Origin: Haematococcus lacustris
Lineage: Eukaryota; Chlorophyta; Chlorophyceae; Chlamydomonadales; Haematococcaceae
Reading direction: 5' to 3'
DNA: 64,000 nt
NCBI GenBank assembly: GCA_030144725.1
Contig: JASKMD010000017.1
Coordinates: forward strand, 2,004,231 to 2,068,230
Shown here: positions 1-64,000 of the stretch, in pieces
How the letters are laid out: every line of letters starts with the position of its first letter
Position numbering within the stretch: position 1 is the stretch's first letter
Translations under genes and position numbers: made by a program
Notes under the pieces: generated by a model
The model's database searches: none
What the model was told of the DNA's origin: nothing
Seen by the model: only the letters and a program-made list of their open reading frames with translations

Positions 1-1
1 T

Positions 2-3000
2 GAAGAGACGAGTGGTAAGGTGCGGGCCTTCATTGCGGCCAACCAGACCAAGGCACCAGAGGTGGCTTCTGCTGCCGCCCCACCCCCCTTGGTTCCAGCT
101 CCTCCACCTGCTGCTCCCAAGAGGTAACTGGCCCATGCTCCCCGCCACACAGCACATGCACCTGCCTCTAGGTGGACACTGCTGCTCAGCCATGGGACTG
201 ACCACAGCTGAGGCAGCAGGGTTTGAGGCTCTGCTTAGCCCATTACCTCCATGGCTGATAGCCTGGTCACACTGAGTCACACTGAGTCACACCTGGCCTC
301 ACACCACCACAATGTCTGTCATGCAGGCAAACCTATGGCTCCCGCGCAGCCCTGGCAGCCTGCCCTCTGGCCCGCACATGTCTCGAGCTCATGGAGCGCA
401 AGAAGAGTAACCTGAGTGTGGCCGCTGACGTGGACACTGTGGAGGAGATGCTGGCCCTGGCAGATCAGGTGCCTGGGAGGGGTGTGGGGCTGGGAGGGTT
501 GGTGCAGGGCTGTAAGCATCACACCTGTTGGCAGTGTCAGTGACGCCCATGGGAAGGAGCGCAGTGGTATGAGGTGGCGTGGAAAGGAGTGAGACTACAG
601 CCACGACTGCATGCCAGTGAGATGCCGCCAGTGAGGTGTGACTAGTGAAAGGATGACAGCAAAGCAAGTGGTTGCCCCAGCAGGACGAATAGGCAGGGGC
701 AGGGGCAGGGGGCTACAGGAACCCTGGTTGTGTCACCGAGCTGCAAGCAGGGTCAACATGGCCAGCCCCCTGCCTACACGGTGGGCAGGGGCAGGGGGCT
801 GTGTGGACCCTGGTTCTAACGCTGACCTGTTGTTAGCTTTGATGGCCCAGCCCCCCTGATGCCTATTGCCTCAGCACCCATCCTCATGCACTGCTGCGAC
901 AGGTAGGGCCCCACATCGTGATCTTCAAGACCCATGTGGACATCTTCGACAAGTGGGACGCTGACGCTGCAGCCCAGCTGCAGGCCCTGGCCAAGAAGCA
1001 TGGTGCGCCCAGGGTTAGTGCAGGCAAACTCCCGTTCTCCTTGCCTTTCCACTAGAGGGACTGTGTCACCCTGCACCCTCCATCATGCACGTGATCAATG
1101 TTGCTGCAGCTGGTGGCTGTGTGTACCATGCTGCATCCTCCAACATGCAAATGGTGGGATGTTTCTGTGGTGTGTGGGGTGGGGTAGGGTGGGGTGGGGT
1201 GGGAAGAGGGGGCTGTGTGTGGGCAGCACTGGCTGCATAGCCTGGTGTCACAGCATTGGGGCGTGGAGTAGCCAGAGCGGATAGAGTGTTTGTTGAAGTG
1301 TTGAAACAGAGTTGCCATGAGACAGGCAACATATGTTGTCCATGTGCACAAGGCTGTTCTCCAGGAGTGTGACTTCCTACTGCTGCAGCTCCATGCATGA
1401 CCCCCTGTCCTTGCTCCACCTTGCCCACACCCCTGCCCTGCCATTGCTCCATGCCTCACCTCAGACTTCCTGATCTTTGAAGACCGCAAGTTTGCCGACA
1501 TCGGCAACACCGTAGTGTCTCAATATGCTGGAGGCATCTATAAGATCGCAGGTGCGCATGCTGCATGCTGCTACTGGTGGGCAGCAGCAGCCTGGGGCAG
1601 CCTGGTAGCAGCTTTGGGTGGTCAGGGTCAACTCTGCTCAATGCAATGTTGTCACTGGTGTTTGGCCCACACCGCTGAGCCCCAACCCTGTGTTCAGGGG
1701 CGGCAGGCAGTGGCAACCAGGTGAGGTGTAGATGACTGCACCGCATGAAGGAAGGGTGACTCAGGCGCAACGAGCGTGGGGTGAGGCTACACAGTCTGGC
1801 CAGTGCCAGGCTGGGTGCTGCTAGACAGGGCTGACCACTGCCATTTGTCACTGAGTAGGTAATGCAGGCAGTAGGTAGCGTGAGGGGATGGCATGTGTGC
1901 GATGGTGGGTCTGCACATGTGCAGAGACAGCTGCCTCCCAATGTCGTATAGTGCAAGCCTGGATGTCATGGCTGCCGTGGCTGGCCAGCACAGGAGGTCA
2001 AGCACCCTGTAGCATCCTCCTGCTGTTTACATGTAGACTTGTCTGACACCGTTTGTATGCAGACTGGTCGGACATCACCAACGCACACCTGGTCCCTGGG
2101 CCTGGCATCATTGACGGCCTGAAGTCAGTGGGCAAGGCCAAGGGACGTGGCCTACTGCTCCTGGCAGGTGGGTTGCTGTTGCGGTCCCACTCATGGCAGG
2201 TAGCTGCTGCACTTGTGGCAGGTACAAACCCCACAACAGTACAGGAATGGAGCAGCAACGGACCCTAAACACTAAACTCTATCCACACTGCTGTTTAGCT
2301 GCTGCCTGCAAGGCACCTTGGTGTTCACCTTTGTGAACAGCTTCTGATGGCTGCGGCACACGCCGTGCCCCACCCTTTCCACACCTTGCCCAATGCTGTC
2401 AGCACCCACCATAGCAGCAACGCATGGCATGGCGCCACCAAGGCTTGGTCCTCCTGCTGCTGCTCTACCCTATACCCCTATCACAAGAGGCTGTTACGTT
2501 GTGTGTTTTGCCCCGCCCACTCAACCCGGCTGGTGCCACGAGGTGGGTGGCCCGCTGGCCCAAACCCACCAGCCACCCGCAGCCTGCATGTGCCTCTGCT
2601 GTGGTGTGGTGTGGTGTGCAGAGATGAGCAGCAAAGGTACCTTGGCTCAGGGTGACTACACAGAGGCTGTAGTGCAGGCGGCGCTGGCCCACCAGGACTT
2701 CGTGATGGGCTTCATTTGCACCAACCCTGCCAGCTGGGCAGCCTGGCCCACCCCCCCTGGTGAGTGCATGTGTTGGCATGATGCCACCACTGCATGTTTG
2801 CTGGATATTGGAGCCACCAGCATGCGGCATGCTCAGTACATTCATTCAGCTACGTTCATCGCTGCACAAGGTGAAGCTAACCATGCAAGTCGGTCAGAAT
2901 GCAGGTGTGCAGCTGTGCTTACGGTGCACCTGTGCTTACGTTTCCGCAGGCTTGATTCACATGACTCCCGGCGTGCAGCTGGCAGTTGGTGGGGACGCGT

Positions 3001-3155
3001 TGGGGCAGCAGTACAATACTCCCGCAGATGTCATCGGTGCCCGCGGCAGCGACGTCATCATTGTGGGTCGCGGCATCATCAAAGCCGCCGACCCAGCGGC
3101 GGCGGCCGCGCAGTATCGCAGTGTGGGCTGGGCGGCGTACGAGGCAGCGCTCTAA
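2..3155 (+). CDS. UMPS: UMP synthase, 3' part: linker and complete OMP decarboxylase domain (5' end outside window)
   Basis: Orotidine-5'-phosphate decarboxylase converts OMP to UMP, the last step of pyrimidine synthesis. Seven exons join in phase: 2-123 (partial), 327-468, 903-1002, 1465-1551, 2063-2167, 2622-2759, 2950-3155; every intron is GT-AG. Visible motifs are FKTHVDIFD, the catalytic [12 protein letters not shown] (Asp-Lys-Asp), [27 protein letters not shown], and the phosphate-binding [19 protein letters not shown] and VGRGI. The first exon (reading VRAFIAANQ, then Pro/Ala-rich) resembles the linker that follows the orotate phosphoribosyltransferase domain in plant bifunctional UMP synthase. 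Bifunctionality is therefore inferred; the OPRT half lies outside the window. The stop codon is TAA at 3153-3155. No in-frame break is seen, so the gene looks functional. Confidence 0.93.
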
Positions 3156-3178
3156 GCGGCGGCGTATGAGGCAGTGTA

Positions 3179-3254
3179 GCATGCTCTCCAGCCTTGGAAT
3201 ATTGGACCTGAGCTGACCATGTTTGTGCCTTGAAATATTGGACCTGAGCTGACC
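3179..3254 (+). repeat. 3' flanking motif of the UMPS gene, two tandem copies; also found after the kinase gene
   Basis: Starting about 24 nt after the UMPS stop, a segment containing ATTGGACCTGAGCTGACC occurs twice (about 3179-3220 and 3229-3254). A close copy lies at 45408-45449, downstream of the kinase stop. It is either a shared 3'-UTR or cleavage element, or a small dispersed repeat. No TGTAA, the usual chlorophycean poly(A) signal, is evident close to either stop. Confidence 0.5.
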
Positions 3255-3368
3255 GGACAGAGGTTCCACGCAAAATAGATAACTGTTGAGGAAACTGTCG
3301 CCTCCGCATATTCTTATGTACTTCTTAAGTTGACCTCGCTTTCCCCCACTTTTCCTCGAACAGCGAAT

Positions 3369-3779
3369 GGTTACCGGCACTCCGGTTGGATGGAGACCCG
3401 ATGCGCACCCCAGCACGGCCACTCCGCTACGATAGTATTGCTGAGTCCTTGAGATGTCGCCGAATAATAAACATAAGCGCCCCGTCTCATCCGCACAGAA
3501 TGCAGCCGGGTACCCGCAAAGTTTGACAGAGACTAGACCCCTAAAGCTCACTAGGCAGCAGCCCGGGGTTTGTGAGCTCAGACTGCTCCCAAGGCACCAT
3601 ATCCAGCTGCCAAGCTGCCATGGCTGCCTCCATCTCTCTGGTGGTGTGCACCGCATGGCGCAACATCCACCTCCGGTTTGCTGGGTCCTCCAGCCAGTCA
3701 TCATCCACCCGCTCCCCCTCATCAAGCCCCAGCAGGCCCCACTGCAATGCCACCTTAGCCTGCATGGCTTCAGTCTCAG
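3369..3779. repeat. Dispersed repeat, copy 1 (about 410 bp, near-identical copy at 24221-24630)
   Basis: From the segment reading TTACCGGCACTCCGGTTGGA onward, the sequence matches 24221-24630 with only a handful of differences, in the same orientation. Both copies carry a minus-strand reading frame (here 3541-3810) with an acidic, Trp-containing segment reading DEGERVDDDWLEDPANRRW. The upstream frame here begins MNIANPMLGTPE; the related MKITNPMLGTPE is encoded near 28400 and 32200. It probably represents a first exon of a transposon gene. The family is not recognised. Confidence 0.7.
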
Positions 3780-3884
3780 GTGTTCCCAACATGGGGTTGG
3801 CAATGTTCATGCAAATACTCTCTCAATTCTGCACCGTTTTCAATACCGTTTATCACATTGAACTCTGCAAAGCAATGCGCGTCA

Positions 3885-5060
3885 TTTGACCATCAGCGCA
3901 GGCCATTGGAGTCTTTGCTCGCGTACTGCCACATGTGCCCGCGAACAAATCACAGCGGCGAGTCGGGTATCCTTGGGACGGTGAGCCACATCCCTGTGGC
4001 GCCATCTATCTGGCGCAGTGAGCGGGTTGTGCACACATGAAATGTCCGGCAAACACCCAACGCGATGCCGGCCGGGCGTGCAAGGCACCTAGACGGGGTG
4101 ATTGAAACATTGTTTTGCGCTCGCTTCCGCCGAATACACCTTCTGGGTCGGCGAACACTAAGGTATCACCCGGCTTACACCCCCCCTCCTCCACTGTGTC
4201 CTCCACTGTGTTGCACCCGCTGCACCCACAGGAAAACGGCCACAAAATGTTTGTTCTTGACCCCTTGGCGCATTTATTACAACAGAGCGCACGTTAAACA
4301 GCCGAGGCCTCTATCAGTTTAACATCTTCAAAGTGACATCATGTTCTCCAAGCAGAATCAGGGCCACGAGGCTGTGGGGCGGCAGTTGAGCTATGAAACT
4401 TTGCACGCAGGTGGATGGCATGTAGGGGAGTGTAACTCTCAGAGGAGCCGAGTCCAAACTCGGTCATGGTGTGGAGTTGTGCGACTGACTGCATGGCCCT
4501 GGTCCTGAGATTGGCTAAGGGAGTTGGGGGTCACAGACCAAAGTGAGCTTTTGACATATCTGAGTATGAGCGTGTGTAACAATGTCTTAAAGGAGCTTAA
4601 CCTAGTAAGTAGCATGCTGTAAGTCCGAATGGTCGAGCTGTGGCATTGCCCTCAAGGTATGGGGAGGAGGTAGGCTCAGTGCCACAGTCCCGCAACCGCT
4701 CTCCGATCCGACTGCTGCTGTCGACGCGCATGCTCGTGTAGAGCAGCCTAAGCGACGCGGGCGGTCGCAGCGATGACTACATGCTCCGCAAGGGCTTAAA
4801 TTTAAATTACTAACTTCGACGCTTTGTTGTGCACGGCCTACTCAGAACTCAAAACTATTCTGGATGGGTGAAAGGTAGCTGGCCGGGTTGGCTACATTGT
4901 GAAACATCTAGCAAAAAATTTGGCGCAGTGAGTGCAGAGTTACAGCCGTCCTACTGCCAAGGGTCGGTTTCCTGTCATTTTCTGGTAGTTGGGAACACCT
5001 GATTCAGTCACCACCACTCAGCTGTGACACGTCCTGAGGAAATTTGAAAAACTATCGCGT
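3885..5060. other. Intergenic; nothing recognised except a diverged dispersed repeat at about 4745-4930
   Basis: No convincing gene. About 4745-4930 (containing GATGGGTGAAAGGTAGCTGG) matches 28435-28600 in the same orientation with clear divergence. The phrase TAGTTGGGAACACCTGA near 4986 recalls the TAGTTGGGAACGCCTGA border seen at 24200 and, inverted, at 30250. Confidence 0.5.
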
Positions 5061-5339
5061 ATCACGTACAGGCCATCCCAGCATGTAAGACTTGCACCGC
5101 TCGGCTCAGCAAGTTGCCGTTAGCTCCCTGCCGGATGTCCAACCTCGCAGCCCGCCAAGCATCTGCACCAAGTGAAGCCTTGAGAACTGTCCAATCAGCA
5201 GAGTGCGGTGTTATAGACCCCGTGCACATCGCAAAGCTACTAAACGCTGAAGTGCTGACTTGTTTGCCCCTTGCGAGTGCACCGGCCGACGATGCAGGTA
5301 AGAACATTGGCGTCTATTTAAATGCGTAGCTGCGAGAAT

Positions 5340-5960
5340 GAACGCGTTAGGCTCACTAAGCGTGGACCCGACTGCATCCATGCAGGGTTGCTGCAAACCC
5401 GGCCACAGGTCCTGCCAGGGCGACTCCTGAGCTGAAACTACACCTGCAGGCTTGTTATAGCATAAGGTATGCACGGGACTTGCTTGCAGCGCAGTTCACA
5501 CAGTGGGTGCAGAATGGAAGGGAATGTCACTCATCACACACTGTGTGGTGTCAAGGAGCACGGACGTGATATTCATCAACGAAACTGGTAGGGGGTATTA
5601 ATAACGGTCTTAGCAATGCCCTGCCTTGGTTTCAGCTAAAGGTAAAAATGCAGGCAATTACAGCATAGTTATAATCAAAGAATGCAATGCTGTGAGTTAT
5701 GCCATTGCCCTACAACTCAAACGTGCAAAACTTCCTATGTACACTGTGCAGGAACATACCAACGTTCGCACATCCCAACAACGGGTAAGATGTGCAGCTG
5801 GAGGGTGTGCCTTTGCTAAAGGTCTGAGCACCGTTCATCTGTGTTGTTTGTGTCAATTGAGTCGAGTGCATCAAGCAATCCACCAACTGTCCTTGCTGGC
5901 GGACCCTTGCCTACCACGCCCCACAAATGCCTCAGTTGATGTAGGGTTAGCTTAAGCGTG
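5340..5960. repeat. Dispersed transposon-like repeat, inverted relative to 21400-22080
   Basis: The plus strand here and the minus strand at about 21400-22080 share blocks. One reads CCTTGGTTTCAGCTAAAGGT; another encodes MVSAKGKNA followed downstream by LPMYT; a third runs through the HTNVRTSQQRVRCA (here) and HANVPTSLQRARCA (there) segment. Indels and stops interrupt both copies. They are decayed copies of one unidentified element. Confidence 0.55.
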
Positions 5961-6420
5961 TTCTGAGGCAATGGCTGAACCGTGGAACGGTACATGGCCA
6001 TAGCTTGGACTTGTTGTGTTGCCATTCTTGCCCGATTGTTTGCTTGCTCCTTAGCAGCCAATTGTTGCTCCACTGCCGTGGCCCTGCACCGCTGACGTGT
6101 CTCAGTTGACGCAAACCTCATGGTGATGGACAGCTCCGCTGCCGCACGCTTCTGCCTTCTATGTTGCTCTTGTAGCTTGCGCCTATTGCCCGCTTGTGCT
6201 CCAGCCGTGATTGCAAAAGAGGTGGGAGTGGAAATGGTGGCGGGGGCGGGGGCGGGGGTGGGGTGTGGGCTGGGGATGTCAGCACTGTTGGTTACAGCTA
6301 AGAGCGAAGGGCTGGCAGCGGTGCTGATGGCGGTGGCTACAAGCAGGCATGAGGGGGCCTTGGCATCTGCCACGCACCGCCGCTTCGCAGCCCTGTTTGC
6401 TGATGGCGGTGGCTACAACG

Positions 6421-9400
6421 AAGAAGAAGAAGAAGAAGACTACTCCGGTATTCACCGGCGTGCATTAAGGGAGGAGCTACCACCTGGGGCGCGGCCTGCT
6501 CCCACCATCAAACCAAAGAAGAGGCGTCCCCCCTACCCTCCCCCCCCTTTGGTAGCCCTGAGTCTGTAGCTTGTCTTTGCGATAGAGTGGGCTGTCTCCA
6601 TAGCGTGTCTAGTTAACTTGTTAAGCAACTTGGTAGTGTTGGCTTGTGTGATCCCGAGGGCCAAGAGGTGTTGCCGTGTGTGCGCTTCGTAGGTTATGCC
6701 CCCTATGCCTAGTAGGATTGGTATGATAGCGACCATATGGTCTTCCTTGCGTATGGTCTCGGCTAATAGGGTGTGTTGAGTGAGTGCCTTGTTTAATTGG
6801 TCCGTCCACCGTGAGTCCGAGCAGTATTTGATTTCTATGATATTGACCAGCTTGGTGTCTTTGCCGTCCTTGCTTGCCTTCTTATGAGGGAGAACCATGA
6901 GGATATCCGGCCTGGTGGTGTGTTTATTATCTTCTGGTTTCAGTCCGAGTGTTCGGAGTGTTGTGTGTAGCGTGTCGCTCGGGAGGTCCAGGCTTTCCTG
7001 TGCGCCCTTCTCCCAGCTGCCGGTGTCTGCGAAGCTGATGTACCCGCCTAGGGTTCCCTTGCTTATAGCTTTAGTGATGAGGCGGCCCGCCCCGTTGTGC
7101 CTTTCTTGCACCAGCGGTAGTGTCTCGCTACAGCCCGAGAGGAGGTGAGTGGCACTATCCGCTTCCCCGCAGAGTGGGCATCGGTCATCCGTCGCCCGTT
7201 TCCAGCGCATAGCTAGTTTTTGGTTGTATAGCCCTCCGGTGCGGTAGAGTAGGGCAGTGCGTTGCGCGTGGATGGAGATGTTCGTGTCGATCATCGCTCT
7301 TTCGCCCGCTCCTGTTGCTGCGACCTTCTTAATTTCTTGGGACATTTGGTAGTAGATACTGTCTTGGTTGGCAAGGCCCAACTTGTGTTTGCGGTGCATG
7401 TGTGCCCGCACGCTTTGGCGGCAGTCCGGCAGTGGGGCGGGGGGGTCGCCGTCGGCTGCGTTGCTGAGCCAGTTCTTCGTCTCTCTCCGTGTGGTTGGGC
7501 TGTAGGCCGGGGTGTTGGCGAGCTCTGGGTGTAGCGCCGCGTGCTTGGCGAGGGCATCGGCGCCCTCGTTGCCGATGATGCCCGAGTGGGCCTTGACTTT
7601 ATAGAATTGGATTGTCACGGGGCTGCCGATGATAAGGGTAGCGATGGCTGTTAGGATGTCGTTGTGTCTGTGGGTGATGAGCGACATCGGGTTAGCGAGG
7701 GCTCTGCGGATCTGGTATAGGGAGCAAAGGCTGTCGGTGGCGATGCGTTTGGCCCCTGCTTTGAGTGCCGCGTGTATCGCTGTGAGTTCTGCCTTGTTGA
7801 TGGTGTTGCTTTCTGGGTCGTTCAGGGCGGCTGTGATGAGGACGTTGTTCTCCGGGATATAGACCCCCGCCCCGACGCTCGCCGGGGCTGCCCCCGAGGT
7901 CTTTATGCAGCTGCCGTCCGTGTACGCGATCGTGGCCCATTCGGTGATGGCCATCCGTGGCTGCGTCGTGGAATGGTGCGTGGGTTGTTCGTGGCTGCGT
8001 TGGTGCCCCGAGGTGGGGAGGTCCCTGTCCAGCGGCAAGCGCATATGTTGTTTGTGACCGCTAGGGGGTGTGGCTGGCTGGCTTTGATTCGTTGGTCTGT
8101 TGCGGATTGGGTGTGTGTCTCGTTGAGGGTGGAGGGCAGTGGCAGTGCTAGCCAGCCAACCTTGGGGGTTGCCTTTGGTGACGAGTTGTTGTCCTGCTGC
8201 ATTCCAAATGACGTAGATGTGGAGTTTGGCGTGCTTGCCTGGCTTGGGGCATCTGGTCTTGGTGGGGGGTATGCTAGCCAGGTGCTGGCAGTACTCAGGG
8301 TAGCGCCGCAGGGTGTCGATGTGTTTAGGGTAGGAGATGCCCTTTTTCCCAGGGATCAGCATGATGGTTGCCATGGCCTCCTCTTGAGTAGCTGAATGTA
8401 TAGCATGGTTGACGCATTTTAGTGCCACTGCATCATCTGCCGGTACGTTCCATGTGGATAAGCCAGTGTGGCGTACCAGTAGGCAGTTGTGGTGTGCCCC
8501 AAAGGCCGTGTCGTTGGTGTCAGGGCTCCAATAGGTGGTGGTTTCTGGTCTAACTGTGAGTGGATCAGCCCATCTTTGCACGGTGCTTGGAAAGCTTCGT
8601 GTGGTGTGTAGGGTGTTAAGGGCTTTGTCTTGTGCCCCTCTCATGGGGTGGTGGCTGCTCTGTGCGTCCTGTCTCCTTAGGAGGGCCACTACCTCGGTGG
8701 CCAGGTTGCGTGTGTGTGGTGTGTGCTGTAACCAAGCGTGTAGATGTTGGTGTTGGTCTTTTGTCAGGAGGCCAACTGTGCGACCCGACTCGTCGTGGAC
8801 CGTTACGTGTTGCACTAAGTCGTGCCGTGGCATAATGGGCTCTCCCGTGCTGAGGTTCATCGCGGGGGTGGTCATGTGGGGGTGAAGTTGGAGGAAGGTT
8901 TCGCAGTTGCCCGTCCCGACGATGTCCGTCTGCGGGTTGATGGGGTAGGTGTGAAAGGTGGCCTTCGAGTGCAGGTTGGTGCACCGGGGTAGCCAGGTGT
9001 GCGGGTCCGGTAGTCCCTGTCGGGTGTGGGCCGGCAGGTGCGCGTCGGGTCTCGCATGTCTGGCCTCTTGTATCTGCCTGTTTTCCTCGTCGTAGTCGTT
9101 GCGCTTTGCCATGTAGTCCAGGTGTGCCGTGATGAGCGGCGCCGGTTCGAGAGTGGGGTGCCAGTGTACTCGTATGAGGTCCGAGTGCGCTGACTGGCGC
9201 ATGGTTGTCTTAAAGTCATTGCTGCCGAACTTGCATATAGGGCACAGCCAGTATCCTGGTTCCTTGTGTCCTGACAGGTGGGCTTCCTCTAGGCAGGCTG
9301 GGTGGTAGGCCCTCTTGCAGTTGTGGCACGTTGGGCTGTCTCCTCTTGGTAGCCAGCACAGCTCACAAGTGCATACGTCCTTAGCCTCTTCCCTGCTGAT

Positions 9401-12400
9401 GGTCTCTATGTGTGTGGGTGTATAGCCTTCTTCTGCACATAGTGGTAAAGCCCATCTATCTATGACTGTGGGCTTCCAATGCACCTTGTAGTAGTTTTCC
9501 TTGTTGATGCCGTCCCATTGCCAGCCATCTATGCTGGTTATGGCCTCTTGGTGGCCGTACATGGCCCCTAGTATGCAGCCTAGGCTCTTGGGTTTACATC
9601 GGCAGGCTTTATCCACCTTCCAGCTGGAGAGTCCTGGGAGGTCAAGGCCTACTATGCGCACTATATCCTGCGGGATAGTTTGGGTCTGTCTGCCCTCATT
9701 GTTCCGTTTCGTGCCCGCCTTGGGTGGCGTGGGCTTCGTTGGGGCCGATTGTGTTGCTCGTTGCTCTCGTTTCAGCAGTCGTGAGCTCGTCCTAGTGGCG
9801 TCATGGACTGCGGGTGCCGCTGCGGCCCGGTCCGCCGTTGCTGGCCGCCGTGCATGGCCGCCGTGCATGGCCGCATACGCTTTCATATCCATATAGCGAG
9901 TTCTGGTGTCTGGCACTGCGGGTGTGGGCGCAAGTTCCGTGAGGCCCGCGGCCCATGTTGTGATTTTGCGTTGGTCGGGCGGGAGGTCGAGTGATGTGTT
10001 GCGGCTGTCTCGGATGGCACGCGTTGCGGTCGCGTCTGGGCATGAGGGTTGGGCCGCCATGGCTGCAAGTTTGTTGAGGGCGATGATGTGCTTCTGCTTG
10101 ACCTTTTTTCCGTACTTCGATGTGAGCATGCTACCGGTGATGATGTGTGTGTTGTCCTTGCAGCTGAGTTCAGAAGCGTGCGTGATGCCTAGGCTTTTGA
10201 GGCAGGTGATGCTGGCGCTGACGACATCGTGTGCTTGAGAGCTGCTGGCCTGTGTGATGAGGCGGCCGAGTGTTTGGCATTCTTCATGATAGAGAGGTAG
10301 CCCCTCTTCTGTGGCCGATAGCCCGGATATAGAGGCATAGACTAGCTGCCGTGCTCTAAGGGTGTGATGAAGGAGGGTGAGCATGCGGTGTCCTTGTGTG
10401 CTAGCCTGGGTATTGAGCCATGTGATTTGTTTGTGCAGCATGCTCCTCGAGATGTGGGCGTGTGCCACATCTGTGGACTGGAGGCTGTGTGTGAGGGCTG
10501 TCGTGTTGCGGGCGTGGTATTCTTGGGCAGTGGAGCTAATGCCTATGCCTAGTTTGTCAGCGTCTTCTCTAATGATGGCATTGGGCGTTCCCAGGGGGAG
10601 TCTGAGTTTGAGCTTCACGCATTGATTGATGGACCTGTCGTATAGCTCAAGGTCCCCTGGGGTGCAGGGCACGGCGCAGAAGCTGTAGGCTAGGCTGGGT
10701 ATGATGGCCGTGCGGATGATGTGTATGGCCTGCCTAGCGCTAGCAAAGGAGCGTCTGAGTCTCTCGAGTTTTTGGCGGAGCTGGGTGATCATAGCGGTGT
10801 GTTGTGGTTTCCAGTCCAGCGTCATGGTGATGAGCACACCCAAGTAGGTGAAAGGTGAGGTCGGGCGGTGGTAGGTGACGGGTTTCCCTTGTAGGCTGAC
10901 GGTTTGGAGTTGTTGGCGGGCCCGCTTGTCCGCTTCGGCCGCGTTGCTGCACATGCCTGTTTCGACCGAGTGATGGAGCGCCGCGGTTGCGAGGGTTTTA
11001 CTGTGTGAGATGATGAGGTGACCCCAGTCCGAGAAGGCTGAGAGTTTGTCCGCTTGGCATCGAAGGTTGCGAAGGGTGTTGCAGAGTATGGCTATGTCAT
11101 CAGCATAGTCGATGCTGCTGACGGTGGCGCGTTCTCCGCTGTCGGCCGTTGCTGATTTGAATTTATAGCCCCTCGCGCCCACTTGCAGCCATCGCAGGAG
11201 GGGTTCAATGTAAATGAGGAATAGGAAGGGCGAGAGAGAGTCGCCTTGTATGGTGCCCCGGTTGACGGGTACCGGGTCAGTATGGCCGTACGGGGTTTTA
11301 AAGCGCGTTGTAGCGCCCGTGTATAGGTCCTTTACAGCGTCAGTCGCGTCCGTGGGGAAGCCTAGGTCATGCATGATCCAGAGTAGTTTGTCTTGGCACG
11401 TGGTGTTGAACGCACTGGTGAAGTCGACCAGGAGTGCGTAGATATCTGCCTTGGCCAGTTTAGCATCCTCAAGGGCCATGACAAGCATCTGCAGCTGTTG
11501 TGTGGTGTTTCTGTGGGAGCGGAACCCAGCCTGGTTCTTGCTGAGCATCCCATTAGCTTCAGCATACTCAGAGAGCGTCTTGGTAATGAGGCTGGTCCAT
11601 AGCTTATAAACGGTGTTGGCTAGGCCCACAGGTCTGTAGGAGTTAAGGTCCGTTTCTTGCCCTTTGTCCTTGTAGAGGAGGCATGTGTCACTGGTTTTCC
11701 ATGCTGTGGGTGTGCAGCCTGTTGCCCACATGATGATGAAGAGCTGGTGGATGGTTTCCCGCATCTCCCATGGCAGCATCTTGATGATCTCGTTCTCCAC
11801 CCCGTCTGGTCCCGGGGCCTTGCCTCCTGACAGCCTGCTGAGGCATTCCTGGAAGCCGGCCTTGTCCATGATGGCTGTGTGCAGCCATTGTATGTTTTGG
11901 CATGCGTGTAGTGCGAAGGCGTCGTCTGCTTTGGCGCGAGCCCACGGGTAGTTTCGTGTCTGTGTGTTAGTGTAGTGGCCAGTCTTGGGGGTCGGGGCCG
12001 CCAGCTTCTGCCCATATGCGGCGGTGATTATCCGGTTTAGGTCGGCAGGGGCTGTGCATATGTTTTTGGTGTCGGGGTCAGCTAGCGCCTGGAGGCCTTT
12101 GTGGTCGGTGCGGGACGGGCGCAAGATACGTTTGTTAGCCTTCTTGGGCTGGGTGCCTATAAGTTGTTGCATTCTGACGCGAGCTTGTGCGATGGCTAGT
12201 GCGGAGTCATCGTCGTCTAGTTGGTGGATTTGGTCGCGGTACGAGTTGGTCAGCTGGGCGAGCGCGGCCTGCACGTGATTGTCGGTTGGGTCTTCACCCT
12301 GTCGCGCTTGCACCGCGTCCCTGATCTCTTCGTTTATCTCTTCGTTTCTCGCATCTGTCTCTAGAATGAGTTCGTCGATTGTCGGATGTACGTTGGTTTG

Positions 12401-15283
12401 CTTAAAGAGGGAGTTAGCCTTCCGGCTGAGGTCTCTAGCGGTCTTAAGCTTTCTGCCCAGTGCCAGTCTTATCCTGCACATGGTCCTGCGTTGGTAGTGC
12501 TGGCCTCCCCTTGTGAGGGTCTTAGTGTTGCAAGTCTTTATAGCTGCCGTCCTGCAGGTTTGTAGGAGGTGTGTGAGCATGGTGGCTGCGGTGTCTACAG
12601 CTTCTCTGGCCGGGCGTCCTGCCACTGATGTCAGACGTTGTGGTTGTTGAGGGTTGGTCTTGTCAAGTGTGGCCAGGTGGTGGGTAGCCTCTGTGTATAT
12701 GGGGGCTAAGAAGGCTGTCAGTTCTGCATGCAGTTGTGGGACGCCTGAGCTGGGTTGTTGCACTGCCAAGCGGTAGGCTTCCCTGTCCTTATTGGTAATG
12801 GGGGTGGTGAGGATGGTGTGGCTGTGCTTCGGTGGTTTGTGTGGGGCTGCCAGGTTTATGCCCAGGCGGGTTGTATTCAGTGTGGCGTTGAGTGGCCTGT
12901 GGTCGCTCAGATAAGCGTTGGCATCGACGTGCGTGCGGTGCTCAGGTCCGTGTCTTGCGTCGCGTGTTAGAATAGCGTCGATGCGGCTGTTGCAGTGCGG
13001 TTGCTGGTAGGTCCAGGCACGGTCGCCGGGGTCAGCTTCCTTCAGGTGCATTTCCGCGGCGAACCCCCTCATCATGCTGTCTTGTGTGTATTCGGTGTGC
13101 TCGGAGCGATCCTCTGTTTTCATCGTGGCATTGATATCTCCCGCCAGGATGAGTGAGCCGGGCAGGTGGCCCGTGGCTGTTCGTATGTATTCTTGCATTT
13201 TCCCTCGCAGTAGTAGCGCGTCCCCGTTGTTTCCCGACGGCCAATACGTGGCGATGATGGTGAGCTGTTCGCACTGGTGTTGGTTGAGGGTCAGGATGGC
13301 GCATCGTGCGTTCACCTCAGCGTCGATGCTCGGTGGGAGCATAGTGGTTTTCATTTGGATGGCTAAGTTGTGTTTGATGCCTATTAGTACGTCACTGTGG
13401 CCTCTGTGTCGGTGTGTCGTATAGTCTGGCATGACTCTCCTCAGCCAGCCAGAGCCTGGGTTGTTGCTCTTGGGCTGGGTCATGGTCTCAGTTAGGATCA
13501 GGATGTCGGGGCTGTGCTGGTGCACAAGGTTTAGGACGTCGTTCCTGGACCTATGGAGGCTTCTGACGTTTAGGGTCGTCAGTGTGATATGCTGTCGATT
13601 GTGTGTTGGTGGTGGCTGCCGGGTTGGCAGGGTGCTGCGTTGTGGGTGTGGTCCTGGGTGCTCAGGTAGGTTAGCGGTGGGGGGCGGCGATGTTGTGGGG
13701 GTGGCGGCGGGGGGTGGAGTGGGGGTTGTGTTGAGGTATCTGTACATCAGGGTCTGCGTGTGCGAGTCCTTGGGTTGCTCTCTTGGCTTAGTCCGTCTTT
13801 TGTCTACGATGGTGCCCGATGACGTGGGCCGTTTACTGCTGCCTGACCGGTCTTGTTGTGTGGGGAGAGTGACGGTGGGGGCGACCTGACGCAGTCGCGG
13901 CCGGGCCTGCTTGTCTGTCGGGTGGGTGATTTCTGTGGCTGTTAGAGTGCGCTTGTAACTCGCTGGTTGTGTAGTGGCGTTGTTGGGTAGCGGCCGGTCT
14001 ATTCGGGGGTTTTGTGCGGGTTGCGTGTCCAAGTCTTGGGTAGTAAGGTCGATGTGGATGGTACGTAAGTGTTGTTCCAGCTGCTCCGTTGTGGCGCGCC
14101 TTGTGGGGTCGGCTAGCCAGCATAGTGGGTGGATGAGGCTGGTACCAGCCGCGTCGCCCTTTTTAATTTGAACGAGTGTACCCTTCAGCTGAAGCCAGTC
14201 TTCCGGGGTGTCCAGCCGCGTGGGGCGGCCCCGTTCCGAGTCCAGCCATTGCCATGCGTTGTCGATGTGGCGGATGGTGGTGGCATGATTGTGATTGATG
14301 AGGATGGCGGCTGTGCTGGTGTAGCTGTCTGTCTTGCCAGTGAGCGTAGTGAGGAGCTCGGGTGTGATGTTGTTGTTGGTGGTGATGGAGGTGGAAGGGC
14401 ATAGGTGAAGGTCCTTGTGGTGATGGTATAGGTAGTGATTTATGGTGGAGATGGTGAAGTTGCCAGATTCCTCATAGATGTGTGGGAGGCGGTTACGTAG
14501 TGGTATCAGCCTTTGCTCCTGCCTTGCCTGATTGGCTAGCTCCTGGATGTGTGTATCAAGTGCTTTGCAGTGTGTGATAACGTCCTCAGGCCTGATCATT
14601 GGGTTCCCCATGGCCATGTTGAGGGCGTGCACTAGGCAGCATTGTTTGTATTGCGTTTCCATGTAGCAGTGGGGCGGGGTCTGGTTGTCTTCCTTGTGGC
14701 TGATGATGTGGCGAATACCTTGTCGGCTGGTGGCCGTGATCTGGGCTGGCGTGGCTGCTGGGTCTGGTGCTATGGCGAACACCTCGTGGAGGTGATTCAT
14801 GCGGGAAGGCGGTAGTTCGCGGATGGCTATAGCTGATCTCGTGGGAGCGTCCGAGTCAAGGAGCTTCCACTGCCCGCCCAACTTCCTGAGCGCCATGCTG
14901 TGACCGTTCGTTTTGCATAGAAAGTTAAGCGTGGCGTATTCTATTGCCAATGAGTCGAGGTTGTCAACGTCCCAATCGTTTGTGGTGCGTAGTTGAGCAA
15001 CGCTCTTGATCGTGAGGCCGTATTTGGTCCTGAGGTAGAGGTGAATGACTTCATCGCTAAGAGCGCCCCCATTTCCGCGTGCAAGTATCCACGCCTTTTT
15101 ATCGCCTTCATCTTGTAGTCCATCCTGCCAGGTTGTCCAAAATTGATGCAAGTCCTCTGGTTTCACCCATTGTGTGCCAGCTGCATTGTTTAGGGAGTGG
15201 GACTGGCAGTTCCGGTGTACTTCACTCCGGGTAATTAAGGCCGAATCGGCAATTTCCGCTGAGGTATACCGCGGATAGCCCAT
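6421..15283 (-). mobile_element. Dualen/RandI-like LINE (non-LTR retrotransposon), apparently full coding length
   Basis: The element runs on the minus strand. Its coding region ends at 6533, and about 110 nt of 3' UTR (6532-6421) finishes in a CTT-repeat tail. A 5'-truncated copy of this 3' end, with target-site duplication, lies at 32892-33018 and supports the 3' boundary. The 5' boundary is uncertain. An array of GACCCTGCGGAGGGTC hairpin units (15411-15940) sits just upstream of the ORF and may be its 5' UTR. The combination of APE and C-terminal PD-(D/E)XK endonucleases in one ORF matches the dual-endonuclease LINEs described from Chlamydomonas. Confidence 0.85.
6533..15283 (-). CDS. LINE polyprotein: 2 cysteine proteases, APE endonuclease, RT, PHD finger, RNase H, RLE-type endonuclease
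   Basis: One uninterrupted 2916-residue ORF. Domains in order: Josephin-like cysteine-protease domains at about 20-175 (C26, H128, D143) and 208-378 (C215/C216, H333, D348); a Pro/Thr-rich linker at 400-560; APE endonuclease at 566-805 (N572, E599, D716/N718, SRID 766-769, SDH 793-795); reverse transcriptase at about 1145-1560 (GGKAPGPDG, D1287, RGTIQGDSLSPF, YADD 1393-1396); PHD finger at 1973-2017 with C4HC3 spacing; an unassigned domain at 2238-2360; RNase H at 2449-2595 (D2456, E2499, D2517, D2576); CCHC knuckle (C2702, C2705, H2713, C2718) and PD-(D/E)XK nuclease (D2793, E2817, K2819). All catalytic residues I can identify are present and there is no frameshift, so the copy may be young and competent. 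ATG at 15283 is the first start in frame; no separate ORF1 is seen. Confidence 0.9.
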   Translation of the reverse strand: MGYPRYTSAEIADSALITRSEVHRNCQSHSLNNAAGTQWVKPEDLHQFWTTWQDGLQDEGDKKAWILARGNGGALSDEVIHLYLRTKYGLTIKSVAQLRTTNDWDVDNLDSLAIEYATLNFLCKTNGHSMALRKLGGQWKLLDSDAPTRSAIAIRELPPSRMNHLHEVFAIAPDPAATPAQITATSRQGIRHIISHKEDNQTPPHCYMETQYKQCCLVHALNMAMGNPMIRPEDVITHCKALDTHIQELANQARQEQRLIPLRNRLPHIYEESGNFTISTINHYLYHHHKDLHLCPSTSITTNNNITPELLTTLTGKTDSYTSTAAILINHNHATTIRHIDNAWQWLDSERGRPTRLDTPEDWLQLKGTLVQIKKGDAAGTSLIHPLCWLADPTRRATTEQLEQHLRTIHIDLTTQDLDTQPAQNPRIDRPLPNNATTQPASYKRTLTATEITHPTDKQARPRLRQVAPTVTLPTQQDRSGSSKRPTSSGTIVDKRRTKPREQPKDSHTQTLMYRYLNTTPTPPPAATPTTSPPPTANLPEHPGPHPQRSTLPTRQPPPTHNRQHITLTTLNVRSLHRSRNDVLNLVHQHSPDILILTETMTQPKSNNPGSGWLRRVMPDYTTHRHRGHSDVLIGIKHNLAIQMKTTMLPPSIDAEVNARCAILTLNQHQCEQLTIIATYWPSGNNGDALLLRGKMQEYIRTATGHLPGSLILAGDINATMKTEDRSEHTEYTQDSMMRGFAAEMHLKEADPGDRAWTYQQPHCNSRIDAILTRDARHGPEHRTHVDANAYLSDHRPLNATLNTTRLGINLAAPHKPPKHSHTILTTPITNKDREAYRLAVQQPSSGVPQLHAELTAFLAPIYTEATHHLATLDKTNPQQPQRLTSVAGRPAREAVDTAATMLTHLLQTCRTAAIKTCNTKTLTRGGQHYQRRTMCRIRLALGRKLKTARDLSRKANSLFKQTNVHPTIDELILETDARNEEINEEIRDAVQARQGEDPTDNHVQAALAQLTNSYRDQIHQLDDDDSALAIAQARVRMQQLIGTQPKKANKRILRPSRTDHKGLQALADPDTKNICTAPADLNRIITAAYGQKLAAPTPKTGHYTNTQTRNYPWARAKADDAFALHACQNIQWLHTAIMDKAGFQECLSRLSGGKAPGPDGVENEIIKMLPWEMRETIHQLFIIMWATGCTPTAWKTSDTCLLYKDKGQETDLNSYRPVGLANTVYKLWTSLITKTLSEYAEANGMLSKNQAGFRSHRNTTQQLQMLVMALEDAKLAKADIYALLVDFTSAFNTTCQDKLLWIMHDLGFPTDATDAVKDLYTGATTRFKTPYGHTDPVPVNRGTIQGDSLSPFLFLIYIEPLLRWLQVGARGYKFKSATADSGERATVSSIDYADDIAILCNTLRNLRCQADKLSAFSDWGHLIISHSKTLATAALHHSVETGMCSNAAEADKRARQQLQTVSLQGKPVTYHRPTSPFTYLGVLITMTLDWKPQHTAMITQLRQKLERLRRSFASARQAIHIIRTAIIPSLAYSFCAVPCTPGDLELYDRSINQCVKLKLRLPLGTPNAIIREDADKLGIGISSTAQEYHARNTTALTHSLQSTDVAHAHISRSMLHKQITWLNTQASTQGHRMLTLLHHTLRARQLVYASISGLSATEEGLPLYHEECQTLGRLITQASSSQAHDVVSASITCLKSLGITHASELSCKDNTHIITGSMLTSKYGKKVKQKHIIALNKLAAMAAQPSCPDATATRAIRDSRNTSLDLPPDQRKITTWAAGLTELAPTPAVPDTRTRYMDMKAYAAMHGGHARRPATADRAAAAPAVHDATRTSSRLLKREQRATQSAPTKPTPPKAGTKRNNEGRQTQTIPQDIVRIVGLDLPGLSSWKVDKACRCKPKSLGCILGAMYGHQEAITSIDGWQWDGINKENYYKVHWKPTVIDRWALPLCAEEGYTPTHIETISREEAKDVCTCELCWLPRGDSPTCHNCKRAYHPACLEEAHLSGHKEPGYWLCPICKFGSNDFKTTMRQSAHSDLIRVHWHPTLEPAPLITAHLDYMAKRNDYDEENRQIQEARHARPDAHLPAHTRQGLPDPHTWLPRCTNLHSKATFHTYPINPQTDIVGTGNCETFLQLHPHMTTPAMNLSTGEPIMPRHDLVQHVTVHDESGRTVGLLTKDQHQHLHAWLQHTPHTRNLATEVVALLRRQDAQSSHHPMRGAQDKALNTLHTTRSFPSTVQRWADPLTVRPETTTYWSPDTNDTAFGAHHNCLLVRHTGLSTWNVPADDAVALKCVNHAIHSATQEEAMATIMLIPGKKGISYPKHIDTLRRYPEYCQHLASIPPTKTRCPKPGKHAKLHIYVIWNAAGQQLVTKGNPQGWLASTATALHPQRDTHPIRNRPTNQSQPATPPSGHKQHMRLPLDRDLPTSGHQRSHEQPTHHSTTQPRMAITEWATIAYTDGSCIKTSGAAPASVGAGVYIPENNVLITAALNDPESNTINKAELTAIHAALKAGAKRIATDSLCSLYQIRRALANPMSLITHRHNDILTAIATLIIGSPVTIQFYKVKAHSGIIGNEGADALAKHAALHPELANTPAYSPTTRRETKNWLSNAADGDPPAPLPDCRQSVRAHMHRKHKLGLANQDSIYYQMSQEIKKVAATGAGERAMIDTNISIHAQRTALLYRTGGLYNQKLAMRWKRATDDRCPLCGEADSATHLLSGCSETLPLVQERHNGAGRLITKAISKGTLGGYISFADTGSWEKGAQESLDLPSDTLHTTLRTLGLKPEDNKHTTRPDILMVLPHKKASKDGKDTKLVNIIEIKYCSDSRWTDQLNKALTQHTLLAETIRKEDHMVAIIPILLGIGGITYEAHTRQHLLALGITQANTTKLLNKLTRHAMETAHSIAKTSYRLRATKGGGG

Positions 15284-15372
15284 CGCAAGGGGGACCCATC
15301 GCCGTCAATAACTCCGTAAAACTCGAAGTGGTTGAGCTGTAATCGCGGTTTCAATGACCTGGTCACTAATTC

Positions 15373-15940
15373 TCCGCAGGGTCAGTGTGACCCTCCGCAG
15401 GGTCGGGCCTGACCCTGCGGAGGGTTACCGCTAGGCTCGCTTCCTGGGCATTTCTGACCCTGCGGAGGGTCACCGCTGGCTCATTTCCTAGGCATTTCTG
15501 ACCCTGCGGAGGGTCACCGCTGGCTCATTTCCTAGGCATTCCTGACCCTGCGGAGGGTCACCGCTGGCTCATTTCCTAGGCATTTCCGACCCTGCGGAGG
15601 GTCACAGCCGGCTCATTTCCTAGGCATTCCTGACCCTGCGGAGGGTCACCGCTGGCTCATTTCCTAGGCATTTCCGACCCTGCGGAGGGTCACAGCCGGC
15701 TCATTTCCTAGGCATTCCTGACCCTGCGGAGGGTCACCGCTGGCTCATTTCCTAGGCATTTCCGACCCTGCGGAGGGTCACAGCCGGCTCATTTCCTAGG
15801 CATTCCTGACCCTGCGGAGGGTCACCGCTGGCTCATTTCCTAGGCATTTCCGACCCTGCGGAGGGTCACCGCTGGCTCATTTCCTAGGCATTCCTGACCC
15901 TGCGGAGGGTCACCGCTGGCTCACTTCCTAGGCATTACTT
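15373..15940. repeat. 44-bp tandem array of a hairpin unit (12 copies)
   Basis: Twelve units start with GACCCTGCGGAGGGTC at 15411, 15456, 15500, 15544, 15588, 15632, 15676, 15720, 15764, 15808, 15852 and 15896. The arms GACCCT and AGGGTC pair. After the hairpin, units read either CACCGCTGG or CACAGCCGG, partly alternating, then TCATTTCCTAGGCATT. Two extra hairpins precede the array. The array lies directly upstream (5') of the minus-strand LINE ORF, and the same hairpin recurs at 18590-18920. Confidence 0.9.
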
Positions 15941-17340
15941 GCACATGTCTCAACGTTAACACAACTCGCAACACCTCGCTTAGGCACTACCAAACATACG
16001 TCTCCACGCTCAAACACTTCACAACAACTCGCAAAGATACAGCAAAGTACATGTCATCACGTTGAAACACCTTGTACAACCTCGACACACCTCCGCAAAA
16101 CACATGTCTCGACATCCAAACACCCCGCAACACCTCACTACGCTACTCCTTAGCACATGTCTCGATGCACCATCACCCCGCGGCACCTCCCTACAGAAAT
16201 GCCAAGCAAATGCATTGATGCACTACCGCCTTGCAACACCTTCATATAAGGTGACAAGTGACAACAACACCACACCAACAATAACACCACCACCACCACC
16301 ACCACCACCTTGGGCATGGCATGACTAGAGTAGGCTGGCTGCTACTACTTGCGTGCGCTCCATGCTGCCCGCCCAAGGCTGGCCTTTAGGGAGGGGGGAA
16401 GTAGACGGGGTGGCGGACTGGGAGGTGGTGTGTGGTGGGACAGGAGAGGGAAGGAGGAAGGGGCCGAAAGGCAGGAGGGTTACCGTCAAACCTTCAACAA
16501 CAAGGAGTGGGCTGGCGGTTACTGCCCCATAGCACCCAACTCCTGGCTGCTGGGCCATGCTTGCTATGGGCTAACACCTCTAATCGGGCTGGGCTGGGCT
16601 GGGCTGGGCTGGGCTGGGCTGGGCTGGGCTGGGCTGGGCTAAAGGGGGGGAGGGGGCTGCCCGCTCCAGGCTGCTCGCTCCAGGTTGCCCGTTCCAGGCT
16701 GCTACGCCAAGGGCTGCAAGGTGGGGTAGGGAAGGTGAGACGGGGGAGGGAAGGCTGCAAGGTGAGACGGGGGAGGGAAGGGGGAAGGGGCAAGGGGCCA
16801 TCAGCAAGAGTTCGACAATCAGACCTGCAGCCAACAAGAGGCAACCTTGCACTTAGGCTGGGCATTGGCGACCACTCATGTGCAGGGGCTGGCGACTTAC
16901 ACTATTGCTCCATGTCATGCCTTGCTGACTCCATGCTGGCTCTATGTTTAAAGTAGTCCTTGCTACACCTGTCATGCACCAGCTGTCGACATATGCACGC
17001 AAACATGTGCTAGCAAGCTGATGAACATAAACATGCATGACCAGGGCAGGCTAGGCTGACACCACCAAAGCACGTGCACTCACCGGAAGTCGCCTCTTAG
17101 CTGCTGCTCTTAGCTGCTGCTCTTGGCAGCTGCTCATGGCTGCAGCCCTAAGCTACTTATGCACACCTGCTCATCGCAAGTGCTCAACACCAAGACAAGG
17201 GACAGGGAGTGAGGGGTGGGACAGGGAGGGGAGGGGAGGGGAGGGGAGGCGTTTGTAAGAAAGGGGATGGGTGTGACCATGAAACCCTGCAGCAAAGAAG
17301 GGCATGCTAGTGGTCAGGCTAGGCACATGGAGCAACACAA
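15941..17340. repeat. Non-coding repeat related to the inside of the 34387-36320 element; includes (GGGCT)n
   Basis: AC-rich stretches with repeated ACATGTCTCGA and CAACACCTC phrases are followed by (GGGCT)n at about 16575-16640. Then comes CTCCATGTCATGCCTTGCTG at about 16909, which recurs at about 35542 inside the GGTCACCCC element. The order (AC-rich, GGGCT array, this phrase) is the same in both places, so this is probably a related non-autonomous element. No terminal repeats were located here, and no gene was found. Confidence 0.5.
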
Positions 17341-17463
17341 TTGCCACGGCAAGCCACTCACCATTTGCTAGAGAGGAGTGTATGGAGGGAAATGGGGTTT
17401 GGGGCAGGGGTTAGGGAGGGTGCCACTCATGGCTGCCATTCGTTGCGTTGCGTTGTACTGGGC

Positions 17464-17709
17464 AGGGGAGGGAGGGAGGGAGGGAGGGAGGGAGGGAGGG
17501 AGGGAGGGAGGGAGGGAGGGAGGGAGGGAGGGAGGGAGGGAGGGAGGGAGGGAGGGAGGGAGGGAGGGAGGGAGGGAGGGAGGGAGGGAGGGAGGGAGGG
17601 AGGGAGGGAGGGAGGGAGGGAGGGAGGGAGGGAGGGAGGGAGGGAGGGAGGGAGGGAGGGAGGGAGGGAGGGAGGGAGGGAGGGAGGGAGGGAGGGAGGG
17701 AGGGAGGGA
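17464..17709. repeat. (GGGA)n microsatellite, about 245 bp
   Basis: About 61 uninterrupted GGGA units on the plus strand. They create long meaningless Gly-Arg-Glu and Pro-Ser-Leu frames in all phases. The array is purine-only on one strand and could form triplex or G-quadruplex structures. Confidence 0.97.
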
Positions 17710-17999
17710 AGGTCCCTCAGACCTGCAGCAAACTCCGCTAGACCTGCAGCAAACACAGGACATGCTAGCTGGCAAGGCTGTGTAGGCTAAGTAATGAGGG
17801 CCACTGAGGGAGGGAAGGCGGCCACTCACCACTTGCTCCATGCTTCGGCTCACCTCCATGCTCCATCCTCATTGGCTTGTACCTTGGTCTTACCTTTGTA
17901 GTGGGACAAGCTGCAATGGGGAGGGTACGTGGTGGTGAAAGTGGGGGACGGAGGGGATGTGTAGGAGGACCTGCGGCAAGAGGGTGACATGTTGTAAGT

Positions 18000-18480
18000 C
18001 AGTCAGTGCGATTGCGAGGTGTTGCGTTGCGTTGCATTGCAGTGCACTGCGAGGTGTTGCGTTGCGTTAAATGTGCGTTGCGAAATTGCGTTGCGTTGAG
18101 TTGTACTGCGTTGCGATCTTGAGGCTGGCTGCTACGTCTGCGAGGCCTGAGGGCCGCTAGCTGCATGCGAGGGTGGCTGCGAAGTACTGTGCTACGTGGC
18201 TGCAAACTTGGCTGGGAGGTTGGCCGCTATGGAACGTGGCTGCAATGTGGCTGCCTGGCTGCGATGTGTCAAGCGAGAGTGGCTGCCTGGCTGCGATGTT
18301 ATCTGCAGGAAAAGGTTGGCTGCATAGCTTGGTTCCTGGCTGCTCCTGGCTGCTAATGCCAGCTTGACGGGGCAACCTGATTTCCTTCGCGGTTCCTTCG
18401 CTTCCTTCGCGGTTCCTTTGCGAAACCTCCATGCCAGCCTCCATGCAACATAATGTTTTATATGCAACATGATGGTCCAG
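18000..18480. other. Low-complexity intergenic DNA; no gene seen
   Basis: Degenerate GTTGCGTTGCG and GGCTGC runs. The GAGGTGTTGCG phrases are the reverse complement of the CGCAACACCTC phrases near 15970-16140. Nothing coding is supported. Confidence 0.5.
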
Positions 18481-19199
18481 CAACTCCCCAACGACTGAGA
18501 TTTACACTTCGGCCCGAGAGAGACATGTACTCCTCAATATTACAGCAGCCTACATACCTAGTTTCAGACCTGAAATCGTGAGCCACAGGTGACCCTCCGC
18601 AGGGTCAGGATTGCCTAGGTCGTGAGCCACAGTTGACCCTGCGGAGGGTCAGGAATGCCTAGGAAAGTGAGGCAACGGTGACCCTGCGGAGGGCCACAAA
18701 AACCTGCGGAGGGTCACGTCTGACCCTCCGCAGGGTCAGGTCACCCGCCCTTGGGGCAAGAGGAGTACTTGACCCTGCGGAGGGTCACAAAACCCTGCGG
18801 AGGGTCACGTCTGACCCTGCGGAGGGTCACAAAACCCTGCGGAGGGTCACGCCTGACCCTGCGGAGGGTCAAGTCACCCCCACTTCGGCCAAGAGGGGTA
18901 CTTGACCCTCCGCAGGGTCACCTACAAGGGGCCATAGCTCATCACTGGCTGGGACTTTTTGCATGCCACCTACTAAGTTGGGCAGCTGTAACCATCCTTT
19001 ACAATCGCTCATACTCACATTTCATGAAAGCTTACTTTGATCACTCGGTGCCAACTCCCTTGGCCAAAATCAGGGTCACAGCCCCACACCTGGTCCAGCA
19101 ACTCCCCAACGACTGAGAATTACACTTTGGCCCCAGAGAGTCTTGTACTCCCCTAGGTCACAGCAGCCTACATACCAAGTTTCAGAAGCTGAACTCTCA
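18475..19199. repeat. 110-bp direct repeats bracketing a second hairpin cluster
   Basis: About 18475-18585 and 19089-19199 are diverged direct copies (both contain GGTCCAGCAACTCCCCAACG and, later, CAGCAGCCTACATACC). Between them, 18590-18920 holds about ten GACCCTGCGGAGGGTC or reverse-orientation hairpins, with irregular spacing. The second copy overlaps the truncated end of the 2A-bearing LINE fragment. Confidence 0.7.
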
Positions 19200-20431
19200 A
19201 GTTTTCCAAGCCAGCCAGGCCTTAATTTGCCGGAGTGATATTGTGTTTCAAAGAACAGGGGGTTAGGGTTGGGATGTCGCTCTTCATGGTGAGGTGAGGT
19301 GGGGTTGCCCTGAGGTCGTTGTGTCTCCCAGGGAGAGGGGCCTGGATTGGCTTCGACGTCCCCCGCTGCAAGTAGGAGCCAGGCGATGTGGGCGCTGACG
19401 GTGAATGCAGCGGCCCATGGGGGAGCATCGGCTTTGTGGGTCCACTTCCACTTGGTTTGGTATGTACAATAGGCTTGCAGGGTGGTATTAAAGTGGCTAA
19501 CCGTGTGGGGGCGGTTGTTGTTGGTCCCCTGTGCTAACATGTGATACCTGTTGGCTAGCTTACATAGCGCCTGGGTATTAGCGAACGTGCCGGTTAGGTC
19601 TCGCAGTGGGGTGTAGGCAGTTGTTGAGATAACGGCCCTAAGGCGGGTTAGTATCTTCATGTGCCTTTTTAGGCAGCGGCGTGAGGACTTGGCGCTAATT
19701 GGTGCACCTTGGGTACGGTATGAGTGTGAGATCATGCAGCTACCAGTTATTAGGATTATTGTTATCATGTCCATATGTAGCTGGAGGGTTGCCTCAGGTT
19801 TCGTGGTGTGTGGTGTGAGGGTGGCGTGTGGCAGCGTGTAGCTGTGTTGTGTATGAGTGATGGAGTGATGGGTATGGAGTATGAGGGATGAGTGATGGGT
19901 AGGTGGCATCCACCCTTTTACATGCATCTGTTCTTGTGTACCAGCAAACGTGTGTGTGCTACCAAGTCCTGGTGCTTGTGCTCCGGCATACATGTTTTGT
20001 TGTGCTTGTGCTCCCCTACTGTCTATGTGTGCGAAGTGTGCACTGCATCTTAGAACGCTAGTGTGGCCAGGGTAACTCAGGCGCATGGCATGTTCCATGT
20101 GCATAGGCTGTTGTGTGCTGGTAGCATGACCTCTCGCGATCTGTGTGCCACATGGACTGCACAGCATGGGGACCCCCCGGGGGTGCTGTGGGTACCTTCC
20201 TATACCGGCTGTTCCCATCGGCTGTGGCTGGTGGCTTGTCGTGGGAATACCTCCTCTGAGCTCCCCGTCTAGGCGCTTGGTTGAGCGCTCTCTGGCTCCT
20301 GCGGTCATATGAGTATCAACCTTGTTATGCTTGTTGTGGTGTGTGTGGGTGGCCTGTGGGCGTACTGCTTGGGTACCGTGGCTACAACGTAGGGGGCTCA
20401 TGATCCTTGCCAGAGGTCCCCTCCTGCTCAC
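19200..20431 (-). pseudogene. 5' fragment of a LINE-like element encoding a 2A ribosome-skipping motif
   Basis: The open frame 20431 to 19076 on the minus strand contains WLLLAAGDVEANPGP at residues 351-365. It fits the 2A consensus, with an upstream hydrophobic/Leu stretch and D-V-E-x-N-P-G-P. Translation would skip between the last Gly and Pro (near 19340). About 28 residues later the frame reads FFETQYHSGK, resembling METQYKQCC at the second protease domain of the complete LINE (residues 209-216). Homology then ends at about 19200, where the 110-bp repeat begins. I infer a relative of the complete LINE that keeps a leader, 2A and the first residues of a protease domain. The N-terminal His/Thr-rich part may be non-coding. 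Confidence 0.6.
19337..19360 (-). other. 2A motif DVEANPGP
   Basis: The eight codons of the canonical 2A core lie at residues 358-365 of the frame starting at 20431. They are preceded by AGG-type residues (A-A-G) and a Leu triplet, as in active 2A peptides. Confidence 0.8.
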
Positions 20432-20436
20432 ACCCC

Positions 20437-20637
20437 TCAGCCATGAGCCCTGCTGATCGCAGGATTTGCCTCATTTGGTACTCGTTGCGCACATAGGCAA
20501 GGGCGAGTCTGGCCACAGGCGGTAACTGCGTGGCTTTCGCCCTGGCAAGCTGCTTCTTGAGCTTCATGACCTCCCGCTTCAATGTGCCCATGCGTAAGCC
20601 AAGGATGGACAGGGATGGTGTCGGGGCACGAGAGCAT
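20437..20637 (-). pseudogene. Short coiled-coil-like reading frame, unassigned
   Basis: Within the minus-strand frame 20927-20382, a basic heptad-like stretch reads MGTLKREVMKLKKQLARAKA and continues LALAYVRNEYQMRQILRSAG. The rest of the frame is low complexity. It resembles the coiled-coil proteins at 26.5-27.4 kb in style only, and could be an exon of a decayed transposon gene. Confidence 0.25.
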
Positions 20638-20996
20638 GTTCTAGGTTTTGGGAGGTGGTGGAGGGTAGAGGGTGGGGTGGGGGATACTTGAGACCAGAAC
20701 TCCTTAGTCGACACACTGTGAACACAACGCACACATAGTTGCATGTGTAGCATGCTTACGACATGTGTGCATGACATGCATGATGGAAGATGGCAAAGAT
20801 GTAGAGGTGCAGTTGCATCTTCACGTACCTTCCATGTGCTAATGGTGCTGACGGGGCTGGGGGGACAGGTGTGGCACCACCCCCGCCCGGTGCTGATGGG
20901 GCTGGGCGGACAGGTGATGGCTGCCAACTTGAAATGAGAAATTGCAAAGAGGGGAGAGCTCTGTTATCTGGTGTGCGGAGCACTCTGAAGTGTCGG

Positions 20997-21654
20997 TCAG
21001 CTTCTACCACCTTGCGACTTCACGCACACGCAGAGAGGAGGAGAGACGGGGTGTGATGAGGGGCAGCAACTCTGCTGCTGTGGCTGCGGCATCCTCACCC
21101 ATGAGTAGTTCCAGTACGCTGTTGGGCGTGTAGTGTTGCATGAACCCTTTGTTGAGGTCCACGACCACAATGGTAATACCCAAGTGCTGTTCCTGCTGTT
21201 ACGTATGCTAGCCTCCATCTTCACCCGTTGCACACATTTGCAGTGGGCTACAAGGGGAAGGTGCATTGCATCACACCCAGCTCGGAGTGTTTTGTCAACA
21301 AGGGTGGCTGGCCCTAGAGGATCACCGCGCTCATAGCCAAGATGGGCCTGGCCGCTGAAGTTAGAAACATCACGTAGTACTTCCCAGACTGTGTCTCTCC
21401 CATCCTCGTTGGGTGCCATGCACAAAGTAGTCCATGCTTTCCATTTGCCTTGCACGCATGGTGCAGTCGACACCTTGCAGATCACGCAGCGGTCCAACTT
21501 GACCAAAGCGCCCTCCACCTGCACATCTTGCCCTTTGTAGGGATGTGGGAACGTTGGCATGTACCTGCAAAGTGTACATAGGAAGTGTTGCATGTGGGGA
21601 CTTGGTTGAAACTATGCCGGAATTGCTTGCATTTTTACCTTTAGCTGAAACCAA
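20997..21654 (-). pseudogene. Transposon-derived ORF with CxxC pair, family unknown
   Basis: The minus-strand frame 21593-20997 contains YMPTFPHPYKGQDVQVEG, then CVICKVSTAPC, then LGYERGDPLGPATLVDKTLR. A cysteine-rich knuckle and a conserved start are visible but the family is not recognised. An adjacent frame (21654-21370) starts MVSAKGKNA, as does the repeat copy at 5626, so the sequence is multicopy. Probable splice sites were not resolved. It lies head-to-head with the hAT fragment at 22.2 kb. Confidence 0.4.
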
Positions 21655-22247
21655 GGCACAGCACTACTGTGACCATTGTCGACACCCCTTATCAGTCTCA
21701 TAGCTTATTTTTACGTCCGTGCCCCTTAGCACCACACAGTGTGTGATGTGATGTGATCCCCTGCCACTGTGCACTCGCTGCATGCATGATGGTCCAGCCA
21801 ATTCTATTGCGTACCTTATGCACAAACGAGCTTGAAGGTGTAGTTTCAGCCCAGATGTCGCCCTGGCTGGACCGGGGGCGGGTTTGCAGCACCCCTGCAT
21901 GGTCGCAGACGGGTCCACGGTTAGTGAGCCACACGCGCTCATTGTTGCAGCTATGCAACGGAGCAAGTGCGAGTTGTTCTTACTCACAGCTAACCCAGCA
22001 GGACGGCCGACGACATGTGTTCGGGAAAAGTTTGCGACTCGGGCAGCGAGCGGTACGGGGCTGTACACAGCAATTTCGGCCTTGCAGCTATGATCAAAAC
22101 AAGCTTGGCATTAAGGTGTCGACTTTGGTGGGCGCAAGGAACAACCGGGGGACAGCCCTGACGGGACCTCTACAACGAGCGGGTGCAAAAATCGCGGCAC
22201 GAGGTGGCCTGGTTTGTCCATGCTGGCCCATTTGTATATTTTCTCAG

Positions 22248-22857
22248 GTGTGTCACAGCTGACCACCACCAGGAGAGGAGTGCTGAGGATCTGGCCGCTC
22301 GCCTTGCAAGCTCAAATGGTCAAGGAGACGACTCAGCAGCTGCTCAGGTGAGACCTCCTCCCCTCCATCAAAGCATCAGTTATCACACTATCCTGATGAT
22401 CACACACTGCACATCAGCTCCACACTGCATCACACACTTGTTTTTGTTTTTTGGTTGCCAGGCGCGAGACGAGTTCCACACCTGGTGCAGTGATGGCTAC
22501 ATGGTGAAGATGAATCTGAGCCCAAGCATCTTTCACCCACGCCTGCTGCGTGACCCAGTCACTTGGTGGGAGTGGTATGGCAAGAAGACCCCTGTGCTAC
22601 AACAGGTGGCACAACGGGTGCTTAGCATTCCTGCCACATCGGCTGGTGTGGAGCGCCTCTTCTCAGTTTTCAAGTTCATCTGGAGCGATCGCCGCAACCG
22701 TCTGCTCATGGGCCGCATGTGGGCAATGGCCTATGTGTACTTCAACACTCGGGCCTTGCGGCACCTAGAGGAGCCCATGGCAGATGATGCTGCTGATGTG
22801 GCGCGCTGGGAGGAGTGGATGGCCAGCCAGCCTGTGGAGGGTGCACCCCTTTTGTAG
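22248..22857 (+). pseudogene. hAT transposase, C-terminal dimerisation region (two exons)
   Basis: Two exons join in phase 0: about 22248-22347 and 22462-22857 (stop TAG). The second encodes the classic hAT-C signature: W-W-x-W-Y followed by PVLQQVAQRVLSIPATSAGV, ERLFS, a basic segment, then a terminal FNTRAL. The tail is acidic (DDAADVARWEEWM). Upstream transposase domains (BED finger, RNase H-like core) are not joined here; the preceding sequence belongs to another repeat. The intron contains a T-rich tract before its CAG acceptor. It is therefore a fragment, or the 3' end of a rearranged element. Confidence 0.75.
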
Positions 22858-22899
22858 GGGAGGCATGGACACAGCGGCATTGCGTGCGTTAAAACTGCA

Positions 22900-23290
22900 A
22901 AATCATGGCATCATGGGGTGGGGGAGTATTAGGCAGTAGTGAGTAACTCATTAGATCAACATGCATGAATTGGAGGTGCACTCGCACACGTATGCATAGG
23001 TAGCCCTGCAGCTTAGTATGCATGGTTTGGAGCTGTGGTATCCTTGTTAACCTTTGGTTCTGGATACCCTTGACGACCTTTGGTTTTTGTGGTTGTGGTG
23101 CACCAAATCGTATCCTGAGTGTTGCATTGGGTTGGCAGATGTAAAAGAGGGACGTATGCAAAGTTTCAGCTTTAAAGTCCCACGGCAACCACGCGTTTTC
23201 ATCCCGTTTCATGTCTTTCATTCTTTTCATGAAATTTCACCGATTTCATGATGAAATGATGAAATGAAAGAAATGAAAGACGCAAAGTCA
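22900..23290. other. Intergenic; AT-rich GAAAT/TTTCA tract at 23195-23280
   Basis: No gene. The tract of TTTCATG/GAAATG phrases at 23195-23280 has a counterpart at 24640-24730. The two tracts bracket the family copy at 23300-24217 and the 410-bp repeat. Confidence 0.4.
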
Positions 23291-23299
23291 CAACCCTGG

Positions 23300-24217
23300 T
23301 TAAACCGCTTACAAGGTACACATGCTGATGGCTACAGGTGCACGAGGAGCCGACCGAGCTTGGCTTACCACTCCGCCACGTGGCCACCACCAACACAGCT
23401 TGACCCACCATCTCCCAACCTCGTCCTCACCGCCCACCTCCCAATAGCCCCTCCTCCCAACAGCCCAGCCTCTCCCCTACCTCTCCTTCTCCTCGCCTCC
23501 TCCCCCCTACCTCTCCTTCACCCATCTCCTTATCCTTCACCTCCCATCGCAATGAAGATGACAGGAAAGCAGCTTCTGTCATACCTCCAGTTTCACAAGC
23601 AGGAGGTACACACGAGCTGGAGGGTACCCAAGCTACTGAGCCACGTGTGCACCCACATCCGTGGGAAGCTTGCTGCAGCTGCGCCCCCTCAGCAGCAGCT
23701 GACACCTGCAGGCACCACCCCTGAGCTGGCTGAGCCTGCTGGTGCACCCCCTCAGCAGCAGCAACAACTGGCAGCGGCAAGCACGTCCCGTAAGCGTGGG
23801 GCACCTGCAGCTAACAAGTCGAGGGCAGCAAAGCAAGGTGAGACAACACCACGTACTGCACCTAGCACCTTGTTTAAGCGTAGTAGAGCAGCCGGTAATG
23901 CACTAGCGCCAGCAGCAGCTCCAAAAGCTCATAGTGGTATCCAGTCGTCACGACTGCCGTCGTCGCGTCCACATGCCAAAAGCAAAACATGTTCCGACTG
24001 CTGCTGCGTGTTACAGGTGCCACTCACAACAGCGTGGCGAAGCGTGCTAGTGCGGCGCGCCTCGCATGTGGCGAAATCGCATGAATTCAAATGCTTATCT
24101 TTGGACAGGCACTGAGCACCGCTGAGAGCGAGATAGTTTTTGCTGCGTCTGCCATTTCGTAAATATGACTCTTCGTATCACAGGGGGGTGGTTTTCAGGT
24201 AGTTGGGAACGCCTGAG
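23300..24217 (+). pseudogene. Copy A of the coiled-coil/SAP-like repeat family (C-terminal part only)
   Basis: An inverted relative of 30240-31705. The frame 23552-24115 starts MKMTGKQLLSYLQFHKQEV and has the pattern L-x2-YL-x-FH-x-QE-x4-W-x2-PKL-x3-V-x3-IR. The same pattern occurs in the C-terminal part of the 25099-27378 gene ([20 protein letters not shown]), a short helical SAP-like motif. A Gln/Pro/Ala-rich stretch and a basic tail ending KSHEFKCLSLDRH follow. From about 23690 it matches copy B at high identity. The coiled-coil N-terminal half is missing. The right border contains GGTGGTTTTCAGGTAGTTGG. Confidence 0.6.
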
Positions 24218-24220
24218 GTT

Positions 24221-24630
24221 ACCGGCACTCCGGTTGGATGGAGACCCGATGCGCACCCCAGCACGGCCACTCCGCTACGATAGTATTGCTGAGTCCTTGA
24301 GATGTCGCCGAATAAGAAACATAAGCGCCCCGTCTCATCCGCACAGAATGCAGCCGGGTAGCCGCAAAGTTTGACAGAGACTAGACCCCTAAAGCTCACT
24401 AGGCAGCAGCCCGGGGTTTGTGAGCTCAGACTGCTCCCAAGGCACCATATCCAGCTGCCAAGCTGCCATGGCTGCCTCCATCTCTCTGGTGGTGTGCACC
24501 GCATGGCGCAACATCCACCTCCGGTTTGCTGGGTCCTCCAGCCAGTCATCATCCACCCGCTCCCCCTCATCAAGCCCCAGCAGGCCCCGCTGCAATGCCA
24601 CCTTAGCCTGCATGGCTTCAGTCACCACCA
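24221..24630. repeat. Dispersed repeat, copy 2 (near-identical to 3369-3779)
   Basis: Same orientation and nearly the same sequence as copy 1. The minus-strand frame 24631-24389 again reads DEGERVDDDWLEDPANRRW. One substitution changes ALQW to ALQR. It abuts the right border of copy A. Confidence 0.7.
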
Positions 24631-25098
24631 CCCAGTGTTGCGAATCTTCAGATTTTCAGATTTTCAGATTTTCAGGTTTTCATGAAAATGAAAGTGTTTC
24701 ATTGAAAAAGTGAAAGACTTTCACGCCAGTGAAATTGAGCGTTTGCCGCTGGTATCTCATCCTCCCCTTATGCACGCGGCTTGTTTGTAGGCCTGCACTG
24801 TAAGAAATGCACTGGATATAGTGCAGTGTGCTGAGTGCTATGGCGGCTCAAATCTTGACATTCAAATTCATGCCAGTTTTGCTCATGCGGGCCTCGCCGC
24901 GACCGACCGCCGCGACCGACGTGGCCCAGTAGCCTCTGCAAACAGTCAGGGACAGTCGCCGCAGTCAAAACAATGCACATGGCACGCCAAACCGATGTAA
25001 CGACGCCCCTCCACCCATGCTCGGAAGTATACAAGGCTGCTGCATTGCTTGACAGCTTCGTGAGTAGTACCTACTACCTGGCCACTCGGTAAGGCCAC

Positions 25099-27378
25099 TC
25101 AAGGTGTGTAGGCCATTGCTACGTTACCTTGCTCGATATGTTGGGTCCGATCCCTCCCGCCCGCCCTCCGCTTGCGTGTCAAGCTTGTGTCCAGCTCCGC
25201 CCTGACCCCCTGCTGCTCCGCTGGAGGGGTGGGCAGCCCAGGGGAAGCACCAGCACCAGCTGCCTGCTGCTGCCAGGGGGGTGCAGCAGGAGGGGTGGGC
25301 AGGTCAGGGGCAGCACCAGCACCAGCTGCCTGCTGCTGCCAGGGGGGTGCAGCAGGAGGGGGGGGCAGGTCAGGGGCAGCACCAGCACCAGCTGCCTGCT
25401 GCTGCCAGGGGGGTGCAGCAGGAGGGGGGGGCAGGTCAGGGGCGGCACCAGCACCAGCACCAGCACCTGCCTCCTGCTCATTCCCATGCAGGCCGGTCAA
25501 TGTGTTGCGAATGAGGGCCATGACAAGACCCTTCAGCTTGGGCTTCAGCCACCCCTTCATAAGCTCCTGCTGGTGGAAGCGAAGGTAAGCTTGCAGCTCC
25601 CTAACAGATAGCTTCTCGGCCTCCTAGACAGTGGTGTGGCTGCATATCGCGCCCATCATAGGTCAGAGCATATGCTGCTGACAGTCTATGCTGCCCCTCA
25701 TGGTCCCCCACATCAACCACCACCTGTCCCACTCTATGAGTTGCTGCTGCTGCTTTCATCTCCGCCTTTGCTATCCGTCGGGCCATAGCTGCTGCTGCCT
25801 CCTCACGCCGCACTTCCTTGCGTAGCTCTGGCAGCCGCTGTGCAAAGTCAAGCACGTCCACGCCGCCAATGGCATCGATGTGGGTACGCATGGACATGAG
25901 CTCAAGCAGAGCTGGTAGCTCCATGAACATGCCCGTCCCATGCTTGAGTAGCTGCAGCAGGGACTCCACAGGGGCATTGGATATTGGGCAGGCAAGGTAG
26001 TACACCTCCAGATGCGATTGCAGTTGTTGCTGGTCCAGCTCACTCAGCTCTTGCATGTCGGCCATGGCACAGATCTGCTTTTCATGCTTCTCCCATGTGC
26101 CATGCGCGTCCCACACACGAGGGTCACACATTGGCAGCCGCTGCCGTGTCCTCTTCTGTTGCTGGCCCTCCACTCCCTGCTGCTGCTGCTGGTCTTCCTG
26201 TTGTTGCTGCATCATCTCTGCATGGCTAACCACCTCTTGCGTTGCCTCCCAACGCGTTGTAGTGTCAGAGCTGCCAAGAGCTGCCAAGAGCTGCAGGCAG
26301 GGCATTCTGCATCTGGACGTGTTGTTCGTAGTAGCTTGACATGAGCAACATTGCTGAACCCTGTCCTTCACCATGTGCTTACCACCACCACCTTCCAATC
26401 CTTCCCCCCCCTCTCAGCCCAGCCCAGCCCAGCCCAGCCCAGCCCAGCCCAGCCCAGCCCAGCCCAGCCCAGCCCAGCCCAGCCCAGCCCAGCCCAGCCC
26501 AGCCCAGCCCAGCCCAGCCCAGCCCAGCCCAGCCCAGCCCAGCCCAGCTTACCTAGGGTTCTTTGCCGCAGGTACTTGTAGACCACACGCAGTTGCCGGC
26601 TCACAGTTGTGCGCTCGCCAGGCCGGTGAGTGTTGGCCACCACACACTGCTCTGTGATGAACAGCCGCCGGCATGTGGGAAGCCGGCGACGGCCGACTTG
26701 TGTCTTCATTATCAACCTGGCTGTGCTGAGGCACTGTTGAGCTGTGTATGCTGCTGTCCTTGCTGCTGGCTGTCCAGGTGAGGCCTCTTGGGTGGGGATG
26801 AAGAGGTCACAGGGCTCAGGTAGGCTCGGCCCCGGTGTGGGCTCAGGTGGGCTCGGCCCCGGTGTGGGCTGCACTGTTGTGCCACCAGCGGGACTGCCAT
26901 GCGTGTCAAGCCGGCTGCAGTTGCTGTCAGCCCACCGGCGCAGGACCTCAATGGAAACACCTGTCTGCTTCAAGATCTGCAGTTTTTGCCTCTGCTTGCG
27001 TGTTAGTTGGGGGCGGCGCTGATACTTGCGCAGCTGGGCCTCGAGGCGGTGGTGAGCACGCTTGGCAGTAGTCATAGCCAGTTCCTGTTGCTTGACCACA
27101 GCCTCAAGAGTCTCGTTTTCCAACCTCTGCTGCCTGTGTGATGCCTGCAGATGCTTGTGCTTCTCCTCAAGGTCGAGCAAGGCAGCCTCAAGGACCTCCT
27201 CACAAGCCTGCTGCAGCTGGGCCTCGGTCATGAGCATCTCATTCTCGGCCTGCACCTCCTTAGCGACAGCCTTAGCCTTCCTTGCTGTGGCTTTCAGGCC
27301 ATTGGGACTGTGTAGATAAGCAGCCCTAGGTGATTTTGTTTGGGCTACGTATTTAGCACGCTGCCGACTGCGAACCAT
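25099..27378 (-). CDS. Multi-exon coiled-coil and SAP-like protein of a repetitive family, function unknown
   Basis: Exon 1 is 27378-26553: a basic start, the family motif [18 protein letters not shown], a long coiled coil (about residues 40-135), [45 protein letters not shown] and ending [11 protein letters not shown]. It ends in phase 1 at a GTAAGC donor. An acceptor at 26361-26363 restores the frame ([20 protein letters not shown], then CPAC). Later exons give [19 protein letters not shown] and [20 protein letters not shown], then the SAP-like segment [20 protein letters not shown] and 22-residue Pro/Ala/Gln repeats. Exon borders between 26250 and 25620 were not all resolved. Two shorter relatives occur in the window, so it is probably transposon-borne. 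Confidence 0.5.
25205..25465 (-). repeat. 66-bp minisatellite encoding a 22-aa Pro/Ala/Gln repeat
   Basis: About four units of 66 bp, a multiple of three, give [24 protein letters not shown] repeats in the minus-strand frame of the family protein. The in-frame length suggests the repeat is translated. Confidence 0.8.
26417..26548. repeat. (CCCAG)n microsatellite, about 26 units, inside an intron
   Basis: On the transcribed minus strand this is (GGGCT)n. It starts within three bases of the GTAAGC donor at 26552-26547 and occupies most of the intron. Confidence 0.95.
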
Positions 27379-27402
27379 ATGGGAGGCACTTGCGCAGCTG
27401 TG

Positions 27403-27840
27403 CTTCTAGGCTGGGGCTGGGAGGGCCTGGGAAGGGGTGGGAGGGGTGGGGCTGGGGCTGGGAGGGGGTGGGAGGGGGTGGGAGGGGTGGGGCTGGGGGT
27501 GGGAGGGGGTGGGAGGGCGGGGCTGGGGCTGGGAGGGGGTGGGAGGGGGTGGGAGGGGGTGATGCAACCTCTGCTCACACACGAGGGTGGGAGGGGCTGG
27601 GAGGGGGTGGGGCTGGGAGGGGGTGGGGCAAGAGGGGTGGGCTGCCCAGGGGTGGGAGGGGGTGGGGCTGGGGCTGGGAGGGGGTGGGAGGGGGTGGGAG
27701 GGGTGAGGTGGGAGGGGGTGGGAGGGGGTGGGAGGAGCTGGGAGGGGGTGGGAAGGGCGGGGCTGGGGCTGGGAGGGGGTGGGAGGGGGTGGGAGGGGGT
27801 GGGGCTGGGGCTGGGAGGGGGTGGGGCTGCCAGGGGGTGG
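27403..27840. repeat. G-rich minisatellite (GGGAGGGGGTGG-type)
   Basis: About 440 bp of variable GGGAGGGGGTGGG and GGGGCTGGGGCT units with runs of 3-5 G, immediately upstream of the minus-strand family gene start (27378) and overlapping its first codons' flank. High G-quadruplex potential. The frames here (Gly/Arg/Trp- and Pro/Ser-rich) are artefacts. Confidence 0.95.
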
Positions 27841-27859
27841 TCCGGTTGGGCTAGTCAGC

Positions 27860-28434
27860 ACTGCAAGGCAAAGTTAGGTCACGCCAAAGTATGTTCCCGC
27901 AAGCCTACTCAATGAAATGACGTACTTTCTTCTCCAACAGCAGTGTCGTTGAGTAAGGAACAATGTTGACACTCGAAAGTCTGGAAAGTCATAGTGGTCA
28001 GCTCACAACATGCCGATTTGTGCAAGGGGGTCCCTTTTTCTGTGTGGCTGGCTAGAGAGACCTCTTTCCATTCGCACCTCGCAGCAATGTCGAGTGTCAA
28101 CTTGCCCAACGACGGTCCTCCGACACCGCCTGCACCAATGAAAGGCTTGCGGAGTGAGCCTGGCGGGCTAAACATTGATTGTACTTCTGGCTCGATAGCA
28201 AGCGCAGTTCTATCACTGATGCCGTTACATACCACTAGAACAATCGGTTGTGAGCAGCTGAGGTGTGTCCGCGATCGCTTGCGCCGGCATGGCCTCACTT
28301 GCAAGGATTAACGCGCCGCTTGGCAGTAGACGCGTAGTAATTCGCCGGTGCCAATGTGACAAACGCTATCGAAAACGGTGCAGTATAGAGTGAGGATTTG
28401 CATGAAGATTACCAATCCCATGTTGGGGACTCCT
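27860..28434. other. Intergenic; no gene supported
   Basis: Short frames only. The phrase GCATGAAGATTACCAATCCC at about 28399 is the MKITNPMLGTP start motif shared with 32200 and, as MNIANPMLGTP, with 3810, so a repeat edge lies here. Confidence 0.4.
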
Positions 28435-28650
28435 GACTAAGCGGCGCGGGCGGTCGAAGCGATGACTGCATGCCTCGCTGTGGCTCAAATTTGAATTAGT
28501 AACTTTGAAGCTTTGCTGTGCACGGCCTACTGACTGGATAACTATTGTGGATGGGTGAAAGGTAGCTGGCTGGGTTGCCTACATTGTGAGCCAACTATCA
28601 TTTTTTAGCTCGGTTTCCTGTCATTTTTTGAATGTTGGGGCCGCCTGAAA
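28435..28650. repeat. Diverged dispersed repeat, related to 4745-4990
   Basis: Shares GCGGGCGGTCG, GCACGGCCTACT, GATGGGTGAAAGGTAGCTGG and GGTTTCCTGTCATTTT with 4745-4990, in the same order and orientation. It is non-coding. Confidence 0.6.
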
Positions 28651-28979
28651 ATATGATCAAGCCAAAACCAAAGTCAATTGCGCATCAACAACAAGCTATG
28701 GGCCCTGTTCCCAAGTTTCTAGAATCCCATATGCTCTCAACCGCTGCACTTTTCGGCCGTGTGCAATAGTGACTGGAGCGATGCGCGGACTGACCCCACA
28801 CGGTTCTCCTACACACCTGTAGCTGCTTGGGGAGCGTCTCAGCAGCGCAAATGGACGACCCGTGGCGACCCAACCGTCGGACCCAACCGCCGAGCATTTC
28901 AAATTTGCCGACCCCTTTTGCTGAAGCAATAGCATGCAACCTTAGCATCATATGCTTAGGGTACGCCCATAGAATTATA

Positions 28980-29110
28980 GGTGGCTCGGAAACCTAGAAA
29001 TTTTTCCTGAGCCTAGAAACCTAGAAATAGAATTCTAGGTTGGCCGGCTGGAAACCTAGAGATTTTTCCTGAGCCTAGAAACCTAGAAATAGAATCCTAG
29101 GTTGGCCGGT
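28980..29110. repeat. Tandem duplication of a 62-bp CCTAGAAA-rich unit
   Basis: Two head-to-tail units contain GAAACCTAGAAATTTTTCCT, then AATTCTAGGTTGGCCGG. Internal CCTAGAAA/TTCTAGG arms could fold. Confidence 0.8.
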
Positions 29111-29522
29111 CGCTCCTTACATATGCTACAAGGTTTGTACACCACACACAGGTTGCTCCGGCCGCTGCAGCTGAGGAGCTTGACGACTTTGAGATAGGAG
29201 CATGGAACCTGGACATGACGGGCGTGTACCCAAAATCATTTTGCGCATGACCAAGGCTACAAAGATCGATTACAAGAGGATATAGAGAGCCTCATTGCCG
29301 TGGTCTCAACCTCAATGGTTAACTTCGCGGAGAGTAGAGGAGCGATGCGGCGGGTTAACTTCAATTGAGAGCGATACTGGTTTGGAGGGCGTCAAACCCT
29401 CTTTGCACTCGGGGTTATGGTGATAATCTGCTACATTAACCTCTTGACTACAGACCCGGTCATATCACATCTTTATGCCATCATATTCAGTCATATGACC
29501 GATTCCTCAGCAAGTCATATGA

Positions 29523-29555
29523 TCGGTCGCGCCCTAGTGCCCAGTAGGGCGCGAC
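29523..29555. repeat. Perfect 12-bp inverted repeat hairpin within an ATATGA-rich palindromic tract
   Basis: GGTCGCGCCCTA, an 8-nt loop, then TAGGGCGCGACC. Around it (29460-29625) ATATGA/TCATAT words repeat in both orientations. The left arm plus loop, GGTCGCGCCCTAGTGCCCAG, recurs at 29770. It looks like a fold-back element. Confidence 0.75.
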
Positions 29556-29668
29556 CGAAATATGATTTTCCTGAGGAAACGCCGATATGACTGAATATGA
29601 TTGGAATATGATTTTCACCGTTTGTAGGGCGGTGGAGAAGAGTTGAGACTTAGCGAGCGGAGAGTAGG

Positions 29669-29930
29669 CTAGCGGAGACCCTTAGCTATGTATGGATCAC
29701 TAAGCCACGGCCATATCTGCCAAGGGCGGCCCACAAGGCAGTTGATATGTCCATGCTGAAATATGATATGGTCGCGCCCTAGTGCCCAGGAGGCCCTTGG
29801 CCCCGGCCAGGGACACTGACTTCTTGAGCCTGCCAGCGATGAGCAGCGTGAGCATGTTGCTGAAAGCGGTCTCCAGCTGCTGGCCGACGTAATCCACCAT
29901 GTTAGAGTGGTAGCGTGGGATGACATGTCA
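29669..29930 (-). pseudogene. Transposon protein fragment with a V-D-x-V-G-x2-LET motif
   Basis: The minus-strand frame 29900-29700 reads VDYVGQQLETAFSNMLTLL, then AGRLKKSVSLAGAKGLLGTR. A paralogous stretch at 58990-58840 (minus) reads VDDVGKKLETSFANTLT, then PRRLQQAVALARARVIAG. The family is unidentified. The downstream end runs into the fold-back sequence. Confidence 0.5.
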
Positions 29931-30239
29931 GAGTGGTAGCGTGGGATTGCTTCGAGGCGGGCCCGAAGGTCGGGGTGCGCGGCAGCACGGCAGCGACTGC
30001 TGCGCTTGGCCGAGTGTTCGCGCCGGGCCTAGGCAGGCCTAGGCAGGTGCGTGAATGGTAAACAAGCCGCGCACGAGGAGGCCCAGCAGCAGGCTGGCGA
30101 GCACCACTCGTGGCTGCACAGCGTCGGCCAGAAAGGCATCCCAAAGCTCTTGCGGGAGGTGGTCGATGAGGTGGGCTAGCTTACACTTCCTGCCGTGGTA
30201 TGTGTTGTCCATATCGCGGGCAGCGCGAGCCTCTCCGGA

Positions 30240-31705
30240 AGTCAGGCGTTCCCAACTACCTGAAAACCACCCCCCTGTGATAGGAAGCCCGTATCTCCGC
30301 AGCCACTCAGTCAAAAAAATATGTAAACAGTGCTTGAAGCAGAGGAGACTCAAAGCTACGAGATGGCCGACGCAGCAAAAACAATCTCGCTCTCAGCGGT
30401 GCTCAGTGCCTGTCCAAAGATAAGCATTTGAATTCATGCGATTTCGCCACATGCGAGGCGCGCCGCACTAGCACGCTTCGCCACACCGTTGTTGCTGGCA
30501 CCTGCAACGCGCAGCAGCAGTCGGAACATGTTTTGCTTTTGGCATGTGGACGCGACGACGGCAGTCGTAACGACTGGATACCACTATGAGCTTTTGGAGC
30601 TGCTGCTGGCGCTAGTGCATTACCGGCTGCTCTACTACGCTTAAACAAGGTGCTAGGTGCAGTACGTGGTGTTGTCTCACCTTGCTTTGCTGCCCTCGAC
30701 TTGTTAGCTGCAGGTGCCCCACGCTTACGGGACGTGCTTGCCGCTGCCAGCTGTTGCTGCTGCTGAGGGGGTGCACCAGCAGGCATAGCCAGCTCAGGGA
30801 TGGTGCCTGCAGGTGTCAGTTGCTGCTGAGGGGGCGCACTAGCTCCCCACAAGGCCCTCTTGAGTTGGAATGAAGATGTCTGTTGGTGAGGGTGCGAGGC
30901 CGGCTGGGCTGAGCTGCTCTGCCATGCTGCCCATGGGCCGGCCATGGCTATCCAGCCTTCCGTAGCCAGCCTCTGCACACCGCCTCAACACCTCCACTGA
31001 GACGGGGTGCTGCTCCAAAACCAGCAGCTGCTGCCTCTGCTTGAAGGTGAGTGGGGAGTGGTGGGGGCGGCGTTTGTGCCGGTAGTTATGCACCTGACAC
31101 TGGAGGCTGCGTTGAGCAGCCCGTAGGGAGTGATTGGTAGCTCGGGTTTTGGATGCCACCTGCTGCAAAGCTGCATGCTCATCCTGCAGGCGTTGGTGTG
31201 CTGCCTGTAGGTCGTCTAGATCGCCCTGCAACCCATCCGCGGTGCCCATTAGTAACTGCTCCACATCCCGCAGCCGCTGCACCTCAGCCTGCAGGTCACA
31301 GTTTGTCGCTTGTGCCCTACAAGCTGCAGCCTTGATGTTGTTAGGGCAATGCAGATTGCCAGCCCTTGGCGACTTGTTTAGTGCATTGAGCTGGGCACTC
31401 TTTGCCTTGCTTAATCTCTTCTTCATGGTTAGGGTGGTCAGGGTGATGGGGGGTGAAGGATACAGAGATGGGTGAAGGAGAGGTAGGGGGGAGATGGGTG
31501 AAGGAGAGGTAGGGGGGAGGAGGCTGATGGCAGGCTGGGCTGCTGGGAGGAGGGGCTACTGGGGGCTGGGCTGGGTAGACGAGGTTGGGAGATGGTGGGT
31601 TAAGTTGTGTTGGTGGTGGCCACGTGGCGGAGTGGTAAGCCAAGCTCAGTCGGCTCCTCGTGCACCTGTAGCCATCAGCATGTGTACCTTGTAAGGGGTC
31701 AATCT
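30240..31705 (-). mobile_element. Copy B of the coiled-coil/SAP-like repeat family (internally deleted)
   Basis: The reverse complement matches copy A at both ends: 31705-31440 against 23300-23540, and 30840-30240 against 23690-24217. It therefore has a wider extent than A but lacks most of the interior present in the 25.1-27.4 kb gene. The border phrase CAGGTAGTTGGGAACGCCTG occurs at its minus-strand 3' edge, as in copy A. Terminal inverted repeats and a target-site duplication were not found. Confidence 0.6.
30839..31426 (-). CDS. Coiled-coil protein of the KSPRA family, truncated by internal deletion
   Basis: 195 residues. After a basic start comes KSPRAGNLHCPNNIKAAA, a coiled coil at about residues 35-120, LTFKQRQQLLVLEQHPVSVE, VLRRCAEAGYGRLDSHGRP and DIFIPTQEGLVGS, then a stop. 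It aligns end to end with the first 190 residues of the 27378 gene. Right after FIPTQEG the sequence jumps to the Gln/Pro-rich C-terminal part (a separate frame down to 30403), which places a deletion junction at about 30838. Confidence 0.5.
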   Translation of the reverse strand: MKKRLSKAKSAQLNALNKSPRAGNLHCPNNIKAAACRAQATNCDLQAEVQRLRDVEQLLMGTADGLQGDLDDLQAAHQRLQDEHAALQQVASKTRATNHSLRAAQRSLQCQVHNYRHKRRPHHSPLTFKQRQQLLVLEQHPVSVEVLRRCAEAGYGRLDSHGRPMGSMAEQLSPAGLAPSPTDIFIPTQEGLVGS

Positions 31706-31709
31706 CTTC

Positions 31710-32577
31710 ACATACAAAGCCAATGATTGAGTTTCATAGTGCCACGGACGCGTTATTGAGTATGCTATAACAAATTCGAGTGAGGCCAGGCTGTTTGTTC
31801 AATGGTTGAAAACATAAAGCGGATCATAGCTGGAGGGGGTGACTTGTCCCTACTGTGCCGCCCACCATTATAGCGATACCGCGCTGCCACACTCGAATTT
31901 GGGTTTCTTCACATCCTCGCCAAGCGGCCTGCACCATCAGGAAGCTCGCGCAGCCATGTTTGCTAGACTTCGGTGGTGTGCGCCACCGACATGTCGTGCA
32001 TCGCTAACGGATAGCCAAGGACGTAGCTTACCAGTGTAGCTAACCACGGTCTCTGATTGGGACACATCCGGGGTTACATGTGGCTGCCCGCATCGAATGA
32101 CTCCGATGGCAATTCCAATCGGACATTAAACGCGCAATATCGCATTGCAGCAGACGCAGCAAACGTTACATCAAATGATGGAGTAGATGGGCTGCAGTTG
32201 CATGAAGATTACCAACCCCATGTTGGGAACGCCTCACCGGAAGCCCTTCTTTTGCGCTGCGCGTCGGTGAGGTCTGGCTGTAGTGCCTCGTCGCGGTCCA
32301 AAATGTAATTGTCGGGGTCCTCCGGCACTGGCCGGCACTGTTTGTCTTATTTCCTAGCCATAGAAAACAACGTGAACCAATCACAAGTATTAGGGATTAT
32401 AAGTTTTGTCACACATGGCATAGGTAGTTTAACCAGGCCTGGCCCGATACAATGTAAGATACAGAGATACAGACTGTATCGCTGTATGAGTGACTGTAGC
32501 TTCTCTGTAATGTGATACTGTATCGGCTGTATCAGCATCTTTGGCCAACCGACTGGCCACGCCGATTGGATACTAGC
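31710..32577. other. Intergenic; repeat edge at about 32195-32240, otherwise nothing recognised
   Basis: GCATGAAGATTACCAACCCC at about 32199 repeats the MKITNPMLGTP start motif. GATACTGTATCGGCTGTATC-like words around 32450-32540 recur near 34270-34370, so the hAT remnant may be bracketed by related sequence. Confidence 0.4.
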
Positions 32578-32891
32578 CGCGATGGCGGGTGTATCACCTA
32601 CGGAAGGGCCTGGTACTCGGCAACAACGCATTAGTGCACTTATGCGGCAAACATTTTTGCCCCAACCGGGAATGGTGCGTGCAACAGCTTGCGCTTGTGC
32701 TGCTGGGCCCTCTCATGCTTGCGGGACAAAGGACATCCGCGCTGGCAAAAACATTAACCATTTGCTGGCACACCTTAGCACGCGCAAGTGCAACTTCAAG
32801 GAAAGCGAGGCAGCCAAAGAGATGGCCAAGACCGACGACAACGTCAAAGAGTTCCTAGAGAAGGTAATAATCGCCGCCATCGCCGCCATGA

Positions 32892-33018
32892 AGAAGAAGA
32901 AGACTACTCCGGCGGAGCCGGCGTGCATTAAGGGAGGAGCTTCCGCCTGGGGCGCGGCCTGCTCCCACCACCTAACCTGGATGTGAAGAACCCCTTCAAC
33001 CCCCATCCTTGACACCTG
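32892..33018 (-). mobile_element. 5'-truncated LINE insertion (3' end only) with 13-bp target-site duplication
   Basis: The inserted sequence matches the 3' end of the complete LINE (6421-6520), sharing the AGAAGACTACTCCGG tail and CGTGCATTAAGGGAGGAGCT. Direct repeats ATCGCCGCCATGA flank it at 32879-32891 and 33019-33031. This is the classic product of target-primed reverse transcription. Confidence 0.85.
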
Positions 33019-33549
33019 ATCGCCGCCATGATGACATGATGGACATGCCACACAGTCTTGCAACATGCTTGTGCAGTGTGTGCAAGGAGGGGAGCACATT
33101 CTGGGCTGGTGCGTTGTTTGGTCGGGGCACGCCTTCATGCTGGACGCTGTGCACACTGACGATGCCAGTGTAACAGCTTTGTTCATGAAGGAGAAGCTCG
33201 ATCTCATCCTTGACAACCTGACGTTCAATGGCAAGTGCATGGGTCACCTATCTCATTGCTATCCACCTTGCCCCTCCACCACCTCCAAGCCTCCGCCCTC
33301 CTCCCACCTCCCTACATCTCATGTTGGAGCCTCATTGCTATCCGCCTTGCCCCTCCACCTCCCTTCATCTCCCTTCATCCCTTCATCCCTTGCACCTCCC
33401 TTCATCTCATGTTCATGTAGATTGGTCTCAGCTGTCCCGCATCAAGGTGCACATAGAGGAAGCCAAGGACCTCATCATGTACGCCGGCATTCCACTGCCA
33501 TCTCTGACCTGTTGAGGAAGCAGCGCAAGGACTCAGGCAGCAAGCAAAA

Positions 33550-33785
33550 GCTGCAGCCTCCCAGCCTGGAGCTGGGCAGGGGCAGCTGGCTGCTGGCCAG
33601 CCTGGAGCTGGGCAGGGGCAGCTGGCTGCTGGTCAGCCTGGAGCTGGGCAGGGGCAGCTGGCTGCTGGTCAGCCTGGAGCTGGGCAGGGGCAGCTGGCTG
33701 CTGGTCAGCCTGGAGCTGGGCAGGGGCAGCTGGCTGCTGCCCAGCCTGGAGTTGGGCAGGGGCAGCTGGCGGCTGGGCAAGGTGG
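33550..33785 (+). repeat. 36-bp minisatellite, about six units
   Basis: Units begin CAGCCTGGAGCTGGGCAGGG and continue GCAGCTGGCTGCTGGT or GCAGCTGGCTGCTGGC. Because 36 is a multiple of three, long frames stay open, but the array lies inside the dead hAT remnant. Confidence 0.95.
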
Positions 33786-34386
33786 GTTTACAACCTGAGT
33801 TTCCTGTCCTTGCCTCTGTCATCCTCATGGCCCTGTCATCCTCATGGCCTCATGGAAGTTGTGCATGACGGTGGTTGCATATTGCAGCTGGCTCCTTTGG
33901 GTGCGAGGAAGCTGCCAACTTCTTTGAGCTGGCTGCTATGACGTACATAGTAACGGAGGGCGCTCACGGGCACAAGGGGACAGACAAGGTCGAGTGAGGA
34001 GGAGCGTGCTGAGTTTGAGGAGTGGCTGCAGCACCAGCCTAACGGCATCTCCGAGTGAAGAAAGCCACCGAGTGAAGAAGTAACATAGGCATGATGTGAT
34101 CTTAACAGGCTGGAGCTAGTCAGGCTGGAGCGGTATGAATGGTGGCACGCTAATAAAGTAGTAGGGATACAACCACGAAGTCTGTGCAAGGTCGCTGAAT
34201 AGATGGGCCAAAGGCAACTGCGCAAGCAAGATTTAAAAAAAAGGGGGCGAAAACAAAAAAGATTCCCCGATACAGTCGGTTGGGCTGTACCTTACAGTCC
34301 GGCCGGACTGTATCATACAGAAACGGAAGCTACAGAAACTGTATCTGTATCGCTGTATCGCTGTATGCCCAGCCCTGAGTTTAACA

Positions 34387-36320
34387 GGTCACCCCCGCCA
34401 GTAGCTACGGGCGCGTCATCAGATGCAACGGCTGTCAAAGGACGGACAGCGCACAATGTGACAGCGGACAGTACAATTATTGTTTTGGAACGACATGAGG
34501 TCACCCCCGCCATTGGCCCCGCAAATGTGAGACGGTCTGGGGCGCGAATCTCCGTATAGCTCGCGACAAAGTTTTGACGCAGTTGGGTGTAACAGGCGTA
34601 TCCGGCACCCAGCAGCCGCAAAACACTAGCTCAGATCGGCGCTCGCCCAAACCTGACCTGTGCTTTCCGCTCCTAAAAGACTCACGCACATCATAAGGCG
34701 AGGCTGGCAGTCCTTCTACGCACGCAGTCCTTCTACGCAGCCAACGGCACAAGTGCAGTACGCCTGCTTGCATGTCAGTGCATGGAGCATATAATACGTG
34801 CATATGCGCACAAGTCAGCAAGCTGGCACCCCTTACCTCACTTACGTTGCGGCATGACTCTATGTAAATGTAAGCTGCCTTATGACAGCGCTACATCATC
34901 ACTTGGCAACATGTTGTCGGGATGCCTCGGGATGGCTCTGGCTTTCAGTGTTACATGTGCCGTGGTGCCTCAACCCTCTTCCTCAACTTCAGCAGGCACA
35001 TGTCACGCAAAATCATTACAGCAATACATGTATCGATGCTCAAACGCCTTGCAACACCACTACAGAAGACATGTATCGCTGATGCCAAGCACATGCATTG
35101 ATGTAAAAAGGTGGCAACACCACACAACACCACCTCCACTCGTACACATCAACACCACCACCTCAACAACACACCACAACACAATGACTCATGCCTCACA
35201 CACCACCTATGCTATGTGCACAACAAGCAAGGACTGGTCGCACCTCCTTGCTATAGCTAACACTCACCACGGGACTGCTAAGCACTTTGCCTTGCTGCCT
35301 ATGCCCCATGGTACCAAATCAGGCTGGGCTGGGCTGGGCTGGGCTGGGCGGGCTAAGCTAGGCTGGGCTGGGGTGGGCTGGGCTAGGCTAGGCTGGGCTG
35401 GGCTGGGGTGGGCTGGGCTAGGCTGGGCTGGGGTGGGGTGGGCTGGGGTGGGCTAGATTTTAGGGGGGAGGGGGGGGGTACCCTAACAACAAGGTGACAC
35501 AACACAACAACACACAACACAACACAACAACAACGTCCAGCTCCATGTCATGCCTTGCTGACTCCTTGCTACCTCCTTGTTGGCTGCTGCTCTACGCCGC
35601 TGCTGCCTTGCTCGGTGATGGAGATGGGGGTGATTTATTGGCATCCTGCACACACAATCACAAAGACAAGGTCTTGAGGCACACACCACAAAACATGCTT
35701 ATTAATTAGTTCTAATTAATCAAATCGTAAGGCTCACGACAGTTGTGTGCTTCCCTCAGCTGCTCATGCCTGGCATGCGGTTCACAAGTGTTCACACGAA
35801 CATCAAACTGACCTAGACAAGGTGAGGTAAATTACAACCTTACTCACCTCTTGCTCACTGTTTTCAAGAGCTGATTCCCTTGCTGCACTGCTGCTTGGAA
35901 GAGCCTCGGGCTGGTGTGGGTTTGGTGTTGATCCTCAAAACAGCCAAGCACCTGTGGAGGTCAGCAGATTTGGTTGCATGTGTTGACATTGTATGCAAAA
36001 CGCACTAAGAAACAGCACCCCGTGCTTACCTGAGATGTATTCGCGAGTTGCCCAGTCCAACGGCAGCAAAGGCTGCTCGGCACGGAAATGCCTCCGGCCA
36101 CCAATCCACCTCTCTTGTTGCGACACGCATATAAACAGATGGAGAATGACATTGCGAAGCTAATCAAGTCGTCGAGACAATGCAGTACAATCGACAAAAG
36201 AGGGCCTAACCTGCTAGCGACACCGTTGTGAGATGTAGAGCCCAATGGTGGAAGAATTACATGCAGCGGATCAAAGACGGTGCCAAAAAGTGAATTGCGG
36301 GGCCAATGGCGGGGGTGACC
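34387..36320. mobile_element. Non-autonomous DNA transposon with GGTCACCCC termini and 4-bp TSD (AACA)
   Basis: The left end GGTCACCCCCGCCA (34387) is inverted at the right end (36307-36320). The flanks carry AACA at 34383-34386 and 36321-36324. A second left-type terminus at 34499 matches the right end over 26 bp, so the left end is duplicated or two elements are nested. The interior is AC-rich with a (GGGCT)n array (about 35325-35457) and has no transposase. The end sequence matches the element at 59033-60680. Confidence 0.7.
35325..35457. repeat. Imperfect (GGGCT)n microsatellite
   Basis: GGGCT units with interspersed AGGCT and GGGGT variants, older than the pure arrays at 16.6 and 26.5 kb. 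Confidence 0.95.
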
Positions 36321-36622
36321 AACATTGGTAGTTTAACATTTGTGTAGCCGCCTTTGATCTTATTACTATTAACACGACATTTATCGGCATCATGGCACAC
36401 GTTGACATAGCTTCTGCATCCTACATCACTTACACACCGATTTTCAAGGGAGCACACAGCAATAGTTGAGGGAGTGCAGATCAGGTTGATACGTATACAC
36501 CTTCCCCAAGACTTCCAGGCAGTTTCTTGCTTTTTCAGCTTTTTCACAAACTAGTGATGCCATGTTTATGTTGCCCGATGTTTGCAGCTTTCTAAGCGTG
36601 CGGTGGTAGCTAGAAGTGCGAG

Positions 36623-45192
<8,570 letters not shown>

Positions 45193-45407
45193 TGTTACGG
45201 GACGCGTCTCACTCTCCATGATTCGCGGCGCGCAGTCGCTTCGCCAGAGTTCTTGAATGCTCACCCGACCGCATGGTGTGCGGAGCCTTCTGTGGTTCAT
45301 GGCTAGTCCAGGCCTGCATTGCCTATTAGCGAGGCTGTCGTGCACTTTGGATAAGATTGCATCGGAGCGCCGCAGCGCCGACCTTGCGCATCCTAGGCGC
45401 TGCAATA

Positions 45408-45449
45408 ACATGCTCTGCAGCCCTGGAGTATTGGACCTGAGCTTGCCAT
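45408..45449 (+). repeat. 3' flanking motif of the kinase gene, shared with UMPS
   Basis: ATGCTCTGCAGCCCTGGAGT, then ATTGGACCTGAGCTTGCC, matches 3181-3220 after the UMPS stop. The two genes are unrelated. Confidence 0.5.
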
Positions 45450-45769
45450 AGTTTATGCATTACCATTGCATGAATATGCTACGCACTTTTAGCCAGCGTT
45501 GTTGTGACATGTGATTTATTCTGATACAACCATTTGCTGGCGAATTTGCAACAGTACTAGGTGACCTGCTGCAGCAGTAGCAATAGCAACAGCAGCACTC
45601 AACAGTTAGCGAAGTTGTGGTGTAGACACAGCTGGGCCGGGGCTACGCCCCACAAGGCTGTGCAAGCAGACGAGACCAGCAGCGTGTGCAAACCAGCGCT
45701 TCTGCAAACACAGGCCTGCACTAGGAGGCAAAGCTGGAGGGTGAGGCGCGCTTTAAAAGCAGATAAGCG

Positions 45770-46320
45770 TCAATAAGAGCACCATGACGGTTGAGCAAGC
45801 TCGTCAAGATCCCCTGTATCCCTATCCTGCTGTGGAGCCCCTACATTTCTCCACAGCAGTGAGTGACCGGTGTGTGTCCCGAGACGGTGTAGTTGGTGAC
45901 TAGCGACATCGTCATCGAATCGAGGCTTGATGACGGCCGTCCAGGCCATAGCCTCATTGGCGTGCTCGGTGATGCCGCTCTGTCGGTAGTACTGCCCCGC
46001 AGTCAGGCTGCGCTGCCACACGGACTTCACAGCGCCGGAGGGGTACCGCTCCTCGTGAGCCACTGTCGCCATGTTCGTCTTCCCCGGGTCGCACCCCAGC
46101 CAATCGGCGTCCAGGTGCGCCAGTGGGTTGACAGCGCCCTCCTATTTGCCCAAGCAAGGCAGCTTGTCGGGCGGCTCTACCGGCTTGGGGCGCGTGAACA
46201 TCAGGCTGGCCGCGACTCCATCAGTGTGCACCACCTGAGCGAATGTCTGCCCAACATTGGGGCGGAGGGATGCGGGCAGGAAGGCATTCCACCGGTTGGC
46301 CGCCTGCAGCCAACACAACC
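45770..46320 (-). pseudogene. Fanzor-like (eukaryotic TnpB relative) nuclease fragment, broken
   Basis: On the minus strand, after a probable CAG acceptor (about 46307), the frame reads FAQVVHTDGVAASLMFTRPK. An in-frame TAG follows at 46142-46144, then WLGCDPGKTNMATVAHEERY and SLTAGQYYRQSGITEHANE. The TDGV-S strand, the RuvC-I Asp in D-P-G-K-x-N and the downstream L-T-x2-x-YYR-x-SG helix follow the order I know from Fanzor proteins. RuvC-II, the zinc finger and RuvC-III are absent; the frame ends at 45770. It is therefore a dead N-proximal fragment of an RNA-guided-nuclease-family gene. Assignment rests on motif order only. Confidence 0.55.
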
Positions 46321-46599
46321 GTGAGGCATAGGGTTTTGTCAAGCCAGCAGTGGGTTGTGGCAGCCCAGCCCAGCTCCCTCCACACCCATTAAGCTGGGCA
46401 GCGGGCATGCTGGAGAACCTGCAACAGAGCGACCTGTGAAGGCAGGGCAGGGCAGGGCAGGGCGGGGCAGGGGTGGGTGGTCCCTTGAGGGTTTTCCGAG
46501 GGGGAGGGGGCGGTTTCACGGGAGATGTCCCTTGGGAAACCCCATGAAAACCACCGTGAAACCCAGAGTGCCCTGCAGTTTGCCGCACTCTGCATCGCG

Positions 46600-49500
46600 A
46601 TGGACGACTACCCAGATGATGGCAGCGATGCGTGGGCATTGGACGACTACGATGATTTGCTTGGCGCACTTTGCGCGCGGAGGAGCGGGAGCAGCAGGCA
46701 GCAGGCACAGCGCGTGCACTCAGTAGGTAAGGCAGCTTGCGCGTGGGGCAGCTGAAGCCATGGCGCTCCGTATCAAATTCTGGGTGGACATCAAATCCAG
46801 GCGACGATATAAAGAAGGAAGCGGCGCGCTTCCCGCGCACGTGTCGCATCACTGGTTTGCACCGGGAAGTGCGCGCTGAGGCAGTAGCGCTCGCATGTGA
46901 TCAGGCGCTGGTGGCCCGCGTTGCCAAAGGTGGGCTGCCTCCCACCAAAGGCACTGAGGGCGCCATCTGGGGCTGGGAGCAGCTGGGAAAGCAGGAGGTG
47001 TCCTGCGGTGCCCATCACATCACAGACCCTACCCAGCTGGCCGGCTGCCTGGGCGATGCCCTGCAGGTGTCGCTGCAAAACAGTGCCTGGACCCTTGGCT
47101 GCTAGAGGTGCAGCACAGCGTGCAGCAGTGCCGCATTGAGGCGCAGCCCAGGTTTTCCTCAGCCACCGTGACCTTTCGGGACCCACGCTTGCTTGACATG
47201 CTGATGGAATGCCAGCATGCTGGTGAGTGTGGTGGGCTGCATGTACGCCCCAGCTTTAAAGTATGCGCCCACACTCCTTCGCAAATCAGTATCCACTCCT
47301 GCTGTGGTAGCAACACCCCTAAGCCCCCCCTTAACCCCCCACCCCCCGTCCCCACCCCACCCCACCCCAACGCCCAGGCAACTGGCCACTGGCCACTGGA
47401 TAGGAGCAATGCAATGTTGGCATCTGGCTGCATGCTGGCATGCAGGGTTTCAACGCTCACAGGAGAGGGTGGATCACTACCTGTCCAACCTGGCAGAACC
47501 AGGCCTGCGAGTGTTGTGAGTCCCCGCCCCGCCCCGCCCCGCCCCGCCCCGCCCCGCCCCGCCCCGCCCCGCCCCGCCCCGCCCCGCCCCGCCCCGCCCC
47601 GCCCCGCCCCGCCCCGCCCCGCCCCGCCCCGCCCCGCCCCGCCCCGCCCCGCCCCGCCCCGCCCCGCCCCGCCCCGCCCCGCCCCGCCCCGCCCCGCCCC
47701 GCCCCGCCCCGCCCCGCCCCGCCCCGCCCCGCCCCGCCCCGCCCCGCCCCGCCCCGCCCCGCCCCGCCCCGCCCCGCCCCGCCCCGCCCCGCCCCGCCCC
47801 GCCCCGCCCCGCCCCGCCCCGCCCCGCCCCGCCCCGCCCCGCCCCGCCCCGCCCCGCCCCGCCCCGCCCCGCCCCGCCCCGCCCCGCCCCGCCCCGCCCC
47901 GCCCCGCCCCGCCCCGCCCCGCCCCGCCCCGCCCCGCCCCGCCCCGCCCCGCCCCGCCCCGCCCCGCCCCGCCCCGCCCCGCCCCGCCCCGCCCCGCCCC
48001 GCCCCGCCCCGCCCCGCCCCGCCCCGCCCCGCCCCGCCCCGCCCCGCCCCGCCCCGCCCCGCCCCGCCCCGCCCCGCCCCGCCCCGCCCCGCCCCGCCCC
48101 GCCCCGCCCCGCCCCGCCCCGCCCCGCCCCGCCCCGCCCCGCCCCGCCCCGCCCCGCCCCGCCCCGCCCCGCCCCGCCCCGCCCCGCCCCGCCCCGCCCC
48201 GCCCCGCCCCGCCCCGCCCCGCCCCGCCCCGCCCCGCCCCGCCCCGCCCCGCCCCGCCCCGCCCCGCCCCGCCCCGCCCCGCCCCGCCCCGCCCCGCCCC
48301 GCCCCGCCCCGCCCCGCCCCGCCCCGCCCCGCCCCGCCCCGCCCCGCCCCGCCCCGCCCCGCCCCGCCCCGCCCCGCCCCGCCCCGCCCCGCCCCGCCCC
48401 GCCCCGCCCCGCCCCGCCCCGCCCCGCCCCGCCCCGCCCCGCCCCGCCCCGCCCCGCCCCGCCCCGCCCCGCCCCGCCCCGCCCCGCCCCGCCCCGCCCC
48501 GCCCCGCCCCGCCCCGCCCCGCCCCGCCCCGCCCCGCCCCGCCCCGCCCCGCCCCGCCCCGCCCCGCCCCGCCCCGCCCCGCCCCGCCCCGCCCCGCCCC
48601 GCCCCGCCCCGCCCCGCCCCGCCCCGCCCCGCCCCGCCCCGCCCCGCCCCGCCCCGCCCCGCCCCGCCCCGCCCCGCCCCGCCCCGCCCCGCCCCGCCCC
48701 GCCCCGCCCCGCCCCGCCCCGCCCCGCCCCGCCCCGCCCCGCCCCGCCCCGCCCCGCCCCGCCCCGCCCCGCCCCGCCCCGCCCCGCCCCGCCCCGCCCC
48801 GCCCCGCCCCGCCCCGCCCCGCCCCGCCCCGCCCCGCCCCGCCCCGCCCCGCCCCGCCCCGCCCCGCCCCGCCCCGCCCCGCCCCGCCCCGCCCCGCCCC
48901 GCCCCGCCCCGCCCCGCCCCGCCCCGCCCCGCCCCGCCCCGCCCCGCCCCGCCCCGCCCCGCCCCGCCCCGCCCCGCCCCGCCCCGCCCCGCCCCGCCCC
49001 GCCCCGCCCCGCCCCGCCCCGCCCCGCCCCGCCCCGCCCCGCCCCGCCCCGCCCCGCCCCGCCCCGCCCCGCCCCGCCCCGCCCCGCCCCGCCCCGCCCC
49101 GCCCCGCCCCGCCCCGCCCCGCCCCGCCCCGCCCCGCCCCGCCCCGCCCCGCCCCGCCCCGCCCCGCCCCGCCCCGCCCCGCCCCGCCCCGCCCCGCCCC
49201 GCCCCGCCCCGCCCCGCCCCGCCCCGCCCCGCCCCGCCCCGCCCCGCCCCGCCCCGCCCCGCCCCGCCCCGCCCCGCCCCGCCCCGCCCCGCCCCGCCCC
49301 GCCCCGCCCCGCCCCGCCCCGCCCCGCCCCGCCCCGCCCCGCCCCGCCCCGCAGCCCAGCAGTAGCTTGCAGTGGGACAGTCACACTCGCTCAGTGCAGC
49401 TTGAGATACCCTCACCCAGTAACCAGTGATCGTTGCTCGACGGCTGCGTTGCTCCATGCAGCATCAAGGACTTCAAGGACCCGCCCAAAGACTACTTCCT

Positions 49501-52500
49501 GCGCATCCATGGCGACCTGGACGTGTGCGCCCCCATTGCCTCACTCGCGCTGGCCACCCGGGTGGCTGCAGATGACCTGGCAGCCGGCATCGCAGCCCAG
49601 CTGGCTGCCTCCCCTCACGTCCCTGGTGCCCACCTGGCCACACCATACGCCAGCAGCAGCACATGGAGCAGCGCAGGGGCATCAGCCAGCAGCGTGTTGA
49701 GCTCAGGCGCTACCCACAGCACTACCTCCCGCAGCAGCACGCCCCTGGTGGCCCCCGGGGCTAACTGCTCTGTGCTTAGCCTGACTGGCAGGACACCCGC
49801 CCTACCCCTGCCACTGCACCGCCATCAACAGCCTCCTACTGCTGCTGCTGCTTCTGTCTCCAAGCCCGTTGGCAGCATGCGGTCTGCTCGCCCCGCCCAG
49901 GCCTTCCCCCGCAACCCCCAATCAGCCCACCCCTCTGGCCCCCTGCCGCAAGAGGTGCTCAGCGTGTGGTGGGACAGCGGCCAGCAGCCCAGCAGCAGCC
50001 CAGCAGCAGCCGTGCAGCACCACTACAATCTCACAGCTATGCTGGGCAGCCTGCTGGGCCCGGCTCTCGAGGTCTCCTCGAGAGCTCGCGAGGTCCGCGA
50101 CAGCTCGGTGCTCAGCCTCAGCCCCTGGCGTGCCGAGCTCTGCATCGCGCTGGCACCCAGCAGCAGCACCGCGGCCTGCACCTCCAGCTGCAGCGGCTGG
50201 GTGAAGCTGGTGGTGCCGTTCAGCTTGCTAAGGGGACAGGCGGTGGTGCGGCCCCTGCTGCTGAAGAGGGCCGGGCAGGTGAAATGCTTTGAGTTGCTTC
50301 TACCCCTGCGCTGCCCACCAGACGTGTACCAGGAGGCTGCAGCTGAGCAGCAGGTGGGGCAAGGGCAGGCTAGCAGCGCAAAGGTGTGGGGAGGTGCAAC
50401 GGAAGAGGTGTGGAGGTGTGGGAGGTGTGGGAGGTGGGGAGGTGGGGAGGTGGGGAGGTGTGGGGAGGTGCAACGGAAGAGGTGTGGGAGGTGGGGAGGT
50501 GGGGAGGTGGGGAGGTGGGGAGGTGTGGGGAGGTGCAACGGAAGAGAGTGGCCACTGCCAGCAGAGAGCTACCCTGCTGCCCTGTTGTGCCTGTAGCCTG
50601 TAGGCAAAGAAGCATGCACATGGTGTGGGGCGGTGCATGGGGCCCATGCCATGGGGGGAGGCACATCATGGCCCAGTGCTGCCCAGTGATGCCGACATGG
50701 GCCTGTATGTTCACTGGCTGCATTGTGGTGGCCGTAGATCACAGCGGCTGTCTGGCCCATCAGTAGTGCCCGAGCCAACAACCAGCAGTGCTGGGCCCGC
50801 GGCCTGGACTGGACGCGGCCCAACCCCAGGGACTGCACGGGCTGGAGCTCAGCGCAGGGCGCCGCCAGCGTGATCAAGCTGGAGCTGTGGTGCGTGGGGC
50901 GGGGCAGGCTGCCAGGGAGGAGGGGGGCTGAGCAGGACAAAGGGTGCGGCATGGGCGGTGGTGTGGCTGAGGTGTCAGTCTGATGCCAGGGCTGTTGAGG
51001 TGCCCAACCCTAGTGAGCTGCACACGTGGTCAGTGGGGGGCTGTGCCAAGGCGAGGAGTGCCGCATGTCCTAGTGATGGCGCTCCTGCCCTCTCCCGGTT
51101 GCTGCTGCAGGCAGCATGGTGACAGCAGCCAGGGCGCCTGCCAGCTGCTGTGGTGGATGGCTCAGTGTGGCCTAGTGGCTAGCCCCTCAGGCGTGCCCCG
51201 CTCCCTGCCAGGCTGCACAGCGGCCGCCCCGAGCTACATTGACCTGGAGTGGATGCAGCGCCCAGAGCTGCCCACATGGTCATGCCGACCGGTCAACAGC
51301 ACCCAGGACCTGCCGTCGCAGCTGGAGGCGCACATTGCCATAAGGCTGCCATTCCGGGTGAGGTTGACTGCCAGCAAGCAACCCTGCAGCAGGTGGTAGG
51401 CCAGCAAGACATGGAGGGAGGACAAGGGCAGAGGCAAGGGCAGCCTCAGAGCATTGCTTGCAGCAAGCCTCTTGCCCTTGTCGGTTGGGCATGGCTGCTG
51501 AAGGGTGGTGCTGCTGCATTGCCCTGGTGCCTCGTTACATCACAACGGTGGTGTCACCTTGTGGTGCAGGTGGCGTATGCGCTGCTGAGCCTGACCTCCA
51601 GCTGGCTGTTGCCCTGGGAGCTGGTCAGCCAGCCGCTGCTGGACATGCTGGCTCATGCAGACCCCCTCCATGCAGGCCAGTTGCACCTCAGGCAGTCCCG
51701 TCATGCGTGTATGGCCCATGCGTGCATGTGCACGGATAGTGTGCGGGCCAGGGGTTGTCGTGGGAGCGGGGGGAGCACAGCGGCAAAGGGGCATGGCTCC
51801 TGGCTGCCCACCTGGCAGCCTCATCATTTGGCGTGCTGACCGGCGTGCACTGCTCCATGTGTGGGCGCTCAATGCGTGTATATGTATGTGCTTGCCCCAC
51901 CCGCAGAGTCAGCTCTCCTCCGCTGTCACAGCGTGGGCACACCCATCACCAACAGGGTGCTTGGGCGCCTGGCCGACATGGTGGCTGCTGAAGCGGGATG
52001 CCTCGCAAGCTCCTCGCTCACATCAGCAAGCCGGGCCGTCAACTGCAACCTTACCTACCATGTCCTCTACACACCCACTCGGTACGGCGCATGGCTGCCA
52101 GATGCCAAAAGCCGCTGCCGTAGCACGATGTGTGGCCATGGCATCCATGTGCAGTCCATGTGCGCAATTCATGCAAGCCATGCATGGCCATGCATCTTGG
52201 CGCACTATGTGGGATACCCCACATGCTTGCGCAGACGCTTGTTGTTGCCGCCTGAGCTGGAGCTGTCCAACCGTGTGCTGCGGGAGTATGGACAACATCG
52301 TGACCGCTTCATGCGAGTCAACTTTGGCAATGAAGCAGGCGAGCAGCTCATGCTGATCTCTACACGCAACAACGACCCAAGCCAGCTGGGCGACCCATGG
52401 GCTCAAGAGCTGCTGAAGCGGTAATTGGGGCAGGGGAGCCCGTGTGAGGAAGCTGTGTCTAGCTCTCATGCCTTGCCTAGCTCCCATCATGCCCACTCAC

Positions 52501-55500
52501 CCTGCTTGCTTACTCACCCTGCTGCTTGTAGGATGGGTGGGGTCATGCTGGGCGGAGTCAAGTTGTTGGGCTTGCCCTATGAGCTCCTGGCCTTCAGTAC
52601 CAACCAGCTGCGCAGTGCCTCAGCCTGGTTCCTCGCGCCTTTCCTCAGCAATTCTCTGGGCTTTGTCAACGCCCAGATAGTACGGACCAATGTGGGCGAC
52701 TTTTCCGGATTCACAAACCGGGCCAAGTGAGTGGTGGGGTTGACCTGGGCACCCACACTGCTCCTCTTGCACTAGGTGCTAACCTAGTCCTAACTAACTG
52801 GTGGTAACTAGGTCCAACTAACTAACTGGTAGTAACTAGGTCTAACTAAATAACTGGTGGTAACTGGGTCCTCTGGCACTAGGAGCTTACCCTGAACCCC
52901 TAGCGACCTAGAGATTCTGAGCTGTGTTGTGTTGTGCTGTGTCATGTTTAGGCTGGCAGCCCGGTTGGGCCAAGCGTTCAGTTGCACTGTCCCTGTGCTG
53001 GAGTACACGGTGCCAAAGGACTGCTCGCATGAAGCCCATGCGTCTGGAAACGCCGACTCTAGCTTGCTGCCACTCGCTGTGCAGCAACAAATTGACATGG
53101 TAAGCCGGGAGGGCAAGGAAGACCACAACAGCCTGCCATGACACATGCCATGTTCTTTGCTTGCCACAACTTTGCACGGCACACCGTAGCATCACTTTGC
53201 ACTAAGTGTCGTCAGCCCTTTGTTGCTTGGCTCGCCTCAGCGCACCAAGTTGGACCGTGCGCCCCCTCGCATGATGAACACGCCCCATGCCTTGGACCGG
53301 GTCATCATGGACTATTGGGGCCGTGTGCAATACACCATCACCGATGGCGTGGGCCGCATGGGCATGCAAGTCGCTGCTGACATCATGGCCGGTCTGGGGC
53401 GGAAGGGCGAGAGGCCCTTGGCAGTCCAGGTGTGCCGTCATGCAACTTTTCCACATGCTCATTTCTTGCGTGTAGCCCCGTGCCCCTCCCCCTCATGTGC
53501 AAGCGTAGTCACAAGCCATGTCACACACCTTGCCGTGTCACACACCTTGCCATGGCGGCCAGCTTGCCATGTTGTGACATGCACAGGTGTGCTACCAGGG
53601 GTGCGTCCCTCGTGCATGCCTTATTCCAGACACTGTATCGCGTCTATAGCGTTCTGCATTGTGTATATGGCGTCTGTATTGTGTTTGTGGCGACATGCGG
53701 CGTGACTGCAGTGCCGCTGATTGTGCCCCAGTCCCTTCTGGCGTGCTGTGTTGTGCTGCCCAGGTGCGGTACCAGGGGTGCAAGGGCATGCTGGTGCCAT
53801 GGCCGGCGAACAGCCAGTTCTGTGACGGCCAGCGCGGGATGAATGAACAACTCATCCAAGTAAGGTAGCACGGGGCAAGGCGAGTCAGGTAGCCTGATGG
53901 GTCAGGTGGCCTAAAGGCGCAGTTTTGAAGCGTGTCATCTGCCGGCTAGCCGGGACGTCACACTGGGAGAGCAGCTTGGGTGCCTGCTGCCCAGGTGCGG
54001 CCTAGCATGGACAAGTTCGAGTCGCAACACACATCGGTGGAGGTGTGCCAGGTGGCGTCCTTCATACCCGGCTACCTCAACCGCCAGATCATCATGCTGC
54101 TGCTGGCCCTGGGCAAGAGCACTGCCGGCTACGATGAGGTACCAACCCTCCATGCTGCCCGCCCGTTTGCCCTTCCACCCGCCCGCTTGCATGTTGATCT
54201 GCCGCCTTCGCTCCCCCTCAACGCTCATCAGGACACCTCTTGGCGTGCTGTCCCAAACGAGGTTCGTGAGGCTCGGCTGCGATCTGCCGGGTGCTCGCAG
54301 ATCTTCATGACCCGGGCTGAGGAGATGATCGCTGATCTAGACGCCATGCTGGTGAACCGAGTGGCAGCGTCGGACATGCTGCGCTCGCTGAGCTGCCTAG
54401 GGGACCACCTCGCGCGCGTGATGCAGGCTGCGCTGCTGGCAGGCCTTGACACGCGCGAGCCCCTCCTCCAACGCCTCCTCAGTGTGAGAAACAAGGGGCT
54501 GAGGATAGGGCCGTCGCAGTATGAGTGGCACATGGTTGTGGCATGGAAGCAGAAGGAAGTGCAAGGAGGCATGGAAGCAGAAGGAAGTGCAAGGAGGCAT
54601 GGAAGCAGAAGGAAGTGCAAGGAGGCATGGAAGCAGAAGGAAGTGCAAGGAGGCATGGAAGCAGAAGGAAGTGCAAGGAGGCATGGAAGCAGAAGGAAGT
54701 GCAAGGAGGCATGGAAACAGAAGGAAGTGCAAGGAGGCATGGAAGCAGAAGGAAGTGCAAGGAGGCATGGAAGCAGAAGGAAGTGCAAGGAGGCATGGAA
54801 GCAGAAGGAAGTGCAAGGAGGCATGGAAGCAGAAGGAAGTGCAAGGAGGCATGGAAGCAGAAGGAAGTGCAAGGAGGCATGGAAGCAGAAGGAAGTGCAA
54901 GGAGGCATGGAAGCAGAAGGAAGTGCAAGGAGGCATGGAAGCAGAAGGAAGTGCAAGGAGGCATGGAAGCAGAAGGAAGTGCAAGGAGGCATGGAAGCAG
55001 GAGGAAGTGCAAGGAGGCATGGAAGCAGAAGGAAGTGCAAGGAGGCATGGAAGCAGAAGGAAGTGCAAGGAGGCATGGAAGCAGAAGGAAGTGCAAGGAG
55101 GCATGGAAGCAGGAGGAAGTGGAAGGAGGCATGGAAGCAGGAGGAAGTGGAAGGAGGCTGAGCACCCATCCACTTGCGCGATTGCTCCGTGCCGTTGCAG
55201 CACGTGCGCCTCCACTCCCTCCAGATGCTGCGCGCCAAGCACCGCATTAAGCTGCCCAACTCCGCCTTCCTGTTCGGCGTCATCGATGAGACCGGGGTGC
55301 TGCGTGAAAACGAGGTGGGCCGGTGGCAGTGGGCGAGGTGATTGCAATGGAGTCATGCTGATGTCATGCGCATGCTCAGCCAGACCAGCCTTGTCGAGGC
55401 TGTGCCGCTGTGACCTGCTGGGACCATCCAGGTGTTTGTCCAAGTGCAACGGCCGGGCGAGGAGGCGTCTGTGCTGGAAGGCCAGTGGTGAGGCTGCACT

Positions 55501-58500
55501 GCACCTCAACTGCACCTCGACTGCACCTCGACTGCACCTCGACTGCACCTCCACTGCACCTCCACTGCACCTCCACTGCACCTCCACTGCACCTTCACTG
55601 CACCTCGACTGCAGCTAGACTGCACCTCGACTGCAGCTAGACTGCAGCTAGACTGCACCTCGACTGCACCCTGCTTCACAAGGTCCACCCCAAGGTCTAC
55701 CCTCCGCATCGCACCGTGGGAGGTGGTGGGTTCAGGGCTCATGGACTGTGTCGTCTCTGCAGGGTGCTGATCACCAAGAACCCCTGCCTGCACCCTGGAG
55801 ACATCCGTGTGCTGCGCGGTGCCCGGTGCCCACAACTGATGCACCTTGTCAACGTGGTGGTGTTCCCAATGAACGTGGAGAGGTGGGTGGGTGGATGGCA
55901 CACAGGCTGGGATGGCGCACACGCTGCACTGATAGCCTCTAGACAGGCCCATGGGACAATGCAGCCTGCCTTGCCTTGCCTTGTCAAACCTTTGCAGACC
56001 GCACGCCAACACCATCGCTGGCAGTGACCTAGACGGCGACCAATACTTCTGCTGCTGGGACACCCCGGTCAGTGGCTTTGGATGGTCGCTCTGTGCCCTG
56101 AAGCCCAGCCATAGCATGGTGGCGTGCTTGCTTGGCTTGCAGGTTGTGCCTTTGGATCGATGGGGCAACCCAGTGCAGTATGCCTCAGCAGCCTATGACA
56201 GCGCGCCGGCACAAGTGGTGAGCTGGTACAGGAGGTTTCACCGCATGGCAGCCAGGGTTGCAGCACTGGGCTGACTTCCGCCTTGCTTGCACTTGGTCGC
56301 ATGCAGACACCTGGTCTGATGCAGGATCCAGTCAAGCACCTGACTGATCTCTTTAAGGAGTTCCAGGTGGGCAACTCACCCCCTTGCTCCCTGGAGGCCT
56401 CAACACCCTTATAGCCTTGTTCCCTTATAGCCTTGCTCCCTGGAGGCCTCAACACCCTGTAGCCACTGGCAAGCTGACATGTACTACTTCGTCCCTACCA
56501 CATGCCCGGGGCATGATGCCCCAGCGGTCTCCAACGCGCTGTCCGTCCCAACCACATGCTGACCAAAGTCTCACATGCTGATAAAGTCTCACCAAAGTGC
56601 CCATGTTGTTCCAGGTCAACAACAACTTGGGCATCATCGCTAATGCATGGGTAGCCTGGGCTGATGATTATGGGGCGGAAGATGTACGTTGCCTGGGGCT
56701 GAGTTCCATGCACAGCATGGCGGTCGACTACGCGAAGACGGGCGTGCCGGCATGCTTGGTGGACTGCGCACTCCCTAGCGTGAGTCTCACAGGGCAACTA
56801 CTGGTGCTGATGCTCATGCTCGAACCTGTCCATGCCCAATGCATGCCCAAGCAATGCCCCGTCCATGCCCAAGCGATGCCAGAACAATGCGACATGATGT
56901 GTTGCCTGACACCTGGGGGTGCGGCTGCAGAAATACCCACACTTCATGGAGAATCCACGCAAGCCGTCCTACCCCTCAAAAAACGTCCTGGGGAGGGTGT
57001 ACGAGAGGGCCTGCCAGGAGGGTCAGAAGGTTGTGCCCGTGCTAGGCAAGATTCCGACGGAGCCGGATCCCCGGCTGGTGCTGACGGGGCATCCTGGCTG
57101 GGAGCAGGAGCTGGAGTGGGCGGTGACGCTGTGCAAGGAGTACAACATCGAGCTCATCAAGTGAGTTGCGCGAGGGCGCTTGAACAGGGGAGGTGGGAGG
57201 GGAGAGGAAGGGTTCAAGGCAGGAAGCGATGATGACCCTGTGAAGGCACGAAGCAATCATGACCCTGTAAGCAGGCCGGGGAAGAAGGCACACTGGGCAA
57301 TTGAGCATGTTGGTGCGCTGGTGGCATGTGCGACGCAGGCTGCTGAACAAGTACGGTTGCGTGGTCGAGGAGGAGTTGCTAACGGGCTGGGTGCTGGACA
57401 CCATCGGCACGCACAAGCAGAAGAGGATGGACCTCAGGCAACAGGTGAGCTCTTGCCGAGGCAGTGGGTGCTTTGAATGAGCAAGGGTGGCGTCATGGCT
57501 CTTCCCACAGGTAGCAGCAGGTGAGCCCAATTAAGCAGGGGCAGGCCTGGGGGTCGACTGCTCCAATCTTGCTTCCCACCCACCCACACTGCCCACGGCT
57601 GCCCATCCCTGCTCCCCCTCAACAAGCTGCTCCACACCTCACTGCGCCGCTGCCTGCCTGTGCATGCAGTTGCTGTTGGAGGTGGGTGTGGTGCGTCGCC
57701 GCTTCCTCCATGTCTTCCACAAGCTACCAGCGCCCGGCAGCAGCCAAGCCCGGACATGGCCGTCCCTCACCACCGCCAATGCCACCACCATGGTTTCATA
57801 CGACATCCTAGAGGACGCAGCCCGCGAGGCCGTGACTCAGGGCCCCGGCCACCACCCCACGGGCGGCGCCAGCACCGAGAGAACCCTCTCGGCCCTGGCC
57901 CGCGAGGAGGCAGCAGAGCAGGGGCAGCCCGTCACCGAGCAGGCACAGTCACGCCGGCAGCGACGCCGTGCTGCTTGGCTGGCTGCCTCCCTTCCTGGAG
58001 TAGCCCAGCCCGTGAACCGTGGCCAAGTGGTGCGTGCGTCAGCTTGGTATTGTGCTGCGTATGATCCGCAGTACCACCCCGCCGCAGCGGTCGCGGAGCG
58101 CCAGGCAGCCAGCCGTCTGGCCTCCAGCCCACCTGTGTACAGTGAATACAAGGACGACGAGGACGACGAGGCTGCCGCTCCGACGCAAGGCCTCCCCTCC
58201 ACCTTGGCTGCCGCCAACCCCACCGGCTTCCGCCTGCTTAGCTTTGGCTGGCTGGCCATGGACGTGTTGCTGAAGGGGCTAGTGCAGGCGGGTGAGCTGC
58301 GAGTGCCAGCAGCAGACAGCAACCCCCAACCCCCGGCCACTACAAGCAAGGCACCCAGGCGGCCACGGCCAACACAGCCAGCTGCCAGCATGGCACAGCC
58401 GGTGTCTGTTGCGCAGCAGCTTGGAGGCAGCACTGCAGCATTGTTTGGCGGTGGGGATGAGGCCCAGCTGGCAAGAGCACTGCAGGACGTGTTTGCTCGC

Positions 58501-58524
58501 ATGAACAACTGGAACATCCGCTAG
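46600..58524 (+). CDS. RDR: RNA-dependent RNA polymerase, cellular RDR type (RNA silencing)
   Basis: Copies RNA into dsRNA for Dicer. Twenty-six exons join in phase: 46600-46726, 46801-46929, 47106-47222, 47446-47515, 49462-50353, 50738-50889, 51111-51357, 51570-51675, 51907-52081, 52235-52420, 52532-52726, 52952-53099, 53241-53429, 53764-53859, 53995-54138, 54232-54483, 55201-55314, 55432-55487, 55763-55882, 55998-56067, 56143-56217, 56307-56366, 56615-56779, 56931-57160, 57339-57444, 57670-58524 (1691 aa). Motifs: RRM-like start (CRITGL to SSATVTFRD), ELSNRVLREY, NVGDFSGFTNRAK, ITDGVGRMGMQVA, PGYLNRQIIMLL, TKNPCLHPGDIRVL, catalytic DLDGD 1182-1186, HSMAVDYAKTG, ASAWYCAAYD. It exceeds plant RDRs (about 1100-1200 aa) through a Ser/Pro/Ala-rich insert in exon 5 and a basic/acidic insert in the last exon. 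One intron (51676-51906) starts GC. Exons 1-3 are the least certain. Confidence 0.93.
47522..49351 (+). repeat. Perfect (CCCCG)n array, about 366 units, in an RDR intron
   Basis: The array starts right after the GTGAGT donor at 47516 and fills nearly the whole intron 47516-49461. No variant unit is visible over 1.83 kb. The complement (CGGGG)n has strong G-quadruplex potential. Confidence 0.98.
50385..50545 (+). repeat. GTGGGGAG-type minisatellite in an RDR intron
   Basis: Repeats of GGAGGTGTGGGAGGTGGGGA, interrupted by GCAACGGAAGAG, three times. It lies in the intron 50354-50737. Confidence 0.9.
54539..55160 (+). repeat. 28-bp minisatellite, about 22 units, in an RDR intron
   Basis: The unit starts GGCATGGAAGCAGAAGGAAG and continues TGCAAGGA. 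Twenty-eight is not a multiple of three, so the array runs through all phases with a period of 28 residues and stays open in several frames on both strands. Variants (GCAGGAGG, GTGGAAGG) cluster at the 3' end. It lies in the intron 54484-55200. Confidence 0.97.
55495..55675 (+). repeat. 11-bp minisatellite (ACTGCACCTCG/C) in an RDR intron
   Basis: About 16 units of ACTGCACCTCG, ACTGCACCTCC or ACTGCAGCTAG within the intron 55488-55762, starting a few bases after the donor. Confidence 0.95.
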
Positions 58525-58616
58525 CTGACTTGTTTGGTGGCCCTCCCATGGTGATGGCCCAGCTGCATGGGCTCCCTCTCCCAACCACCTCCCTCGCCAA
58601 CCACCTCCCTCTCCAG

Positions 58617-59000
58617 TCACCTAGGATCCACCACCTCCCCTTGACCCAGCCGCAGCAACCTCCGCTGCTTGGCCACCTGATCCCGTATGGCATCAGTAGG
58701 CATCACCCCATCCGCACCCTGTAGCCAGGTGACCTCTTTCCTGAGCACACTCCGCTCTACCCAGCTGTGCTCATGCTTAGTCCAGGCTGGACTGCCCCTC
58801 AAGGGCAGCCCAAAGCGGCGCTGGTGCTCGTGTGAGCCAGCAATGACCCTGGCTCGAGCCAGAGCCACCGCTTGCTGAAGCCTGCGGGGGAGCAGCTAGG
58901 TGAGGGTGTTGGCAAAGCTGGTCTCCAGCTTTTTGCCCACGTCGTCCACAGTGTTGGTGTCGTGCTGATAGCGGGCTTGTGCAATAACTCTCACTCTTGC
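58617..59000 (-). pseudogene. Transposon protein fragment, paralogue of 29700-29900
   Basis: The minus strand reads VDDVGKKLETSFANTLT, an in-frame TAG, then PRRLQQAVALARARVIAG, HEHQRRFGLPLRG, ERSVLRKEVTWLQGADGV and AIRDQVAKQRRLLRLGQG before a stop at 58617. It converges on the RDR 3' end with only about 90 bp between stops. It could be a last exon of a dead element; the family was not identified. Confidence 0.45.
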
Positions 59001-59032
59001 GAAGAACATAACGAATATTTGTGCTTACATCA

Positions 59033-60680
59033 GGTCACCCCTCCCATTGAACCACCACGTAAGGGACATTTGACTTTGCGGCGTGCCTGGTGACAGTTGA
59101 GTCGTCGCGCTTGCGCCTGCGCGCCCGAGCTGCTGGCACCCACGGTAGCAGTACCTTCAGCTGTACCTATAGCTTCACATGTGCCTCATTCATTGTCCCC
59201 ACTCCCAGCCCCACCCCCGGCCCCTGCCCTTCGCCCTGCCCCTCCCTCTTGTTACCTGGGTTGCATGATGTGCTGCAGTGCAAACTCCAGGCTATACGCC
59301 AAGCTGTACCTCAACATCTTGCAGTATTGACAGCTGCAGCATCACCTTGCTATCAGGCTGTGACTGCAGAAGGCGCAACAATGCGTATACTTGCTGTATC
59401 TGATGGAGAACTGCAACAACAATTGACCTGCTAGCCTGTGCCTCGCTGCAAGGCCTGCAGCCAAAGGACCAAAGGTCAGGCTAGGGCTATAGCCAGAGCA
59501 AGGCAGGCCTAGTGCAGGGCAGGCTGCAAGCTTGCTTGCCTTGTCAGCCCATCATCCAGCAGGGCACTCACATGATGGGCTGCTGCTCCTCAGCAGGTGA
59601 GGTCAGTGGGTTGGTGGCAGGCCTAGTGAGGATGGAGAGCCTTGGCAGGTGCAGCAGTGCCGCCAGGGCCGGGTGGTGCTGGCTGGACCCCTGCAGCTGG
59701 GACTGTGATGGGTGCGAGGGTGGTTGGTCTGAGAGATGGTGGTGGGCTGGTCCAGGCTGTGCAGCTGCTTGCGTGGGTGTGGAGCAGAGACCGGGCATGG
59801 GCTGGAGCTGGCTGGCTGGCTCCTGCCCCCGCAGCCGCTGGCCCACGGCAAGCGCAGCCGCAGCAGCCTGAGCGCAAGTCCTGTGGGCCAGTGGAATCAG
59901 CTGCAGGTTGCCGCATGCCGTGATGACTTTAGACATCTTGGCTGTGACCTGGTCGATGGCTTGTAGAGTCTGTCCGGAGCGATACGAGGCTGCCTCCCCC
60001 TCCGCATGGATTTCCACCCAGCCAGTGCTGCCAGCTGGGGCAAACTTCACACAACACGCACAGCGGGCAGCATGGCCCCCTTCCATTTGTAGGGGTGGGA
60101 TGTGGAGGACAAACCCATGCCTCCAGGCATGGGCACACGCTAACTTTTGAAACCCCTCTTGGGACAACTCAGGATGAGTTGAGGACTTGGCAGGGGGTCC
60201 ACAGCTAAGTTCCCTAGCCAGTGACGTAGGGCTGGAGAGTTCGATTCAGTTCGATGGTCGTCAGATTGGCATCAGCAGAGTGGGCAGCATGGAGGAGGGT
60301 TAGCCCACCTCTTGGAGCCTAACCAACAAGGGATCGATGCAGTTTCCACTGCTGGCTCATGCCGTGGTCTCCTCCTAGTTCCAGAGCCCCTGAGCCAGCG
60401 CATGTTGGTCACGATGTTGGACATGGGGTCGGGCTCCTCGCACACCGTGCACTATCCATCGCATCGAACAGGGACTCATTGCTACTGGGTCAACGTACAT
60501 CAAGCCCGCAGGGTCGGCAAGGTCGGATACCCGGCAAGAAGCCCAATCGGCTCAGTGCGTGCCTCAGCGCAGCCGCACTCCGGCGCTTCAATCCGCGTGT
60601 GAATCCGTTCAGAAATGAGTCCGGAAAAGCCGTTGTCCCTTATTGTTTAGGGGGGGGGTGGTTCAATGGGAGGGGTGACC
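59033..60680. mobile_element. DNA transposon with GGTCACCCC terminal inverted repeats and 4-bp TSD (ATCA)
   Basis: The left end GGTCACCCCTCCCATTGAAC and its inverted copy at the right end (60657-60680) match over 24 bp. ATCA lies at 59029-59032 and again at 60681-60684. The element is 1648 bp. The related element at 34387-36320 shares the GGTCACCCC start and also has a 4-bp TSD. A minus-strand ORF inside (60167-59568) may be its product. The superfamily is not assigned. Confidence 0.75.
59568..60167 (-). CDS. ORF inside the GGTCACCCC element, CxxC-containing, unknown function
   Basis: 199 residues. The first 85 look protein-like: SQEGFQKLACAHAWRHGFVL, then a CACC cysteine cluster, then GSTGWVEIHAEGEAASYRSG and LQAIDQ before a GTCACA donor-like site. 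The remainder is Gln/Pro/Ala/His-rich and may be intron. No transposase motif was recognised. An upstream exon around 60240-60600 is possible but not shown. Confidence 0.35.
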   Translation of the reverse strand: MSQEGFQKLACAHAWRHGFVLHIPPLQMEGGHAARCACCVKFAPAGSTGWVEIHAEGEAASYRSGQTLQAIDQVTAKMSKVITACGNLQLIPLAHRTCAQAAAAALAVGQRLRGQEPASQLQPMPGLCSTPTQAAAQPGPAHHHLSDQPPSHPSQSQLQGSSQHHPALAALLHLPRLSILTRPATNPLTSPAEEQQPIM

Positions 60681-61100
60681 ATCAACAGGTCAATCATTGT
60701 CCCAGTGTTCCTTCAGAAAGGCAGCGTCTGCCGTCACGCCAGAGTCCACATCAGCATCGCGTTGTGCCATCTGTTGTGGCTGTACTTCTCAACATCCACA
60801 GTGTGGATTGTACACCAAGGTGCTAGTCAACAAGTCCCTAGTGGGGCCTACCCTGCTGTACGAAGCCGCTGAGGCGTGATCTCTGTTCCCGCAACATATG
60901 CAACACCAGCTTTTCAAAAGGCTGTGCAAGCAGACCAGACCAGCAGCGTATGAAAGCCAGGACATTGCAAGGCTTGTACTACGAGATCAAGGCTGGCGGT
61001 TTATGCACACTGTAGGGCAGATAGGCCGCGAAGCTGCAAGCTCACCATGCCTAAAAAGTGCATCATGACGGTTCAACGCCAGCAAGCTCCGAGAGTCTCG
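60681..61100. other. Repeat-derived flank, related to 45640-45800
   Basis: AAGGCTGTGCAAGCAGAC, CAGACCAGCAGCGT and ATCATGACGGTT phrases match 45650-45800 downstream of the Fanzor-like fragment. A short plus frame ends GLYTKVLVNKSLVGPTLLYE at 60879. No gene was identified. Confidence 0.4.
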
Positions 61101-61147
61101 TCAATTGGACTCACAAACTCAGCAGCTTACGTTCGCCTCTCTGCGCT

Positions 61148-62116
61148 ATGAGCAAGCAGAGAAGCAAAACGGTGGTGCGGCCGCACTTTACGTTTGCGTC
61201 TCTGCACGGCCTTAGTTTGGTGGACCGCAGTCTCATCAACGAGGAGCCAGTCGGCGTCCCACTATTAGACTTTTCGCTGCTGGGGGATTGCAAGGAGTTA
61301 CTGGCAAACTTGCATCATCTTGAACCAGCACACCTAACGCAGCCAGCACAGCCAGCACAGCCTGCACAAGCAGCACATCCAAGTGAAGCTGCTAGCCAGC
61401 TTAGAGCCAGACATGCCAGCTCAGCAGTGTCGACACATCAGCCTCCCTGGCTATTTAACTCACACACCCCAGCATCCCAGCATCCCAAGAAATGCAACAA
61501 TGTGCTTCTTCACACGCCCGGTCCAGTAAGTGCCCCGCATACATGATCAGCGTAGGCTAGGGCCACGTCATTACCCTATACTGGGAGGCGGCAGCTAGAT
61601 CACCACTCCTTGGCATGCTTGCGTGGGCATGCTTTCATTAGCGTAGGCCAGACTCCCCCTCAGAACCCCCCGCAGGGCCCCCACCGCTTGCTGCGCACCT
61701 GCCGTGGCCACAAACACCCTAAGCTGAGCCCAGCCCCTTGACCCCCCTGGGTTCTGCTTGATGAGCCGAATAACCCCCCCTGGTGCGCAGCCTGATGAGG
61801 CGGGTGGCTTCAGCTGCGTGGAGCTGACTAATGGCCTGACCCGCATCTACCGCCCTAGAGGGGGGGAAGGCTGGGAGGTGAGGGTGCGGGGGGCCTGCTG
61901 CCGCTGCTGCTGCTCACCGCTTGTGACATGTGCCCCTGCTGCCGCACCCTCATCAGACACACAATATCCTTCAACTGCCATGTATCAGACATTGTCCCCC
62001 TTGCCACTGCTGTCACATGCTGCTGCTGTGGACTGCAGGGCTGGGATATGGTGGAGTCCCTGCAAACCCACAGAGGCCGCCTGGTCAACCTGGTGAAAAA
62101 CTACATCCTGCCCCAG
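61148..62116 (+). CDS. Unrecognised gene, three exons, probably 3'-incomplete
   Basis: Exons 61148-61525, 61791-61877 and 62039-62116 all join in phase 0 at GTAAGT/CAG, GTGAGG/CAG and GTCAGA sites. The product starts MSKQRSKTVVRPHFTFASLH and continues LVDRSLINEEPVGVPLLDFS. A Gln/Pro/Ala repeat (PAQPAQPAQ) follows, then GGFSCVELTNGLTRIYRP and GWDMVESLQTHRGRLVNLVK ending NYILPQ. No family is recognised. After the last donor no further exon was found; a repeated GTGTTTACATCAG block follows, so the 3' part may have been displaced by an insertion. Confidence 0.5.
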
Positions 62117-62124
62117 GTCAGAAC

Positions 62125-62151
62125 ACAGGCAGAATACTTGTGTTTACATCA
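62125..62151 (+). repeat. Shared ACTTGTGTTTACATCAG motif, copy 2 of 3
   Basis: The other copies are at 58987-59032 and 63688-63734. Both of those extend leftwards with CTCTCACTCTTGC and ACATAACGAATA; this copy shares only the right half. Confidence 0.6.
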
Positions 62152-62489
62152 GGCAGCAGGCAAACCAGGCCAACAAAACTCATTCAACAAGGAACAACAT
62201 GTTGGCCTGTGGGTAAGCTCACTGCGCTACAATCATATTGAAGCATCCTCGGTCGCACCCTTGATGACTGCCAACCCCACGAAGATGGCACTTTCCCGGG
62301 ACAGACCACTGGGCTCCTCATCAAAACTAACAGCTTTAATGCTTGAAGGCTGACAGCCTGGCAACTCAAACCAATCCTACCCAGCCCTAGAGGTTGCCAG
62401 GGCTCTTGGGCTGGGGTCCTGAGAGCACTGACGCGCTCTGTGGACACGGAATTTAATTTATCGCCCCGATGTGTCCGGCGATACCTGCG

Positions 62490-62790
62490 GGCACATTGGG
62501 CACGGGCACATTGGGACATTACGTGGAGTGCGGGAATTTGTGCGTTGTGCGCTGTGTGCTATGTGCGGGGCAACCATGGCAACTTGTGCTATGCGGGCTA
62601 TGTGTGGGACTTGCTTACCTGTGTGCGTTGTGCGCCGTGTGCTATGTGCGGGACAATGGCATATGCGGGGCAACAAGGGCAAATCCTAATCGTGTTGCAA
62701 TGGTACATGCGGGGCAACAAGGGCAAGGTGTGCGGGCTATGTGCGGGGCAACAAGGGCAAGGGGCTTACCTTTCAGAGAGGTGCCGTGTG
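62490..62790. repeat. Imperfect repeats of TGCGGGGCAACAAGGGCAA
   Basis: ATGTGCGGGGCAAC-type units recur at irregular spacing between 62560 and 62770. No gene is supported between 62117 and 63560. Confidence 0.6.
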
Positions 62791-63107
62791 TACGTGCCGT
62801 GTGTCAGGATTAATGCGCGGTCACGACTTGGCGCGTCGATCTGCGGACACAAGCACAAGCATAGGGCAATAGTTAGTAAGTACGTAACGGGGCTGCTTTA
62901 TTGCGGGGCTGCTGGACTGCGGTGCTAGTGCTGGTGCGGTGCTGGTGTTGCTGGTGCTGTGGCGGAGCACACCTTCAATGGGCTCCTTCCGCATCGCATA
63001 AGCGATGGTTCCAGCGTGGCCCACACCGGGGCTGACTGCTTGGGGTCCGCGCGGTAATCGGCGCAGGCACGTATGCCTGCGCCAAGTAAGATGGCAATCT
63101 GCGGCAA

Positions 63108-63172
63108 ACGGAGCTTTTATACTGTCCGCTGTCACACTGTGCGCGTGTCCGTCCTTTGACAGCCGTTGCATT
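63108..63172. repeat. Inverted copy of the 34420-34476 segment of the GGTCACCCC element
   Basis: On the minus strand it reads ATGCAACGGCTGTCAAAGGA, then GTGTGACAGCGGACAGTA, closely matching the sequence between the two left termini of the element at 34387. Confidence 0.65.
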
Positions 63173-63374
63173 TGTGGGAGCCTAGTCTGCTAGCAGCCCT
63201 ACCTGGCTGCCTGGCTGCTTAGGTAGGCTCCTGGCCCGCACAGCTTGCTAGCAGCCCTACCTGGCTGCCTGGCTGCCTGGCTGTGACAGCCAGGAGCAGG
63301 GCCGCTGCAGCATGAGCTCAGCCTGGCTGCCTTGAGGGGTGGGGCTCCCAACACCACAGCCCTCATCATTGCGT

Positions 63375-63500
63375 TTGCACCAGCCCTCATCATCATCAGC
63401 CCTCATCATCATCAGCCCTCATCATCATCAGCCCTCATCATCATCAGCCCTCATCATCATCAGCCCGCCATCAGCCCTCATCATCATCAGCCCGCAGCAG
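63375..63500 (+). repeat. 16-bp minisatellite AGCCCTCATCATCATC
   Basis: About seven units with one interruption (CCCGCCATCAGCC). Non-coding. Confidence 0.9.
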
Positions 63501-63559
63501 GCAAACCAGACCAGACCAGACCAGATCAGGCCTTCAGATCAGATCAAGCAGATCAGATC

Positions 63560-63642
63560 AGCCCCTTTAAGGGCTTGGGCTTGGGCACTTTGAGTTTAGG
63601 CTGTTTGGGCGCAGCTGCGCCCTTGCGCTTCTTGCCCTTCAT
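63560..63642 (-). other. Very short basic ORF, possible first exon
   Basis: ATG at 63642 (minus) opens a Lys/Pro-rich peptide reading MKGKKRKGAAAPKQPKLKVP, then a stop in GATC repeats. Nuclear-localisation-like, but no splice donor or downstream exon was seen. Too little evidence to call a gene. Confidence 0.15.
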
Positions 63643-63687
63643 TGTGCTTTGTAGTAGACAGCACTTCGCGACTCTCTCGATTCTAGC

Positions 63688-63734
63688 GACTCTCACTCTT
63701 GCAAATGACATAACGAATACTTGTGTTTACATCA
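63688..63734 (+). repeat. Shared CTCTCACTCTTGC...TTTACATCAG motif, copy 3 of 3
   Basis: A 46-bp match to 58987-59032, which ends exactly at the GGTCACCCC terminus of the 59033 element (target flank). Confidence 0.7.
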
Positions 63735-63899
63735 GCTGTTCAAGCACTGTCCCAGTTTTCCTCTGCCAAATCACTGTCAGCAGCAGCATTCAGGTTACCA
63801 CACAGCCAGCAGCAGCTATGCTGCGCTATGCCACCACCTACGGACTATACTGCACACCCGCAAATGCCATAATATACCTGGGTTCAGTTTGTATCATAA

Positions 63900-64000
63900 G
63901 TACCGTAATCTCCCTTTCAATTCCCGAGGCCTCGGAAACTATAATAAAAGTATTACCGTACTATCTATTTCGATTCGCGAGGCCCCGAAAACTAAAATTA
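63900..64000. repeat. Tandem repeat of about 50 bp running off the window end
   Basis: Two diverged units contain TACCGTA, then CGAGGCC, then GAAAACTA or GAAACTA. A satellite or element border may continue beyond the window. Confidence 0.6.

Follow-up and report, generated by a model that had tools for sequence, protein, structure and literature searches.

A probable Dualen/RandI-type retrotransposon copy with Josephin and CAPAM-like domains, split by a putative TIR transposon

Introduction

The Dualen/RandI group of non-LTR retrotransposons was reportedly established by Kojima and Fujiwara in 2005. In R2, the restriction-like endonuclease (RLE) is the sole endonuclease, and we know of no APE, RNase H, Josephin, PHD or CAPAM-like domain in that element. 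According to PMC4640811, Dualen encodes both APE and RLE and is cited in support of an origin of APE-type LINEs from RLE-type ones, while the nematode NeSL/Utopia elements have Ulp1-like proteases. Dualen is further reported in Chlamydomonas relatives (PMC8226300), as is a LINE/Dualen expansion in cryptophytes (PMC12747079), and a table of PMC3747384 gives a non-A microsatellite 3′ end for 8/8 green-algal RandI families.

Here, we describe a locus in a 64-kb stretch of DNA (the window) that most probably holds one member of a multi-copy family of Dualen/RandI-type non-LTR retrotransposons from a green alga resembling Haematococcus; this copy is broken by a 4,020-bp TIR element (Table 1). Like Dualen/RandI, the element combines APE, RLE and RNase H in one element, has a green-algal host and may end in a non-A 3′ repeat, here the candidate (CTT)n run. 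Its tandem Josephin, 2A-like and CAPAM-like parts are additional to the Dualen features described in PMC4640811, and may also occur in the Chlamydomonas elements. Unlike R2, the element has an APE, so that RLE is not its only endonuclease, and the two RTs stand apart in the tree. With NeSL/Utopia it shares a protease for ubiquitin-like proteins in N-terminal position before the RT, plus an RLE, but the fold is Josephin in one case and Ulp1 in the other, and the excerpts of PMC4640811 mention no APE for NeSL/Utopia. Finally, L1Tc and sea-urchin LINEs have the same D[V/I]ExNPGP 2A motif (PMC4981915), which in our element stands ahead of Josephin-1; the 2A LINEs of multicellular organisms are titled APE-type in the reference list of that paper, whereas this element also has an RLE.

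Table 1. Predicted features of the split element and of its nested insert, in window coordinates
Feature	Position	Strand	Remarks
Candidate 3′ end/tail, (CTT)n run	6419..6438	-	weak
2916-codon ORF (protein P0001)	6533..15283	-	native element coding 6533-15220; codons 1-21 from nested insert
Zinc knuckle and RLE (res 2637-2915)	6539..7375	-	structure-supported
RNase H (res 2451-2583)	7535..7933	-	PF00075, E 6e-16
PCIF1/CAPAM-like cap-adenosine methyltransferase fold (res 2125-2385)	8129..8911	-	NPPF motif replaced by NVPA
PHD-type zinc finger (res 1973-2017)	9233..9367	-	Pfam 0.023 alone; supported by relatives and family profile
Reverse transcriptase (res 1213-1483)	10835..11647	-	YADD at 1393-1396; Pfam 1.9e-25
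APE endonuclease (res 570-795)	12899..13576	-	N572, E599, GDIN 715-718, RID 767-769, SDH 793-795
Josephin-2 (res 211-359), deubiquitinase-type cysteine protease	14207..14653	-	Pfam, 7.7e-14 and 3e-12
Josephin-1 (res 26-153)	14825..15208	-	Pfam E 0.001, below cut-off; profile match from position 6
Nested insertion, 4,020 bp, putative TIR transposon	15221..19240	.	divides ...FFETQ from VHRNCQSH...
Insert TIR, TCACTCCGGGTAATTAAGGCC	15222..15242	+	partner of the 19218..19238 TIR
Insert TIR, TCACTCCGGCAAATTAAGGCC	19218..19238	-	19/21 match to opposite end
N-terminal coding region, upstream of insert	19241..19830 (conserved part, at least)	-	frame P0114 open to 20431
2A-like ribosome-skipping peptide, WLLLAAGDVEANPGP	19337..19381	-	motif as in PMC4981915

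Results

According to the ORF list, a minus-strand reading frame runs from 15283 to 6533 over 2916 codons without interruption. The initial annotation had presented it, without naming a strand, as an intact ORF devoid of frameshifts. Its length, position and open frame were borne out, and no frameshift was seen inside it, residues 10-2916 of P0001 forming a single BLAST alignment with the relative P0002 (93%), but the terms intact and complete do not apply, since native coding goes on upstream of the 4,020-bp insert. At the downstream end, a weak 24-residue tblastn match to the gene model of another copy (P0053) stops at 6438, at the (CTT)n run.

Above its cut-offs, Pfam recovered Josephin and three of the enzymatic domains that had been named, APE (PF03372, 1.2e-10), RT and RNase H, and over APE the family profile also matched LINE endonuclease chains of the PDB. 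The announced PD-(D/E)XK endonuclease corresponds to the RLE, found at the C-terminus as in Dualen/RandI; the zinc knuckle residues are C2702, C2705, H2713 and C2718, and those of the RLE motif are P2792-D2793 and E2817-x-K2819, with ExG instead of ExK in 6/64 relatives. Profile and/or fold tests support both endonucleases, and the RT lies apart from R2 and L1, in agreement with the designation as a dual-endonuclease LINE. The claim that all catalytic residues are present can be kept for the APE, RT and RNase H motifs looked for. The PHD finger is a weak match under the Pfam cut-off, although the family profile matches the CHD4 PHD at 3e-8.

The two protease-like domains turned out to be two Josephin domains. 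All five members of the Josephin-2 alignment match Josephin, and its profile aligned with a solved Josephin-2 structure at 2.4e-5 over the Cys and His regions; catalytic Cys, His and Asn-or-Asp were found in this second domain. For Josephin-1, four of the five alignment members match Josephin (best 1.4e-7), and the best correspondence of the profile with solved structures, ataxin-3, was at E 0.13, aligned around Cys and His. This domain is incomplete in the present copy, FFETQ lying beyond the insert. The lost segment holds, in the closest relatives, a Gln five residues before the Cys; as this Gln is retained in only 20/41 Haematococcus proteins, its loss here need not be decisive. Among the literature matches for Josephin, one concerns ataxin-3 retrocopies.

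Downstream of the PHD finger, the protein was modeled with a PCIF1/CAPAM fold, the model being middling (pLDDT 72.5, pTM 0.60). This region differs from the PCIF1/CAPAM cap-specific adenosine methyltransferase in its catalytic motif: P0001 has NVPA in place of NPPF, and the pattern [NDS]PP[FYW] is absent from every relative having the CAPAM-like domain (0/61). The cap methyltransferase fold is thus apparently disabled, as judged from its sequence.

The upstream part of the element is carried by P0114, a window ORF running from 20431 to 19076, on which Pfam found a sub-threshold uDENN match alone. The 2A motif D[V/I]ExNPGP reads DVEANPGP in this frame, at 19360-19337. Among 116 proteins, 43 carry a 2A-like motif, namely 41 Haematococcus database proteins, the metagenomic P0094 and P0114 itself; such motifs also occur in the relatives P0134 and P0165. 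The motif ends 12-35 residues ahead of the Josephin-1 catalytic Cys in 38/39 database proteins, P0003 being without it. In the present copy, the insert severs this 2A/N-terminal region from the rest of the element.

In P0114, the shared sequence stops at ...PNPNPLFFETQ (19241), and the main ORF resumes with VHRNCQSHSLNN (15220). Joined across the 4,020 bp, both parts meet at the exact codon, in frame, with neither gap nor overlap. The 21-bp TIRs match at 19/21 positions and reach a local score of 32, whereas 500 shuffles of the ends never exceeded 26. A search pattern built from these same two insert ends, with up to 3 mismatches, occurred twice in the window, both times at the insert ends, and never in 100 shuffles. 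The insert is possibly flanked by a 2-bp target duplication, AA. It contains 44-bp tandem arrays and a CCCT run, and Pfam detected no transposase in its two longest own ORFs (six other ORFs of at least 100 aa are present). Relatives pass from the 2A segment directly into VHRN/CQSH-like sequence in 38/39 proteins, an uninterrupted state read from predicted proteins, which could derive from spliced gene models; none of the 39 proteins aligned over Josephin-1 begins with or contains the 21 residues that open the ORF. From the in-frame join, the TIR bounds and the continuity in relatives, it follows that codons 1-21 and the ATG at 15283 are insert sequence.

Several repeats were also observed within the insert: 44-bp tandem units and related palindromic repeats at 15409-15936 and 18576-18921, near both insert ends and oppositely oriented, 96-bp repeats at 18473-18568 and 19091-19186, and (GGGA)61 at 17466-17709.

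Could the ORF starting at ATG15283 be native, intact and possibly active, the 44-bp tandem repeats upstream representing its 5′ UTR or promoter? The 2916 open codons with the motifs looked for, and the position of the repeats directly upstream, would fit such a view, which is nevertheless highly improbable and was rejected given the 2A-to-Josephin continuity of the relatives, none of which has the first 21 residues, the perfect in-frame join and the TIRs. The earlier suggestion of a complete copy that could be active falls with it: the TIR-flanked insert parts the 2A/N-terminal region from Josephin-1 and removes the first residues of that domain. Slightly less probable still, an intron, whether belonging to the element or to a host gene, was rejected because the junction that restores the frame lacks GT-AG; 21-bp TIRs also lie at its ends, even though introns may be present in the relatives, which are annotated gene models. 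We give the same low credence to a 2A segment coming from a separate, adjoining Dualen copy, the main ORF then being a 5′-truncated copy, for although Dualen copies are abundant in Haematococcus, the meeting of the parts at an exact codon would be rare by chance. The copy looks like a Dualen-type element split by another mobile element, and the TIR insertion after the 2A segment leaves it broken, although the downstream ORF is open.

A search with the full 2916-residue query yielded 112 proteins (7,988 candidates scored), 93 from Haematococcus lacustris and 19 others, mostly metagenomic; RT identity to the Haematococcus proteins reached 99%, so that the window very probably comes from Haematococcus or a near relative in the order Chlamydomonadales. 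The number of Haematococcus homologues, their widely varied identity and the many models in which they are fused to other transposon domains make a domesticated host gene, which the very large, multi-domain protein might evoke, extremely improbable. Many Haematococcus QJQ45 hypothetical proteins join Dualen sequence to Pfam domains belonging to other transposons, and are apparently transposons annotated as fused genes.

The domain survey covered 64 relatives not labelled Haematococcus: 19 from the full-length search, 3 from a second profile search and 42 from an RT search, the latter drawn from the best 120 of 218 matches. The CAPAM-like domain was found in 61/64 and RLE in 57/64 (local profiles, E 0.01 or better), and Josephin in 27/64 (local profile, E 0.001 or better), counts that are not fully independent of the hypothesis since the profiles were partly built from surveyed proteins (RLE 6, CAPAM 4 and Josephin 2 of 64). 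CAPAM-like and RLE domains occur together in all 56 relatives that extend more than 1200 residues beyond the RT, and Josephin in 27 of the 36 with more than 850 residues before it. At least two Josephin matches were present in 6 relatives, those of P0117 and P0134 being possibly pieces of one domain. The metagenomic Dualen-type P0094 has two Ulp1-type matches and two 2A-like motifs, with no Josephin match. The initial annotation had singled out this copy for its accessory domains; these are present, but they are not peculiar to it, most being common to many metagenomic relatives, and the sharing of CAPAM-like, RLE and Josephin domains makes the rich domain set largely the ground plan of the group.

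This second profile search, with alignment A6, added 7 proteins, of which 4 (P0120-P0123), belonging to other LINE types, were left out of the survey and served as other LINE RTs for the tree; P0121 was also used as PDB query. Viral contigs searched with the same alignment gave no relative, while genome contigs gave three with Dualen-type coding (L001-L003), in MAGs labelled Mollicutes and Clostridiales, which are probably eukaryotic contamination of the bins. Two relatives, P0149 and P0156, were drawn from sets of eukaryote transcripts (eukprot), suggesting transcription of elements of this type in some host.

An unrooted maximum-likelihood tree of 37 RTs, without outgroup, separated 29 Dualen-like RTs from 8 others (P0120, three R2, human L1 and three metagenomic; UFBoot 89). 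Within these 8, the three R2, human L1 and the three metagenomic LINE RTs grouped together (97), with P0120 outside, and several deeper branches inside the Dualen-like group were weak (38-65). The phylogeny proposed earlier as a check thus places the RT among similar elements and apart from R2 and L1; as the tree holds no labelled Dualen reference, from Chlamydomonas or elsewhere, it supports a separate group and does not prove the name.

Discussion

The ground plan of the element would comprise an N-terminal region, a 2A-like peptide, tandem Josephin, APE, RT, PHD, CAPAM-like, RNase H, zinc knuckle and RLE. The sequences show which domains are present, in what order and how well conserved, as well as the interruption; the functions in the following proposed scheme are deduced from fold or motif, by analogy with Josephin deubiquitinases, PHD fingers, 2A skipping (PMC4981915) and the target-primed reverse transcription of R2. 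During translation, the 2A peptide would free the N-terminal protein from the replicase, and the Josephin domains would strip ubiquitin off the replicase or its surroundings. The PHD finger may assist chromatin choice; the RT, with RLE and/or APE, would nick the target and prime cDNA there, as in R2, and RNase H would remove the RNA. With its catalytic motif lost, the CAPAM-like domain would be likelier to bind capped or 5′-end RNA than to methylate it. In this copy, the 4,020-bp TIR element would have inserted where Josephin-1 begins, directly behind the 2A segment.

A bolder and doubtful proposal makes a deubiquitinase and a disarmed cap-methyltransferase fold constant parts of Dualen-type LINEs. 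By reading the cap at the 5′ end of the RNA of the element (or its cDNA end), the CAPAM-like domain would license the copying of full-length templates and the synthesis of the second strand between two separate nickases. Josephin, or Ulp1 in one relative, would shield the replicase from host ubiquitin/SUMO tagging.

Although split, this copy shows that Dualen-type elements can also carry predicted ubiquitin-protease domains, a putative ribosome-skipping peptide and an apparently disabled cap methyltransferase fold. If the ground plan does include a ubiquitin protease and a degenerate cap-methyltransferase fold, it offers testable parts for the evasion of host ubiquitin by a LINE protein and for the recognition of a full-length capped template. 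The replacement of Josephin by Ulp1 in one relative suggests possible selection for the removal of ubiquitin-like tags as such. The split copy is also a warning that a long open frame alone does not make an intact element.

Among the open-licence literature matches listed (titles and abstract starts), we recognised none that describes a LINE with Josephin or PCIF1 domains. Earlier sources, such as the original Dualen and 2A-in-LINE papers and Repbase, may already contain part of this architecture.

The surroundings of the element contain further repeats. Just upstream, an ORF on the plus strand (22183-22857) encodes a hAT transposase C-terminal dimerisation domain (Pfam 3e-12). Segments 5323-5805 and 21511-21957, about 16 kb apart, flank the split element with four collinear inverted matches (72-88%), which would fit either long terminal arms or a further repeat present twice. 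Farther away, the window contains a 1.8-kb (CCCCG)n array at 47522-49352 (366 copies, 100% match) and, at 54540-55158, 22 tandem copies of a 28-bp unit.
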